From Parafrankia elaeagni (GTDB lineage Bacteria > Actinomycetota > Actinomycetes > Frankiales > Frankiaceae): a stretch of 56,823 bases of DNA. This document shows, piece by piece, positions 1 through 56,823 of the stretch; the stretch's first letter is position 1, and every line of letters begins with the position of its first letter. Location of the stretch: assembly GCF_000374165.1 (NCBI RefSeq), contig NZ_KB893736.1:1-56823 (forward strand), written 5' to 3'. The notes beneath the pieces are model-generated. The model did no database searches. It was not told the origin of the DNA and worked only from the letters and a program-made list of their open reading frames with translations. The translations under genes were made by a program, and so were the position numbers.

Positions 1-268
1 GACGGCAGTAGGCTTTCACCCGTTCGCTCATCTTCCTGATCCCCACCTGCCCGGGTCTTACCCGGACTTCTCCCAGACCGTTCAGCACCATTTCCAGTCT
101 TTAGCTAAGGCACCGCTGGGTGGTTTGAAGCCTCCCCCCGCAGGGCGACTCCGGAGGGCCGCGCGGCACCCGATACGAAGGGACGCCGCTTCCTCCATCT
201 CTCGTACAGCATCACGTCAGGTAAACGTGCCATCAGCTGTCGCTCACCTTCCATGTTCATGCTCACAA
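1..268 (-). other. Non-coding insertion in the transposase gene, candidate 5' part of a group II intron
   Basis: Read on the minus strand, the ISAzo13-type reading frame stops matching its family right after the SKWNKV motif, at about base 269, and is followed by GTTGTGAGC and a stretch with no recognisable coding sequence. That stretch holds several short self-complementary segments (for example gtccgggtaagacccggg near 50-70) and purine-rich joints ending in gcgaacgggtgaaagcc. The start with GTG..., the structured look and the clean position inside a mobile element suit a bacterial group II intron whose remainder (and any maturase) lies beyond base 1. The 5' end is GTGAGC rather than the usual GTGYG, so the call is tentative. 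An unrelated insertion or a rearrangement is the alternative. Confidence 0.35.
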
Positions 269-1238
269 CGACCTTGTTCCACTTCGACGTCCCCGGCGGG
301 AAATGACACACCGTGATCGTCAGGCCGGTCTCGAGGGCGAACGCGGCGAGCTCGGTCTTCCATGCGCGGGTGCGGTAGCCGTTCGAGCCGCCAGCGTCCG
401 CGGTGATCAGCAGCCTGCGCGCGTGCGGGTAGGACGCCTTGCCCTGCCCGTCCCACCAGCGGCGCAGCGAGGCGACCGCGAACGCGGCGGTGTCGTGGTC
501 GGTGCCGACGCTGACCCAGCCGGCGTCCGCCGCCAGGTCGTAGATCCTGTAGGGGACGACTTTGCCGAGTTCCTTGTCCGGGAAGTCGTGCGTGTCGACC
601 TTCACCGGGTCGCCCTTCGGCCGCCACTGACGGCCGCGGTTGGCGTACTCGCCGACGAGCTCCTTTTTCTTGGTGTCGACGCTGACGACCGGGTCGCCCG
701 CGTTCAGGCTGTCGGTGACCTGGGAGTTGATGTAGCGGAACTGCGCGTCCCGGTCGGGGCTCTGCGCGCCTTCCAGCGTCTTGCTGTTGCCCTGGAGGCT
801 GAACCCCTCCGCGCGCAGCAGGTCGCCGACCGTGTCCGCGCCGACCCGGTGGCCTTGCCGGGTCAGCTCCTCGGCCAGTTTCCTGGTCGACTTCGTCGTC
901 CACCGCAACGGCGACATCGGGTCGCCCCGCTCGTCCGGCTCGACCAGGGCCAGCAGCGCCGGCCGCAGACCAGGGTCGACCTCAACCGCCCGCTTACGGC
1001 CCCCACCCGGCCGGCGGACCCGGCCCAGCGGCGGGGCGCCGGCGTCGAGCTCGTCGACTCCCCGCGACACGGTGGCCTCGCGGACTCCCGTAGCCCGAGC
1101 GACCGCCCGGATCCCCCCGTGCCCCAGCGCCCGCGCCTCGGCCGCCATCACCAGCCGGCGCTGCCGCTCATCCAGGTGCGGGAAGACCGCCTCGAACTTC
1201 GCCGCGAGCACCCGCTGAACGTCCTCCATGGAGGCCAT
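269..1238 (-). pseudogene. ISAzo13-family transposase, C-terminus lost
   Basis: The protein begins with a helix-turn-helix region (residues about 15-75, ATGVREATVSRGVDEL) and continues into a DDE catalytic core: VVSVDTKKKELVG near residue 190, then LITADAGGSNG near residue 280, then FPPGTSKWNKV near residue 322. In this family the residue after SKWNK(I/V) is the catalytic Glu, followed by about 80 more residues. Here the frame changes to unrelated sequence exactly there, so the third acidic residue and the C-terminus are missing and the enzyme should be inactive. The ATG at 1238 is a reasonable start. The non-coding stretch upstream, with a tgccgtttagggcttgcc end near 1280-1300, is probably the outer end of the IS, but no partner inverted repeat is in view. 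Confidence 0.8.
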
Positions 1239-1386
1239 ACCACACCAAGACGAGTGATCCTGGGAAGCTACGGGTTATTTTTCGGCAAGCCCTAAACGGC
1301 ATTGCATCCAGACCCGGGCCCACGTCACCGCGACTACGCGCGGGCCCGGACCTCGGAGAGCCTTCTTACACCGCCTCCGCGGTGTC

Positions 1387-4300
1387 TCATTGCTGGGCAT
1401 CACGCCGGATGATGGCCCCTGCACCCCTCTTTTTGACCTTGAAGCCAATCTTGGTCTTAGCCAGGAACGGCAGGGCGTAGGAGATGAGAGTCGCGATGTC
1501 GCCAGCGGGTGCGGGATCCGCCAGGCCTTCGGGCTTTTTCGGGCCGGCTGGTGCAGCGTCGAGCGCGAAGTTCAGCAGCAGCGCCCCGCGGGTCGCCGTA
1601 TGTAGCGCGAGCGCTTCCTCGCCCCCACTCGGGTCCAAGACCGTCCCAGGTCCGGACGGGTTGTCGATCAGGACCCCAGAGATCGTCTTCATCGCGTCAC
1701 GCTGCCGGCGGTAGCTTCCGTTGAAGCCCGCACGATCACCGGAGCGTCGCCCCAGGGTGGTGATCGGCAGAGGCTCGGGATGGTCCCCTAGGCGCTTGTG
1801 CACAACCTTGAGTAAGGGCACGAAGACGACGAAGTCCCGCAAGCTGCCATCGTTGATCAGCTCTTGGACGGCTGCGAAGCGAGGGCGCGGGTCCCAACTG
1901 GGAAGCCAACGGAACTGTTCCATAACATCGTGTACCAGCTGCGCTGATACGACGCCGAACCAAGCCGAGTATTTTCCCTTCTTACCGCCAACGCCGGCAT
2001 CCTTGTCGAAATATTGGAACTCCGCCTGCCTGTCCAGCGCCGCGAGCAACGGCTGGATCGCGGTCAGGTTATGGGCGTTACTCGATCCGTCACCACGGTC
2101 GGGCAGGAGGGTGAAATCCTCCACTTTTCCGCCAGCGCCCTGCCGGACAAGTTCGGCGTTGTACATTTTGCTGCCGGACGTGGGCTTGAGCCAGGGAAGC
2201 TGCTGGAAGACCATCGGAGGGACATCTTCCGGTCGAACGCGGGGAGATCCGTCGGACGCCGGCTCGGAGTAACGGCGCAGCTCCGCACGAAAGTCCTCCT
2301 CATCTTCGACGGTGGCTTGGAACGCCTCGTAAAGGTCGTACTCCCTGTTTCCAATGCGGACGTTGCGGCCTATGTAGAGACGGACGAGGTCGTGGTATCC
2401 ACGGCGGAAACCGAACCAGCGACCCATCTGCATGAGCGAGTCGGCCTGGCCCGTTCTTCTGGTGTAGTAGGAGACCGTGAGGCCCTCGACGGTGAAGCCA
2501 CGACTCAGCTTGGTGCCACCGACGAGAATCTTCCAGACGTCACCGGCCTGGAAGTCGAGCTCGTCCTGCTCGTAGTCCTTCTCCTTGCTCCCGTTGACGA
2601 CGATGACCGGGGAGCGTCCGGTCTCTATCCGGTCGAGCACGGATCCAATCTTGCCAACGAGGTCGTCGAACGTCGCGGGCGCAGGTAGGGCATCCGGCGG
2701 CTCTTTTCCCTCGGATTCGGCGCGTGCCACGGCTCGGCCGTGTAGCGCGGCGATGACGGGTTCGAAGTCCCCTTCGAAGAGCTTACGCAGCCGGGCCGTT
2801 CCGCTCGGCCCGTCGTAACCGGAACAGCGCCAGAGCTCACAGATCCTGTCCGCGAGGTCCGCGTGATCAACGACCTTGACGGATTCGTGGACCAGCATCG
2901 TGTGGTGTCGGAACCTGTAGCGGGGTGACACGGCTTCACGGTAGAGCTTGATCGCACCGGAGAGCACGAAGGCGTCGAGGGCGCCCTGCATCTCGTCGCG
3001 CCAGAACTCCTCGTCATCGACCGAGGCGGTCAGGTCCCGGACGTAGGCCTTCTCATTGGAATTGTGGATTGTCTTGGCCTGATCGCCGTAGTCGACGCCG
3101 AGGTCGTGGAAGTCTGTGGCGCCCATGTACCCGTCAGGACGTTCGAGGGCGAGGATGAAGTCCTTCGGGAAGATGTCCTCAGAGTCATCGGGATCGACGA
3201 AGACATTGGCGAACGGAGTGGCCGTGTAGCCGATGTACTGTGCTCGGCTCAAGACCCGCAAAAGTTGCGAGATCTGCTGATTGACAGCGGTTCGCTCCCG
3301 CTTCTCCTGCGATGTCGGGGGTTTGCGGGTGTTGACAGAAGCCTGGTCCGCCTCATCGTCAATGATCAAACTCGGGATCTCGCCGAGGTTCGCACGGATC
3401 ACCCTGAGGTCGGCGACAAGCTTCTTCAGGACGGTGCTGTTCTTCTTGACCACTGCGATCCGGACATCACTGGAGAGGAGATTTTCGGAGCGGTAGAGAG
3501 GAACTAGCTTATTCTTGAGCTGGTTTTGCGCGCGGAAATCGAGCACGCCGAGACCCTGCTTGAGCCGCTTGTAGTCCCCGCTGTAGGTACTGAGCCGGTG
3601 AACGGCAGGGACCTCGTCGAGATTGCCGATGTCGACACCGTGGCGCAGAAAGTGGCCTTCGTGCCAGCCGGTGTCCTCGTGGTAGTCGGTTTCCGCGAAC
3701 TGCGCGGGGTCCTTCTCATCGACGCCACCGAGGATGTTCTCGACGCCAATCAGCTCCATGTCGAGGCGTCGCTGCGTCTGTTTGCGCAGAATCTCGACGG
3801 TACCGGTCAAGACGATGACGAGCCGGAAGCCGGCGTCCATCGCCTTCGCCACGACTCCGGTGAAGTTGGCGGTCTTGCCGCTCTGCACATAGCCGACGAC
3901 GAGACCGCGCGCCTGGAAGCGCTCCTCCCAGGTCGGATCAGCCAGACGTTCGATTACCGCAGTGGTCGCCGTGTCGAGCCGGCCAAGCGCCGAGGCACTC
4001 CACCCCTGTCTGGCCAGAAGAAGGCCCGAGTAGGCCTTCCAGTAGAAATCGTGACCGGCCCGACGTTCGGCGGTGTACCAGTGGTGCCAGTCCTTGTCCC
4101 TGGCCTCGATGACGACACCCGCTGGATCGGGCGGATAGACCGCTTCGATCGCCGGCCAAGAGGGCTCCGCGAAACCGAGCGCGCGGTAGACCACAGCCCG
4201 GCGTTCGGCCGTGTGATGCCTGGTTCCTTGTGCCCAGGAGGCGTCATCGCCTGTGACCGCGTCCCAGCGCGCGATGAGGATTTGAAATTGGACCCGAATT

Positions 4301-4467
4301 TCGTCGTTGGACCCCTGCGTGGTGAGGGCGGCGACTAGCGACCTTTCGTCACAGGTCGAGGCGCCCCTCTTCACGGCGAAAAAGTTGACCGTGTCGAGCA
4401 ACGCCGCCGGCGCCTCGTCCAGCATGCTGTTCAGCGCCGGCGGCAGGCCGACGACACCACCGCTCAT
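1387..4467 (-). CDS. Z1-domain P-loop ATPase of a restriction-modification cluster
   Basis: This 1026-residue protein has a Walker A motif (GYVQSGKTAN, residues 192-201), a DEAD-like Walker B (IIDDEADQAS, near 370) and, further on, GGTKLSRGFTVEG followed by QMGRWFGFR, a helicase-type motif V/VI region with an arginine finger. This combination is the signature of Z1-domain proteins, which occur in restriction-modification operons beside GHKL ATPases, PD-(D/E)XK proteins and m5C methyltransferases. It probably supplies ATP-driven DNA translocation or remodelling for the restriction complex; that role is inferred from the family. The ATG at 4467 starts 2 bases after the stop of the preceding gene, so the two are translationally linked. 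It is the last gene of the operon. The length is normal for the family and no frameshift is seen. Confidence 0.88.
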   Translation of the reverse strand: MSGGVVGLPPALNSMLDEAPAALLDTVNFFAVKRGASTCDERSLVAALTTQGSNDEIRVQFQILIARWDAVTGDDASWAQGTRHHTAERRAVVYRALGFAEPSWPAIEAVYPPDPAGVVIEARDKDWHHWYTAERRAGHDFYWKAYSGLLLARQGWSASALGRLDTATTAVIERLADPTWEERFQARGLVVGYVQSGKTANFTGVVAKAMDAGFRLVIVLTGTVEILRKQTQRRLDMELIGVENILGGVDEKDPAQFAETDYHEDTGWHEGHFLRHGVDIGNLDEVPAVHRLSTYSGDYKRLKQGLGVLDFRAQNQLKNKLVPLYRSENLLSSDVRIAVVKKNSTVLKKLVADLRVIRANLGEIPSLIIDDEADQASVNTRKPPTSQEKRERTAVNQQISQLLRVLSRAQYIGYTATPFANVFVDPDDSEDIFPKDFILALERPDGYMGATDFHDLGVDYGDQAKTIHNSNEKAYVRDLTASVDDEEFWRDEMQGALDAFVLSGAIKLYREAVSPRYRFRHHTMLVHESVKVVDHADLADRICELWRCSGYDGPSGTARLRKLFEGDFEPVIAALHGRAVARAESEGKEPPDALPAPATFDDLVGKIGSVLDRIETGRSPVIVVNGSKEKDYEQDELDFQAGDVWKILVGGTKLSRGFTVEGLTVSYYTRRTGQADSLMQMGRWFGFRRGYHDLVRLYIGRNVRIGNREYDLYEAFQATVEDEEDFRAELRRYSEPASDGSPRVRPEDVPPMVFQQLPWLKPTSGSKMYNAELVRQGAGGKVEDFTLLPDRGDGSSNAHNLTAIQPLLAALDRQAEFQYFDKDAGVGGKKGKYSAWFGVVSAQLVHDVMEQFRWLPSWDPRPRFAAVQELINDGSLRDFVVFVPLLKVVHKRLGDHPEPLPITTLGRRSGDRAGFNGSYRRQRDAMKTISGVLIDNPSGPGTVLDPSGGEEALALHTATRGALLLNFALDAAPAGPKKPEGLADPAPAGDIATLISYALPFLAKTKIGFKVKKRGAGAIIRRDAQQ

Positions 4468-4469
4468 AA

Positions 4470-5459
4470 TCAGGAAACCCCCGTGAGGTAAGAACCGGTG
4501 AACCCGTCGAGTGCCGCCGGTGGTGTCTCCGGGGGCCAGCTCGTCAGGTCGAGGCGGTACGAGACGGCCGTGACATGTTCCGAATGGGGGATCACGGCCT
4601 CGACTCGGGCCCGGGTAATCGCCGGAAAGTCGTCGTCGACGAGGTAAGCCGCGGGCAGGGTTCGTGGAAGGTAACGCTCACGGTACAGATCGGCATCGGC
4701 CTCGCGCCAGCCAGCAGAGCGCAGAAGCTCGTCGAAAGCCATGGTCTCCGCAATGAGCCGTCGGCGTACCCTGGCGACGAGTTCCGGCAGAGTGAAGCTG
4801 TCGGGGCTGGGCCCGGTCCGGGTCAGCTGGATCGAGACGAGCCACAGCGGGCGGTACGGGTTCGCCGTCAGCTGTGTTTCGCTTCCGATCAGGTGAGACC
4901 GCCGCTCGTACAGGGTCGCTTTCACCTCGAGGTCGACGTCGTTCAGCGCGAAGTCGTGTTCACCGCGACATGGCCCGAGCCATGCCCCGACGGCCGTCGA
5001 TTCGCCGATACTGGTCAGCAGTTGCTCGAGCACCAGGAGCTCAGCGAGTAAACCGATGGTTCTCTCCTCGCTGAGACGCCCACGGGTGGCCAGCAGATCG
5101 TGGAACGACGCGATGGACTGACCCGTGGCCTGACGTAGAGAGTTGCCGGCGACGAGGTTGTCGACGACGGCCTCGACGAGCGCATACGCCTCGACGCGAG
5201 CCCGGTGCGCGTCGACACCGAGCACGAACCAGGGCCCCTCGCCTTCCCGTCGCACAGTGGCAACCGAGACCCGGCTGAACGCTGCAACGTCAGGCTCAGC
5301 ACCGTCGACCGGTGTCCACAGCTCAAGTCGGTCGTCCGCCGGGGTGATCTTCAAGAGACAAGTCGGCCGGTCGGCAAGCGACACCGTGACCGGGGATCCT
5401 GCGCCGAAGTACCTCTCCAGTGTCTCCGGGGTCAGATGCTCCCGCAGGTTCAAACTCAC
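4470..5459 (-). CDS. PD-(D/E)XK-motif protein, probable restriction nuclease subunit
   Basis: The chosen GTG start at 5459 overlaps the upstream stop as GTGA and gives 329 residues; the frame is open further upstream, but only inside the preceding gene. A helix around LLAELLVLEQLL (residues 137-148, Glu140) is followed by GEHDFALNDVDLEVKATL (residues 167-184), whose D-x-E-V-K pattern (Asp176, Glu178, Lys180) looks like the nuclease core of the PD-(D/E)XK superfamily. Proteins of this kind accompany Z1 and GHKL ATPases in restriction clusters, and this is the best candidate for the DNA-cleaving subunit. Recognition sequence and cofactor needs cannot be read from the sequence. Confidence 0.75.
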   Translation of the reverse strand: MSLNLREHLTPETLERYFGAGSPVTVSLADRPTCLLKITPADDRLELWTPVDGAEPDVAAFSRVSVATVRREGEGPWFVLGVDAHRARVEAYALVEAVVDNLVAGNSLRQATGQSIASFHDLLATRGRLSEERTIGLLAELLVLEQLLTSIGESTAVGAWLGPCRGEHDFALNDVDLEVKATLYERRSHLIGSETQLTANPYRPLWLVSIQLTRTGPSPDSFTLPELVARVRRRLIAETMAFDELLRSAGWREADADLYRERYLPRTLPAAYLVDDDFPAITRARVEAVIPHSEHVTAVSYRLDLTSWPPETPPAALDGFTGSYLTGVS

Positions 5460-7003
5460 CAGTCCTCTCTTTGCTGACCGAGGCCTGCGTCGATCTGCGC
5501 GTGCACGGCCCGGTAGAGGATCTCCTGCCACGCCGCCAGCTCGGCCTTGGCCCGCGGACCGAGATAGCTGCCCTGGAACAGCTGGTTCGTCAGCAGGTGC
5601 AGCAGCGCCTTCACGACGGGTGCGTCGTCTGGATCGTCGCTGTCCCAGCCGACCAGCGCCTCCCGGTACCGGCGGTTGAGCACCAGCTCGGACTCGCTCC
5701 GATCAACCTCGAACACAGTGCGTCGCGGCAGCCACCGCCAGCGGATCGCGATCGGCGCGACGCCGGAGGCGAACTCGACCGCATCGGCGTACCCGGCCAA
5801 CAGTGCGCCGGGCAGTCCACCGGCCGGTTCGACGACGGTGACCGGCTGACGTTGACGAGCGCGCCCCCGCTTCTCGACGGCCGCCGCCACGTCGAGGTAC
5901 TCGAGCAGCGTCTCGCCGGTGACCACGCATCGGGCTGTCTCCAAGGCTCGGCGCAGATCCGCGGACAGAGCAAGGCCCGACTTCTCGGGGTTGATCGTCG
6001 CATGGCCGCCGCCGGTCCCGACGACGTCGAGCGCGATGCGTGCGAGTTCCCATCCGGGTCGGTCGGCCCACAGTCCGCACCAGCCGCCCTTCTGCAGGAG
6101 CCGGTCACGGCGGTAGGCGAAGATGCCCTGGAACTTGCCTCCCGGATCGCCGCCGAGTTTAAACTGCGGGGCCTGTGACCGTGCTGGCCAGATGTGCGCG
6201 ACCGCCCTGATGGGCTCGGATCCGTCGGGCAGCTCGATCCGTAGCCGCTGAGGGAAGTCCGGCTCGCCGGCGAACGGATAGGCGAACGGGTCGATCACCT
6301 CGACGGTTCTCGGGACCCCGGTGACACCGAGAATGACGTCGAAGGTGTCCACCTTGATGCGTGGTGCGGAGGCACGCGCGAGGAGGCGATGAAACACGAC
6401 GCCCAAGTGGTTCCGGATGTCGAGGATTGCTCCCTGAAGCCAGCGTCGTTGCTCGTCCGGGTCACGGGTACTCGGAAAGGTCCGCACGTCGCGCCACTCG
6501 ATCAGCGTCCCGGTCCCGCGTCTAGCCCCGGTCTCGATGCCGTCGAGTCTGGCCGCCGCGTCCGCGGGGCTGAGAACGCCGACCAGCGGCGCCGTCATGT
6601 CACCCGACCTGACCAGCTTGCGTCCCACGGGAGTCGCGCCGGCCGCACGAGAGCAGATCAGAACAGTGTCGGCCCGGCTGAGTGAGGCCGCCTTGAGGCC
6701 GACACCGAAATGCCCGAGGTCGGTGTCGCTGTACTCACGTGCGCCCGCGTACGTCATCGCCGCGTCGACCGCAGCCTCGTCCATGCCACGGCCGTCGTCG
6801 ACGACCTGCAGGCCGACGGGCGCACCGTCAGCGAGGAGTATCCGAACCCGGATGGTCCGGGCACGGGCGTCGATGGAGTTGTCGACGAGGTCCGCGACCG
6901 CCGAGGCGAGCGTGTGGTGGAGGCCGATCGTGTTCGCGAGCGCCGCGTCCATCTGCACAGCGTGCATCGACCCGACAGCAGCCGGAACCTCGAACGTCGT
7001 CAT
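5456..7003 (-). CDS. GHKL (MORC/MutL-like) ATPase of the restriction cluster
   Basis: The N-terminal 200 residues carry the GHKL ATP-binding fold: N-box ADLVDNSIDA (residues 37-46), DDGRGMD (69-75) and the glycine lid GHFGVGLKAAS (97-107). The remainder (about 310 residues) is a transducer/accessory region I cannot assign, including a hinge QFKLGGDPGGKFQG. Iyer and Aravind described such MutL/Hsp90/MORC-type ATPases as parts of restriction-modification systems, where they may act as ATP-operated clamps. The ATG at 7003 is chosen because it follows a G-rich ribosome-binding site (GGGCGGGGGG) and directly precedes MTTFEVPAAV; an in-frame ATG at 7048 would add 15 residues. Its stop overlaps the start of the PD-(D/E)XK gene by 4 bases. 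Confidence 0.85.
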   Translation of the reverse strand: MTTFEVPAAVGSMHAVQMDAALANTIGLHHTLASAVADLVDNSIDARARTIRVRILLADGAPVGLQVVDDGRGMDEAAVDAAMTYAGAREYSDTDLGHFGVGLKAASLSRADTVLICSRAAGATPVGRKLVRSGDMTAPLVGVLSPADAAARLDGIETGARRGTGTLIEWRDVRTFPSTRDPDEQRRWLQGAILDIRNHLGVVFHRLLARASAPRIKVDTFDVILGVTGVPRTVEVIDPFAYPFAGEPDFPQRLRIELPDGSEPIRAVAHIWPARSQAPQFKLGGDPGGKFQGIFAYRRDRLLQKGGWCGLWADRPGWELARIALDVVGTGGGHATINPEKSGLALSADLRRALETARCVVTGETLLEYLDVAAAVEKRGRARQRQPVTVVEPAGGLPGALLAGYADAVEFASGVAPIAIRWRWLPRRTVFEVDRSESELVLNRRYREALVGWDSDDPDDAPVVKALLHLLTNQLFQGSYLGPRAKAELAAWQEILYRAVHAQIDAGLGQQREDW

Positions 7004-7059
7004 GAACCCCCCGCCCATGATCAACCACTCACCCGACATGGACCACATGATCGAGCTGA

Positions 7060-7100
7060 TGAGGACGATATGATACGGGACCGCTCGGTTCGCGCGAAAC
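7060..7100 (-). promoter_or_regulatory. Possible promoter or palindrome before the ATPase gene
   Basis: On the minus strand a TATCAT hexamer (about 7068-7073) lies about 65 bases before the ATPase start. A perfect 10-base palindrome TTCGCGCGAA (7089-7098) sits about where a -35 element would be, and no good -35 hexamer is visible. It could let the last three genes be transcribed separately from the methyltransferase. The evidence is weak. Confidence 0.3.
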
Positions 7101-7152
7101 TTGCACCCCGATTACACAGAGTGACAATCTGGGGCCCGGATTTACCGTCTGA

Positions 7153-8289
7153 CTAGATACTGATCTCCAACAGACCGGCAGACAAAGCCCCGGATCTACT
7201 CGCTGCCTCCATCGCGGCGATCTGCTCACCGATGCGCCGAGCGAGCAGGCTGGGTACTGCGTTGCCGACCTGCAGGGCCATGGCCTCGACACCGCCGGCC
7301 AGCTGCGCGTCCGACGGGAAGGTCTGGAGCAGCATCGCCTCGCGGAGTGTGATCGCGCGGTCCTGTTCGGGATGGGCGAAGCGTCCGCGTGTGACGTTGG
7401 TGCATCCCGAAGTGAGGGTCGGCGCGACCTGGTTCCACCACATCCGGCCGTAGATGTCGTAGTGACCCTGGTGGTCGCGATGACAGGCGAGCACCAGGTC
7501 GTCAGGAAGGTCGGCGCGTCCTCCGCCCTCCGGGACCGCCCGCAGCCGTCGGAGCGCGATCTCGCTGTGCCGACGGGCCACATGAAACCGGTCGTCCGGG
7601 TCCCTCTGGCCGGACGCGAGAGGTCGCAAGGCGCCGATCGCCTCGCGCACCGTTAGATGGAGACGCTGACCTGGCATGGGCAGAGCGTCTGGGGCATGGT
7701 GGGTCGCAGGTGGCAGTTGCGGCTCGGCGACACGGCTGGCGACCACCAGGACACGCTTGCGACGTTGAGGGACTCCATAGTCGGCCGCGTCGACGACGTG
7801 CGAGACGGCTTTGTACTCGAGGTCGGCAAGCATTTTACGGAAGACTTCGAAGTAAGAGCTCCAGCGGCCGGTGACCAGGCCGGGAACGTTCTCGAACGCG
7901 AGGTGCCGGGGGCGCAGTTCCCTGACCATGCGCAGGTACTCGTAGATGAGGTCGTTGCGACGTCGGTCGTAGGCGCTTGCATCTTGCCCGCGGCGCAGGA
8001 CTGTGAAGCTCTGGCAGGGCGGGCAGCCGAAGAGCAAGGTCAACTCACCGGGGACCACTCCCGCCGCGCGGAGGTCATCCAGCGAGACATCCCGGATGTC
8101 TCGCACGATCGGCCTAAGGCCGAGGTTGGCCTCATAGGCCGCAGCCGCGAGATCGTCGATCTCGACTGCGGCCACTGGCGCGAACCCGGCCTTTCGGAAA
8201 CCCATAGAACCGCCGCCACATCCCGCGAAGAGATCGACGACCGTGTACACGAATCCGTCACCCTTCCCGCAACGCCTCCGGCCCGACAC
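7153..8289 (-). CDS. DNA (cytosine-5) methyltransferase
   Basis: All hallmark motifs of C5 methyltransferases are present: motif I DLFAGCGGGS (residues 19-28), motif IV GCPPCQSF with catalytic Cys92, motif VI ENVPGL (133-138), motif VIII-like QRRKRV, and motifs IX-X near the C-terminus ending in QVGNAVPSLLA. The target-recognition region lies between about residues 190 and 310. It transfers a methyl group from S-adenosylmethionine to cytosine and protects the host from the linked nuclease. The GTG at 8289 follows AGGGG with good spacing; a second GTG at 8250 (VYTVVDLF), also preceded by GGGAAGGG, is possible. A consensus-like promoter lies about 85 bases upstream. The neighbouring vsr gene fits an m5C system. 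Confidence 0.92.
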   Translation of the reverse strand: MSGRRRCGKGDGFVYTVVDLFAGCGGGSMGFRKAGFAPVAAVEIDDLAAAAYEANLGLRPIVRDIRDVSLDDLRAAGVVPGELTLLFGCPPCQSFTVLRRGQDASAYDRRRNDLIYEYLRMVRELRPRHLAFENVPGLVTGRWSSYFEVFRKMLADLEYKAVSHVVDAADYGVPQRRKRVLVVASRVAEPQLPPATHHAPDALPMPGQRLHLTVREAIGALRPLASGQRDPDDRFHVARRHSEIALRRLRAVPEGGGRADLPDDLVLACHRDHQGHYDIYGRMWWNQVAPTLTSGCTNVTRGRFAHPEQDRAITLREAMLLQTFPSDAQLAGGVEAMALQVGNAVPSLLARRIGEQIAAMEAASRSGALSAGLLEISI

Positions 8290-8331
8290 GCCAAACCCCT
8301 ACAGAAGTCCAGCAGAAATCTCTGTCAGATT

Positions 8332-8352
8332 AATGGCCATTCGAAAGCCATT
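8332..8352. promoter_or_regulatory. Inverted repeat in the methyltransferase leader
   Basis: AATGGC (8332-8337) and GCCATT (8347-8352) form an inverted repeat with extra A/T complementarity outside it (ATTAATGGC against GCCATTTTAAT). It lies between the promoter and the methyltransferase start, so it could be an operator or an mRNA hairpin. Confidence 0.4.
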
Positions 8353-8373
8353 TTAATCCGCCAATCACTAGGT

Positions 8374-8402
8374 ATCATACCCGACCGGTGATCCGATTTC
8401 AA
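8374..8402 (-). promoter_or_regulatory. Sigma-70-type promoter for the methyltransferase operon
   Basis: Read on the minus strand: TTGAAA (8402-8397), a spacer of exactly 17 bases, then TATGAT (8379-8374). This is close to the vegetative consensus and unusually strong for this GC-rich window. Transcription would begin near 8367, giving a leader of about 78 bases. Constitutive methyltransferase expression would be expected. Confidence 0.7.
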
Positions 8403-8408
8403 CCACCG

Positions 8409-8450
8409 CTAGATGTTGTAGTGATTTTGATATAAAACGCTACATGTTGT
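8409..8450. repeat. Direct repeats just upstream of the methyltransferase -35 box
   Basis: CTAGATGTTGT (8409-8419) and CTACATGTTGT (8440-8450) are near-identical, and their starts lie 31 bases apart, about three helical turns. They sit immediately upstream of the TTGAAA box in an AT-rich patch, which suits a regulator binding one face of the DNA. No controller-protein gene is visible nearby. Confidence 0.45.
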
Positions 8451-8517
8451 TGGAAATAAGCCCATGTGTGGCCGGTAAGGTGAATCGGGAGAGCTTCGGT
8501 CGATCTTTCCCGCCCGT

Positions 8518-8955
8518 TCAGAGGATGGCAGGCTTTCCCCCTCGGATGACCTCCGCAACTCTGTGTGCAGCCGCACGCGGGTCCTCGTGCTCCCACACTC
8601 GGATCACCCGCCAGCCGGCCTCCTCGAGGAGATGATTGGTGTGTAGGTCTCGCTCCCGGTTCGCGCGGATCTTCTCAGCCCAGAAGTCGGCGTTCGTCTT
8701 CGCCACAGTGTGATGCTGCGGGCAGCCGTGCCAGAAGCACCCGTCGAGGAACACGACCACCCTCGCCCGGGAGAACACCAGGTCGCCCGTACGCCGGACT
8801 GCCGGTAGCGGCCGCGTGCCGACCCTGTACCGCAGGCCGAGGCTGTGCACAGCGGATCTCAGGGCCAGCTCAGGTTTCGTGTCGCGCGACTTGTTGGAGC
8901 GCATCGAGGCCCGGACGCCCGCCGAGGACGCCCATGACTCCCGATCAGTCGTCAC
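8518..8955 (-). CDS. vsr: Very short patch repair (Vsr) endonuclease
   Basis: The protein has the typical Vsr layout: an N-terminal SNKSRDTKPELALR segment, GDLVFSRARVVVFLDGCFWHGC (with the catalytic Asp and the zinc/His-Cys residues) and a C-terminal WRVIRVWEHE strand. Vsr nicks the strand 5' of the T in T:G mismatches left when 5-methylcytosine deaminates, and its gene usually accompanies an m5C methyltransferase, as here. The GTG at 8955 gives 145 residues, the family's usual length, with a plausible N-terminus; the frame stays open to 9114 but that extension looks non-native. It is the most upstream gene of the R-M cluster and is separated from the methyltransferase by about 230 bases holding that gene's promoter. 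Confidence 0.88.
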   Translation of the reverse strand: MTTDRESWASSAGVRASMRSNKSRDTKPELALRSAVHSLGLRYRVGTRPLPAVRRTGDLVFSRARVVVFLDGCFWHGCPQHHTVAKTNADFWAEKIRANRERDLHTNHLLEEAGWRVIRVWEHEDPRAAAHRVAEVIRGGKPAIL

Positions 8956-9346
8956 GAAGTCCAGCCTATCGAGATCGACGGTCGTCCAGGCGACGGACGT
9001 CCCGAGCCCGGAGCCAGGATCACGGGACGCACCGCCTCCGGCTCGTTCGCGCCCGGTTCCCACCGAGTTGGTGGGAACACATCGCCGGCAACGGGTGCCA
9101 CGCCTCGCGCTCATCTGGTCGGAACATCACTAAATGGTGGCCGCGGTCTGTCCAGGACAGATACCGTTTCCGCGTGACCACTTCGAGGGCGGCACACGCA
9201 CGCAAGTTCACGATCAGCGCAGCAGTGAGCGGCGGATTCAGCCGCGAGAGCCGCAGGCCGGCCACAACGCGGACGGTGCCGGATACCGCGGTCTGTCGGT
9301 ACGTCGATGCACGATGTGTGGACCTCGGAACCCGAGGACCGGAGCT

Positions 9347-10126
9347 ATGACACCGGACGCCGAGCCCCGCGAACTGCCGTCAGCGCCCGAGCCACCCTCA
9401 CACAGTCATATACTTCCGCGTATCGGTATCCACCTCCATACCGAACCGCCTGACGGCTTCGAATACTGGATCCCTACCGCGGAAGAGTTGGACAACGACG
9501 AGGGCGGCCTCGGTTTCTTCCACGAGACCTGGATCATCACAGGACTGACCCGCGAAGACGCCGCCGCCATCGTCCGCGCCGAGTCGGCACTCGTCCAGCT
9601 CCTGATCGCCACCTCCGACGGGCCGGATCAGTTCGACCAGCTCGCGCGAGGAATCGAGGGCAGCGGGGAGTTACCCGACCGATTGGAGGCCGACCACGGC
9701 GGACCTGTATCCGCCGATGTGGACATCGCGGTCCTCAGCGCTGTCGAGGTCGGCGTCAGCGGCCTCGTGCACGTGCTCGCCGCCATCGGCGCATATCCCG
9801 CCGCGAGCTGCCGCGGGCACACAGGAGCCGACGCGTGGGCGAGATGGCCCGTCGTCTACTTCACCGCACGTAAAGAACTCGTCCGAGACATCCGGCCACT
9901 GGTCGCCCAGTCGGGATGCGGCTTCAACCTCGATGGGGAGAGACCGGAGTTTTTGGTCATCGAGGGGCCGTCGATACGGGAGACCATGCTGCTGGCCGGA
10001 CTTCTGCTCGAGCACCCCATGGCATCCCACGACTGGACCCAGATGTCGATCAGCTGGCCTCGCGGTGAGAGCGTCCCGAGCGAGAAACGAGCCAGGCGAC
10101 ATGTTGATCGGGCCGACGAGCGATAG
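9347..10126 (+). CDS. Hypothetical protein, unknown function
   Basis: This 259-residue acidic protein is not recognised. It has no signal peptide, membrane segment or obvious catalytic motif. The region from HILPRIGIHLHTEPPDGFEYW to the C-terminus has the alternating pattern of a globular alpha/beta protein. Two stretches, SGLVHVLAAIGAYPAASCRG and ETMLLAGLLLEHPMASHDW, look like amphipathic helices. The ATG at 9347 follows AGGA/GGAG; the open frame extends to 9134 but that part reads as non-native. It is transcribed away from the R-M operon. Its TAG stop ends 7 bases before the left end of the IS6-type element, so the C-terminus may have been altered by that insertion. Confidence 0.55.
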   Translation: MTPDAEPRELPSAPEPPSHSHILPRIGIHLHTEPPDGFEYWIPTAEELDNDEGGLGFFHETWIITGLTREDAAAIVRAESALVQLLIATSDGPDQFDQLARGIEGSGELPDRLEADHGGPVSADVDIAVLSAVEVGVSGLVHVLAAIGAYPAASCRGHTGADAWARWPVVYFTARKELVRDIRPLVAQSGCGFNLDGERPEFLVIEGPSIRETMLLAGLLLEHPMASHDWTQMSISWPRGESVPSEKRARRHVDRADER

Positions 10127-10133
10127 TTCACGG

Positions 10134-10949
10134 CGGCTCTGTTGCGTCCGGCCGGGGCAGGCCCGCGAGCTGGCGGTCGGGCATGATCAGGTGATGAGTC
10201 GAGGGACGGTCACTCCGCCGGTGCCGGTGTCGGAGTTCGTGGGCTTCCGGTTCCCGCCGGAGGTGACCGTGCTGGTGGTCCGCTGGTACCTGCGGTTCGC
10301 TTTGTCGTACCGGGACGTGGAGGAGCTGCTGGCCGAACGCGGTCGAGGTCAATCACGTCACGGTCTACCGGTGGGTGCAGCGCTTCACGCCCCTGCTCGT
10401 TGAGGCGGCCCGGCCCTGCTGGCACCGGCCCGGGTACAGGTGTACGTGGATGAAACGTATGTGAAGGTCGCCGGCCGGTGGACCTACCTGTGCCGGGCTG
10501 TCGACCAGCACGGACAGGTCATCGACGTCCTCGCCAGCACCCACCGCGACCAGTCCGCCGCCCGCCGGTTCTTCCCCCGAGCCCTGTCCCATGGCCGCCC
10601 GGTCGAGGTCACCACCGACAGCACCGGTCTACCCGCGGATCCTCAACGAACTACTCCCCGAGGCCTGCCACGTCGACGCCGCCCGGGAGAACAATCGGAT
10701 CGAAGCCGACCACGGCCGGTTGACGGCCCGGCTGCGGCCGATGCGCGGGTTGAAACGCCCCGGTCTGCCCAGACCGTCAGCGCGGGGCACGCCCTGGTCC
10801 AGAACATCCGCCGCGGACACTACGAACTCGCCCTCGACACCGACCCCCGCCTTCGGCTGGTAGCCGCGTTCACCGAGCTCGCAGCAGCTGTCTGATCCAG
10901 GCCGCCAAGGCCCTGGCATGTACTGTCTTCCCACAACGTAACAGCGCCG
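10134..10949 (+). mobile_element. Degenerate IS6-family insertion sequence
   Basis: The left end CGGCTCTGTTGCGT (10134-10147) and the right end ACGTAACAGCGCCG (10936-10949) are inverted repeats with two mismatches and resemble the GGCTCTGTTGC ends of the IS6 family. The 816-base length fits the family, and a broken transposase lies between. I see no 8-base target duplication at the flanks (gttcacgg versus taacaggt), consistent with an old copy or a rearranged insertion. Confidence 0.7.
10194..10895 (+). pseudogene. IS6-family transposase, several frameshifts
   Basis: Parts of one IS6 transposase appear in successive frames: FVGFRFPPEVTVLVVRWYLR from the ATG at 10194, a VTVYRWVQRFTPLLVEAARP piece after a shift near 10345, YVDETYVKVAGRWTYLCRAV (first catalytic Asp) from about 10440, YPRILNELLPEACHVDA and NNRIEADHGRL (catalytic Glu) after a shift near 10620, and GHALVQNIRRGHYEL after another near 10770. 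At least three shifts are needed to join them, so no functional transposase can be made. Confidence 0.8.
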
Positions 10950-10981
10950 TAACAGGTACAAACGAGACCAGAACTCAGACC

Positions 10982-11017
10982 ACGAAACCCGCCGATGATC
11001 TCGGCGGGTTTCGTTTT
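10982..11017. terminator. Rho-independent terminator hairpin
   Basis: ACGAAACCCGCCGA, a TGATC loop and TCGGCGGGTTTCGT form a perfect 14-base-pair stem followed by TTTT on the plus strand. It lies just beyond the 3' end of tRNA-Phe, so it probably terminates the minus-strand tRNA transcript; the T-run points to the plus strand, so it may work both ways. Confidence 0.75.
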
Positions 11018-11032
11018 ACCTGCTGGTGTGGG

Positions 11033-11106
11033 TGGGCAGGGGCGGGGTCGAACCGCCGACCTTCCACTTTTCAGGCGGACGCTCGTACCGACTGAGCTAC
11101 CTGCCC
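11033..11106 (-). tRNA. tRNA-Phe (GAA)
   Basis: The minus strand folds as a complete cloverleaf: acceptor GGGCAGG/CCTGCCC, D-arm GCTC...GAGC, anticodon stem TCCGC/GTGGA with loop CTGAAAA (anticodon GAA), variable AGGTC and T-arm GGCGG TTCGACC CCGCC. The discriminator base is A, and the CCA end is not encoded (the next bases are CCCA). It is probably cotranscribed after tRNA-Asp. Confidence 0.95.
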
Positions 11107-11137
11107 ATGTTCTACTTTGTGTCACTAATGTACAACG

Positions 11138-11212
11138 CGGTCCCGACGGGATTCGAACCCGCGACCTCCGCCTTGACAGGGCGGCGTGAACTCCAGACTT
11201 CACCACGGGACC
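11138..11212 (-). tRNA. tRNA-Asp (GTC)
   Basis: The minus strand gives acceptor GGTCCCG/CGGGACC, anticodon stem CCGCC/GGCGG with loop CTGTCAA (anticodon GTC), T-arm GCGGG TTCGAAT CCCGT and discriminator G. It lies 31 bases upstream of tRNA-Phe on the same strand. The Glu-Asp-Phe tRNA grouping is common in actinobacteria; here the Glu gene lies 10 kb away on the other strand. Confidence 0.95.
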
Positions 11213-11239
11213 ATGTTTGTCTTCAGTTGTCCGCTGCCC

Positions 11240-11269
11240 ATCCTAGAGGATCGGATGGCTTTGCACCAA
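11240..11269 (-). promoter_or_regulatory. Promoter for the tRNA-Asp/tRNA-Phe unit
   Basis: On the minus strand TTGGTG (11269-11264), an 18-base spacer and TAGGAT (11245-11240) lie about 28 bases before tRNA-Asp, a normal distance for a stable-RNA promoter. Confidence 0.6.
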
Positions 11270-11669
11270 ACCACTTCCCCAGCGGATCAGGTCAGCTGCT
11301 GTCGAACTGGAGGTCATGCTACAGGACTCCGCACCCCATCCGAGCGCTGGGGGCCAGGAAGTTTTGGCGACGTGGCACGAGGCGGGTGGCACGAGGCGCG
11401 CGGGGGCCCGGTCCGCGGGGGGCTGCTGCAGCCGACCCCGCAGGCTGGCCGGAGCTCCGCGCGCCGCACGAGCCACCCGGGAGACGGGGACGTCCACGAT
11501 CTTCCTGGCGGGTCCCTCACACTCGGGTCCGGACGAATCCGGCGGCTCCGCTGACCTTCGCGATCAGAGCCTGTCGGCTAGGTGACTGTCTTCCGAAGAT
11601 CGGTGCTTACAGAGCACAATCGGTCACGGTCGCATGATTTGGATCTTTCGCCGAGAAGCGGGTGAGTTC
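11270..11669. other. Intergenic region, no gene seen
   Basis: Between the tRNA promoter and the nSTAND gene I find no reading frame with credible protein character, no RNA gene and no clear repeat. It should hold the promoter of the plus-strand nSTAND-kinase unit, but no convincing -10/-35 pair stands out. Confidence 0.5.
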
Positions 11670-14600
11670 ATGGCATCCCAGGCGCCCGGCTGCGAGGAGG
11701 AACCGGACGCGGCTCGGCCGGGAACGCCGGCGCCGGCGGACCGGTCCTTGCAGCCTCGAGCGGCTGCGCCAGGCGGGCAGGCGGAGGACGGCGCTACTCG
11801 GCTGATCGGGAACCCGCCGGCGCCGCCGCCGGGTGCGGAGAGCTTCGTGCCGGACGCCGCCCACCGGCCTGTGGTCCTGCCCACCGGGGCGTCACCTGCG
11901 GGGAACACCAAGGCAGCCGGCCCTGAGGGTACGGAGGGTCCTGAGGGTACGGAGGGTACGGAGGAGGACGTCAGAGCGTGCCCGTATCCGGGGCTGCGGG
12001 GGTTCGACGAGTCCAGCGGGCAGTGGTTCTTCGGCCGAGAGCGGATGGTCTCGGATCTGGTGGCAAGGGTGGCCACGACCGCCCGCGCCGGCACCTGGGC
12101 TCAGGATCACACCCGGGCCCAGGCCTCGGCCCACGTCCGAGGCCACGGGCAGGCCTCCGCCGAGGCGGCGTGGCACGGGCCGCTGGTGCTGGTGGGTGCT
12201 TCGGGGTCCGGGAAGTCGTCGTTGCTGCGCGCGGGGCTGCTGCCGGCGCTCGCCGGCGGGGCGCTGGCCGGTTCGGCCGATTGGCCGCGGCTGGTCATGA
12301 CGCCCGGGGAACGTCCGCTGGAGACCCTCGTCCAGCGGACGGTCGAGGCGATCGGCATGCCGGCGATGGCGCGCCTGCTGCGCGACAGCCTGCGCGGGGA
12401 GCCGGAGCGCTTCGGCGAGGTCATCGGCGAGCTGCTCACCGGACGTCCCGCGGAGGACCGCCCGGCCGACGGACGGCCACCCGATGGGCGGCCAGCCGAC
12501 GGGCGGCAGCCGGACGGCCAGCAGCTTGACGGGCGGCGGCGAGTGGTCATCGCCGTCGACCAGTTCGAGGAGATCTTCACCCAGTGTGATGATCAGGCCG
12601 AGCGGGAGGCGTTCGTCCGGGCGCTGTGCTCGGCCGCGGCGGGCGGGGGCGACGCCGTCGTGGTGCTGGGGCTGCGGGCCGACTTCTACGGTCAGTGTGC
12701 GGCCTTTCCTGAGCTGGTGGAGATGCTGCAGGTCAATCAGGTCGTGGTGGGGCCGATGGCCGCGGGCGACATCCGCGAGATCGTGGTGCGGCCGGCGCGT
12801 GCCGCGGGACGGGACGTCGAGCCGGGGCTGGTGGAGCTCGTCCTGCGCGACCTCGGGGCTGTCGTGTCTCCGCCTCCGTTGGAGGGAGCGGGTTCGGGGG
12901 ACGCCGGTGACGGCGGTGACGCGGTGGCGGGGTTCATCGCCGATCCGGGAGCGCTGCCGCTGCTGGCGCACGCGCTGCGCGCGACCTGGCTGGCCGGGCC
13001 CGGTGACACCCTCACCGTCGCGGACTACCTGCGGGTCGGCGGGCTGACCGGCGCCGTCGCGCAGACAGCCGAGGCCGTCTACACCGGTCTGGACGCCGAG
13101 GCGCAGCAGGCGGTGCGCCCGTTGCTCATGCGGATGATCCGGATCGGGGAGAACGGGGCGGACACCCGGCGCCGGACGAGCCGGGCGACGCTGCTGGCCG
13201 AGGTTCCTTCGCCCGCCGCGGCGTCCGCGCTGGACGCCCTCATCGCCGCCCGCCTCGTCGAGGCCGACGCCGGCGACCACTTCGCCGCGGGAGCAGCGGC
13301 CGGCGCAGGTACCGGCGCAGGTACCGACACGGGTACGGACGAAGCCGGGCGGGGCAGCGTGCAGATCGCGCACGAGGCGCTGGTGCGGGCGTGGCCTCGG
13401 CTGCGCGAGTGGCTGGACATGGATCGCACGGGGGCGGTGGCGTTGCAGCAGCTCGGCGATGCCGCCGAGGTGTGGGAGCGCGGGGGGCGTGACCCGTCCT
13501 ACCTGTTCTCGGGCAGCCGGTTGGCGGCGGCGCGGGAGTGGGTGCGGGAGGCGAGCGGTGATCGCGGGCTGTCTCCGGTGGCACGGCGGTTCTTCGAGGC
13601 GAGTGTCGCGGCGGAGGCGGAGCGGGAGCGGGCGGCGGCGCGGCGGGGTCGGCGGCTGCGTCGGCTGGTGGCGGCGCTGGCGGTGTTGCTGCTGGTGGCC
13701 GCGTCGCTGGCGGGGCTTGCCTACGAGCAGAGCGTGTCGTCGGCGCGGGAGCGGGATCGGGCGTTGTCCCAGCGCATCGCCACGCAGGCGCAGGCTGCGC
13801 GCCGGGACAATCCGGCGTTGGCGGCACAGCTCAGCCTGGTCGCGCTGCGCACGGCGGACACACCGGAGGCACGCGGCGCCGTCCTGTCGGCGTTCAACGG
13901 GGGTGCGGGCGTCCCGTCCCGTTATCCGGCGCATGGGAGGTCGGCGGGCGCGGTGGCGTTCAGCCGGGACGGGGCGCTGATCGCGATGGGGAGCGACGAC
14001 TGGACGGCGACGCTGTGGGATGCGCGTGATCCGCGGCGGCGGACGCCGCTCGCCCGGCTGCCGGACGAGCGGGGTGGGGGGCACGGCCGGGCGGTGAAGG
14101 CGGTGGCGTTCAACCGGGACGGCTCGGTGCTCGCCACCGGCGGCGCGGACGGGCTGACGAAGCTGTGGGACATCACGGACCGGTCGGCGCCGCGGCTGCT
14201 GGCGACGCTGCCGAGGGCGGGTGTCGAGGTGTACGGCCTGGCGTTCGACCCGGTGGCCGACCGCCTGGCCGTCGGCGGCTACGGGAACACCGCCCACCTG
14301 TTCGACGTCTCGGACCCGGGACGTCCGGCGAAGCTCGGTGAGCTGTACCTGCACCTGGCGCCGGTGGTGGCGTTGGAGTTCGCCCCGGACGGCCAGTTCC
14401 TGGTCGCCGGGGACAGGGGCGGCTCGGCGCTGGTGTGGTACGTCGGTAATCCGTCCAGACCGTTGCCAGTGCAGGTCCTCGTCGAGGATGGCGGGCCGAG
14501 CCTCGATCAGGCGGGCGCGGTCCGGTCGGTGGCGTTCGCCGACGACGGGCGGACGGTCTACACCACCGGGGAGAGCGGCTACGTCCGCCGGTTCACCGGT

Positions 14601-15935
14601 CCTGATCTGCTGAACCTGCGGTTCGCCGGGCGGGGTGGCACCGGGGAGTCGGAGATGACGACAGTGGCCGCGGCACCGTCCGGCGGGCTGGTGGCGGTCG
14701 CCGGGCCGCGGTTCCTGGGGGCCTCGCTGTACGACCTCACTGCCGGCGAGCGTCCGCTCACTTTTCTACAGGAGGGGCCGAACGTCTGGGACGTCGCCTT
14801 CAGCCCGGACGGGTCCCGTCTGGCGACGGCGTCGTCCGACGGGTCGCTGCGGGTCTGGGAGGTCCCCGGCCCGGCGCTGATCGGGCGGGACGGTGAGCAG
14901 CAGGAGGTGGCGGTCAGCCCGGCCGCGGACCTGGTCGCGGTGACCACGGACACCGCCGTCGAGCTGTGGGATGTCACCGACACCTACGCGCCGCGGGCCC
15001 GCGGAGTGCTGCGCGACGCCGTGGTGGACGAGTTCGATCCGACCGGTTCGGCCGCCTTCAGCCCGGACGGGCGGACCCTCGCCGTCGGCACCGCGAGGAA
15101 CATCGTCTTCTATGACGTCGCCGATCCGGCGCGGCCGGTGCGGATCTCGGCGGTGGCGGGTCCGCTGGGTGGCACGTCCCGGGTGCTGTTCAGCCCGGAC
15201 GGGCGGACCCTCGCCGTCGGCGGGTTCGTGGCGGCTCCGGCGCCGGCCTTCGAGGTCAGGGTGGAGCTGTGGGACGTCGGTGACCTGGCCCGCCCGCAAC
15301 GGCTTTCCTCGACGGTCGGGCACCGCTCGGTCGTCCGCTACCTCGACTTCTCGCCTGACGGGGCGTCGCTGGTGTCGGTGGCGGACCGGTCCGTGCGGAT
15401 CTGGGACGTCTCGGACCGGCGGCAGGTACGGCCGCGGGCGGAACTGCCGGAGTTCCCCGGCGGCGTGTGGGAGGCCCGGTTCGCCCCCGACGGACGGACG
15501 CTGGCGGTCGGCGGTGCCGGCCCGTTCGCGACGCTGTGGGACGTGACCGACCTGGCCGCGCCCCGCCAGCTCGCGGACCTGCCGGGACACACCATCTCGG
15601 TGCTCACTGTGGCCTTCAGCCCGGACGGGCGGTATCTCGTCACCGGCAGCAACGACAACACGGTACGGGTCTGGGACGTCACGGACCGGGACGACCCGAC
15701 GCTGGTCGAGCGGCTGGCCCGGTCGTCCGGGGCGGAGGCCGGGGTCGGCGCGATCGCGTTCACCCGGGACGGGGAGCGCCTGGTGGGTGTCGTCTACACC
15801 GAGCCGGGTGTGGTCTGGGATCTCGACCTCGACCGGGTCCGGGCCCGGATCTGCGAGCGGGCCGGGGTGGGCATCACCGAGTCCGAGTGGCGCCAGTTCG
15901 TCCCGGATCTGTCCTACGATCCGCCATGTGACTGA
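11670..15935 (+). CDS. nSTAND P-loop NTPase with membrane segment and C-terminal WD40 propellers
   Basis: The 1421-residue protein starts with a low-complexity tail (including EGTEGPEGTEGTEE), then CPYPGLRGFD...WFFGRE, the usual entry to actinobacterial nSTAND domains. Walker A is VGASGSGKSSLL (about residues 176-187) and Walker B VVIAVDQFEE (about 291-300), followed by winged-helix regions. One membrane helix (RLVAALAVLLLVAASLAGLAY, about residues 668-688) separates these from about 14 WD40 blades (FSPDGRTLAVG... LWDV pattern) filling residues 750-1421. Such proteins act as NTP-dependent switches with a propeller sensor outside or on the other side of the membrane. The ATG at 11670 is preferred over one at 11634 because GGGTGAG precedes it. 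The C-terminus overlaps the kinase gene by 8 bases. Tandem DGRP(P/A) repeats near 12465-12530 lie in a linker. Confidence 0.85.
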   Translation: MASQAPGCEEEPDAARPGTPAPADRSLQPRAAAPGGQAEDGATRLIGNPPAPPPGAESFVPDAAHRPVVLPTGASPAGNTKAAGPEGTEGPEGTEGTEEDVRACPYPGLRGFDESSGQWFFGRERMVSDLVARVATTARAGTWAQDHTRAQASAHVRGHGQASAEAAWHGPLVLVGASGSGKSSLLRAGLLPALAGGALAGSADWPRLVMTPGERPLETLVQRTVEAIGMPAMARLLRDSLRGEPERFGEVIGELLTGRPAEDRPADGRPPDGRPADGRQPDGQQLDGRRRVVIAVDQFEEIFTQCDDQAEREAFVRALCSAAAGGGDAVVVLGLRADFYGQCAAFPELVEMLQVNQVVVGPMAAGDIREIVVRPARAAGRDVEPGLVELVLRDLGAVVSPPPLEGAGSGDAGDGGDAVAGFIADPGALPLLAHALRATWLAGPGDTLTVADYLRVGGLTGAVAQTAEAVYTGLDAEAQQAVRPLLMRMIRIGENGADTRRRTSRATLLAEVPSPAAASALDALIAARLVEADAGDHFAAGAAAGAGTGAGTDTGTDEAGRGSVQIAHEALVRAWPRLREWLDMDRTGAVALQQLGDAAEVWERGGRDPSYLFSGSRLAAAREWVREASGDRGLSPVARRFFEASVAAEAERERAAARRGRRLRRLVAALAVLLLVAASLAGLAYEQSVSSARERDRALSQRIATQAQAARRDNPALAAQLSLVALRTADTPEARGAVLSAFNGGAGVPSRYPAHGRSAGAVAFSRDGALIAMGSDDWTATLWDARDPRRRTPLARLPDERGGGHGRAVKAVAFNRDGSVLATGGADGLTKLWDITDRSAPRLLATLPRAGVEVYGLAFDPVADRLAVGGYGNTAHLFDVSDPGRPAKLGELYLHLAPVVALEFAPDGQFLVAGDRGGSALVWYVGNPSRPLPVQVLVEDGGPSLDQAGAVRSVAFADDGRTVYTTGESGYVRRFTGPDLLNLRFAGRGGTGESEMTTVAAAPSGGLVAVAGPRFLGASLYDLTAGERPLTFLQEGPNVWDVAFSPDGSRLATASSDGSLRVWEVPGPALIGRDGEQQEVAVSPAADLVAVTTDTAVELWDVTDTYAPRARGVLRDAVVDEFDPTGSAAFSPDGRTLAVGTARNIVFYDVADPARPVRISAVAGPLGGTSRVLFSPDGRTLAVGGFVAAPAPAFEVRVELWDVGDLARPQRLSSTVGHRSVVRYLDFSPDGASLVSVADRSVRIWDVSDRRQVRPRAELPEFPGGVWEARFAPDGRTLAVGGAGPFATLWDVTDLAAPRQLADLPGHTISVLTVAFSPDGRYLVTGSNDNTVRVWDVTDRDDPTLVERLARSSGAEAGVGAIAFTRDGERLVGVVYTEPGVVWDLDLDRVRARICERAGVGITESEWRQFVPDLSYDPPCD

Positions 15936-18027
15936 TCGCCGCCGTCGGCGAGTCGAGGCGGCGCTGCCCGGCTACCAGGTGCTCGGCGTTCTCGGGTCGG
16001 GCGGCTTCGGGGTGGTGTACGAGGCCCGCCACCTGCGACTGGAGCGGCACACGGCGGTCAAGGTCCTCGTCCTGCCCGACGCCGGCGAAACGGGCGGGAC
16101 GGGCGGGACGGGCGGGACGGGCGGCGAGGGGTTCGCGGCCGAGGCGCGGCTGCTCGCCCGGCTGCGCCACCCACACATCGTGGAGATCTTCGACTACGTC
16201 GAGGCCGACGACCTCTGCATGATCATCATGGAGATGTGTGCCGGTGGGACGCTGCGTGCCCGCGCCGCGGACGGCCTGCCCGTGGCGGACGCCGTCGGCT
16301 TCGGCCTGGCGATCGCCGCGGCCCTCGACGAGGCACACCGCCACCAGGTGATCCACCGTGACATCAAGCCGGACAACATCCTGTTCACCTCCCCCGTCGA
16401 CGGCACCGGCACCAGCGCCTCGGGCACGCGAGGCACCCCGGGCACCCCGGGCACCCCGGGCACCCTCAAGGTCACCGACTTCGGGGTCGCGAAGCTGGCC
16501 GCGGGCACCGTGGGCGGGGCCGGGCCGCACACGATTGTCGGCACCCCGGCGTACATGGCACCGGAGCAGTTCAGCGGTGCGGCGCTGAGCCCCGCGACCG
16601 ACCTCTACGCTCTCGGCGCCGTCCTGCATGAGCTGCTCACCGGACGGCGGCCGCCCAGCCCGGGCGCGATGCCGCCGGCGATCGGCGCCGTCGTGCACCA
16701 CGCCCTCAACCCTGACCCGGCAGCCCGTCCAGCCAGCGCGCTGGACCTCGCGCTGGCCCTGGCCCGCGCGGCCGTACGCGACCTCGGTTCGGGCTGGCTG
16801 CGCACGTGTTCCGCTTCGCTGCACATTCCGGACGCCGTCCGCACCGCGGCGACTGCTGCTGCGGCGACTGCTGCTGCGGCGACGACGGCCGTGCCGGCGG
16901 CGGTGACCATTCCGGCGCCCGAGGCGACGGCGCCGGCCGATTCCAGCCGGGGCAGCTGGTGGCCACGACGCCACCGGTCGGAACCCGGAGCCGAGCCAGA
17001 CCGCCGCCGCGGCAGCTCCCGCGACCGCCCCCGCGGCTCCCGCGCTGGCTCCCGCGCTCCGGCCACCGGCAGCGGGACGTCCGGTGTCGTGCACCTGGCG
17101 GTGGACGGGCCGCTCGGGCTGGCGGTCGTCGCCGGGCCCGGCAGTGCTGGGAGCAGCAGTGCCGGGAGCGGAGGCATGCTGTACGTCTCGCAGCCGCTGC
17201 TGCATCGGGTGATCCGTGTCGACAGCGCAGCCGATCCGGTGGTACCGATCCTGGTGGCCGGGTCGGGGCGGGGCGGTCACTCCGGTGACGGGGGCCCGGC
17301 GACGGCGGCGGACCTCGACAGCCCGGCGGGTCTCACGGTGGCCTCCGACGGTGCGCTACTGATCGCGGACCAGTTCAACGACCGGATCCGCCGTGTCGCC
17401 CCGGACGGGACGATCACCACGATCTCCGCGTCCCTGCCGTTGCGCCGGCCACGGGCCGTGACCGTGGCCGCGGACGGCGCGCTGCTGATCGCGGACACCG
17501 ACGGGCACCGCGTCTGGCGGCTCGCCCCGGACGGATCCACCGCCGAGGTCCTCGCCGGCACCGGCTCCCCCGGTTTCTCGGGGGACGGCGGCCCGGCACG
17601 GCACGCGGCGATCGGACGGCCCGCATCGCTCGCGGTGGACCAACAGGGACGCCTGTTCCTCGCCGACCCGGAACACCGGCGGGTGCGCTGCGTCGAGCCG
17701 GACGGGCGCATCCGGACGTTCGCCGGCACCAGCTACGGGGGCCGCCCCGCGGCCGAAGGCGCCGCCGCGGCCAGCACCGACATCGGCACCCCGACCGGTG
17801 TCGCGCTCGCCGACGACGGGACCGTCTATCTGGCCGACCCGTCCGGCCATCGGGTCCTGGCGATCCGCGTGGACGGAACCGTGCGCGTGGTGGCGGGCGG
17901 GCCCAGCCCGATACCGGTGCGGGACCCCAGGCAGGTCACCGCCGGGCCGGACGGACAGCTGTTCATCGCCCAGCCGGGCCAGCGCCGGATCACCGTCATC
18001 GCACCGCCATCGCCCCCACCAGCCTGA
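15928..18027 (+). CDS. Ser/Thr protein kinase with C-terminal NHL-repeat propeller
   Basis: The GTG at 15928 overlaps the previous stop, giving 699 residues. The kinase domain (about residues 12-275) has the glycine loop GSGGFGVVYEA, the catalytic Lys in AVKVL, HRDIKPDNILF, DFGVAKL and GTPAYMAPEQF, so it should be active. A Ser/Ala/Arg-rich linker follows, with no convincing membrane helix. The C-terminal 290 residues contain five or six NHL-type repeats (GDGGPA... DxxGxLxxADxxxHRV pattern). NHL propellers bind ligands or partner proteins. Two linkers contain tandem repeats (GTGGTGGTGG in the kinase N-lobe loop, GTPGTPGTPGT before DFG). The overlap with the nSTAND gene suggests coupled expression and possibly a shared pathway. 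Confidence 0.87.
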   Translation: MTDRRRRRVEAALPGYQVLGVLGSGGFGVVYEARHLRLERHTAVKVLVLPDAGETGGTGGTGGTGGEGFAAEARLLARLRHPHIVEIFDYVEADDLCMIIMEMCAGGTLRARAADGLPVADAVGFGLAIAAALDEAHRHQVIHRDIKPDNILFTSPVDGTGTSASGTRGTPGTPGTPGTLKVTDFGVAKLAAGTVGGAGPHTIVGTPAYMAPEQFSGAALSPATDLYALGAVLHELLTGRRPPSPGAMPPAIGAVVHHALNPDPAARPASALDLALALARAAVRDLGSGWLRTCSASLHIPDAVRTAATAAAATAAAATTAVPAAVTIPAPEATAPADSSRGSWWPRRHRSEPGAEPDRRRGSSRDRPRGSRAGSRAPATGSGTSGVVHLAVDGPLGLAVVAGPGSAGSSSAGSGGMLYVSQPLLHRVIRVDSAADPVVPILVAGSGRGGHSGDGGPATAADLDSPAGLTVASDGALLIADQFNDRIRRVAPDGTITTISASLPLRRPRAVTVAADGALLIADTDGHRVWRLAPDGSTAEVLAGTGSPGFSGDGGPARHAAIGRPASLAVDQQGRLFLADPEHRRVRCVEPDGRIRTFAGTSYGGRPAAEGAAAASTDIGTPTGVALADDGTVYLADPSGHRVLAIRVDGTVRVVAGGPSPIPVRDPRQVTAGPDGQLFIAQPGQRRITVIAPPSPPPA

Positions 18028-18189
18028 ACGCCTGACGCCACCCGTCTGGCGCAGAAGACCACGGGCGGGACCACAGTGGTCTGTATTCCGCCCGAACACG
18101 GAACGGAGCAGGATGGGCCCCGTGGGGGATTCCGTCACCAGAAGTGCCTACTCGCGCACGCAGCCCACTCTGGGTCGAGGCGCCGGCCC

Positions 18190-20520
18190 ATGAGCGGCTC
18201 GGCGACGTCCACGCTGGCGAACGCCGCAACGACCCTCGCGTATCTCGCGATCTGCCTGTCGATCGCCCGCGGCCTGTGGCACTCGGGTCAGTGGCGTAAC
18301 AACCCGCTCGGCCTGGCGACAGCCGCGATCTTCTTCACGTGCGCGATCGGCCACGGCTCGCACATCTTTCACGACCCGCACCACACCAGCCATGGTGGGC
18401 ACGGCGTCACCGGCGGAACCGGCCTCGGCGGGACCGATACGTCCACCGGGACCGATACGTCCACCGGGACCGGCACGTCCACCGGAACCGGGGTGGCGGC
18501 CGAACCGAGCCTGGTCGACATCCACTTTCTCGCCACCAGCTGGGATGTCCTGACTGCCACGGTGGGCATCTGGTACTGGACGTTACGCGGCAGGTTCCCG
18601 GCGCTCGTCCGTGGCGCCGCCCTGTTCGAGGATCTCCGGCTCCGAGAGGCCACCCAACGGACACTGCGCGAAAGCGAGGAGCGCTACCGCGAGATCGTCG
18701 AGACGACCTCCGACGGCGTCGTCCTCCTGAGCGCCACCGGTGAGATCACCTACTGCAACACCCAGTTCACCGCACTCGTCGGGCGACCCGCCCCCGGCAC
18801 TCCTTTCATTGACCTCGTTCTGGACGTCGACCGGGCCGAGGCCCTCGACGCGCTCGACGCCATCCGCGGCGGTGCGGCCCGCCGGCTGGAGGTGCGGCTG
18901 AGACACAGTGAGGCACGGACGGTCTGTGCCCAGGTGGCGCTGACCGCCCGGGTCAGCCCCTCGGGCGCCGTCGACGGGACACTGGTGATCGTCACCGACG
19001 TCACCGAGCAGAAGAACATCGAGGCCCAGCTGCGCCAGGCACAGCGGCTGGACGCCCTCGGGCAGCTCGCCGGCGGCATCGCGCACGACTTCAACAACCT
19101 GCTCACCGTCATCGACGGGTACGCCACCCTCGTGCTCGCGCGCGGCGACCTCGACGGCGGCGTCCGCCAGGACCTGACCGCCGTCCGCGACGCCGCCGCG
19201 CGCGCCACCGGGCTGACCAGCCAGCTCCTCGCCTTCTCCCGGACGAGCGACGTCCGGCCCGGGCCGGTCGACCTGAACGACCTGGTCCGCGGGCTGGAGG
19301 CCATGCTGCGCCGGCTCATCCGCGAGGACATCGACCTCGTGGTCATCCCCTCGCCACGGCCGGCCGTCGTCCGGATCGACCGGGGCAAGCTGGAGCAGGT
19401 ACTGGTCAACCTGGCCGTCAACAGCCGCGATGCGATGCCGGAGGGCGGCCGGCTGCTCATCCGGGTCGACCTCGTCGACGGGACCACACCGGCGTACGGC
19501 TTCACCGCGCCTCGCGGCACCCTCACCCAGCCGTTCGTCCGCCTCACCGTCGCCGACACCGGGCACGGCATGCCGGACGACGTCCGCGCCCGCATCTTCG
19601 AGCCGTTCTTCACCACCAAACCACCGGGCAGCGGCACCGGGCTGGGGCTCGCGACCGTCTACGGGATCGTGCGGCAGGCCGAGGGCACCGTCGGCGTCGA
19701 CTCCGTGCCGGGACTCGGCGCCACCTTCCGCGTCGACCTGCCGGCGTCGTCCCACACCCGCCCGGACAGCCCGCCCGGCGGTTCACCCGGCGGTTCACCC
19801 GGCGCCGCCGGAGCCGACGGCGCCGTCGGAACTGCCGGTCAGCTGGCCGCAGGGGCGTCGGACGGCAACGTCGCCGGCCTGCGGCCTGCTCACTCACGGG
19901 AGATCACGCCGGCGTGGCCACTGCCCCGCGACGACCGGCGGGCCAATCGCGGGCGGGCGACCATCCTGCTCGCCGAGGACGACGACGCCGTGCGCGAACT
20001 CGCCGAACGGGTCCTGCGGGCCGCCGGCCACCTCGTGGTGTGTGCCGCGGACGGCCGGATGGCGATCGATCTGGCCCGCGGCCTGACCCTCGTCGACCTG
20101 CTGGTCACCGACGTCATCCTGCCCGGCCGCAACGGTCGCCAGCTCGCCGAGGAGCTGACCAGGATGTTCCCCGGCCTACCGGTCGTGTTCACCTCCGCCT
20201 ACAGCCGCGGCATGCTCGCCGGCCACGGCGCCAGCCTCGGTGTCGGCTACCTGCCCAAGCCGTTCACCCCCGACGTCCTGGCGGAGGCCGTCCGGGTGGC
20301 GCTCGACGCGCCGGACCCACTGAACGCCCTCGACCGCCGCGATCCGCCGGACCGTTCGGACCCCCGGGATCCCCGGGACCCACCGGATGGCCGCCGGTCA
20401 GACAGCCACTCCCAGCCGGGACCGGCGGCAGGCATCCCCTCCGCCCGGATTCCACCGATTCGCCTACCCAGCACACCGCCAGGTCGACACAGGGAGCGAC
20501 GAACCAGGCGTGGCCCGTAG
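18190..20520 (+). CDS. Membrane hybrid sensor histidine kinase (PAS-HisKA-HATPase-receiver)
   Basis: From the ATG at 18190 (776 residues) the N-terminus holds about three membrane segments ([31 protein letters not shown], and [12 protein letters not shown]), interrupted by a [13 protein letters not shown] repeat. A PAS domain (about 160-275) follows, then HisKA with [17 protein letters not shown] (phospho-accepting His near 298), HATPase motifs [21 protein letters not shown] and [11 protein letters not shown], and a C-terminal receiver domain with [10 protein letters not shown] and phospho-acceptor [11 protein letters not shown] (about 590-710). The tail is Asp/Pro/Arg-rich. Such kinases sense a signal and relay phosphate within one polypeptide; no separate response regulator is seen here. 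It lies 162 bases after the kinase gene, possibly in the same transcription unit. An upstream in-frame ATG at 18076 is less likely. Confidence 0.88.
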
Positions 20521-20627
20521 TAACTGGGCTTTCAGTGGCCTCTTCCCATCCAGACAAACTTCGCCGCTCCTCACAGAGGGCGCCGTTTCGCCTCCACGGA
20601 CGACACGGAAGGCACGAGAATGGGGGT

Positions 20628-21398
20628 GTGAACAACGGGAGCGCACTGACGCGCGCAGCCGTGTCCAACTTCGTGCCCAGCATCCATGCCTTCGCGTTTG
20701 TCAATGCCTTCCCCCGCCAGCCGGTCCTGCGGATCCCGGTGGCCGGCCTGGGCTCGATCCCGATCGGGGACGCGAGCCGAGGCCTGTGCGGTGGAATGAT
20801 CTATACCGTGCGGGACCTGTTCGAGTTCGGCCTCGCGCCCCCGCCGGCGTCCAGCCCGCCCGCCGCCGAGACACCGCTGTACCGCTACCTCGTCCGGCGG
20901 CTGTTCGACAGCTTCGACGGCCCCCGCGGGGTCTACCGCTACTACCGCCTGATGAGCGCCGCCGACACCGACACCGAGCTCGCCCGCGGCCGGCTGCGGC
21001 TGCCCGGCGCCTCGTCGACCAGCGTGGCGAAGGAGTGGCCGCTGATCCGCCACGACCTGGACCGCGGCCTGCTCAGCCCGCTCGGCATCATCACCACCCG
21101 GTCGGCCGACCCGATGCGGCTCGGCCTGAACCACCAGGTCCTCGCCTACGGCTACGAGCAGCGTGGGCGCCGGGTCACCCTGCGGGTCTACGACCCGAAC
21201 ACCCCGCGGCCCGCGGCGGACGACGTCACGCTGTCCTTCGACGTCCTCGGCCCGGCAGGCGCCGCCGCGCCGCTGCGCATCGAGCACACGATCGCGATCG
21301 GCGGACGTCCCGTCCGCGCGTTCTTCCGCTCCCGCTACCGCCGCGCCGACCCGCGACCCGCGCTCACCCCGGGCTGGGAGATCCTCCGCCGCCGCTGA
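20628..21398 (+). CDS. Unknown protein with a papain-like Cys-His-Asp/Asn pattern
   Basis: The GTG at 20628 gives 256 residues; a later GTG near 20660 is possible. I do not recognise the family by name. Three features resemble papain-fold hydrolases of the C39-like kind: DASRGLCGGMIYTVRDLF (candidate nucleophile Cys at the start of a helix), LNHQVLAYGYE (candidate His on a strand) and RVYDPNTPRP (candidate Asp/Asn). No signal peptide is visible, so it is probably cytoplasmic. The gene stands alone between the histidine kinase gene and tRNA-Glu. The triad is inferred from spacing and motif look only. Confidence 0.6.
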   Translation: MNNGSALTRAAVSNFVPSIHAFAFVNAFPRQPVLRIPVAGLGSIPIGDASRGLCGGMIYTVRDLFEFGLAPPPASSPPAAETPLYRYLVRRLFDSFDGPRGVYRYYRLMSAADTDTELARGRLRLPGASSTSVAKEWPLIRHDLDRGLLSPLGIITTRSADPMRLGLNHQVLAYGYEQRGRRVTLRVYDPNTPRPAADDVTLSFDVLGPAGAAAPLRIEHTIAIGGRPVRAFFRSRYRRADPRPALTPGWEILRRR

Positions 21399-21429
21399 AC
21401 CGGGCCGATCCGTCGAGACCGAGCGATCC

Positions 21430-21458
21430 GTGCCGCCGGCGGCGTTTGTCGGCGGCAC
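21430..21458 (+). terminator. Hairpin, likely terminator of the upstream gene
   Basis: GTGCCGCCG (21430-21438) and CGGCGGCAC (21450-21458) form a perfect 9-base-pair GC stem about 30 bases after the stop of the preceding gene. There is no T-run, as is common in high-GC actinobacteria. Confidence 0.55.
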
Positions 21459-21475
21459 GGCCGATCGCCTATGCT
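21446..21475 (+). promoter_or_regulatory. Promoter of tRNA-Glu
   Basis: TTGTCG (21446-21451), an 18-base spacer and TATGCT (21470-21475) lie about 57 bases before tRNA-Glu. The -35 box overlaps the right arm of the preceding hairpin. Confidence 0.5.
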
Positions 21476-21532
21476 TACCGGTGTTCTGATGCTGGGCGCT
21501 GCGGTGGTCACCCACCTCATCCCCGGTTCGCG

Positions 21533-21605
21533 GCCCCCATCGTCTAGCGGCCCAGGACGTCGCCCTTTCAAGGCGGTAGCACGGGTTCGAATCCCGTTGG
21601 GGGCA
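21533..21605 (+). tRNA. tRNA-Glu (TTC)
   Basis: The cloverleaf is complete: acceptor GCCCCCA/TGGGGGC, anticodon stem CGCC/GGCG with loop CTTTCAA (anticodon TTC), T-arm ACGGG TTCGAAT CCCGT, discriminator A and no encoded CCA. Its 3' part, from CGTCGCCC in the anticodon stem, is repeated at 25162, marking it as an integration target. Confidence 0.95.
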
Positions 21606-21622
21606 CACTCCGATCATCAGCT
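21558..21622 (+). repeat. Left attachment-site repeat (attL), 3' part of tRNA-Glu
   Basis: From CGTCGCCCTTTCAAGG through the end of tRNA-Glu to CACTCCGATCA this stretch is nearly identical to 25162-25227. The only indel is five versus six G in the acceptor strand. This is the classic mark of site-specific integration at a tRNA 3' end; here the tRNA gene remains whole on this side. Confidence 0.85.
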
Positions 21623-21623
21623 A

Positions 21624-21649
21624 GAACCCCCGTCCTACCAGGGGGTTTG
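21624..21649 (+). terminator. Terminator after tRNA-Glu
   Basis: AACCCCC (21625-21631) and GGGGGTT (21641-21647) form a stem followed by TTGA, 20 bases after tRNA-Glu. Confidence 0.6.
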
Positions 21650-21746
21650 ACCTCGCTGAACCTCCTTTGGCTGTCCGGCCGTGTCCGGTTGGTACCGGCG
21701 GACTCCGGCGGTCCGCGCCGAAGTGGTGCCGAAGTCCGCCGCTCCC

Positions 21747-22050
21747 CTACCCGCAGTCGGATCCGCCTCCTGGATCCGGTTCGGCAGGCTTCCAGCCGAG
21801 GGCTTCCTCGATCCGGCCTCGCATGCGGACCTCCTCACCGTCGAGGCACTTCGCGTAGATCTTGAAGAGTACGTCGACACCGTGCCCCGCCCAAGCGGCG
21901 ACCAGCGTCGGGGGAACACCGGCGTTCAGCCACGTGGACACCGCGGCGTAGCGGAGGTCGTACGGCGTCTTCGCGAGCACCGACGCGGCGACCTCGGCTG
22001 TTCTCCGGCCGCCGTCACGAACAGCCGGCCGCCGGGGCCAGACCCCGAAC
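21747..22050 (-). pseudogene. Tyrosine recombinase (integrase), C-terminal remnant
   Basis: The C-terminal catalytic part is clear: YDLRYAAVSTWLNAGVP (catalytic Arg), AWAGHGVDVLFKIYAKCL (His, and Tyr nucleophile) and the tail RGRIEEALGW. It is close to integrases of actinomycete integrative elements that insert into tRNA genes. In another frame upstream, GRLFVTAAGEQ continues the family match, so there is a frameshift near 21990. The N-terminal two thirds, with the core-binding domain, are missing. It sits beside the left repeat, as expected of the island's own integrase. Confidence 0.8.
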
Positions 22051-22334
22051 AGCCGAAGATGGCGGTGCCCTGTCTGCGAGGCGAGCGGGGCTGTCGCGGC
22101 AAGCGGGGCATCAGGGGAGATGGCCCCCCGCCTCCTGGAGGCCTGCGAGACCCGCCGGGGGGCGCCGGGGGGCGCCGGACCCAGCTGGGTCCGGAACCGC
22201 CAGGACCGACTCGGCTACCGCTGTGGAGGCGGAGGCCATCTCCCCTATGACGGGCCCTGCCGACCCAATGGGCGCGACGACCGATCTGCTGATAGCCGGC
22301 GGGGCAGCCGTGCTCGCCGGCGTGATGGGCATCG
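22051..22334. other. Decayed region inside the island, no gene seen
   Basis: No frame reads as a credible protein. A short plus-strand piece just before the next feature (ATTDLLIAGGAAVLAGVMGIG) looks like a membrane helix in a different frame from the fragment that follows, suggesting frameshift decay of one gene. Confidence 0.4.
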
Positions 22335-22706
22335 GTGAGCGGACAGAACACGGCCGCCGCCGTTCTGGCCGCGGTTGGGGTACTGCTACCGGTCGTGGCA
22401 CTCCTCGCAGACAGGGCAACTGCTCGCTCGGGTGACCTGGACATCGAGAAGGTGGCCGACCGGCTTGCCGACCTTGTCCGCGACCAGTGGCCGAGGGGCG
22501 AGGCCATGGCAGCCTCGGGACCCTGCAGGGTCCAGCTGCCGAGGGCAGAGGCTACCTGTGGGCACAGGGGAATCCCCGCGTCGAGCGCACAGGGCATCAC
22601 GGCCTTGGATGCGGGCGGGGCCAGAAGGGATGCGACGAGCGGTTACCTGGTCTCGAAGACGGATGATCGGATTCGCCGATCGGCCGACTCGGTACTACTC
22701 GGCTAA
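22335..22706 (+). pseudogene. Probable N-terminal fragment of a NACHT/STAND-type protein
   Basis: From the GTG at 22335 the frame starts with a membrane helix (TAAAVLAAVGVLLPVVALLAD) followed by a VADRLADLVRDQW pattern. I know that arrangement from the N-terminus of actinobacterial NACHT and related NTPases (helix, then RLA..V..QW..E). After about residue 60 the sequence loses protein character and no NTPase motifs follow. I read it as the surviving 5' end of such a gene, truncated on the island. It could instead be a chance frame. Confidence 0.3.
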
Positions 22707-22795
22707 CCATCCGCACGGGGTTACCGCTCTGGCCCGGCCCACAGGGCAAGCCTGGTGCAGGAGACGTGGCGAGAGCGAGTGGCCATCGCCAAGGC

Positions 22796-23878
22796 TCAGG
22801 ATGGGGATGGGGATGGGGATGCTACGAGACCACGTCGAGCGAGGTGAGCATGTGCCGCGCGCGCGTGCTCGACATCGAATATCTCGCTTTTCCTGGTCGA
22901 CCAGGAGCGTACCGCGGAAACTACATCACCGGCGTTCGCCGCGTTGCAATGAGCACTGGTGTAGTGGACCGTGGCGAGAAGCTCCAACCCCCAGGGAAAC
23001 TCGTAACCAGCGATTGTTCGCTGAAGTTCCTCTATAGCTAGCCAATAGTCACGGTCCCCGTCGAGGAGATCATGCGCTTCGCGTACAGCCTGCGGATCAA
23101 GTGTCAGGACCGCTTTGCTACCCGAACTGCCATCACCGAAGCCTTTGATGAAGTGCCCTTCAAGGCTTGAGATCAGCTGGTTCAAAGCTTCCGAATAGGG
23201 ACCGTAGTGCCCGCGGGCGAACTTCATCCCTACAGGCCAACCAGATTCCTGGAGAAGGTAAGCGATCTTGTGCGCCTCAATTAGTGAGATTCGCGCTTCT
23301 ATCGAGAGACCCGACGCCATGCTGACTACGATGTAGCGTTCGAATGCGAGCAAGATGGCAGCCCGAATCCTTGTCATCCTGGGCCTGGGAGTTCGTACAG
23401 GCATCGAGGCTGAATCGGGTGCGCCCGCCGGCCTGTAGAGGCGGACGTCGACATCGGAGAGCGTGGAAAGCGAATCCACAATGATCGGGCGAACTTCCGA
23501 CCATGCTAGTCCGCCGTTCCCACACCCCAACGGAGGCACCGCGATCGATGATATATTCAACTCACGAATAACCCTGACGAGATCAGTCAGCCCTTCGGTG
23601 ATGCTTGTAATGCGAGATTTCGACTTCCAATGCGACTTCGTCGGGAAGTTGATGATGTAGTAAGGGCTGCTCAGGCTATCCAATTTTGACACGAACATAC
23701 GGCCAAGCTGAACCTCGCCATGGCTGCACGCGGCACTGTAGGAGTCGTAGTTCTCAGGGAAAGCCCTCTTGAACTGGAGGGCAATACCCTTCCCCATAAC
23801 ACCAACAGTGTTGACTGTATTGACCAGCGCGTCCACGTCCGCGGCGAGAAGATTGCCCTCCACCTCAGTCACTGGCAT
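22796..23878 (-). CDS. darG: DarG antitoxin, macrodomain DNA ADP-ribosyl glycohydrolase
   Basis: Residues 1-150 are a macrodomain: VEGNLLAADVDALVNTVNTVGVMGKGIA (ADP-ribose-binding loop) and VPPLGCGNGGLAW. It removes ADP-ribose from thymidine in DNA. Residues about 165-350 form the C-terminal domain that in DarG binds and blocks the toxin (LSLIEAHKIAYLLQESG, FARGHYGPYSEAL). The ATG at 23878 follows GGAGGGG with good spacing and starts 19 bases after the darT stop, so the pair is an operon. The C-terminus ends in SPSPSPS, encoded by a GGGGAT hexanucleotide repeat. A/T use is higher than in neighbouring genes, consistent with transfer. Confidence 0.92.
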   Translation of the reverse strand: MPVTEVEGNLLAADVDALVNTVNTVGVMGKGIALQFKRAFPENYDSYSAACSHGEVQLGRMFVSKLDSLSSPYYIINFPTKSHWKSKSRITSITEGLTDLVRVIRELNISSIAVPPLGCGNGGLAWSEVRPIIVDSLSTLSDVDVRLYRPAGAPDSASMPVRTPRPRMTRIRAAILLAFERYIVVSMASGLSIEARISLIEAHKIAYLLQESGWPVGMKFARGHYGPYSEALNQLISSLEGHFIKGFGDGSSGSKAVLTLDPQAVREAHDLLDGDRDYWLAIEELQRTIAGYEFPWGLELLATVHYTSAHCNAANAGDVVSAVRSWSTRKSEIFDVEHARAAHAHLARRGLVASPSPSPS

Positions 23879-23897
23879 CGCGTCCCCTCCAATCCTC

Positions 23898-24530
23898 CTA
23901 GTAGTACCAATTATCCCTTACCGCAACCGGTGTGGCTGCAGGTACACAGGCTTGCGCCTGAGCTTTGTAAAAATCGCTTTTAACTACAATACCCCTGACG
24001 CAACTCCATGGCAACTCCCCACGAACGAGAAATTCCGCCATTCTGCGGCGCATGCGATCGCCGTCTTCGACCGTATCTCTCCACATAATTTCCGTCATAA
24101 TCTGCCAATCAACAGCATCTTCCAGCTGTTTTCGATCATTGAAGTGCCGCGTTACACCGGCGGCACAGTTTCCGTCACTACCCACCCACCGAAGGCCGGC
24201 CTGTTGAACAGTGCCGATCGTCGTTACGATGTAAGCCAAGGGATCCTGGCCCCCGTCATACCCGTCCACGTTCCCTTTATAGATCTTGTAGAGCATCGGA
24301 GAACGTGGCGCGTAATAAAAAGGGACGTATTCGCCTACTACACCGTAGGGGTCAACCCGAACAGGCTTCGCTCGCCGGTGCTCTTTGATATCCCTGTCTG
24401 CGCATTCGTGCACGGCCGCACCTTCAGCCTTCAGCCTGACGTCGGCGCGCAGGCCGCCGTCTCGGACAATGGACTGCAGATTGGCCACATGCGTGAAGTG
24501 CATGACAGTTCGATCGACAAGATCCGCCAC
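23898..24530 (-). CDS. darT: DarT toxin, thymidine-specific DNA ADP-ribosyltransferase
   Basis: The 210-residue protein has the DarT layout: MHFTHVANLQSIVRDGGL (NAD-binding His and start of the fold, residues 10-27), YVPFYYAPRSPMLY (69-81, ADP-ribosylation loop region) and WQIMTEIMWRDT with the catalytic Glu147. DarT attaches ADP-ribose to thymine bases in single-stranded DNA, stopping replication; phage-induced release from DarG can abort infection. All key parts look intact. The GTG at 24530 lacks a clear ribosome-binding site; the ATG nine codons later (MHFTH) is also possible. darT precedes darG as in known operons. Confidence 0.92.
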   Translation of the reverse strand: MADLVDRTVMHFTHVANLQSIVRDGGLRADVRLKAEGAAVHECADRDIKEHRRAKPVRVDPYGVVGEYVPFYYAPRSPMLYKIYKGNVDGYDGGQDPLAYIVTTIGTVQQAGLRWVGSDGNCAAGVTRHFNDRKQLEDAVDWQIMTEIMWRDTVEDGDRMRRRMAEFLVRGELPWSCVRGIVVKSDFYKAQAQACVPAATPVAVRDNWYY

Positions 24531-25161
24531 GAGGGCACAGTACGCCCGACCATGCCGAGGCTCGGCCTCAGGGTCGCATCCAGGGAGGAAGTACCCGAAC
24601 GGTGGTACTGGAGTGACCCACTCAGGTTCATGGACCCCTCCCCGGTTGTGACGCTACGAGGCGCCGCGCCCCACAGTCTCTGGGAATATCGCACATCTGT
24701 TCGCCTCGAGGGAGGCTTCAGGGCAGTTTTACCCGATTTAGCCAATAGTACCGTTGACAGAATGCATGTAGATCGCGACCTTGAGTCACCGAAGTGACGC
24801 TCGTCGACGAAGGGGTTGGCCTGAGTAACCATGGCGACCAGGTGTATCCGCGTCTGCACGTGGAGGCACAGTTCCTCCTCCTTAGATCTCAAGATCTACA
24901 GAAACTGCGCGGGTCCTCGACGCTCGCTCTGTCGTAGGACGGAGGAGTGTCCCCACACGACGAGCCGGGCCACCAAGCGCTCCGCGCGATGTCCCGACGG
25001 CCGGCACCACGAAACTCCAAGCGACTGCGCGGGGTCCCGACGGAGCGCGGGCTTCGACCCCAACTCTTCATGATCACGCCAAATACGTGCCGAAACTCGA
25101 TCCGCAGATGGTCGCCATTCGACAAAAGACCAGTTCAGAAGGGGTGCAGTGACCGGGTGTC
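24531..25161. other. Upstream region of darT to the right island end, no gene seen
   Basis: No plausible protein is encoded on either strand. The frames overlapping darT are its shadows, and the rest lacks ribosome-binding sites and protein-like composition. It should contain the darTG promoter on the minus strand; A/T-rich sequence around 24725-24775 is the likeliest place, but no clear hexamer pair is visible. Confidence 0.5.
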
Positions 25162-25227
25162 CGTCGCCCTTTCAAGGCGGTAGCACGGGTTCGAATCCCG
25201 TTGGGGGGCACACTCCGATCACCAGCC
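25162..25227 (+). repeat. Right attachment-site repeat (attR), truncated tRNA-Glu copy
   Basis: It repeats the anticodon-arm-to-3'-end part of tRNA-Glu and about 15 bases beyond, with one extra G in the acceptor strand. The 5' half of the tRNA is absent, so it is not a functional gene. Similarity to the left side continues past this point (see findings). Confidence 0.85.
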
Positions 25228-25254
25228 AAAACCCCGCCCCGCCAGGGGTTTTGG
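25226..25254 (+). terminator. Terminator hairpin after the truncated tRNA copy
   Basis: CCAAAACCCC (25226-25235) and GGGGTTTTGG (25245-25254) form a perfect 10-base-pair stem. It corresponds in position to the hairpin after the intact tRNA-Glu, but is longer. Confidence 0.65.
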
Positions 25255-25474
25255 CCTCGCTGAACCTCCCTGGGCTGTCCGGCCGTGTCCAGCTGGCACC
25301 GGCAGACCCCGGCACCCCGGCCGGCCGTTCCGAAGCGTGGGCGCGGATCGGCCAGGCCTGACACCGGCCGGGCATGGGGTGCGACCCACCGCAGGGTGTC
25401 CCGCATCTCGTGCGGTGGGCGCCTCAGCGAGGGTCCGCCTCGTGGCCGCGGCGGCGCGGCCACACTCAAGAGCC

Positions 25475-26758
25475 ATGGGGCATGGGCATCACCACAGCGC
25501 AGGTGCGGGGACCGGCGAAACATCACAGTCAGCCACCATCGTCATGGCGGTGGCGGTGGCACTGTTCCTCATCATCACCACGGTCGGTCTTGTCCTGCTC
25601 TGGCCCTCTTCCGACACCCCGGAGATCTCCGAAGACCTCCAGGGCCTGGTGGGCGGAGCCAGCCAGCTCGTCGACGCCACCATCGAACGTGCCGGGCGAG
25701 GTCCTTGCCCTGATCTCACCGGCACGGGGGCACCCCCGGCGACCTGCGACCAGATCGACGTCGTCCTGGACGATGCGTCGGAATCCGACGGCCGGCTTCA
25801 CCTTGACACCCTGGTCGACCCGACCGGTCCCGTCCTGGAAGCCGGCGACAAGGTCCGTCTCGCACCCACCACCAACATCGCGGGCCAGGCCACCTACTAC
25901 GTGGCGGACTTCCAACGCTCCGCACCCATCGGCTGGATCGCGTTCCTTACCGCCGTGGTGGTCGTCGTGGTGGCCCGTTGGCGCGGACTGGCCGCACTCG
26001 TCGGCCTCGTTCTCAGCTACCTGGTGATCGTCGAGTTCACGTTGCCGTCCCTGCTCGACGGGCATTCGCCCGTCGCGGTGGCGCTGACGACAGGCACCGC
26101 CCTGGTCGTCGCCCTGCTCTACCTCGCCCACGGCGTCTCCGCCCGCACGACCGCCGCCCTGCTCGGGACCCTTGCCAGCATGGCACTCGCCGGCGCGTTC
26201 GGCGCACTGGCGATCGATGTCGCCCGAATCACCGGGCTCGGCTCGGACGAGGACGTGATGCTCAAGGGATTCGCCGGGCAGCTCAGCCTGCCCGGCCTGA
26301 TCCTCGCCAGTGTCATCATCGGCTCCCTCGGCCTGATCAACGACATGACGATCACCCAGGCCGCCGCGGTCTGGGAAGTCTCCGACGCGGCCCCGCAGGC
26401 CTCGTTGCGACACCTGTACCGCTCCGGGATGCGTGTCGGACGCGATCACATCGCCTCCAGCGTCTACACCCTCGTACTCGCCTATGCCGGCGCCGCGCTG
26501 CCGACCCTGCTCCTGTTCACCCTCGCCGACCGCAGCAACACCGACCTGGCCAGCACCGACCTCGTCGGCGCCGAGATCGTACGGACCGCGGCCGGCACCA
26601 TCGGCCTCGTCGCCTCGGTCCCCCTCACCACAGCCATCGCCGCCCTCGCCGCCTCACGACGACACCCGTCAACCTCGGCGCCCTCTTCCCACGACACCGA
26701 CCCAGCCGGTCACGCAGATGCCGACACCCGGCCCCTCACCTACCGGGCCAGCTACTGA
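25475..26758 (+). CDS. YibE/F-family multi-pass membrane protein
   Basis: The chosen ATG at 25475 (MGHGHHHS...) gives 427 residues. One N-terminal membrane helix (TIVMAVAVALFLIITTVGLVLL) leads to an extracytoplasmic domain of about 130 residues, including GDKVRLAP. Seven or so further helices start at IGWIAFLTAVVVVVVA. The family hallmark is the membrane core with GLVLSYLVIVEFTLPSLL, FGALAIDVARITGLGSDE and LINDMTITQAAAVWEV. The function of YibE/F proteins is not established; transport is assumed. The ribosome-binding site is weak (CAAGAG). The gene stands alone beside the island end. Confidence 0.85.
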   Translation: MGHGHHHSAGAGTGETSQSATIVMAVAVALFLIITTVGLVLLWPSSDTPEISEDLQGLVGGASQLVDATIERAGRGPCPDLTGTGAPPATCDQIDVVLDDASESDGRLHLDTLVDPTGPVLEAGDKVRLAPTTNIAGQATYYVADFQRSAPIGWIAFLTAVVVVVVARWRGLAALVGLVLSYLVIVEFTLPSLLDGHSPVAVALTTGTALVVALLYLAHGVSARTTAALLGTLASMALAGAFGALAIDVARITGLGSDEDVMLKGFAGQLSLPGLILASVIIGSLGLINDMTITQAAAVWEVSDAAPQASLRHLYRSGMRVGRDHIASSVYTLVLAYAGAALPTLLLFTLADRSNTDLASTDLVGAEIVRTAAGTIGLVASVPLTTAIAALAASRRHPSTSAPSSHDTDPAGHADADTRPLTYRASY

Positions 26759-26838
26759 CAACGGACCTCGGGACCGGCTTCGGTTGCTGCGGCAGGCACC
26801 TGGCGGGCTGTCATCAGACCAGCGCCGCCCCGACAGGC

Positions 26839-28005
26839 TCACTCCACCAGGCGGCGCAGGCGGGCAGCTGCCTCGCGGAGCACGTCCTCGCGCTTGCAGA
26901 AGGCGAACCGGACCTGGGCGCCGCCGACACCGGGAGTGCTGTAGAAAACCGAGTTCGGGACGGCGACCACCCCGCACCGGGTGGGCAGATCCCGGCAGAA
27001 GGCCAGCGCGTCCCGCTCGCCGAGCGAGGTGATGTCGGTGGTGATGAAGTAGGTGCCCGCCGGCCGGTAGACCTCGAAGCCGGCGGTGACCAGCCCGTCG
27101 GCCAGCAGGTCGCGGCGGGCCCGCAGGCCGTCCCGGAAGGCGGTGAAGTAGTCGTCCGGGAGATGGAGGGCCTCGGCGACGGCGTACTGGAACGGGCCCG
27201 AACAGACGTAGGTGAGGAACTGCTTGGCGGTGCGCACCGCCGCTACCAGCTCCGGGGCGGCGGTCACCCAGCCGACCTTCCAGCCGGTGAACGAGAAGGC
27301 CTTGCCGGCCGAGGAGATGGCGACGGTGCGTTCCCGCATGCCCGGCAGACCGATCAGCGGAAGGTGCCGGCCGTCGAAGACGAGATGCTCGTAGACCTCG
27401 TCGGTGACGACGAGGAGATCACGCTCCACGGCCAGCTCGGCGATCGCCGCCAGTTCGGCGTCGGTGAGGACCATTCCGGTGGGATTGTGCGGGGAGTTGA
27501 GAAGCAGCAGCCGGGTCCGCGGCGTGACCAGGGCCCGCAGGGCGTCGAGATCGGGCCGGAAGTCGGGCGCCCGCAGGGTCAGCGGAAGCAGCCGGGCACC
27601 GGCCATCGCGACACAGGCGGCGTAGGAGTCGTAGAACGGCTCGAAGGCGATGACCTCGTCACCGGGTTCCAGCAGCGCCAGCATCGCCGCCGCGATCGCC
27701 TCGGTGGCACCGGCGGTGACCAGGACCTCGGTGTCGGGGTCGACGTCCAGGTCATAGAAGCGCTTCTGGTGCGCGGCGATGGCGACACGCAGCTCGGGAA
27801 CGCCGGGACCGGGCGGGTACTGGTTGCCGCGGCCCTCCCGCAGCGCCCGCACCGCCGCCTCCCTGACCGCCTCCGGGCCGTCGGTGTCGGGGAAGCCCTG
27901 ACCCAGGTTGATCGCACCGGTGGCGGCCGCCAGCGCGGACATCTCCGCGAAGATGGTCGTTCCCATCCCGCCCAGCCTGCTGCTGAGCAGCCCTCTCGTG
28001 CGCAC
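26839..28005 (-). CDS. Class I PLP-dependent aminotransferase
   Basis: The 388-residue protein has the fold-type I aminotransferase motifs: INLGQGFPDTDGP near the N-terminus, YPPGPGVPELR, NSPHNPTGMVL (PLP-phosphate/Asn contact), VVTDEVYEHLVF, SSAGKAFSFTGWKVGW with the PLP-binding Lys, and RFAFCK near the C-terminus (substrate Arg). The sequence is of the kynurenine/methionine aminotransferase or N-succinyldiaminopimelate aminotransferase (DapC) group; which substrate it uses cannot be decided here. The GTG at 28005 (VRTRGLLSSRLGGMGTTIFAEM) has GGGGAT upstream; the ATG at MGTTIF is a later option. The open frame upstream is not credible coding sequence. Confidence 0.9.
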   Translation of the reverse strand: MRTRGLLSSRLGGMGTTIFAEMSALAAATGAINLGQGFPDTDGPEAVREAAVRALREGRGNQYPPGPGVPELRVAIAAHQKRFYDLDVDPDTEVLVTAGATEAIAAAMLALLEPGDEVIAFEPFYDSYAACVAMAGARLLPLTLRAPDFRPDLDALRALVTPRTRLLLLNSPHNPTGMVLTDAELAAIAELAVERDLLVVTDEVYEHLVFDGRHLPLIGLPGMRERTVAISSAGKAFSFTGWKVGWVTAAPELVAAVRTAKQFLTYVCSGPFQYAVAEALHLPDDYFTAFRDGLRARRDLLADGLVTAGFEVYRPAGTYFITTDITSLGERDALAFCRDLPTRCGVVAVPNSVFYSTPGVGGAQVRFAFCKREDVLREAAARLRRLVE

Positions 28006-28142
28006 GGCCAACAGATCCCCGTCCTCGTCGCCCGCCAGGAACATACCCCCGCCCCCCGGCCGGGTGGCCCGTCGAAGTCGGCATCGGCGAGCCCGAGGGC
28101 GATGCACCGCACAGGGCTCGCTGACCCTCAGCCGCGTGACCC

Positions 28143-29675
28143 TCAGCCGCCTGGCTCGCTGACGGTCGGCTCGGGGTCGGTCGGCTCGGGGTCGGTGTCG
28201 TTGTCGGCGCTGCTCAGAGTCGATGCCGGGTTGGAAGTCGGGCTCGGGGTCGCCACGGCGGTCGTCGCCGGGGCGGTCGTCGCCGGGGCAGCTGGCGGCG
28301 GGCTGGATGGCGAGGCCGGCGGCGACGGCGGCTCGGTGGGCACGTTCGGCGACGACGGAGGCCGGGTTGGTGCTGGTGCTGGCTGCTCCGTCGGCGAGGC
28401 GGGCTGAACCGGCATGGCGCCAGGTGCCGGGGTCGCCGAGGGCGGGGCGCTGGGCGGTGGGACCGGCGTGCCCGGGCTGCCAGGGTTCGGGCTGGGACCT
28501 GCGGGACTGGAGCCGGCGCCGCCGGGGCTGGAACTGGGGATTTCGGGGCTCGGGTTCGGCGTCGGCACGGCTGTGGGCACTGGCGCGGCCGTGGACGCCG
28601 GCGCGGTGGGGATGGGCGTGCCGCCACTCGGCGCGGTGGCGGGTGCTGCGGGTGGCACGGCGTTCGGGGTGAGGAGCGTGACCGAGAGGGCGTCGGGGAC
28701 CGAGGTGCCCCCGGGCTGGGCTGTGGCTCCGCCCTGCCGGTAGCCGGCCATCCAGGTCAGGACGGACCGGACGTAGGCATCGGAGGGGTTGTACGAGTGG
28801 ATCGCGGCACGCAGCTGGGCGGGATCGGCCAGGTCGCGGCCGTGGGCGCACAGGTAGTGGCCGGCGGCGAGGGTGGCGTCGTGGATGTTGTGCGGATCCC
28901 TGCGTCCGTCGCCGTTGCCGTCACGTCCGGAGCCGGCCCAGGTGGTGGGGATGAACTGCATCGGTCCGACGGCGCGGTCGTAGCGGGCGTCACCGTCGAG
29001 GGCGCCGTCGTCGGTGTCGCGGATGAGCGCGACGTCGCCCAGGCCGTTGAGGGCCGGGCCGAGGATGGGACGGGTGACGGTGCCGTCCGCGGCGAGGGGC
29101 CGGCCGGCGGCATGGCCGGACTCGACCCTGCCGATGGCGGCGAGCAGTTCCCAGGGCAGGTGGCAGCCGGGCAGGTCGGCGGCGAGCTGGTCGGCGGCTT
29201 CGGTGTAGGCGGCGAGGACTCGGGCGGGGATCCCCGTCGCACCGGCGGAAAGGGTGACGGGCGTCGCGCCTGAGCCACTCGACGAGCGGCCCGTCGTCCC
29301 GGCGGCGCCCCGCGCTGCACCGGAGTCCGCGGCACCGGAGTCCGCGCCGGTCGCCGCGGTGCCGGTCGCCGCGGCAGCCGCCTGCGCTGCGGCAGCGGCC
29401 AGGGCACTGGTGGAGAGCGTGGACGGATCAATGGTTCCGTTCCGGACGAGATCGGGAACCGCCCAGACGCCAGGCCGCGGAGGCTGCTGGTTGATGTCCG
29501 ACGTCCTGACGGGTTCCCGAGGGACGGCGGCCGCGCAGCACAGCAGCACTCCGGTGGCGAGGGTCACCGGCAGCACCGCCGCCCGCACGGAGCCCTTCCG
29601 GCTCCCGGGACGCCTCGCTGGTGCCAGGTGACGTGCCGGTGCCCGCTTACGGCGGTGACGTCCGCGACGACTCAC
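28143..29675 (-). CDS. Secreted lytic murein transglycosylase with Pro/Ser-rich tail
   Basis: The Arg-rich N-terminus and a hydrophobic stretch (AAVLPVTLATGVLLCCAAAV) form a signal peptide or anchor. After an Ala/Thr-rich linker the catalytic domain (about residues 150-320) has LPWELLAAIGRVESGHAAG with the catalytic Glu, GPALNGLG, YDRAVGPMQFIPTTW and HNIHDATLAAGHYLC, the MltB-like transglycosylase pattern. The last 180 residues are Pro/Ser/Thr-rich and could span the cell wall. It should cleave peptidoglycan glycan strands. The GTG at 29675 has GGAAGGAAAG before it. No membrane or peptidoglycan-binding module follows the catalytic domain. Confidence 0.87.
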   Translation of the reverse strand: MSRRGRHRRKRAPARHLAPARRPGSRKGSVRAAVLPVTLATGVLLCCAAAVPREPVRTSDINQQPPRPGVWAVPDLVRNGTIDPSTLSTSALAAAAAQAAAAATGTAATGADSGAADSGAARGAAGTTGRSSSGSGATPVTLSAGATGIPARVLAAYTEAADQLAADLPGCHLPWELLAAIGRVESGHAAGRPLAADGTVTRPILGPALNGLGDVALIRDTDDGALDGDARYDRAVGPMQFIPTTWAGSGRDGNGDGRRDPHNIHDATLAAGHYLCAHGRDLADPAQLRAAIHSYNPSDAYVRSVLTWMAGYRQGGATAQPGGTSVPDALSVTLLTPNAVPPAAPATAPSGGTPIPTAPASTAAPVPTAVPTPNPSPEIPSSSPGGAGSSPAGPSPNPGSPGTPVPPPSAPPSATPAPGAMPVQPASPTEQPAPAPTRPPSSPNVPTEPPSPPASPSSPPPAAPATTAPATTAVATPSPTSNPASTLSSADNDTDPEPTDPEPTVSEPGG

Positions 29676-29744
29676 CAGAACTTTCCTTCCGAAATCGGAG
29701 AGATCCGGACATGGGTGTCAGTGGCTGTGGGAAGGAAGAACGAC

Positions 29745-29793
29745 GGCCCCGGATGGTGTGCGTGAGGGGATGCCGCACACAGGGTCCGGGGCC
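29745..29793 (-). terminator. Long hairpin between two minus-strand units
   Basis: GGCCCCGGA (29745-29753) and TCCGGGGCC (29785-29793) are perfect partners, and GTGTGCG/CGCACAC pair inside them, leaving an 11-base loop. It lies between the DUF916-like gene and the transglycosylase gene and probably ends transcription of the former. Confidence 0.65.
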
Positions 29794-29899
29794 GCCGGCT
29801 TGGGGCGAGGACTCCTCCTCGTCGGCTACCGGGCCGGGCCGGCCGCCGGGCCGGGCCCGCGCTCCGCGGCGCCCCGGTCACGACAGCGCCGCGTTGTTC

Positions 29900-31048
29900 T
29901 CAACCGGACGCGGCCGGAGCCTGCTCCTGGGGCCGGGCCTGCGCCTGCGCCTGCGCCAGTTTCTGTTCGAGCCGCCGGCGCTGGCGCCGTCCTCGCCAGA
30001 AGCCCGCGAGGATGAGAAGCACCCCGGCAAGGATGATCAGTTGGGGCCAGGGGACGGCCCAGGCGACGAACGTCCTCGTCACCGGCTGGGCCGGCGCTGC
30101 CGCGTCGCCCCCGGCGGAGACGGTGGGTGCCAGGGTGACCTTGCCGGTGACGATGCCCAGCGGCCAGACCCTGGTGACGGTGGTGATCAGAGATCGCCGG
30201 TCTCCCGGCAGAAGCTCCGCGGGCCCGGGTCTGCCGTTGCTGCTCCGGGACTGTTCGGTCCTGCCGGCCGCCTCCACCCCGGCGTCGACGGTCAGGTGCG
30301 TGTTGCCGTCGTTGACGACGTCATAGGTGACGTCGAGGTCGCCGGGCTCGAAGGGGTTCCAGCTCAGCGCGTACGACGTGGAGATGTCGTCGATGGCCAC
30401 GGACGGGCTCAGCTCTCCGGTCACCCGGGTCATCACCCTGAATCCGACCCTGCTCTCGATACCGATGTTCGCGCCGCCGGGCGCCTGGCTGACCGACATC
30501 AGCGAGGCCGCGATCCCGGCCGGATGATCTCCGGGGGTGGCGTTACGGGGAACAGTGACGGTGAACGGGAGAACGGCGCTCCCGCCGGCTTCGACGGTGA
30601 CCGTGTCCGGTACCTCCACCCAGGTCCCCGCCTCCCGGGAGGGCCTGGCGGAGGGAAGCATGTTGAACCGGCCTGTGTCGGTGAAGTAGCCGTCCGCCGC
30701 CGTGATCGAGAACGTCGCGGGCGTACGGCCGAGGTTGCGCACAGCGACGTGTTCCGTCGCCGACTCGCCGGGGTCAAGGGTGAGCTCGACCCAGGAGCGT
30801 CCATCCGGGCCCTGCTCGTCGGCAGGCCTGACCGTCCAGGTGACGGTCGCAGCGCGCTCTCCTTCCGGGACGGCGCTCGGCGCGCTGCCTGGCAGAGCCG
30901 CACCTTCCCGGGCCGCACCTTCCCGGGCCGCACCCGCCGGGGCGGCACCCGCCGGCGGCACGGAGCCGGCGACGACGAGGAGAGGCACGGCCAGGGCGAT
31001 CAGCGCGCGGAGGCACGCGGTCCGCCGGCGGCCGGTGTGTGGGTGCAT
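29900..31048 (-). CDS. Secreted, membrane-anchored DUF916/WxL-type surface protein
   Basis: From the ATG at 31048 (MHPHTGRRRTACLRALIALA) there is a signal peptide ending near AGAAPAG and an A-R-E-G-A repeat region. Then come Ig-like beta domains (WVELTLDPGESATEHVAVRN, FTVTVPRNATPGDHPAGI), a membrane helix (PQLIILAGVLLILAGFW) and a basic tail rich in Gln/Ala. The layout matches DUF916-type partners of WxL surface proteins. It probably holds the adjacent secreted protein at the cell surface. It follows that gene by about 80 bases and is likely cotranscribed. Confidence 0.7.
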   Translation of the reverse strand: MHPHTGRRRTACLRALIALAVPLLVVAGSVPPAGAAPAGAAREGAAREGAALPGSAPSAVPEGERAATVTWTVRPADEQGPDGRSWVELTLDPGESATEHVAVRNLGRTPATFSITAADGYFTDTGRFNMLPSARPSREAGTWVEVPDTVTVEAGGSAVLPFTVTVPRNATPGDHPAGIAASLMSVSQAPGGANIGIESRVGFRVMTRVTGELSPSVAIDDISTSYALSWNPFEPGDLDVTYDVVNDGNTHLTVDAGVEAAGRTEQSRSSNGRPGPAELLPGDRRSLITTVTRVWPLGIVTGKVTLAPTVSAGGDAAAPAQPVTRTFVAWAVPWPQLIILAGVLLILAGFWRGRRQRRRLEQKLAQAQAQARPQEQAPAASG

Positions 31049-31130
31049 GCTCGTGGGTCCGTTCCTCGGCGGGCGTGGCCGCGGGCCGCTCCTGGCGTCC
31101 ACGGCCACGCCCGCGCGATGACTCTCGCGG

Positions 31131-31754
31131 CTATTCGAACAGGGAGAGCGTCAGCGTCGCCGCGTAGTTACCGGCGGCGACGGTGGTGGGGGTGCGCAGG
31201 AACAGATCCGCGTTGGCGGTCCACTGCCCCTCCTCCGCGACGGCGGCGGAGTCCGCGGCGAGCGCGAGCAGTTCCTGGTCCACCAGGCCCGGCCCCGCCT
31301 CCGCGTCGAGGACGGTCCCGACCTCGTCGCCTTCCGCCACGAGCCCGGACTCGCCGCCGTCGATCAGCCGCGGCGCCCAGCCCAGGTGCCCGGCGGAGAT
31401 CGCCTCCTGCCCGTCGTCACCCGTGAAGTCGGTGGACGTCCCGAGGACGTACCAGAAGGCGCCGTCGGGAATGTCGTCCGCCGAGCGGGTGTCGGTGACG
31501 GTGACGGACGGCAGCGTCCCGGTGAACTGCCGGACCAGCGCGTCCGATCCGTTCTCGGTGAGGGCGCTGGTGGTGCCGGCGACGCTCAGCGCGAGCACCC
31601 CGGGCTCCTCGATCTCGGGGATCTCCACGTTGACCGAGACGCCGCTCTCGCCGTGGCTCACCTGCGCGATGGCCACCCCTGCGACGCTCGTGAGCATGAA
31701 CACCCCGGCGGTCACCGCCGAGACGCGCAGGAGGCGTCCGTCGATTCTTGTCAT
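31131..31754 (-). CDS. Secreted WxL-like beta-sandwich protein
   Basis: The ATG at 31754, preceded by GGAGAGAG, gives 207 residues with a signal peptide (VSAVTAGVFMLTSVAGVAIAQ). The mature part is acidic, with alternating strands (VLALSVAGTTSALT, VTVTDTRSADDIPDGAFWYVLG) and ends AGNYAATLTLSLFE, like the last strands of WxL domains. The conserved Trp-x-Leu itself is not evident. It is paired with the DUF916-like protein. I cannot give a biochemical function. Confidence 0.6.
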   Translation of the reverse strand: MTRIDGRLLRVSAVTAGVFMLTSVAGVAIAQVSHGESGVSVNVEIPEIEEPGVLALSVAGTTSALTENGSDALVRQFTGTLPSVTVTDTRSADDIPDGAFWYVLGTSTDFTGDDGQEAISAGHLGWAPRLIDGGESGLVAEGDEVGTVLDAEAGPGLVDQELLALAADSAAVAEEGQWTANADLFLRTPTTVAAGNYAATLTLSLFE

Positions 31755-31878
31755 TGTTCTCTCTCCGTCCCTACGGCCGTATCCGCGATCCGATCCGGCC
31801 GTGGGCCGGTCAGGCGGCTGATGATGAGTTGTCGGGGGCGGTGGGGGCCCGCCGCTGCCGGCGGGCCCCACCCCTTTC

Positions 31879-34692
31879 TCACCCGCAGGAGCGGGCCTCG
31901 TAGGCGGCTTCGGTGGTCACCGACACCGGGGTTGCGTCGACCGTGGCCGAGGCCACGACGGTCACCGAGCCGGCGGGAATGCTGGCGAGTCGGGTCGTGA
32001 AGGCGTGGAAGGCGTTCGTTCCGGGCGCCACCCCGGTGAAGTCACGCGTTCCGTACGTCGTCTGGATCGAGACGTCCACCGGGACCTCGTCCGTGTTCGT
32101 CACGGTCACCGCGGGAAGCACCCGCCCCGCGATGCAGCGCGTTTCCGCTGCCACCTGCACGTTCAGCGACGGCTCCGGAATGGCCTCGTCGGAGAAGGTG
32201 AACGAGTCGACTTCGACGCCTCCCGAGGAGGTCACGAACAGCTGCCCGGTTTCCGTGGGCGGAGTGGGCAGCGCGGTGGCGACCGTCGCCCATTCCGCAC
32301 CGGCGGAGACCGGTACCGTGGCGAACGGCTCGGCGTCCGCCGCGTTCCAGCGCAGCGACAGGGTGCCGCTGCCGCTGGCCCTGGTCTGCAGCTGGGTGAC
32401 ACCGGTGAAGTTCACCGGGTCGTAGGCGATCCAGTCCTCGGAGTCCAAGGACGTGAGGGCCCGCAGGCCGGACGCGGTCTCATCGTCGGTGACCGTCACA
32501 CCGCTGCTGCTGTCGGCGTGCTCGGCCTCCATGAGCCGCGGGTTGAGAATGACCTGGGCCTCACCGGTGGCGCCCGGGATGCCGTTCGCCCCGTTGTCCC
32601 GGTAGGTCACGCCCAGCACTCCGAAGACGTTCTCGGTCTCGCCGTGCCCGGCGTCCGCGGGTGTCGGGACGGTGCCCTGGCAGCCCGTTCCGCTGTTGAT
32701 CGGGTGGGCGTGCTGGTTGTGTCCCAGGCCGAAGGTCCAGGAAACCCGGCTACAGGTCACCGCGGTCCCGTCCTCGGGGTCGGTGATCTGTACCTGGAAG
32801 GGAATCCCTTCCCCCCAGGAGAAGAACAGTCCGTTGACCGGGGTGGTCAGGGCAACCGTGGGGGCCGTGTTGCCCACGGTGATCTCCTCGGAGGCGAGAC
32901 CGATTCTCCCTTCCGGATCGGTCACGCGCAGGCCGGCGAAGAACTGGCCGTTCGCCGGATAGTTGTACGACGCCGAGACCCCGGTGGCGTCATAGGTGCC
33001 GTCACCGTCGAAGTCCCACTCGTACGTCAGTGCCCCTTCTTCGGGGTCGAACGAGGCGGCGGCGTCGAACTCCACCGCGAGCGGTGCCTGCCCCGAGGTC
33101 ACGGAGGCGGCGATGCGGGCCTGCGGCGAGAGGTTTCCCGGCGCGTAGTCGATGCGGTAGAGCCCCGCGTCCGGGTTCTGGCGGAAGAAACCGTCGCCGT
33201 ACTCCAGCACGTAGAGCGAGCCGTCCGGGCCGAACTCGAGGTCCATCGGGTTGTCCCAGAGGGGCTGCGCCGCGGCGGTGAGCTCCGCGTTCGGCAGGAA
33301 GTTCTCGATCGCGGTGACGCTGCCGTTGTTGTCACCGAGGGTGAAGGCGGCGATGTAGTCCTGGGAGAACTCACCGAAGAACGCCTTGCCGTCCCAGTGC
33401 TCCGGCAGCTTCGACGTCAGGGGGTTGGCCTCGTCGAAGTGGTAGATCGGGCCACCCATCGGCCCCTGGCCCCCCGAGGCGCCGAAGGCGGTCAGTTCCG
33501 GCCAGGGCTGGTCGGTGTCGTTGTCCCCGTAGTACAGGTCGGCGCCCTCCGAGGCGCCTATCTCGGCGAGGCCGGTGTTCCACCGCGAGTTGTTGACCAG
33601 AGCGTTGCAGTCGAACATTTCGCCGGGAGTCGCGGTCTCGAAGTTCCACTCGTTGTAGGGCCGGCTGTCCGCGACGCAGTAGGGCCAGCCACTGTTCACC
33701 GGCGTGGTGATCGGTGTCTGGTTCCACTCCACGAGACCCATCGGCCCGCGTTCCGCGGAGGGTGTACCGGCGTCCGGACCGTAGTCACCCCACATGACCG
33801 ACCCGGTCTCGGCGTCGACATCCATCCGGAACGGGTTGCGCACGCCCATCACGAAGATCTCCGGGCGGGTCTCGGTGGTTCCCGGCGCGAACAGGTTCCC
33901 GGCGGGAACCGTGTAGGTGCCGTCCTCCTCGACGTGGATCCGCAGGATCTTGCCGCGCAGGTCGTTGGTGTTGCCGGCGCCGCGGCGGGAGTCGAAGCCG
34001 GGGTTCATGCCGGGTGCGTCGTTGTTGGGGGCGTACCCGTTCGCGCCCGGGGTCGAGGCGGGGGTGTTGTCGCCCGTCGCCAGGTACAGGTTTCCGTCGG
34101 CGTCCCAGCCGACGTCACCGCCGACGTGGCAGCACTGGCCACGCTGGGTCTCGACCTGGATGATGACCTGTTCTGTGGACAGGTCGAGACCGTCGCCGGT
34201 CCACTGGAAGCGGGAGAGCTGGTTGTGGCCGCGCCACTGGTCCCAGTACGACTCGTCCGCGCCGGCGGGCAGGGAGTTCGGCGCGGCACCGGCCGGAGTG
34301 TTCAGCGGCGGGGCGTAGTACAGGTAGACCCAGTGGTTGTTTTCGAAGTCCGGGTCGATCGAGACGGTCTGCAGGCCGTCCTCGGAGTTCGCGTACACCG
34401 GAATTGTGTTGACGATCCTCGTGACGCCCGTCGACGGATCGGTGAGGCGAATGTCGCCGTTCCGTGCGGTGTGCAGGATCCGTCGGTCCGGCAGGACGGC
34501 GAGGTCGATCGGCTCGCCGACATTGCGGGTCAGCAGGATTCGTTCGTAGCTCGCCGTTTCCGTGGCGGCGGGGTCTTCCGGGTGCGGGTCGTCCGGGTGT
34601 GCCTGCGCCGGGCGAACCATGGCGACCAGACTGACTGCGAGTAATGCGGCGACCACCGCGGGCGCGACTAATCGTCGCAGGTTAGAATGCAT
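31879..34692 (-). CDS. Large secreted PQQ-type sugar dehydrogenase with PKD and CBM6 modules
   Basis: The 937-residue protein has a signal peptide (residues 1-31, ending QAHP). A six-bladed glucose/sorbosone dehydrogenase-like propeller (about 45-520) follows, with LAVLPDRRILHTARNGDI, DGLQTVSIDPDF and GVRNPFRMDVD. Then come a PKD Ig-like domain (about 525-610, DFDGDGTYD), an intermediate domain, a CBM6-like domain (about 730-820, EAEHADSSSG) and a final Ig-like domain. Proteins of this build oxidise sugars or polysaccharide ends outside the cell. The stop lies about 120 bases before the WxL-like gene. It follows the TIM-barrel isomerase gene after 175 bases and belongs functionally with the sugar operon upstream. 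Confidence 0.85.
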   Translation of the reverse strand: MHSNLRRLVAPAVVAALLAVSLVAMVRPAQAHPDDPHPEDPAATETASYERILLTRNVGEPIDLAVLPDRRILHTARNGDIRLTDPSTGVTRIVNTIPVYANSEDGLQTVSIDPDFENNHWVYLYYAPPLNTPAGAAPNSLPAGADESYWDQWRGHNQLSRFQWTGDGLDLSTEQVIIQVETQRGQCCHVGGDVGWDADGNLYLATGDNTPASTPGANGYAPNNDAPGMNPGFDSRRGAGNTNDLRGKILRIHVEEDGTYTVPAGNLFAPGTTETRPEIFVMGVRNPFRMDVDAETGSVMWGDYGPDAGTPSAERGPMGLVEWNQTPITTPVNSGWPYCVADSRPYNEWNFETATPGEMFDCNALVNNSRWNTGLAEIGASEGADLYYGDNDTDQPWPELTAFGASGGQGPMGGPIYHFDEANPLTSKLPEHWDGKAFFGEFSQDYIAAFTLGDNNGSVTAIENFLPNAELTAAAQPLWDNPMDLEFGPDGSLYVLEYGDGFFRQNPDAGLYRIDYAPGNLSPQARIAASVTSGQAPLAVEFDAAASFDPEEGALTYEWDFDGDGTYDATGVSASYNYPANGQFFAGLRVTDPEGRIGLASEEITVGNTAPTVALTTPVNGLFFSWGEGIPFQVQITDPEDGTAVTCSRVSWTFGLGHNQHAHPINSGTGCQGTVPTPADAGHGETENVFGVLGVTYRDNGANGIPGATGEAQVILNPRLMEAEHADSSSGVTVTDDETASGLRALTSLDSEDWIAYDPVNFTGVTQLQTRASGSGTLSLRWNAADAEPFATVPVSAGAEWATVATALPTPPTETGQLFVTSSGGVEVDSFTFSDEAIPEPSLNVQVAAETRCIAGRVLPAVTVTNTDEVPVDVSIQTTYGTRDFTGVAPGTNAFHAFTTRLASIPAGSVTVVASATVDATPVSVTTEAAYEARSCG

Positions 34693-34867
34693 CAGACGCT
34701 TCCTCGGCAGGAGGTGTCAGCAGGAGGGTGGCCGGACCGCCCGTCACACCGGGGCTACGGTGGGACAACTGAAGGCGGCCCGGCCGCTTGCCGTTTTCAC
34801 GGCAGGCGGCGGTTCATCGTCGGAAGACGGTGCATCTCGGGGATTCACCCGAAGGCTGGGCGGGATC

Positions 34868-35875
34868 TCAGCCGCGCAGGTTGGCCATGGCCTGGAAGCT
34901 GCGTTCGGCCGCCCCGAACGAACCGGGCGGGTTGGGCAGCGTGTTCGGGGCGGTGTCCTGCTCCCAGATCGGCTTGTACGGCTTTCCGGTCCTGTTCACC
35001 TTGCGCAGGAAGTCCGCGAAGGGAAGGTCGCCGGCTCCGAACTCGACGATGTCGAAGCCGTTCGGGTTGTCCGGGTTGGTGTCGCCGTCCTTGATGTGGA
35101 AGAGCGGGTACCTGCTCTTGTTCGCCAGGACGTAGTTGGCGGGGTCGAACCCCGGGAAACGGTATGCACCCACGTAGGCCCAGTAGATGTCCATCTCGAG
35201 GTACACCAGCCTGGGGTCGGTGTGCCTCAGGAAGACGTCGTAGAGCCGCACCTGTGGCTGGTCCGTGGCGAACGCGAACTCGCCGGCGTGGTTGTGCTGG
35301 TAGAACTTGAGGCGCCGCCTGGCCGCCGCGGCCCCGATCTGGTTGAACACGTCGGCGGCCGCCCGGTAGCCGGCCACGGTGTTGTCACCGGTCGGCGCGT
35401 TGGCCGTACCCACGTAGCTCAGGCCCAGGATCTGGGCGTTCTCGAACTCGATCTCCCGCTGGGTGGGGTTGGTGAAGTTGCCCAGGCCCACATGGCTGCC
35501 CGCGCCGACGAGGCCGTTGTCATCCAACAGCTGGCGGATCTCGGGGACCGTGATCTGTCGTCCCAGGATCGCGGTGTTCTGGGTGTAGCCGGCGAACTCC
35601 ACCTCCCGGAAACCGATCCGCGAGAGCTCTTCGAAGACGGCCCGGAAGCCCAGCTGGCTGACCTTGTCACGAATGCTGAACAGCTGGATTCCGAGCTTGT
35701 TCCTCGGGAGCAGCCGCCCCTTCGGCGCACCGTGTGACACGCCATGTGCCGCGCCGTGTCCCGGGGAACCGGCTAATGCGGATGTCGGGCCGGCCAGAGT
35801 GGCCGCGCTGACGGCGACCGTACCGCCGATCGCAGCCTGCAGCAGGCGCCGACGATCGATTTTTTCCCTTGTCAT
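34868..35875 (-). CDS. Tat-exported sugar phosphate isomerase/epimerase (TIM barrel)
   Basis: The 335-residue protein begins with a twin-arginine signal (IDRRRLLQAAIGG...ALAG). The rest is an AP-endonuclease-2/xylose-isomerase-like barrel: KLGIQLFSIRDK, SRIGFREVEFAGY, RLKFYQHNHAGEF (metal ligands His and Glu), LVYLEMDIYWAYVGA and FHIKDGD. Secreted members occur in operons for 3-keto or otherwise modified sugars. It is downstream of the Gfo/Idh/MocA gene and upstream of the secreted dehydrogenase, all on one strand. Substrate not known. Confidence 0.83.
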   Translation of the reverse strand: MTREKIDRRRLLQAAIGGTVAVSAATLAGPTSALAGSPGHGAAHGVSHGAPKGRLLPRNKLGIQLFSIRDKVSQLGFRAVFEELSRIGFREVEFAGYTQNTAILGRQITVPEIRQLLDDNGLVGAGSHVGLGNFTNPTQREIEFENAQILGLSYVGTANAPTGDNTVAGYRAAADVFNQIGAAAARRRLKFYQHNHAGEFAFATDQPQVRLYDVFLRHTDPRLVYLEMDIYWAYVGAYRFPGFDPANYVLANKSRYPLFHIKDGDTNPDNPNGFDIVEFGAGDLPFADFLRKVNRTGKPYKPIWEQDTAPNTLPNPPGSFGAAERSFQAMANLRG

Positions 35876-35998
35876 GCTTTCTCCTCGCCCAAGAAGTGGG
35901 AAGTCTGGTTTCGATGCATCGGGGACTCGGGTATCTCCCTTCCGGTGTCGGTTCCTTCCGCGGACGGCCCGACCGAGTACCGGCCCGCCCGTCGGGGT

Positions 35999-37228
35999 TC
36001 AGGTGAGAAGGGAGGCGGTGCCGCCGTCGACCGATGCCGAGACAACGGTGTCGATCTCCTCCCAGCAGCCGTTGCGCGCGGCACTGCGCTCCACCGCGGC
36101 GAGGACCTGCTGGACCCGCAGGCCCTCGGCGAAGGAGGGCACCGGATTGTCGCCTCGACCGAGGGCCACCAGAAAATCCCGGATCTCGTGGATGAAGGTG
36201 TGGTCGTAGCCGAGGCCGTGCCCGGGCGGCCACCAGCCGTCCAGATAGGGATGGGTCGGCTCCGTCACCAGGATGCGACGGAATCCGGCGGTGGCCGGAT
36301 CCCCGGTGTGATCATGGAACGACAGTTCGTTCATCGCCTCGAAATCAAAGGCAAGGCTGCCGGCGGATCCGTTGATTTCGAGACGGATGGCGTTCTTGCG
36401 GCCGGACGCGAATCTGGTGGCTTCGAAGGAGGCGACGCCGCCGCCCGAAAGCCGGCTGTTGAACAGCGCGCAGTCGTCGACCGTCACCGTTCCCAGCTGT
36501 TCCCCGGGCGGGGCCACCGCGTCGCCCACCGCTGCCGGCGGCAGCGGGCGTTCCCTGACGAAGGTCTCGGTCAGGGCCGAGACGCCGGTGAGCAGCTCCC
36601 CGGTGACGAACTGGGCCAGGTCGATGATGTGCGCACCGATGTCACCGAGTGCGCCCGAGCCGGCCCGGTCACGGCGCAGCCTCCACACCAGCGGGTACTC
36701 GGGGTCGACGATCCAGTCCTGGAGGTACTGGGCCCGAACGTGTCGGATCGTTCCGAGCCGGCCCGCCGTGACGATCTCGCGGGCGAGCGCGATGGCAGGT
36801 ACCCGGCGGTAGTTGAACCCCACCATCGAACGCACCCCGTGGCGGGCCGCGCGCTCGGCGGCCCTCGTCATGGCCACAGCCTCCTCGACCGTGTTGGCCA
36901 GGGGCTTCTCGCACAGGACGTGCTTGCCGGCCTCAAGCGCCGCGATGGCGATCTCGGCGTGGTTGTCGCCCGGTGTGCACACGTCCACGAGCGCAACATC
37001 GTCGCGCTCCACCAGCCGACGCCAGTCGGTCTCCGCAGACAACCATCCGAGGCGTCCTGCCGCCGCGTTCACCTTCTCGGCGTCGCGGCCGCAGACGACC
37101 GTCATCTCCGGGGTGACGGGCAGATCGAAGACGTGGCTGACATTGCGCCAGGCATGCGAATGCGTAGCGCCCATGAACGTGTAGCCCACCATGCCGACGC
37201 CCAGCGTCAGCTTGTCGTCCTGAGACAA
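35999..37228 (-). CDS. Gfo/Idh/MocA-family NAD(P)-dependent dehydrogenase
   Basis: The Rossmann domain (residues 1-130) shows GVGMVGYTFMGATHSHAW, VDVCTPGDNHAEIA and the family mark CEKPLANTVEEA with its Lys. The C-terminal alpha/beta domain has GALGDIGAHIIDLAQFVTG. The family oxidises a hydroxyl of sugars, inositols or glycosides. In this setting, between isomerases and a sugar importer, it probably acts on the imported compound. A few residues after the catalytic region, an insertion PLPPAAVGDAVAPPG is lineage-specific. The ATG at 37228 fits the family start. The stop is about 120 bases upstream of the isomerase gene. Confidence 0.88.
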   Translation of the reverse strand: MSQDDKLTLGVGMVGYTFMGATHSHAWRNVSHVFDLPVTPEMTVVCGRDAEKVNAAAGRLGWLSAETDWRRLVERDDVALVDVCTPGDNHAEIAIAALEAGKHVLCEKPLANTVEEAVAMTRAAERAARHGVRSMVGFNYRRVPAIALAREIVTAGRLGTIRHVRAQYLQDWIVDPEYPLVWRLRRDRAGSGALGDIGAHIIDLAQFVTGELLTGVSALTETFVRERPLPPAAVGDAVAPPGEQLGTVTVDDCALFNSRLSGGGVASFEATRFASGRKNAIRLEINGSAGSLAFDFEAMNELSFHDHTGDPATAGFRRILVTEPTHPYLDGWWPPGHGLGYDHTFIHEIRDFLVALGRGDNPVPSFAEGLRVQQVLAAVERSAARNGCWEEIDTVVSASVDGGTASLLT

Positions 37229-37273
37229 AAGAAACCTCCGCCCGGTCCTCGCCTTCTACCTCGCGGCGAGGAA

Positions 37274-38326
37274 CTACTCGAAACCGACGGCCAGATAGTC
37301 GTCGACGTTGTCCCTGGTCACGACCGCCGAATAGGTCGTGATCGACGCCGGGACCTCATGCTCGGCCATACCGCTCAGCCCTGATCCCTGAGCAAGCAGG
37401 CGGGCCAGCGAGATCGCCGAGGAGGACATGCTCGGGCTGTAGAGCACCGTGGCCTTGATCACGGCGTTGTCGCTTTTGATCTGGTCCATCACCCTGCGGG
37501 ATCCGGCGCCTCCGACCATGAAGAACTCGTCCTCGCGGCCGGCCTGCCGGATCGCGGCCTCCACCCCGATTCCCTGGTCGTCGTCGTGGTTCCACAACGC
37601 GTCGATCTGGCCCTCGGCCTGCAGGATCTGGGCGGTGACCTCCTGACCGGTCGCGGCCGTGAAATCGGCCGCCTGCCGCGCGGCGACCGACAGGCCCCGC
37701 GCCTCCAGCGCCTCGCGGAAGCCCCGGCTGCGCTCCTGGGTCAGCTCGAGGCTGTCGATGCCGGCGATCTCGACGATCACGGGGTTGTTGACGTTGCGGC
37801 TGCGCAGAGTGTCGGCGATGTAGCGGCCGGCGTTGGCGCCCATGCCGTAGTTGTCGCCGCCGATCCAGGTCCGATAGGCCAGCGGCGAGGCGAAGACGCG
37901 GTCGAGGTTGACCACCGGGATGCCCGCCGACATCGCCTCTGTCGCGATCTCGGTGAGGGCGTTGCCGTCGAAGGGCAGGATGACCAGCGCGTCGACCTCC
38001 CGGTCGATCAGGGTCCTGACCGCGGAGATCTGCTGCTGGACGTCGTTGGTTCCCTCGGTGGCCTGCAGTGTGACGTCGGAGAACTGGTCCGCCTGGGCCG
38101 TGGCGTTCAGGCTGATCGCGCCCATCCAGCCGTGGTCCGCCGCAGGCGCCGAGAACCCGATCGTGACGGGTCGCCCGGGCGCTGCGGAGGCGTTGGTGGC
38201 CGTGGTCGTCGTGCCGGACGAGTCCGAGTCGTTGCTCGTGCACGCGGCAAGTGCTGCGGTGGCACCCGCGGCCGCACTCCCCAGGAAAAAGCGACGGTTC
38301 AGTAATCTGGGGGATAACTGGGTCAT
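37274..38326 (-). CDS. Sugar ABC transporter substrate-binding lipoprotein
   Basis: The N-terminus LNRRFFLGSAAAGATAALAAC contains both an RR motif and a lipobox Cys, so export is probably Tat-type followed by lipidation. The mature protein is of the ribose/galactose (periplasmic-binding type 1) family: VTIGFSAPAADHGWMGAISLN, LIDREVDALVILPFDGNAL, IPVVNLDRVF and IDALWNHDDDQGIGVEAAI. It captures a sugar-like ligand for the permease and ATPase encoded just upstream. It lies about 100 bases after the permease gene. Confidence 0.9.
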   Translation of the reverse strand: MTQLSPRLLNRRFFLGSAAAGATAALAACTSNDSDSSGTTTTATNASAAPGRPVTIGFSAPAADHGWMGAISLNATAQADQFSDVTLQATEGTNDVQQQISAVRTLIDREVDALVILPFDGNALTEIATEAMSAGIPVVNLDRVFASPLAYRTWIGGDNYGMGANAGRYIADTLRSRNVNNPVIVEIAGIDSLELTQERSRGFREALEARGLSVAARQAADFTAATGQEVTAQILQAEGQIDALWNHDDDQGIGVEAAIRQAGREDEFFMVGGAGSRRVMDQIKSDNAVIKATVLYSPSMSSSAISLARLLAQGSGLSGMAEHEVPASITTYSAVVTRDNVDDYLAVGFE

Positions 38327-38428
38327 TTTTTTACTTCCTTAGGTGTCGAGGTCCCGGCGACAGCCTGGATGAGATGGTTTCCGTTTTTTGCGCGGGGAGG
38401 GCAGGGCAGGGCAGCGCAGATCGGCCGG

Positions 38429-39460
38429 CTAGGAGGATCGCGCTCTTCCGCGCCGTTGCAGCAGCACGGCCGCCACGATGATGGCACCTTTGGCGATGTT
38501 CTGGATGGGCGTCGACAGATTGTTGAGGATGAACAGGTTGGTGATGGTGGTGAAGATGAGAACACCGAGAATGGAGCCGATCAGGGAGCCGCGTCCCCCG
38601 CTCAGCAGCGTCCCGCCGATGATGACGGCCGCGATGGCGTCCAGCTCGTAAAGGGTGCCGTGGGTGCTGGCCCCCGTGTTCGTCTGCGCCGTCAGCATGA
38701 CTGCGGCAATGCCGCAGCACAGCCCCGACAGCAGATAGAGCAGCGCGGTGTGCCGCCGCACGTTGATTCCGGCGAGCCGGGCCGCCTCCGGGTTCCCGCC
38801 GACGGCATAGGTACGGCGACCGAACGTGGTGCGGTTCAGCAGTATCCAGCCGAGTACGCAGACGACGGCGAGAATGTAGACCAGCATGGGGATGCCGAGC
38901 CATTTCGCCAGGGCGATGTCGGCGAAGGTGTTCACCTCCACGACCTGGGAGCGGCGGTTCGACATCTGTTCGGCGAGGCCGCGGGCGGAGGCGAGCATCG
39001 CGAGGGTGACGATGAACGGAACCAGGCGGCCGTAGGCGATCAGTGCCCCGTTGATCAGGCCGGCGCCCGCGCCGACCACCAGCGCGGTGAACACCATGGC
39101 GGCCAGGCCCAGATCCTGGGTGGCGACGGTGGTCGACCAGACCGAGGCCAGCGCGATGATCGCGCCGACGGACAGATCGATGCCTCCCCCGATGATGACG
39201 AAGGTCATCCCGACCGTGACGATGCCGATGACCGAAGCCGTGGTGAGGATGTTGATGACGTTGGATCTCGTGAGGAAGGTGTCGGCCTCGGTCACCGCGC
39301 CGATGACTGCGAGCACCGCCAGGACCCCGACCAGGCTGAGGATCCGGGACTCACCAGCCAGCGCCAGCAGCTTCCCCGGAGCCCGCGGAACCCGGGCCGG
39401 TGCCGTGGGCGTCCCGACCGGGGTCTCCTCCTTCGCCGGGACGGAGATCTGCCCGTTCAT
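38429..39460 (-). CDS. Ribose-type ABC transporter permease
   Basis: From the ATG at 39460, which overlaps the ATPase stop as ATGA, 343 residues give about nine membrane helices (LVGVLAVLAVIGAVTEA, VIGIVTVGMTFVIIGGGIDLSVG, AMVFTALVVGAGAGLINGAL, IPMLVYILAVVCVLGWI and others). GGGIDLSVGAIIAL and LDAIAAVIIGGTLLSGGRG are hallmarks of RbsC-like permeases. The N-terminal cytoplasmic tail of about 35 residues is low in complexity. Confidence 0.9.
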   Translation of the reverse strand: MNGQISVPAKEETPVGTPTAPARVPRAPGKLLALAGESRILSLVGVLAVLAVIGAVTEADTFLTRSNVINILTTASVIGIVTVGMTFVIIGGGIDLSVGAIIALASVWSTTVATQDLGLAAMVFTALVVGAGAGLINGALIAYGRLVPFIVTLAMLASARGLAEQMSNRRSQVVEVNTFADIALAKWLGIPMLVYILAVVCVLGWILLNRTTFGRRTYAVGGNPEAARLAGINVRRHTALLYLLSGLCCGIAAVMLTAQTNTGASTHGTLYELDAIAAVIIGGTLLSGGRGSLIGSILGVLIFTTITNLFILNNLSTPIQNIAKGAIIVAAVLLQRRGRARSS

Positions 39461-41073
39461 ACGACGGCACCGCCTTCCATGACAAGATCGAGAACGGAGC
39501 GCTCGTCGAGGGCCTCCGCGTCCGCCTCCCGCACCACCCGGCCCTCTCGCAGCACGAGCACCCGGTCGGCCAGACCAAGCACCTCGGGGATCTCGCTGGA
39601 CACCAGCAGGACGCCCAGTCCGGCGTCGGCAAGCTGGCGGATCAGCGCGTACAACTCCGCCCGTGCCCCGATGTCGACACCTCGGGTGGGTTCGTCCAGC
39701 AGCAGCAGGCGACATTCCCGCAACAGCCACCGCGCGAGCACGGCCTTCTGCTGGTTGCCGCCGGACAGCAGTCGGGCGAGGCGCTGCGGGGCCGCGGGGC
39801 GAAGGTCGAGTGTCCGGATCAGGCGGGTGGCGTCATCCCTTTCCCGACGCCGGTCCAGCCAACCCAGTCTGGAGTAGCGCGACAGCGAGGCCACACTGAC
39901 GTTCTGTGTGATCGAATGGTCGAGAAACAGCGCCTGGCTCTTGCGTTCCTCGGGGGCGAGCCCCATGCCGCGGGAGACCGCGGCGGAGACAGTGCCCGGG
40001 CGCAGCACCCTGCCCTCGAACAACACACGGCCGCTGTCGGCTCGACGTGCTCCGTAGATGGTCTCCAGGATCTCCGACCGTCCGGAGCCGACCAGACCGG
40101 CGAGCCCGAGGACCTCCCCGCCGCGCAGGGTGAACGAGATGTCGGTGAACTCGCCGTGCCGGGTGAGGCCCTCCACCCTCAGTACCTCGTTCCGCTCCGG
40201 CTCCGGCTCGCTCCGGTCCGCCGGATCCAACGGGTTCAACGGGTTCAAGGGGTTCAAGGGGTCTGCCGGGCCCAGCAGGTCCCCCGGGTCCGATGTCTTC
40301 TCCGTGGCCGTGCGGGAGCGGCGCGGCGGAAAGGCGTTCTCGATCGACCGGCCGGTCATCAGGGAGACGATCTGCGAGGTGGGCGTGTTCTTGGCGTCGA
40401 TTCCGGAGGCTGCGGTGTGCCCCTCCCGGAGCACCGTCACCCGATCACCGATCTCCCGGATCTCCGCCAACCGGTGCGAAATGTAGAGGATGGCCACATC
40501 TCTGGCGGCGAGTTCCCGGATCACCCGGAAGAGATTGTCGACCTCGTCGGCGGCCAGAACGGCGGACGGTTCGTCCATCACTATCATCCGTGCGTCGCGA
40601 GAAAGCGCTCGAGCCATGCTCACGATCTGCTTCGCGGCCGCCGATAATCGACCGACCTCACGCCGGGCCGGGATCTCGCTGTGCCCCAGTCGTTCCAGCA
40701 GGCCGGCCGCCGCGGCATAGGTGTCGCCGCGGCGGACGAAGCCGAGGCTGGACCGTTCGTGCCCCAGGAAGATGTTCTCGGCCACGGAGAGCCCGTCCAC
40801 CAGGTCGAGCTCCTGGTAGATCGTGGCCACTCCGAGCCGTATCGCCGCGACCGGCGTCGCGAGACGGACCTCGGCGCCCTGCCAGCGGATGGTGCCCTCG
40901 TCCGGCTGCTGCGCCCCGGCCAGAATTTTGATCAACGTGGACTTGCCGGCACCGTTCTGCCCCAGCAGGCAGTGGACCTCGCCGGCCCGTACCTCCAGGT
41001 CGACGCCGCCCAGCGCCCGCACGCCGGGGAAGATCTTGACGATGTCGGACATCGCGAGCAGTGGAGGATTCAT
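39457..41073 (-). CDS. Sugar ABC transporter ATPase with two nucleotide-binding domains
   Basis: The ATG at 41073 overlaps the ROK gene's stop (ATGA), giving 538 residues. The first domain has Walker A GQNGAGKSTL (about 37-46), the signature RLSAAAKQIV and Walker B MIVMDEPSAV. The second has a degenerate Walker A GLVGSGRSE, LSGGNQQKAV and LLLLDEPTRGVDIG, exactly the RbsA/MglA design. Between the domains lies PLNPLNPLNPLDP, encoded by a short tandem repeat (about 40225-40260). It powers uptake through the adjacent permease. Confidence 0.93.
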   Translation of the reverse strand: MNPPLLAMSDIVKIFPGVRALGGVDLEVRAGEVHCLLGQNGAGKSTLIKILAGAQQPDEGTIRWQGAEVRLATPVAAIRLGVATIYQELDLVDGLSVAENIFLGHERSSLGFVRRGDTYAAAAGLLERLGHSEIPARREVGRLSAAAKQIVSMARALSRDARMIVMDEPSAVLAADEVDNLFRVIRELAARDVAILYISHRLAEIREIGDRVTVLREGHTAASGIDAKNTPTSQIVSLMTGRSIENAFPPRRSRTATEKTSDPGDLLGPADPLNPLNPLNPLDPADRSEPEPERNEVLRVEGLTRHGEFTDISFTLRGGEVLGLAGLVGSGRSEILETIYGARRADSGRVLFEGRVLRPGTVSAAVSRGMGLAPEERKSQALFLDHSITQNVSVASLSRYSRLGWLDRRRERDDATRLIRTLDLRPAAPQRLARLLSGGNQQKAVLARWLLRECRLLLLDEPTRGVDIGARAELYALIRQLADAGLGVLLVSSEIPEVLGLADRVLVLREGRVVREADAEALDERSVLDLVMEGGAVV

Positions 41074-42284
41074 GCCCGGTCCTCCGGATACGGCCGGGAC
41101 GAGGGGTCGGCCGAGAAGACCTGGTCGCTGATCAGGCGAGCCGCGCCAACGACGCCCGCGTCCTCGCCGAGTTCGGAGAGCACGATCGGCAGATTGCTCG
41201 TCGCCAAAGGCAGGGAGCGGCGGTAGACCACGGACCGGATCTCGGCCAGAAGCCCGTGCCCGAGACCGGCGACGCCACCGCCTATCACGATGAGGCCGGG
41301 ATTGAAGAAACTGACCAGACCGGCGAGGACCTGGCCCACCCGGCGACCGCCGTTGCGGATCAGCTCCATGGCGGCGGGGTCTCCGATGGCCACCGCGTGG
41401 GCCACATCCGCGGCGGTCAGCTGCCCGGCGTTCGCGAGCCGTTCGGCGAGGAAAGGCGAGTTCCCTGTCCGCGCCGCCGAGGTGGCGTCCCGGGCGAGGG
41501 CGGCCCCGCCGAAGTACGCCTCCAGGCAACCGGTGTTGCCGCAGGCGCACGGCGGGCCGGAGGCGTCGACGCTGATATGCCCGATGTCTCCGGCGCTGCC
41601 GTCGACTCCCCGGTAGCAACGGCCGTCGACGAACAGCGCCGCGCCGATACCGGTACCGATCTTCAGGAAGAGGAAGTCGTCCACGGACCGGGCGAGGCCG
41701 GCATGCCGCTCGCCGAGCCCCATGACGTTCACGTCGTTGTCCACGAGGACGGGACATCCCAGCGCCTGGGTCACCACGTCCCGGACCGGGAACTTGTGCC
41801 ATCCGGGCATGATCGGCGGGCTCACCGGGACTCCGTCGCGGAAGCTCACCGGGCCGGGGACACCCACTCCCGCGCCGTGCAGGTCATAGACGGTCTCCTC
41901 GGCCCGGAGCTTCTCGGCGATCCGCAGGACCTCCGAGAGCACGGCCTTGGGTCCCTGGCTGACGTCGAGTGGCTGGGACGCGCGCCGGACGATCTCCAGC
42001 CGACCCGTGGTGATCGCGACGTCGATCGAGGTCGCTCCGATGTCGACGGCGACGAAGCGGATGTCGGAGGACAACTGGACGATCGATGACCGACGGCCGC
42101 CCCGGGATGCGGCCAGCCCAGCGCTCTCGACCAGTCGGAGCTCCACGAGCCGGTCGAGCTCGCCGGCCACCTTGGATCTCGACAGTCCCACCGCCTCGCC
42201 GAGCTCGGCGCGGGAACGAGGCCCCTCATCCCGCAGTAGTCGGAGCAGGCGCGCCTGGTAAGCGTTCTCCGGCCTGACAGGCAT
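41070..42284 (-). CDS. ROK-family transcriptional regulator, first gene of the sugar operon
   Basis: The ATG at 42284 gives 404 residues. An N-terminal winged helix (PRSRAELGEAVGLSRSKVAGELDRL, about residues 22-46) is followed by the ROK sugar-kinase-like fold: FVAVDIGATSIDVAI, LVDNDVNVMGLGE, KIGTGIGAALFV, GDIGHI and the zinc motif CACGNTGCLE. It probably represses its own operon and releases DNA on binding a sugar. A GTG 18 bases upstream is an alternative start. Being the first gene of the operon suggests self-regulation. Confidence 0.88.
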   Translation of the reverse strand: MPVRPENAYQARLLRLLRDEGPRSRAELGEAVGLSRSKVAGELDRLVELRLVESAGLAASRGGRRSSIVQLSSDIRFVAVDIGATSIDVAITTGRLEIVRRASQPLDVSQGPKAVLSEVLRIAEKLRAEETVYDLHGAGVGVPGPVSFRDGVPVSPPIMPGWHKFPVRDVVTQALGCPVLVDNDVNVMGLGERHAGLARSVDDFLFLKIGTGIGAALFVDGRCYRGVDGSAGDIGHISVDASGPPCACGNTGCLEAYFGGAALARDATSAARTGNSPFLAERLANAGQLTAADVAHAVAIGDPAAMELIRNGGRRVGQVLAGLVSFFNPGLIVIGGGVAGLGHGLLAEIRSVVYRRSLPLATSNLPIVLSELGEDAGVVGAARLISDQVFSADPSSRPYPEDRA

Positions 42285-42380
42285 CAACCTCAACTCCACC
42301 CTCCCCCCATGGGGCAACGATTCGGACGCAAGCGTACGCCGTTTTGGCGCAACAAGGAACATGTTTTACTGGATCTCGTT

Positions 42381-42409
42381 CGACTTTCGTTTCGCAAAGA
42401 ACAAAGTCG
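42381..42409. promoter_or_regulatory. Inverted repeat, candidate ROK operator in the divergent spacer
   Basis: CGACTTT (42381-42387) and AAAGTCG (42403-42409) are perfect partners 15 bases apart, so their centres are about two helical turns apart. They lie in the AT-richer 330-base spacer between two divergently transcribed ROK regulator genes, the expected place for an operator serving both. The rest of the spacer contains no gene. Confidence 0.55.
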
Positions 42410-42615
42410 GCGTCGTGATCGTTGAGACCAGTACCCACTCGGCACTCCGGGCCGCCCGGCAGGCCGGTCGACCGCACAGAGCGCCCCAGAAGGGAGGGCT
42501 CGGCTACGGGATCCACCGATACCGCTCACCAGGAGTGACCCTTCGGCGTACTTATGTCGACAACCAGACAAAAGCGGGCGTCGATAGCAGAGAGTCAGGT
42601 GGAAAGACTAGGGTC

Positions 42616-43809
42616 ATGGCGCCTACATCCAAGGTCGTACGTTCTCCGACCCAACGGTCGGGAGGGGCGGGCGAGCTCTTCCAGCTGCTGCGAGACGGCC
42701 GGCCGCAGACCCGGGCGGACCTCGCTGCCCGCACAGGTCAGGCCCGTTCCACGATCGCCGCACGTGTCGAACAGCTGCTGGCCTCGGGTCTCGTCACCCC
42801 GACGGGAGAGTCCGCCTCCACCGGAGGGCGGCCACCCACCACCTTCGTCTTCAACCCGGCCGCGCGCCTGGTGGTGGCCGTCGACCTCGGAGCCCTGCAC
42901 GGGCACGTCGCGATCACGGATCTCGCCGCGAACGTCCTGGCCGAGCGCAGCGAGCCACTTCCGATCAACAACGGGCCGGACGACGTCCTCGGCTGGGTGG
43001 CGCGGACGGGGCTGGACCTGCTGGCGCAGAGCGGACGTTCGCTGACCGAGGTCGTGGGGGTCGGCGTCGGCCTGCCCGGACCGGTGAACCACGAGACGGG
43101 CCGGCTGACCAACCCGCCGATCATGCCGGGGTGGGACGACTACGACGTCCCGGTTCGGCTGAGTGCGGTCTTCCGGACCTCCGTGCTGGTCGACAACGAC
43201 GTGAACATCATGGCGCTGGGCGAGTACCACATGGCCTGGCGCAACGTCGACCACCTCCTCTTCGTCAAGATCGCCACTGGTATCGGCGCGGGCATCATCA
43301 ACGACGGACGGCTGAGTCGCGGCGCCCAGGGCGCGGCCGGCGACCTCGGCCACGTGGCGGTGGCGGGCCGGGAGGACGTGCCCTGCCGGTGCGGCAACGC
43401 CGGCTGTCTGGAGGCCGTGGCCAGCGGCCAGGCCATCGCGCAGTCGCTGCGCGAGCAGGGCCTCGACGTGCCCGGCAGCGACGAGGTCGTGGCGGCCGTA
43501 CGGGCCGGAAGCCTCCTCGCCGGCCAGACCGTGCGCCAGGCCGGGCGGGACATCGGCGGCGTCCTGGCCACGTGCGTGAGCCTGCTGAATCCGGCCGTGA
43601 TCGTGCTGGGTGGCGTCGTGGCCGAAGCCGGGGAGTATCTGCTGGCGGGTATCCGGGAGGTCGTCTACCGGCGTTCACTGCCGCTGGCCACCCAGCATCT
43701 GCGGATCGTCTCCTCCCAGGCGAAGGGACGCGCCGGCATCGTGGGCGCGTCCATCATGGTCACCGACCACGTACTGTCCCCGACGGCCGTGGAGGCCCTG
43801 CTGGCCTGA
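42616..43809 (+). CDS. Second ROK-family transcriptional regulator
   Basis: The ATG at 42616 follows GGAAAG and gives 397 residues. The winged-helix part (TRADLAARTGQARSTIAARVEQL) and the ROK fold (VVAVDLGALHGHVAI, LVDNDVNIMALGE, KIATGIGAGII, GDLGHV, zinc motif CRCGNAGCLE) are complete. It is clearly paralogous to the divergent regulator (shared LPLAT..L.IV and GIVGA tails). It may control the minus-strand genes that face its 3' end or share the operator in the spacer. Its stop lies inside a 17-base tandem repeat. Confidence 0.87.
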   Translation: MAPTSKVVRSPTQRSGGAGELFQLLRDGRPQTRADLAARTGQARSTIAARVEQLLASGLVTPTGESASTGGRPPTTFVFNPAARLVVAVDLGALHGHVAITDLAANVLAERSEPLPINNGPDDVLGWVARTGLDLLAQSGRSLTEVVGVGVGLPGPVNHETGRLTNPPIMPGWDDYDVPVRLSAVFRTSVLVDNDVNIMALGEYHMAWRNVDHLLFVKIATGIGAGIINDGRLSRGAQGAAGDLGHVAVAGREDVPCRCGNAGCLEAVASGQAIAQSLREQGLDVPGSDEVVAAVRAGSLLAGQTVRQAGRDIGGVLATCVSLLNPAVIVLGGVVAEAGEYLLAGIREVVYRRSLPLATQHLRIVSSQAKGRAGIVGASIMVTDHVLSPTAVEALLA

Positions 43810-43868
43810 GCCGTCAGCTGGCCTGAGCCGTCAGCTGGCCTGAGCCGTCGGCTGGCCTGAGCCGTCAG
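43801..43868. repeat. Four copies of a 17-base tandem repeat at a convergent gene junction
   Basis: CTGGCCTGAGCCGTCAG is repeated four times without a gap (third copy with one change). The first copy contains the ROK gene's TGA stop and the last contains the stop of the convergent isomerase gene (TCA on this strand). Each unit therefore carries a stop codon for either direction. Confidence 0.9.
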
Positions 43869-44875
43869 CGCCGGGTGGAGAACGCGGCGTCGAACGACGC
43901 GGCGGACGGCTGGATCGCGTTGAGGCCCCGGATGTACGCCAGCGCCTCGGGGGCACCGACGAGCCGGTCCATCCCGGCGTCCTCCCACTCGATCGAGATC
44001 GGCCCGTCGTAGCCGATGGCGTTCAGCGCGCGGAAACTGTCCTCCCAGGGCACGTCACCGCGCCCGGCCGAGACGAAGTCCCAGCCCCGGCGCGGATCCC
44101 CCCAGGGCAGGTGCGAGCCGAGCCGCCCGTTGCGGCCGTTGCCGACCCGCCGCCGGGTGTCCTTGCAGTCGACGTGGCAGATCCGGTCGGCGAAGTCCAG
44201 GATGAACGCCACCGGGTCGAGGTCCTGCCACACGAAGTGGCTCGGGTCCCAGTTCAGCCCGAACGCGGGATGGCGGTCGACGGCGTCGAGGGCGTGCAGC
44301 ACCGTCCAGTAGTCGTACGCGATCTCACTCGGGTGGGTCTCGAAGGCGAAGCGGACCCCGACCTCGGTGAAGACGTCGAGGATGGGGCGCCAGCGGTCGG
44401 CGAAGTCCCGGTAGCCCGCTGCCACCGTCTCGGCGGGCACCGGCGGGAACATCGCCACGGTGTGCCAGATCGACGAGCCGGTGAACCCGACGACGGTGCG
44501 CACCCCGAGCTTCGCGGCGACCCGGGCCGTGTCCGCCATCTCCGCGGCCGCCCGCTGCCGGACGCCTTCGGGCTCCCCGTCCCCCCAGATCCGGGCCGGC
44601 AGGATGGCCTGGTGACGGTCGTCGATCGGGTGGTCGCAGACGGCTTGGCCGACGAGATGGTTCGAGATGGCCCAGACCCGCAGGTTGTACTTGTTCAGGA
44701 TCTCTAACCTGCCGGGCAGGTAGTCGTCCTCGGTGAGGGCGCGGTCGATCTCCAGATGGTCGCCCCAGCAGGCGATCTCCAGCCCGTCGTAGCCCCACTG
44801 CGAGGCCAGCCGGCACACCTCGACGAACGGCAGGTCGGCCCACTGGCCGGTGAACAGGGTGATCGGACGGGGCAT
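43865..44875 (-). CDS. Sugar phosphate isomerase/epimerase (TIM barrel), cytoplasmic
   Basis: The 336-residue protein lacks a signal peptide. The barrel shows [48 protein letters not shown] (metal-binding Glu/His), [23 protein letters not shown] and [11 protein letters not shown], close to IolE/IolH-like and other inositol or sugar isomerases. A Tat-secreted relative lies 9 kb away. It follows the alkaline-phosphatase-type gene after about 100 bases holding a GAGGCCGGC-like repeat (44918-44985). Substrate unknown; a cyclitol or keto-sugar is plausible. Confidence 0.85.
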
Positions 44876-44917
44876 GGCGGGCTCCTCCTGCGGAAGTCGG
44901 CTGCCGGGGCGAGGCCG

Positions 44918-44985
44918 GCGGGGTCGGCGAGGTCAGCGAGGCCAGCGAGGCCGGCGAGGTCAGCGAGGCCGGCGGGGTCAGCGGG
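44918..44985. repeat. Short imperfect repeats (GAGGCCGGC/GAGGTCAGC)
   Basis: About seven imperfect 9- or 18-base units rich in GAGGCC(A/G)GC and GAGGTC(A/G)GC occur between the isomerase start and the end of the EboF-like gene, whose C-terminus may extend into the first of them. Confidence 0.6.
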
Positions 44986-46414
44986 GGCCGGACGGGCCGG
45001 GTGGGGCCGCCGTCCGCGCCGCGGGGAGCGGTGCGGCGAGCCCGGCGAGCCGGAGCAGCAGGTCCTTCACCTCGGTGGCGCGGATCGACTCAGTGCCGGC
45101 CTCCGGGTCGGAGCAGATCAGTACCGGAGCGTCGTCCGCCGAGGTGGGCAACCGGCCGTGGCTGCCCCGCACGCAGGACGGATCAAGCGGAACGACCTGC
45201 ATGCTGTAACGCAGGCCGAGCTTTCTGCGGGCCAGCGCGGCGCCGGCGCGCACCTTCGCCCACGGATCCGCGGGGTCGAAGAACAGCTCGGCCGGGTCGT
45301 AGCCGGGCTTGCGGTGGATCTCGACCGTGCGCGCGAAGTCCGGCGCCCGGGTGTCGTCCAGCCAGTAGTAGTAGGTGAACCAGGCATCCGGTTCGGCCAC
45401 CAGGACGAGTTCACCGGAGCGCGGATGGTCCAGCCCGTACCGGGCCTTGCCTCCACCGGCGTCGTCGAGGACCTCGTCCACCCCCGGCAGCCGGGCGCAC
45501 AGGTCCCGGACCCGGGCCAGCTCGTCGGGATGACGGACGTAGACGTGCGCGATCTGATGGTCGGCGACGGCGAACGCCCGCGACGCCCACGGGTCGAGCA
45601 GCTCCCACCCGTCCTGGACGTACACCTCCAGCAGCCCCGCCCGGCGCAGCGCCCGGTTGATGTCGACGGGACGGCGCACGGCCGTGATCCCGTACTCGCT
45701 CAGCACCACCGCCGTGGCCCCCCGCGCGCGGATGTCGTCGAGCAGCGGCCCCAGCACCTCGTCGACCTCGCGCGCGGCGACCGCGGCCCGCGGGTCGTCC
45801 GGGCCGTACCGCTGCAGGTCGTAGTCCAGGTGGGGCACGTAGACGAGCAGGCAGTCGGGTCGATGCCGGTCCAGGATCGCTCGCGCCGCGGCGGTGATCC
45901 ACCGTGACGAGGCGATCCCCGCGGTCGGCCCCCAGTACTGGAACAGCGGAAACGGCCCCAGCTCACCGGTGAGCTCGTCGTGCAGGTCGGCCGGACGGAC
46001 GTAGCAGTCCGGCGACTTGCGGCCGTCCGCGTGGTAGACCGGCCGGGGGGTGACGACGATGTCGGTGGCCGCTCCCATCGCGTACCACCAGCACACGTTC
46101 GCCACCCGCCACCCGGGGGCGCGGGTCCGGGCGGCGTCCCAGAGCTTCTCGCCGCCGACCAGCGCGTTGTGCTGACGCCACAGCATGGGCTCGCCCAGGC
46201 CGCGGAAGTACCAGCCGTTGCCGACGATGCCGTGCTCACGGGGAAGCGCACCGGTGAGCAGGGTCGCCTGGACCGAGCAGGTGACCGCGGGCAGCACCGG
46301 ATCCAGCCGGGCCCGGAACCCGCTGCCGGCCAGCCGGGAGAGGTTCGGCATGTGCCGCAGCAGTCGGGGGGTCAGGCCCACGACGTCCAGAACGACCACA
46401 GGTGTCGCACTCAT
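44978..46414 (-). CDS. eboF: EboF-like alkaline-phosphatase-superfamily protein
   Basis: The 478-residue protein belongs to the type I phosphodiesterase/nucleotide pyrophosphatase branch: VVLDVVGLTPRLLRHMPNL (metal Asp), PAVTCSVQATLLTGALPREHGI (nucleophile Thr), VPHLDYDLQRYGPD, VLSEYGITAV and VADHQIAHVYV. In ebo clusters this is EboF. Members of this superfamily hydrolyse phosphate mono- or diesters; no signal peptide is seen, so it may act in the cytoplasm. It begins 3 bases after EboE's stop and is the last of the tightly packed ebo genes. Naming rests on cluster context plus family. Confidence 0.8.
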   Translation of the reverse strand: MSATPVVVLDVVGLTPRLLRHMPNLSRLAGSGFRARLDPVLPAVTCSVQATLLTGALPREHGIVGNGWYFRGLGEPMLWRQHNALVGGEKLWDAARTRAPGWRVANVCWWYAMGAATDIVVTPRPVYHADGRKSPDCYVRPADLHDELTGELGPFPLFQYWGPTAGIASSRWITAAARAILDRHRPDCLLVYVPHLDYDLQRYGPDDPRAAVAAREVDEVLGPLLDDIRARGATAVVLSEYGITAVRRPVDINRALRRAGLLEVYVQDGWELLDPWASRAFAVADHQIAHVYVRHPDELARVRDLCARLPGVDEVLDDAGGGKARYGLDHPRSGELVLVAEPDAWFTYYYWLDDTRAPDFARTVEIHRKPGYDPAELFFDPADPWAKVRAGAALARRKLGLRYSMQVVPLDPSCVRGSHGRLPTSADDAPVLICSDPEAGTESIRATEVKDLLLRLAGLAAPLPAARTAAPPGPSGPR

Positions 46415-46417
46415 CGG

Positions 46418-47719
46418 TCAGCTCCTCACCGACGTCGCGGGGGCGGCGAGGCCGGCCTGACCGAGGCCGGCCTGACCGGCGCCACCCGGAGCGGCACTGC
46501 CCGGAGCGACGCTGCCCGGAGCGACCGCGCTCAGGCCGACGGCGGTCAGGTGGCGCCGGGCCCAGTCGAGTTCGGCGGCGATCCCGGCGACCAGACCCGC
46601 GTCGTCGGTGGGACGCTGCCCGGCGGGGAGCACGTCCCAGGTGTAGGTCTCCACCTCGAGGTGATCGGTCCGGGCCGAGCTGTCGCCGAACAGCCGGGTC
46701 AGCGTGTCCACCAGCACCGGGCTGGTGCTCGCGAGCGGCGCCGGCGGCCGGGCGTGGAGCGGCAGGTGGAAGTGGACCCGCCAGGGTGCGTCGGTGCGCA
46801 GCGCCCGGGGGCCGTGCAGCGCCTCGGCCAGATCGTCGACGCCGACCGCGACGCCCGCTCCACCCCCACCGCCACCGTCATCCCCGCCCGGGGGCGAGAC
46901 CCGGGTCTGGTGCAGGAAACGCGGCTCGACGAACCGCTCCAACCGGGTCCGGCTGGCCGGATCCGCGGGGTCGGCCACGTGCAGCGCGCAGGACGCCTGC
47001 GCCTTGACGATCGGCAGCCCGGCGGCCTCGAGCCGGGCCAGCGCCGTCGCCGGGTCCTCGAACGCGACGGCCAGGTGGCAGATGTCGAGGCAGACCCCGA
47101 TGCGGTCGGTGTCCACCGAGGCCAGGTGCACGACCGCGTCGTTGATCGTCTCCGCGACGCAGCCCGGTTCGGGTTCCAGCCCCACCCGGATCACCCGGCC
47201 GGTCGTGGCCTCCAGCCGTTCCAGGTGCTCCGCCAGCTCGGCCAGGTGCCGCCGGGCGGCGTCGCCCCGGGCCGGCGTCCAGCCGGAGCCCCACCCCAGG
47301 GGCAGGGTGGAGATACTGCCCCGGGCCTCGTCGGGCAGCAGGTCGGCGAGCACCTCGGCGACGTCGGTGGTGTAGTCGAGCCGGGACCGCTCGGTCCAGT
47401 CCGGTGCGTACACGGCGTGCCCGACGACCGGGGCGTGGAAGCCCCGGTAGGGGAACGCGTTGACGGTCACGACCTCCAGCCCCCGGGCCTGCAGCTCGGC
47501 GCGCAGCCGCCGGCGCGCAGCCCCGTCCCGGGCGAGGCCGGCGGCGGTGTCGCGGGCGAGCCAGAGACCCACGCCGAGCAGGTCGACGCCGAGCCGGCGG
47601 CGCACCGGTTCGGCGAAGCGGGCCAGCTGCCCCACCACGCCGTCGACGTCCTCCGCGGGGTGCACGTTGGTGCAGTAGGCGAGGTGGACGGTGGTGCCGT
47701 CCGCATGACTCAGCCTCAT
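46418..47719 (-). CDS. eboE: EboE-like metabolite traffic protein
   Basis: The 433-residue protein starts MRLSHADG...YCTNVHPAEDVDGVVGQL, the characteristic EboE opening, and continues as a TIM-barrel with VNAFPYRGFH, GLEPEPGCVAETI, IGVCLDICHLAVAFED and HFHLPLHA. The C-terminus has Ala/Gly/Pro repeats (APGSVAPGSAAPGG, GQAGLGQAGL). EboE is a conserved, unavoidable marker of ebo clusters; in cyanobacteria these are needed to move the scytonemin precursor to the periplasm. A GGGGG(A/V) stretch lies in a loop (near 46860). Seven bases separate it from EboB. Confidence 0.87.
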   Translation of the reverse strand: MRLSHADGTTVHLAYCTNVHPAEDVDGVVGQLARFAEPVRRRLGVDLLGVGLWLARDTAAGLARDGAARRRLRAELQARGLEVVTVNAFPYRGFHAPVVGHAVYAPDWTERSRLDYTTDVAEVLADLLPDEARGSISTLPLGWGSGWTPARGDAARRHLAELAEHLERLEATTGRVIRVGLEPEPGCVAETINDAVVHLASVDTDRIGVCLDICHLAVAFEDPATALARLEAAGLPIVKAQASCALHVADPADPASRTRLERFVEPRFLHQTRVSPPGGDDGGGGGGAGVAVGVDDLAEALHGPRALRTDAPWRVHFHLPLHARPPAPLASTSPVLVDTLTRLFGDSSARTDHLEVETYTWDVLPAGQRPTDDAGLVAGIAAELDWARRHLTAVGLSAVAPGSVAPGSAAPGGAGQAGLGQAGLAAPATSVRS

Positions 47720-47725
47720 CGCCGG

Positions 47726-48649
47726 TCAGCTTTCCGGCCGGGTGCCGCGCAGCACCGAGTTGCCCGCGAAGGTCGCCGTGGGCTCCACCGGCACGACGCC
47801 CCCGACGCCCCCGACGCCTCCGACGCCTCCGACGTCTCCGGTGCCCCCGATGTCGTCGCCGACGTCCAGCCGCCCGCTCTGCGCGAAGAAGGCGACCGGG
47901 TTACGCCACAGCACCGTGTCGACGTCGTCGTCGGTGAAACCGGCGGCGAGCATCGCCTGCCCGGTCCGGTGGGTCCGTAACGGATCGCTGCGGCCCCAGT
48001 CGGCGGCCGAGTTGACCAGCACGGATCTGGTGCCGTACTCCCGCAGGATCGCCACCATCCGGTCGGGGTCCATCTTGGTGTCCGGGTAGATGGAGAACCC
48101 CATCCAGCAGCCGGAGTCGGCGACCAGCCCGACGGTCACCTCGTTGAGGTGGTCGACGATCACCCGGTACGGGGGGATGCCGGACTCCCGGATCACGTCG
48201 AGGGTACGGCGGGTTCCGCTGATCTTGTCGCGGTGCGGGGTGTGCACCAGCACCGGCAGGTCGTGCTCGACGGCCAGTTCGAGCTGGCGGGCGAAGGCCT
48301 CGTCCTCCTCGGGCGTCATGGAGTCGTAGCCGACCTCGCCCACCGCCACCACGCCGTCCTTGACCAGGTAGCGCGGCAGCTCGTCGAGCACCTCCACGCA
48401 GCGCGGGTCGTTGGCCTCCTTCGGGTTGAGCGCGATCGCGCAGTGGTGGCGGATGCCGAACTGGGCGGCGCGAAACGGCTCCCAGCCGATCAGGGCGTCG
48501 AAGTAGTCGACGAACGACCCGACGCTGGTACGCGGCTGGCCGAGCCAGAAGGCGGGTTCGACGACGGCGCGCACGCCGGCCGCGTACATCTGCTCGTAGT
48601 CACCGGTGGTGCGGGAGGTCATGTGGATGTGGGGGTCGAAGATGCGCAT
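47726..48649 (-). CDS. eboB: EboB-like TatD-family metal-dependent hydrolase
   Basis: The 307-residue protein has the amidohydrolase/TatD signs: DPHIHM with the metal-binding HxH (residues 7 and 9), GEVGYD, VHTPHRDK, VDHLNE and a late NSAADWG. It is the EboB gene of ebo clusters. A loop near the C-terminus, GGVGGVGGVGGV, is encoded by a 9-base tandem repeat (about 47800-47840) that is likely variable in length. The start is the ATG at 48649, 12 bases after the EboA stop. Substrate unknown. Confidence 0.88.
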   Translation of the reverse strand: MRIFDPHIHMTSRTTGDYEQMYAAGVRAVVEPAFWLGQPRTSVGSFVDYFDALIGWEPFRAAQFGIRHHCAIALNPKEANDPRCVEVLDELPRYLVKDGVVAVGEVGYDSMTPEEDEAFARQLELAVEHDLPVLVHTPHRDKISGTRRTLDVIRESGIPPYRVIVDHLNEVTVGLVADSGCWMGFSIYPDTKMDPDRMVAILREYGTRSVLVNSAADWGRSDPLRTHRTGQAMLAAGFTDDDVDTVLWRNPVAFFAQSGRLDVGDDIGGTGDVGGVGGVGGVGGVVPVEPTATFAGNSVLRGTRPES

Positions 48650-48661
48650 CGGATCTCCTGG

Positions 48662-49426
48662 TCACCAGAGAGGACGGGCGTTGGCTAATCGGCCCAGCAG
48701 CACCTGTGCGTCGGCGGGCAGCCGGCGGCCGGCGGCCGCGCGCTCGGCGGCGAGGTCACCGAGCATCCGGCCGAGTTCGGCGTCGGCCCGCCGTTCGAGG
48801 TCCGCCACCACGGTCAGATCCACCTCGAGGAAGACGCACTTGAGCACGCCGTGACGCCATGCCTGGTCGTCGAGATGACGGGCCGCGTAGGGCCCGAGCG
48901 CCGCCGCGACGAGCCGGGAGTCGTTCGTGCGCAGCGCGTCCCGGGTGATCACGAGGGCTGCGTCCCCGAGGTTCAGCAGCGGCAGCGCCCGCAGCACGCC
49001 TCGTTTCTCCGCCGCGTCGCCGCGCTGGTAGATCCGCGTGACCGCCGCGACCCTCGGCTCGGTCGCGGTCGGCAGGGCCGCGAGCAGGACGGTGCGGGCG
49101 GCGTCCTGGACCTGCCAGCCGTCCAGGTCAGTGCGGGGCACAGGCGTGTCGGACGTGGGCGTGTCGGACGTGGGCGTGTCGGGCACGCCCCGCTGCCCCG
49201 CGCGGCCGGGGGTGAGCGGCTTACGACCGCACCAACGGCCGGCCTGGGGAAACAGGCTGGTCAGCGTGTCCGGATCAGCGGCGACGGCCGCCGTCGCGGC
49301 GGCCAGCCACCGGGTGGCATGGGGGTCCAGCCGGGGCGCCAGGACCCGACACAGATCGTCCAGCCCGTCGGGTTGGCCAACGTCAGGTTGGTCAACGGGG
49401 TGGAGCTGGTCGAGTTCGATCTCCAT
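48662..49426 (-). CDS. eboA: EboA-like helical-repeat protein
   Basis: The ATG at 49426 follows a perfect AGGAGGTG ribosome-binding site and gives 254 residues. The sequence is all-helical, with LLAALPTATEPRVAAVTRIYQRGDAAEKRGVLRALPLL, as in HEAT-like repeats, and matches EboA of ebo clusters. A linker SDTPTSDTPTSDTPV is encoded by a 15-base tandem repeat (near 49140-49185). It starts 4 bases after the isomerase stop. Its molecular role in trafficking is not known; protein binding is likely. Confidence 0.8.
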   Translation of the reverse strand: MEIELDQLHPVDQPDVGQPDGLDDLCRVLAPRLDPHATRWLAAATAAVAADPDTLTSLFPQAGRWCGRKPLTPGRAGQRGVPDTPTSDTPTSDTPVPRTDLDGWQVQDAARTVLLAALPTATEPRVAAVTRIYQRGDAAEKRGVLRALPLLNLGDAALVITRDALRTNDSRLVAAALGPYAARHLDDQAWRHGVLKCVFLEVDLTVVADLERRADAELGRMLGDLAAERAAAGRRLPADAQVLLGRLANARPLW

Positions 49427-49430
49427 GGAG

Positions 49431-50345
49431 TCACACCTCCTGCTGGCCGGGCCAGCTCCCGTCCGCGGTGCCGGTCCGGCGGCCGGCGGTGGGGACCACC
49501 GTCGGCCGCCGGACCGCCGCGGCGCGCAGAAACTCGATCGACCGCCGGGCCACGTCGGGGGCGGCATGACTGTGCCGTGGCAGCTCGACGGCGACGAGAC
49601 CCCGGTAACCGGTCTGTGCCAGCGCGGCCAGTACCGGCGGAAAATCGATCTCTCCGGCCCCGAACTCGAGATGGGTGTGGTCGCCCCGGCACATGTCGTC
49701 GATCTGGACATTGCGCAGGTGGGGACCGGCCCGGTGGACGCAGTCGGGCACCGGGTCCGGTTCGAGGCACCGGACGTGCCCGATGTCGAGCGTCAGGCCG
49801 AACAGCGGCGGCGCGCCCAGCTGGGCGCGGAGCCGCTCGAAACCGGCCACGTCCTCGACGAGCATCCCCGGCTCGGGTTCGAAACCGAGCGGCATGCCGC
49901 ACCGGTCGGCGTGGGCGGTCACGGTGGAACAGCCGGCCACCAGCCGCTCCCAGGCCGCCCCGGGGTCGACCTCGGGCCGGCGCACACCGCTCCAGAACGA
50001 CACGGCCTCGGCCCCGAGGTCGGCGGCGACGTCGACGGCAAGACACAGGAACTCGGTCCGGCGGGCCCGGCCGATCTCCGCGACCAGCGTCGGCTCGTGT
50101 TTGCGCCGCGGGTCGAGCAGGTAGCGGGCACCGGTCTCGACGACCACCGCGAGACCGAGGTCGGCGAGCCGGGCCGCGACCGTGGCTGTCCGGCGGGTCA
50201 GCCCGGGTTCGAACGGGTCGAGGTGCGCGTGGTCCAGGGTGAGGGCGACCCCGTCATAGCCGAGGTCCGCGATGATCGCGAGTGCGTCCTGGAGCCGGTG
50301 GTTGGTGAAGCCGTTGGTGCCGTAGCCGAAGCGCAGGGCGCTCAT
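49431..50345 (-). CDS. Sugar phosphate isomerase/epimerase in the ebo cluster
   Basis: The 304-residue TIM barrel carries FGYGTNGFTNH, IIADLGYDGVALTLDHAHL, LGFEPEPGMLVEDVAG, FGLTLDIGHVRCLE (metal His), VQIDDMCRGDHTHLEFG and AVELPRHSH (metal Glu/His). It overlaps the UbiA gene's stop as ATGA, so the two are cotranslated. This is the third such barrel in 16 kb. In ebo-type clusters a xylose-isomerase-like barrel is a regular member. Acts probably on a sugar or cyclitol phosphate intermediate. Confidence 0.85.
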   Translation of the reverse strand: MSALRFGYGTNGFTNHRLQDALAIIADLGYDGVALTLDHAHLDPFEPGLTRRTATVAARLADLGLAVVVETGARYLLDPRRKHEPTLVAEIGRARRTEFLCLAVDVAADLGAEAVSFWSGVRRPEVDPGAAWERLVAGCSTVTAHADRCGMPLGFEPEPGMLVEDVAGFERLRAQLGAPPLFGLTLDIGHVRCLEPDPVPDCVHRAGPHLRNVQIDDMCRGDHTHLEFGAGEIDFPPVLAALAQTGYRGLVAVELPRHSHAAPDVARRSIEFLRAAAVRRPTVVPTAGRRTGTADGSWPGQQEV

Positions 50346-51412
50346 GTGGGGGACACCCGCCGCGCCAGCAGCCGGCTCAGCGGGTAGGACGCCATCACCG
50401 CCGCCGCGGCGACGGGCGCGCCCGACCGGGCGATCAGTGCCGCCTGCAGGGGGATGAGGCCGAGGATTCCGCCGCCCACCGCGCCGCGGATGCGCCCCGC
50501 GGTGGGTTCACGGACGGCCTTGACCTGCGCCGTTCCCACGGTCGCGGCGTAGCCGGCGGCGTACGCCAGACCCGCCAGTCTCGCCAGTCTCTCCAGCCCG
50601 TCCGAACGGTCTCCCGGCTCGCGGCCCGGCTCGCCTCGACGAAGGCCGGCGAGTGCGGCGGAGCCGGCCGGACCCGCGGGGCCGGGGTGGGCGGCGGGTG
50701 CGGCGACGAGGACGGCGGTGACGGCGCCGGTGATGCCCAGCGCCAGCACGGGCACGGAACGTCTCGCCCCGGTGACCTCCCCGCGCGAGAGCACCGTCGT
50801 GGCGAACGTGTGGGCGCTGACGGCCAGGGCGCCGCGTGCTCCCGCCCGGATCGGACCCCCGCCGGCCGCGACGGGGACGGTGGCGGTAGCGCCGAGCAGG
50901 ACGTCGAGCCCGCGGGCCGCGGCCATCGCCGGCGGGCCGGCCGCAGTGTTCTTCAACGCCAGGTCGTAGGCCCACACCACCCCGGCGAGCGGCAGCGCGG
51001 TCCGCAGCGCCGGCCGTCCGCCGGTGGCGCCGGCCAGGGCCAGCCCGGCGGCGGTGAGACCGGTCGCGAGCCCCAGCGCGAAACCCGCGGACGCCCGGCC
51101 GGAGGGAAGGGGACGCTCCGGCCGCTCGACGCGGTCCAGCTCCCGGTCGGCATAGTCGTTGAGCGCCATCCCGGCCCAGTACAGGCAGACCGAGCTGGCG
51201 GCGAGCCCGACGGTACGCGCCGGCCGGGCCGGCCAGCCGGGCCGTGCGCCCGCCCCGGCCACCCGGAACGCCCCGGCCACCCGGAACGCCCCGTCGGCCC
51301 GGAACGCCCCGTCGGCCCGACACGCCGCGCCGACGAGGACGTCGCCCGGCACGGTCAGCGCCGCCGGGGCACGCACCAGCTCGGCCAGGACCGCGGCGGT
51401 GGGGACGGGCAT
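50342..51412 (-). CDS. eboC: EboC-like UbiA-family prenyltransferase
   Basis: From the ATG at 51412 (TGATG overlap with the upstream gene) 356 residues make a membrane protein of about eight helices. The first Asp-rich motif NDYADRELDRVERPERPL binds prenyl diphosphate-Mg. The second, DLALKNTAAG, is the reduced form seen in EboC-type proteins. The N-terminal loop contains ADGAFRADGAFRVAGAFR, encoded by an 18-base tandem repeat (51253-51320). It would transfer a prenyl group to a small acceptor; with the inositol-phosphate synthase next to it, a cyclitol acceptor is possible. Confidence 0.83.
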   Translation of the reverse strand: MPVPTAAVLAELVRAPAALTVPGDVLVGAACRADGAFRADGAFRVAGAFRVAGAGARPGWPARPARTVGLAASSVCLYWAGMALNDYADRELDRVERPERPLPSGRASAGFALGLATGLTAAGLALAGATGGRPALRTALPLAGVVWAYDLALKNTAAGPPAMAAARGLDVLLGATATVPVAAGGGPIRAGARGALAVSAHTFATTVLSRGEVTGARRSVPVLALGITGAVTAVLVAAPAAHPGPAGPAGSAALAGLRRGEPGREPGDRSDGLERLARLAGLAYAAGYAATVGTAQVKAVREPTAGRIRGAVGGGILGLIPLQAALIARSGAPVAAAAVMASYPLSRLLARRVSPT

Positions 51413-52680
51413 CAGGCCGCCCCTGCCGGTCCGCCCAGCGCGCAGGCCCAGTCCCGCAGGATGCGGTACTGCTCGGGAAGCCGGTACTCCGTCGTCCCGA
51501 GCGGATCCTTGAAGTAGTACCCCAGCGCGCCCAGCGGGCCGCTGCATCCGGCCTCGTGCGCGTGGGCGGCGAACCGGGCGAGGTCGAGCACCAGCGGGGC
51601 GGCCAGCGCCGAGTCGCAGCCCTGCCAGGTGACCTGCATCGTCATCCGCACACCGAGGAAGCCCTCGAACAGCACGTGGTCCCAGGCTGTCTTCCAGTCG
51701 CCCAGCGCCGGTACGTAGTCGATGCGGGTGTCGCCGTCGGTGCGGTGCCCGAGCATCCCCCGCAGTCCCTGCCCCTTGGAGGTGGTCTTGCTCGCCGCGG
51801 CCAGTGGATCGGCGAGAGTCGCGCCGTCGCCGCCACCGAGCAGGTTGGTGCCTGACCAGGCCAGGACCCGCAACGCCCGTCCGGTGAACATCGGCGCCAG
51901 CGCGCTGCGTAAGAGGGTCTCCCCGGTCTTGCCGTCGCTGCCCGCGTACGGCAGTGCCCGCTCCCGCGCCAGCAGGCCCAGTGCCGGCAGCCGCATCCCG
52001 GTGGAGGGCGTGAAGTCGACGAACGGGCAGCCGGCCTGGATCGCCGCGTACGCGTAGAGGGAGCTCGGCGGAAGTACGTCGCGGCCGCCGCGGAGCGCGC
52101 GTCCAAGCGCCACCGGGTCCTGGTGTTCCGGGCCGGCGGCGAACCGCGGCTCGGTCGACGACACGTTGACCACGACGACCCGCCGCAGCTCGTGACGGTC
52201 CCGGAAGGAGCTGATGTCGTCGGCCAGCCGCCGCGCCGCGGTGGCCTGGTCCTCGTGCTCCCGCAGGGGCCCACCGGCGCCGTCGCGTATCTCGGTGTCC
52301 GCGGCGGCCAGCTCGTCCTCGACGAGGCTGACGAGACGGGCCGGGACGACGCCGGCCTGGGCCAGCTCGGCGGCCCGCTTCGGCAGGGGTGTCGACGCCA
52401 CGTCGTGGCCACCGAAGACGAGGTCGTCGAGGCTCGGCAGACCGACCCCGGCGAACTCGGCCGTCTCACCGACCATGCCGACCGGCGGAACGAGCCGAAC
52501 GCGCATCGCGGACGCGCCGGTGACCACGGTTGTCGCGACAGAGCCGCGGGCTCCCACCAGCCACACACCCACCCGTGGGCGTGGCCCCGGTCCGGTGGCG
52601 CCCGGTCCGGTGGCGCCCGGTCCGGTGGCGCCGGTCGGCCTGCTGTCGGCGGGCTCGGCCTTCACCTGGGTTGGGTCCAT
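51412..52680 (-). CDS. Divergent myo-inositol-phosphate synthase heading the ebo cluster
   Basis: The ATG at 52680 (AGGG upstream) gives 422 residues, longer than common actinobacterial forms of about 360 because of an N-terminal Pro/Thr/Gly tail with GATGPGATGPGATGPG (tandem 15-base repeat near 52590-52630). The Rossmann part is GVWLVGARGSVATTVVTG. Synthase marks are GSDGKTGETLLRSALAPMF, LAWSGTNLLGGGDGATL, SKTTSKGQ and WQGCDSALAAPLVLDLARFA. The family turns glucose 6-phosphate into inositol 3-phosphate with NAD. Because it is divergent, the substrate may differ. It leads a run of overlapping genes, taking the place that EboD (a sugar phosphate cyclase) holds in other clusters. Confidence 0.8.
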   Translation of the reverse strand: MDPTQVKAEPADSRPTGATGPGATGPGATGPGPRPRVGVWLVGARGSVATTVVTGASAMRVRLVPPVGMVGETAEFAGVGLPSLDDLVFGGHDVASTPLPKRAAELAQAGVVPARLVSLVEDELAAADTEIRDGAGGPLREHEDQATAARRLADDISSFRDRHELRRVVVVNVSSTEPRFAAGPEHQDPVALGRALRGGRDVLPPSSLYAYAAIQAGCPFVDFTPSTGMRLPALGLLARERALPYAGSDGKTGETLLRSALAPMFTGRALRVLAWSGTNLLGGGDGATLADPLAAASKTTSKGQGLRGMLGHRTDGDTRIDYVPALGDWKTAWDHVLFEGFLGVRMTMQVTWQGCDSALAAPLVLDLARFAAHAHEAGCSGPLGALGYYFKDPLGTTEYRLPEQYRILRDWACALGGPAGAA

Positions 52681-53006
52681 ACCGTCATCCCTGATCTCCT
52701 CGGAGGAGGCGTGAGGACCGGGCGAGGCATGCGAGCTCCCCTCGGCCCGACCACCGACCCGAGCCACCGGTTCGACTTCAGTCGCGATGTTGCGCGAATC
52801 CGTCTTACACGGCGACTCTTTTCTTAGATCTTGCTCTAGTTTCGCCGGAGAGAAGGCAAAAGTCGAGACATCGTCAGACCTCCCGCCTGTCGGAGGCAGC
52901 CGACGGCCGCGTCGACCCGCCGGTCCGAAAGCTCCCCGGCAGGCGTCCACGGACGGACCACCGCGGCCGAGTCCGGCAGACCGGTCCTGTCTGCGAGGAT
53001 CGAAGT
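52681..53006. other. Divergent promoter region of the ebo cluster and mntA
   Basis: No protein-like frame is seen. The part near 52785-52865 is AT-rich (tcttttcttagatcttgctc) and should include the minus-strand promoter of the inositol-phosphate synthase and perhaps the plus-strand promoter of mntA. No clear hexamer pair. Confidence 0.4.
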
Positions 53007-53399
53007 ATGGACGAGACGCACGCGGCCGCGACGCGGCGCGACGCCGTCACCGCGCTGCGCCAGGCGGGCGCCCGATTCGCCTACCTGCACGGCAGTCGCG
53101 CCACCGGGCAGCAGCGAGCGGAGTCGGATATCGACGTCGCCGCCTACTTCGGCGGGCCGCGGCCTCCCAGCTCCTTCGACATCCTCCTGCCAGCCGGCGT
53201 CGATCTCCTGGTCCTCGACCACGCGCCACTCGAACTCGCCGGCAGGGTCGCGGTCGGCGGTCAGCTCCTCTTCGAGGATGACCGGGTCGCCCGGGTGCAC
53301 TGGGAGGCGATGACCAGAAAGATCTATTTCGACGAGCTCCCGCGGATCACCCGTGCCCATCGCGAGTTTGCCGCCGCGCTGCTCGCCGGGGAGATCTAG
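53007..53399 (+). CDS. mntA: MntA-like nucleotidyltransferase antitoxin
   Basis: The 130-residue protein has the minimal nucleotidyltransferase motif Gly29-Ser30, ten residues, Asp41-x-Asp43 (LHGSRATGQQRAESDID) and a third acidic position in VDLLVLD. MntA adds AMP units to a tyrosine of the partner HepT and so silences it. The ATG at 53007 is a sound start. The gene ends 3 bases before hepT. Key residues are intact. Confidence 0.9.
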   Translation: MDETHAAATRRDAVTALRQAGARFAYLHGSRATGQQRAESDIDVAAYFGGPRPPSSFDILLPAGVDLLVLDHAPLELAGRVAVGGQLLFEDDRVARVHWEAMTRKIYFDELPRITRAHREFAAALLAGEI

Positions 53400-53402
53400 C
53401 CG

Positions 53403-53825
53403 GTGGTCGACCAGGCCCGGGTGCTGCGCCTGCTCCGCGCGATCACCGACGACCTGTCCGTGCTCCGCCGCGAGGCGGGTGCCGACGACGAGCGCCGCGC
53501 GGATCCGATCTGGTTGCGAGGCGTCAAGTACACCTTCGTCACCGCGATCGAGGCCTGCGTCGACGTCGCGCAGCACATCTGCGCGACGAGAGGCTGGGGA
53601 CCACCGGCCGACAACGGGGACTCGATCCGCCTCCTCGGGGACCACAGCGTGCTGACCCCGGCTCTCGCCCGGTCGCTCCGCAGGGCCGTCGGTTTCAGGA
53701 ACGTCCTCGTGCATGACTACGTCGACGTCGACGACGAAATCGTTGTCGCCCGACTGAAAGCGCTCGACGACCTCGGTGACTTCGTCCGGGAAACAGCGGT
53801 CTACATCTCCGGCCGACAGGAATAG
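53403..53825 (+). CDS. hepT: HepT-like ribonuclease toxin
   Basis: The 140-residue helical HEPN protein has the RX4HXY motif as Arg99-NVLV-His104-D-Tyr106, which serves both RNase activity (Arg, His) and AMPylation by the antitoxin (Tyr). The GTG at 53403 immediately follows mntA. HepT cleaves RNA when not modified. The pair is a two-gene toxin-antitoxin system, here with the antitoxin first. Confidence 0.9.
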   Translation: MVDQARVLRLLRAITDDLSVLRREAGADDERRADPIWLRGVKYTFVTAIEACVDVAQHICATRGWGPPADNGDSIRLLGDHSVLTPALARSLRRAVGFRNVLVHDYVDVDDEIVVARLKALDDLGDFVRETAVYISGRQE

Positions 53826-54513
53826 CCTCCGGCTCCCGGCTGGGGCCACCTTCGACCTCGCGTTGACGACGCATCGATGTCGCGCGCTGATTCGGTACCG
53901 ACCTGCCCCATCCGCGCCAGCGACCGAGCAGCCAGCAGCCAGCAGCCAGCAGCCAGCGCCGGGCGAGCCAGTAGGGAAACCAGGCATCGGGTATTCCTGG
54001 GAGCCGGTCTCCGATCATAACAGTTACCTTGTTCACCGGCACCCGGACGCATAACAGGAGACCCGTCTCCGACTTCTCCGGGAGGGTTATACCTCTTCCC
54101 AGATAATCCGCCCAGAGTGGTTGACGTACCTCACATCCGTCGGTCATGCTGACCCACCTAAGCAGCTTCTCGGGCGCACAGGAGACGGTTGCTCATGACC
54201 CCGTGACCGTCACCGACGACTTACCTCCGCCCTGCTTTCAGGCACCCACAGGACCACGGCGGAGATGTCTCGCCGTCCTGTTTCGGCTGCGTTCGCCATG
54301 ACGCATCCACGGCAGTCAAACGTGACAGCCACCAGACTGCCACGTTATCGCCGTCCCCAGCATCTCCGCTGGTAGTGGGCTCACAAGGGCCCGCCATCAG
54401 GTGGTTCACCGACCAGCTCCCTCCGCGGTACCCCAGTACCGATGTGCCATTCGTCAGCGGCCGCCGATGAATGGGAAACAGCACCCGCCAGCTCCACCTG
54501 GAAGGAGTTCGCC
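53826..54513. other. 690-base intergenic region, no gene recognised
   Basis: It contains AGCAGCC repeated about four times (53927-53957) and AT-richer stretches at 54000-54110. A short minus-strand frame (53695-54147, WADYLGRGITLPEK...) overlaps hepT and has no recognisable content, so it is not called. The part 54180-54500 has several short inverted segments and may be a decayed IS end; I cannot assign it. Confidence 0.4.
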
Positions 54514-55410
54514 ATGCGTGGCAGAAAACTGTTCGGAAGTGCCAGCAGACGACTGAAACTGACGCTTGCGTCGTCGATGGCCGCGGCGTTATGCGCCGGT
54601 GCCGTGGCCGCGGCGCCGGCCCAGGCCCAGGTCGCCAACCCCTACGCCAAGGGACCCAACCCGACGGAGGCGAGCGTCACCGCGACCACCGGTCCGTTCG
54701 CGGTGACGACATCGAACATCTCGTCGCTGGTCTCCGGTTTCGGCGGTGGCAGGCTCTACTACCCGACCGCCACCAACCAGGGCACCTACGGTGCCATCGC
54801 GCTCTCCCCCGGATTCACTGCCGGCTGGTCCAGCATCGACTGGCTCGGGCCGCGGCTGGCCTCGTTCGGGTTCGTGGTCATCGGCATCGAGACCAACAGC
54901 CGGTATGACTACCCGCCGTCCCGGGGCCAGCAGCTGCTCGCCGCCCTCGACTGGGCGGTGGAGGACAGCCCGGCTGCCAGCCGGATCGACCCGACCCGGC
55001 TGGCCGTGGGTGGTCACTCCATGGGTGGCGGTGGATCGCTGGAGGCAGCCTCCGACCGGCCGTCCCTGAAGGCCGTCCTGCCACTGGCGCCGTGGAACTC
55101 GGACAAGAGCTGGAACGAGGTCCAGGTGCCAACCATGATCATCGGCGGCGAGTCCGACACCATTGCCTCCGTGGGCTCCCACTCGACGCCGTTCTACAAC
55201 TCGCTCAGTGGCGAGAAGGCCTTCCTCGAGCTCAACAACGCAAGCCACTTCTTCCCGCAGTCCCCGAACAACCTGGTCGCGAAGATGGCGATCTCCTGGG
55301 CGAAGCGGTGGGTGGACAACGACACCCGCTACAGCCAGTTCCTCTGCCCGGGCCCGTCCGGCGGCCTCTTCAGCGAGGTCCAGGCGTACCAGCAGACCTG
55401 CCCCTTCTGA
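54514..55410 (+). CDS. Secreted cutinase/polyester hydrolase of the PET-hydrolase group
   Basis: The ATG at 54514 follows AAGGAG and gives 298 residues with a signal peptide (SSMAAALCAGAVAAAPAQA). The mature protein begins ANPYAKGPNPTEASV and keeps the alpha/beta-hydrolase frame of actinobacterial cutinases such as the Thermobifida enzymes. The triad is Ser169 in GHSMGGGG, Asp215 in ESDTIA and His245 in ASHFFP. The oxyanion region is SPGFTAGW, with Phe where many PET-active enzymes have Tyr, and the Trp of LAPWNSDKSW is kept. Two Cys near the end (FLCPGP and QQTCPF) should form the family's disulfide. It probably hydrolyses plant cutin or other polyesters outside the cell. It is a single gene with an inverted repeat downstream. 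Confidence 0.93.
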   Translation: MRGRKLFGSASRRLKLTLASSMAAALCAGAVAAAPAQAQVANPYAKGPNPTEASVTATTGPFAVTTSNISSLVSGFGGGRLYYPTATNQGTYGAIALSPGFTAGWSSIDWLGPRLASFGFVVIGIETNSRYDYPPSRGQQLLAALDWAVEDSPAASRIDPTRLAVGGHSMGGGGSLEAASDRPSLKAVLPLAPWNSDKSWNEVQVPTMIIGGESDTIASVGSHSTPFYNSLSGEKAFLELNNASHFFPQSPNNLVAKMAISWAKRWVDNDTRYSQFLCPGPSGGLFSEVQAYQQTCPF

Positions 55411-55497
55411 TCTGCCTGATCTGCCTGATCTGATCTGCTCGTTCGAGGTATCCGTCCCTGATCTCCGGGGGCTTCCCGGTTCCCGGTGACCTTCCTG

Positions 55498-55553
55498 GCG
55501 CCGTGACCGGCGGGACACGCACCGTCTGAAGCGGGTCCTTCCGGTCACGGCGC
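55498..55553 (+). terminator. Inverted repeat downstream of the cutinase gene
   Basis: GCGCCGTGACCGG (55498-55510) and CCGGTCACGGCGC (55541-55553) are perfect 13-base partners with a 30-base loop, about 90 bases after the cutinase stop. It is probably a terminator without a T-run, or an IS-type end. TGATCTGCC repeats (9 bases, three copies) precede it at about 55408-55435. Confidence 0.6.
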
Positions 55554-55788
55554 TTCGCCGTGCGGGGGGTGCGGGGCACACACGGCGTTGCGCCGGGTAC
55601 GGCATACGGTCCCCGCCTGCCGCCTGCCGCCGAGCGCCGGCTCTCGGCGGGCCGTGCCGTGGAGCTCGCCGGGCTGGAAGGGTGCCCGAGTCGCACGGCT
55701 GGTCGGGCTGCCCCACACTCGGATACGTCCGCATACACCCGAGCACGCGGCGACAGCGGCGGCTCACGGCCATGGCAGGACTGATCCC

Positions 55789-56427
55789 CAGTTGACGGGA
55801 CACCAGACGGCGCGGGCGTTTCTCACCCGCCAGCCGATCCTCGTCGAGCTGGACGAACGCCTGCCGTACTCGGAGACGCAGGGTCTCGCGTTCCTCTACC
55901 GGCACTTCCAGATTCGGTCCGCGATCATCGTTCCGCTGCTGGCTGGCCGTAACTGCATCGGCTGCGCCGGGTTCGCGGTCACCGCCACGCAGCCCTACGA
56001 CGAGGCGGACGTGCACACCGCCATGGAGCTGGGAAGCCGGATCGCGGCCGCGAACGCGAACGCGCGCACGTTCGACTACCAGCGCACCACCGCGCTGACG
56101 CTGCAGCGGGCCCTGCTTCCGAGGGACATCCCGCAGGTGCCGAACCTCGACCTGGTCTGGCGCTATCTGCCCGGTGCGTCCGGCGCCGAGGTCGGCGGCG
56201 ACTGGTTCGACGTCATTCCGCTGCCAGGTGGACGGGTCGCGCTGGTCATCGGCGACGTGATGGGTCACGGCCTGCAAGCCGCCGCCGCCATGGGGCAGCT
56301 GCGTGCCACCACACGCACCCTGGCCCGCCTCGACCTTCCACCCACCCACGTGCTGACCGAGCTCGACGACGTCGCTCTCCTGCTCGCCCGCTCCCGGGGA
56401 GACACCCGGGCCGCCACCGGTTCATAG
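55789..56427 (+). pseudogene. GAF plus SpoIIE/PP2C-like phosphatase, truncated at both ends
   Basis: The frame shows the end of a GAF domain (ARAFLTRQPILVELDERL, IIVPLLAGRNCIGCAGFAV, DEADVHTAMELGSRIAA) and the start of a SpoIIE-type phosphatase (ALTLQRALLPRDIPQVPNL, GAEVGGDWFDVIPLPGGRVALVIGDVMGHG). It then breaks at VLTELDDVALLLARSRG, before the second half of the phosphatase with its metal Asp residues. No good start codon precedes it, and the upstream part is low in protein character. Full proteins of this kind dephosphorylate anti-sigma antagonists. I read it as a remnant; the start coordinate is approximate. Confidence 0.75.
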
Positions 56428-56502
56428 TCCGCTCCCAGGCCGACCCCAGCCCCGGTTCCGGCTCCGGCTCCGGTTCCGGCCTCCTCGGCTCCGGGATCGG
56501 GA
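56428..56502. repeat. GGTTCCGGCTCC-type microsatellite
   Basis: (C/T)CCGGTTCCGGCTCCGG units repeat between the phosphatase remnant and the last gene. Noncoding in any credible frame. Confidence 0.6.
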
Positions 56503-56823
56503 TCAGGCACGGTCGAGGCCGTTGGCTGTGCGGACGATCTCGGCGATACCCCGCATGATCCCGGTGAGGCCGTAGTCCTTCGGAGTGAACACCGCCGCGA
56601 CCCCGAGCGCGGTCAACGCCTCCGCGTCCGACGGCGGAATGATCCCCCCGACCACCACCGGAACGTCACCGAGCCCGGCCTCCCGCAGCCCGTCGAGGAC
56701 CTCGGGAACAAGGTTCATATGCGACCCCGACAACACCGACAGACCCACAATATGAACATCCTCGTCGACCGCGGCGGCGACGATCTGCGCCGGAGTGAGC
56801 CGGATCCCCTGATAGACCACCTC
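56503..56823 (-). CDS. Cobalamin-binding C-terminal domain of a methylmalonyl-CoA-mutase-type protein (partial)
   Basis: The gene runs off the right window end; 106 residues are seen. VVYQGIRLTPAQIVAAAVDEDVHIVGLSVLSGSHMNLVPEVLDGL and VPVVVGGIIPPSDAEALTALGVAAVFTPKDY fit the Rossmann-like B12-binding domain of acyl-CoA mutases (GLS.LSG.H, GGIIP motifs). The base-off DxHxxG motif lies upstream, outside the window. It could be the small subunit or a fused mutase. Confidence 0.88.
   Translation of the reverse strand, partial: EVVYQGIRLTPAQIVAAAVDEDVHIVGLSVLSGSHMNLVPEVLDGLREAGLGDVPVVVGGIIPPSDAEALTALGVAAVFTPKDYGLTGIMRGIAEIVRTANGLDRA

Follow-up and report, generated by a model that had tools for sequence, protein, structure and literature searches.

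A myo-inositol-phosphate synthase stands in place of EboD in an ebo operon of Parafrankia elaeagni

In the eboABCDEF operon, the genes for a UbiA-type protein and for EboA, EboB, EboE and EboF are packed tightly together. EboD is its proposed C7-cyclitol maker, with sedoheptulose 7-phosphate as the substrate. What the ebo genes produce has been a question since the operons were named, and our literature search found no product of any ebo cluster. An isoprenoid-cyclitol has already been proposed (PMC5133447; PMC6282210), and in Nostoc the ebo products were concluded to act jointly, translocating the scytonemin monomer to the periplasm (PMC6282210). Operons lacking eboD in Leeuwenhoekiella and two planctomycetes were ascribed to deletion or draft gaps, and an actinobacterial fusion of EboA with a xylose-isomerase-like portion was mentioned with data not shown (Yurchenko 2016, PMC5133447). 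The word "inositol" has 0 occurrences in the main texts of Yurchenko 2016 (PMC5133447) and Klicki 2018 (PMC6282210).

Two further systems bear on the present locus. UbiA-297 of marine Flavobacteria, the only EboC relative characterised, is encoded within an ebo cluster and is an active membrane prenyltransferase: it farnesylates quinolines in vitro, its acceptor panel being, in the portion of the article available, aromatic and free of cyclitols (PMC9235831). It comes from EboD-type clusters, unlike the type described here, and has kin in Saccharomonospora (PMC9235831). The CDA antibiotic cluster of Streptomyces coelicolor already holds a pair consisting of SCO3243, annotated as a myo-inositol phosphate synthase (MIPS), and the prenyltransferase SCO3242; the available portion of that source does not describe it as an ebo cluster (PMC3610822). 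Our literature search found no paper linking this pair to ebo. We take SCO3237-SCO3241 of S. coelicolor to be ebo genes.

The window analysed here is a stretch of 56,823 nucleotides from Parafrankia elaeagni, whose genome is a draft of 135 contigs (98% complete, contamination 5.46). On the minus strand between 44978 and 52680 lie seven genes (Table 1), in the order MIPS, UbiA, TIM1, EboA, EboB, EboE, EboF, each overlapping its neighbour or at most 12 bases away. The initial annotation had drawn this single unit with the right coordinates and order, including the junction of MIPS and the prenyltransferase gene at TGATG, whose A is common to both. It also listed a TIM-barrel isomerase, EboA, EboB, EboE and EboF, and an EboC-like prenyltransferase. 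By the NCBI EboC model this UbiA protein is not EboC (125.8 bits, cut-off 250), and it belongs instead to the "SCO3242 family prenyltransferase", named after the S. coelicolor protein. It is a member of the UbiA superfamily and has the motifs NDYADRELD and YDLALK. EboB is 56% identical to its Mycetohabitans counterpart; this TatD-like protein and the PF01663 hydrolase EboF, encoded in one unit, both have homologues in EboD-type clusters, namely the EboB and EboF found there. A scan for sigma-70 promoters and terminators returned 0 promoter-like sites and 1 terminator-like site, within the range of shuffled sequences.

Compared with eboABCDEF, then, the unit has MIPS and TIM1 instead of EboD, and a UbiA protein under the EboC cut-off. 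We call this arrangement the MIPS type of ebo operon. With EboD absent from the locus and a genome search for it negative, it is a variant, not a complete member. TIM0, a further TIM-barrel gene on the same strand, and the sugar-oxidation genes as far as 31879 probably belong to the unit too, an extension that had been missed.

Table 1. Genes of the MIPS-type ebo unit and of the adjoining sugar-oxidation block
Feature	Coordinates	Strand	Evidence and spacing
MIPS (ebo-type myo-inositol-phosphate synthase), in place of EboD	51412..52680	-	PF07994 (NAD-binding) 9.8e-48, PF01658 (Inos-1-P synthase) 1.2e-30
SCO3242-family UbiA prenyltransferase (EboC-like)	50342..51412	-	NF045897 341 bits, above cut-off 260; one base common with MIPS
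TIM1, xylose-isomerase-like TIM barrel	49431..50345	-	PF01261 3.3e-36; 4-base overlap with UbiA
EboA	48662..49426	-	Domain model NF035938 159 bits, above cut-off 50; narrower family model NF035937 81 bits, below cut-off 320; ATG at 49426; gap 4
EboB, TatD-like metal hydrolase	47726..48649	-	PF01026 6.2e-14; gap 12
EboE, TIM barrel	46418..47719	-	NCBI curated model NF035939 423 bits, above cut-off 250; gap 6
EboF, NPP/phosphodiesterase-like hydrolase	44978..46414	-	PF01663 2.2e-64; gap 3
TIM0, 3-keto-sugar hydratase-like	43865..44875	-	102 bases past EboF; 563.7 bits to PDB 2zds; 118 bits to PDB 8ro4 ("2-hydroxy-3-keto-glucal hydratase")
ROK-family regulator, divergent	42361..43809	+	PF00480 6.2e-56
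ROK-family regulator	41070..42362	-	PF00480 2.1e-56
ABC transporter permease, sugar type by neighbours	38429..39730	-	PF02653 4.5e-39
Sugar-binding protein, exported-looking N-terminus	37274..38326	-	PF13407 1.5e-38
Gfo/Idh/MocA oxidoreductase, levoglucosan-dehydrogenase-like	35999..37228	-	PF01408 and others; NF052479 352 bits, below cut-off 650
TIM2, TIM barrel, twin-arginine-type N-terminus (by eye)	34868..35875	-	PF01261 3.2e-12
Exported-looking GSDH-type (glucose/sorbosone dehydrogenase-like) protein, PKD and CBM6 domains	31879..34692	-	PF07995 3.4e-31

The MIPS protein is divergent and, judged by its residues, catalytically complete. A family search matched its two MIPS domains only, with no DHQ-synthase-like PF01761. 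The nearest solved structure, at only 228 bits, is the Archaeoglobus fulgidus mIPS (1u1i); the lysines and asparagine altered in A. fulgidus mutants are all kept, as are the other aligned lysines. In the active-site alignment that the initial annotation had proposed as a check, K298, K302, K330, K391 and N279 are invariant across 32/32 sequences. Ebo-MIPS forms one clade (SH-aLRT 100). A second housekeeping copy of Ino1 is ruled out: the protein scores 28.6 bits against the mycothiol Ino1 model TIGR03450 (curated cut-off 638), and the genome encodes a separate mycothiol Ino1 at C48, with 686.8 bits.

EboD, which the initial annotation had failed to find in the cluster, was found nowhere else in the genome either. 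Three DHQ-synthase genes were compared: one at C25, beside a shikimate-kinase-like gene; one at C93, beside a shikimate-dehydrogenase-like gene; and one at C120, beside an aldo/keto-reductase-like gene (neighbours named by reading of translations). Their scores of 95.6-122.6 bits to EboD, against 376-404 for EboDs of three genera with each other, rule out EboD identity for each. Nor is this synthase a gene confined to other surroundings: in 296 Actinomycetota genomes, every MIPS gene that reached 48% identity (13/13) lay within an ebo locus. The earlier suggestion that a non-homologous cyclase stands in EboD's stead is well supported, and neither of the two findings that the initial annotation had named as refuting it turned up.

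MIPS is the common state in the sampled actinobacterial ebo loci, a point that the initial annotation had missed. The tabulation of EboE-bearing genomes it proposed was carried out on samples. Among 80 actinobacterial ebo loci, 52 have MIPS, none has EboD, and 28 have neither, 15 of these 28 being sequence stretches shorter than 16 kb. All seven genes occur in 47 of the 52. The other phyla were sampled through plasmid records only. The 16 plasmid ebo loci inspected, Streptomyces among them, comprise 9 with EboD, 6 with MIPS, 1 with neither and 0 with both. Gemmatirosa has MIPS as well, and so do ebo-like sets of haloarchaea. Chance linkage of MIPS and ebo is ruled out by this recurrence across loci.

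The swap, moreover, is a cassette of MIPS plus TIM1, which had likewise gone unnoticed. TIM1 is found in 0/9 EboD-type loci, and homologues lie beside or near MIPS in non-ebo clusters too. One of these, in Roseomonas and three Actinomycetota genomes, encodes a MIPS of the sister clade of ebo-MIPS plus a TIM1 homologue; it has YcaO, a glycosyltransferase (GT4) and a deacetylase (PIG-L), and no ebo genes or UbiA were seen in it. In locus L028 TIM1 and EboA are fused, and the fusion reported by Yurchenko fits this arrangement.

Gemmatirosa indicates repeated exchange. It has an EboD-type backbone, with an EboB 72-74% identical to that of Deinococcus and an EboG, yet MIPS and TIM1 are present; the Deinococcus eboG-type operon, which shares EboB and EboG with it, has EboD. 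EboB trees reject one clade for all MIPS-type loci (p-AU 2.7e-6), and EboF trees do so weakly (p-AU 0.033), with groups defined by gene content, but after a quick tree had been viewed. By the EboB result, the cyclases changed at least twice, in whichever direction.

The adjoining sugar-oxidation genes recur as well. A GSDH gene lies within 34/52 MIPS loci (18/52 show none) versus 0/28 others, and in 10/15 genomes, versus 0.47 expected, one lies no more than some 20 kb from MIPS-ebo. For loci of at least 16 kb the contrast is 43/64 versus 0/13 (Fisher test, 5e-6), a value we do not lean on because the tree gives only one independent pair. TIM0 exceeds 200 bits in 31/52 MIPS loci versus 2/28 others, both short contigs. 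The GSDH-type protein is the sole PF07995 match in the P. elaeagni genome, and its 35 bits to the NCBI PQQ-dehydrogenase model fall far below the cut-off of 434.55. An annotated "PQQ-dependent sugar dehydrogenase" near the Natronococcus set was not counted, because the 375-residue piece cut from it gave no match to a domain of that kind.

We propose a model, in an order of steps that we infer. MIPS would form an inositol phosphate by cyclising a hexose phosphate, with glucose 6-phosphate the likeliest substrate; TIM1, the usual partner of MIPS, would isomerise or epimerise the cyclitol or its keto form; and together they would substitute for EboD as the cyclitol source. The shared core (EboA, EboB, EboE, and EboF) would then trim or activate the cyclitol, and the UbiA protein would prenylate it in the membrane. 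A prenyl diphosphate synthase gene is present in 11/127 loci scanned, all 11 with MIPS. The prenyl-cyclitol would serve chemistry on the membrane's outer face, its likely clients in P. elaeagni being the exported proteins for sugar oxidation whose genes adjoin the unit (31879-38326, and TIM0).

That MIPS plus TIM1 functionally substitute for EboD is probable. The first two steps taken together are the best explanation, one that we modestly favour; for a prenylated inositol-type product the balance is even, and service to exported oxidoreductases is put forward tentatively, as something that may well prove wrong. The exported, prenylated inositol-like compound suggested by the initial annotation stays an inference. 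MIPS (C6 from hexose) and EboD (C7, as proposed) should form different rings, so the end products need not be the same, and what looks like "replacement" may be a new pathway.

The strongest alternative, though a rather doubtful one, is that the prenyl-cyclitol carries a metabolite across the membrane, as was proposed for the scytonemin monomer in Nostoc, where movement to the periplasm was the conclusion (PMC6282210). A ScyE-family gene (256 bits) directly before one Streptomyces MIPS-ebo, the listing of two of the genes in the CDA cluster, and the position of the Streptomyces NBC_01650 cluster near adenylation-domain (NRPS-type) genes all fit this reading. Sugar-oxidation genes, however, adjoin 34/52 MIPS-type loci (a count that left out antibiotic genes), and no family model for a transporter matched any of the seven core genes.

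Alternatively, MIPS could belong to a sugar or inositol metabolism block that merely shares a transcript with ebo and supplies ordinary inositol, leaving the ebo core independent. The many MIPS-type loci beside sugar-oxidation genes agree with this, as do 15 ebo copies without MIPS in cis (14 from Streptomyces, one from a further genome; clade support 93). Yet 13 of these 15 genomes carry an ebo-type MIPS elsewhere (none was found in 2; 2 more have only fragments). Also in favour of this alternative, the haloarchaeon Halomarina has a MIPS of the ebo-MIPS clade with no ebo genes nearby, and at 2 of 8 additional MIPS sites in Streptomyces clear ebo neighbours are lacking. The one-base overlap with UbiA, the linkage across Actinomycetota, haloarchaea and Gemmatirosa, with MIPS in 52/80 loci, and the Ino1 already in the genome nevertheless make a separate block unlikely.

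Just as improbable is a changed MIPS chemistry, in which the enzyme would not make inositol phosphate but another ring for TIM1 to use, either a five-membered cyclitol or a keto-cyclitol phosphate. The superfamily does include a five-membered-cyclitol-phosphate synthase (6k96); TIM1 has its nearest PDB entries, none above 27.8 bits, among keto-sugar epimerases and isomerases; and ebo-MIPS, distant from the mycothiol type, makes up a clade of its own. The conserved active site argues the other way. Chance neighbours or misassembly, conceivable in a contaminated draft, are a negligible prospect, given that a congener (locus L175) has these genes adjacent too, as do 12/14 loci of a further sample and 47 of the 80 loci above, with the full set.

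Substitution of EboD by MIPS plus TIM1 would have consequences beyond this genome. Exchange for an unrelated, well-understood cyclase points to cyclitol formation as the step that EboD performs, and links the product with the chemistry of inositol; its repetition is a natural experiment. The substrate of MIPS is directly assayable, the Streptomyces version is expected in strains amenable to laboratory work, and the link to exported sugar-oxidation proteins offers a second, testable clue to ebo function. In a wider and speculative view, which we think unlikely, ebo operons would make a family of prenylated cyclitols, and exported beta-propeller oxidoreductases would use these as electron shuttles or membrane cofactors, with an interchangeable head group from EboD (C7) or MIPS plus TIM1 (C6). 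If so, these lipids would form a cofactor class of their own, new to science, in which non-homologous enzymes have swapped the head group more than once. The beta-propeller clients would be GSDH-type here, ScyE-type in scytonemin makers and on one Streptomyces plasmid, and a PQQ dehydrogenase beside the EboD-type cluster of Salipiger.

Replacement of EboD by a divergent myo-inositol-phosphate synthase (MIPS) is a real, recurrent and informative pattern among ebo clusters. The initial annotation had proposed such a non-homologous cyclase for the cluster in the window; genomic evidence supports the substitution well, while the product and function of the MIPS-type cluster we can only infer. A search of open-licence papers found no report of a link between MIPS and ebo. 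The gene pair SCO3242 and SCO3243 has long been in public view, since both are listed among the CDA cluster genes of Streptomyces coelicolor in PMC3610822; NCBI records already name all genes of the Streptomyces plasmid clusters.

The window's unit comprises seven consecutive minus-strand genes, neighbours either overlapping or lying no more than 12 bases apart; on re-reading, the cluster coordinates and the TGATG junction first described are both correct. EboE and the EboA domain pass NCBI curated cut-offs, and the narrower EboA family model scores 81 bits, under its cut-off of 320. The prenyltransferase falls under the EboC model (125.8 bits; cut-off 250) and passes the "SCO3242 family" model (341 bits; cut-off 260). 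A type VII toxin-antitoxin pair of the MntA/HepT kind lies upstream of the MIPS gene and is divergent from it; NF047751 scores 104.7 bits (cut-off 60), and NF047752, at 57.7, narrowly misses its cut-off of 60.

Features of the window and of other loci read (L-numbers)
Feature	Location	Strand	Remark
MIPS	51412-52680	-	ebo synthase
UbiA-type prenyltransferase	50342-51412	-	
TIM1	49431-50345	-	TIM barrel
EboA	48662-49426	-	
EboB	47726-48649	-	
EboE	46418-47719	-	
EboF	44978-46414	-	
TIM0	43865-44875	-	118 bits to "2-hydroxy-3-keto-glucal hydratase"
MntA/HepT pair	53007-53825	+	
PET-hydrolase-like hydrolase	54442-55410	+	exported-looking; PF12740, 393 bits
MIPS-YcaO-GT4-PIG-L cluster	L182 7974-17161; L177, L178, L179		
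MIPS-less loci with monophosphatase-family gene and FAD oxidoreductase	L018, L067, L075, L080, L085, L089, L092, L120		
Damaged ebo copy	L030 6100-9800		genome G279
Halomarina MIPS	L036 11980-13224		
Long protein and ferritin-like protein	L040 4051-7069; L166 11981-15262; L170 5073-8133		
ScyD/ScyE family gene	L041 10672-13146		Streptomyces plasmid

The absence of EboD first noted extends to the rest of the Parafrankia elaeagni draft genome (98% complete), where EboD queries returned three DHQ-synthase genes only. These are ruled out as EboD: they score 95.6-122.6 bits against the EboDs of Ketogulonicigenium, Deinococcus and Mycetohabitans, versus 376-404 bits among those EboDs themselves. The ebo synthase is also distinct from the housekeeping enzyme, because a separate mycothiol-type Ino1 (686.8 bits) resides on contig C48 and the ebo synthase reaches 28.8 bits on the Ino1 model.

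EboE is present in 14 of 296 Actinomycetota genomes, P. elaeagni counted, and in 3 of 36 genomes of its family, the other two of which both carry MIPS (loci L174 and L175). Fourteen loci were read from the other 13 genomes of the phylum, one having two copies; 12 hold the full seven-gene set. MIPS is absent from a second copy whose genome also has a full one (L018), and from a damaged copy (L030) in which UbiA and EboE are in pieces and no MIPS lies in cis, the MIPS-TIM1 pair of that genome being on another contig. In a wider scan, of named genomes, 585 EboE relatives were confirmed and the best 80 retained, each of these 80 being actinobacterial: 52 loci have MIPS, none has EboD and 28 have neither, stretches under 16 kb making up 15 of these 28 and 3 of the 52. 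All 13 MIPS genes of at least 48% identity in the 296 genomes (own included) lie inside ebo loci, so synthases of this type are not confined to other settings, as a contrary case would have them; the matches listed after those 13 are at most 41% identical.

Plasmid records extend the survey (48 with EboE, 52 with EboB). Sixteen ebo-bearing records, picked for variety, were opened and tabulated by cyclase as the initial annotation had suggested: EboD in nine (Ketogulonicigenium, two Deinococcus, Mycetohabitans, Gloeothece, Azospirillum, Salipiger, Roseivivax and Aureibacter); MIPS in six (Halobaculum, Halocatena, Natronococcus, Gemmatirosa and two Streptomyces); neither in Haladaptatus; and both in none. 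The Gloeothece stretch holds only EboB and EboD. The haloarchaeal sets are termed ebo-like because, in the stretches read, EboA was not found and EboE was not clearly present. Halomarina MIPS belongs to the ebo-MIPS clade, yet no ebo genes lie within 12 kb. In three phyla, EboD-type genes have as neighbours a ferritin-like protein and a long protein that matches no Pfam family.

In a synthase tree of 66 rows, which includes every second of the 80 actinobacterial loci, ebo-MIPS of Actinobacteria, haloarchaea (Halomarina included) and Gemmatirosa form one clade (SH-aLRT 100). In Gemmatirosa, MIPS (47.6% identical to that of the window) and TIM1 (50%) both belong with the ebo-MIPS type. EboB there shares 72-74% identity with Deinococcus EboB and 44% with that of the window; the closest counterparts of its EboF (Azospirillum, 65%) and EboE (Ketogulonicigenium, 54%) are in EboD-type clusters; an EboG homologue is present (3e-12, 8e-14), and EboD was not found on the 1.04-Mb plasmid, the replicon covered. 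With groups defined by gene content after a quick tree had been viewed, the hypothesis that MIPS-type clusters form one clade is rejected for EboB (p-AU 2.7e-6; 29 rows of 109) and weakly for EboF (p-AU 0.033; 24 rows); the EboE tree omits Gemmatirosa, whose EboE piece is too short. Together, the single synthase clade, the EboD-type backbone of Gemmatirosa and these rejections imply that one synthase lineage has been combined with at least two ebo backbones, through changes of cyclase that may have run in either direction.

Fifteen MIPS-less copies, from 14 Streptomyces and one further genome, form one clade in the EboB tree (support 93), nested within the actinobacterial MIPS type. Of 15 genomes tested for MIPS elsewhere (14 of this clade plus that of L056), 13 carry an ebo-type MIPS, two of them as fragments, and two show none. 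Eight of the places that hold such a MIPS were read: six are MIPS-ebo clusters, and two are MIPS without clear ebo genes. Eight MIPS-less loci have two genes upstream: an FAD oxidoreductase and an inositol-monophosphatase-family gene, which matches PF00459 (194 bits in L018) and whose nearest NCBIfam model is histidinol phosphatase, at a score below that model's threshold; such loci constitute a second ebo class, in Streptomyces and one further genome.

The exchanged unit looks like a two-gene cassette, MIPS plus TIM1 (a xylose-isomerase-like TIM barrel), because TIM1 accompanies MIPS outside ebo and is found in none of nine EboD-type loci (threshold E 1e-6). The sister clade of ebo-MIPS, from Roseomonas and three Actinomycetota genomes, is located in a cluster ordered MIPS, methyltransferase, Gfo/Idh, metallo-hydrolase (MBL-fold), YcaO, TIM1 homologue, GT4 and PIG-L. 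This looks like a cyclitol or pseudo-sugar pathway; it shares MIPS and a TIM1 homologue with the window but is non-ebo. MIPS and a TIM1 homologue are adjacent in a fourth Actinomycetota genome. Ketogulonicigenium has a nearby TIM-barrel gene with a weak match (87 bits) to TIM2, another such gene of the window.

Alignment with Archaeoglobus fulgidus mIPS (1u1i) and its variants 3qvw, 3qvx and 3qw2, whose changed residues are legible from the alignment, shows that the window MIPS keeps Lys and Asn at the altered positions. We take these, by number and role, to be K274, K278, K306, K367 and N255. In the active-site comparison initially proposed, K298, K302, K330, K391 and N279 of the window are conserved without exception across 32 sequences, which represent three groups. 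An NDxxDxxxD-type motif occurs in 78 of 79 UbiA reading frames. A scan of 127 loci found a prenyl diphosphate synthase gene in 11, each of which also has MIPS; five matches are strong (531-778 bits) and at the EboF end, the others weaker (65-212 bits).

After TIM0, a further TIM-barrel gene, the same strand encodes a ROK regulator, ABC transporter permease, sugar-binding protein, Gfo/Idh enzyme, and an exported-looking TIM barrel and glucose/sorbosone dehydrogenase-like protein (GSDH); a second ROK regulator is divergent. GSDH homologues occur in the fetched stretches of 34 of 52 MIPS loci (18 lack one) versus 0 of 28 others, a difference that rests on one phylogenetic contrast. The genomes of P. 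elaeagni and a congener contain a single GSDH match apiece, located on the contig that carries ebo, and in 10 of 15 genomes GSDH lies within about 20 kb of MIPS-ebo, versus 0.47 expected by chance. Models self-built from two loci, whose domains were named with Pfam, detect ThuA-type domains in 32 of the 52 MIPS loci versus 1 of 28 others, and domains of the 3-keto-disaccharide-hydrolase type in 23 versus 0; the window's own block has neither. The hydrolase family is associated with 3-ketoglycosides in PMC9007349. On a Streptomyces plasmid, a ScyD/ScyE family gene directly precedes MIPS-ebo; ScyE is described in PMC6282210 as a proposed scytonemin-dimerising protein of cyanobacteria.
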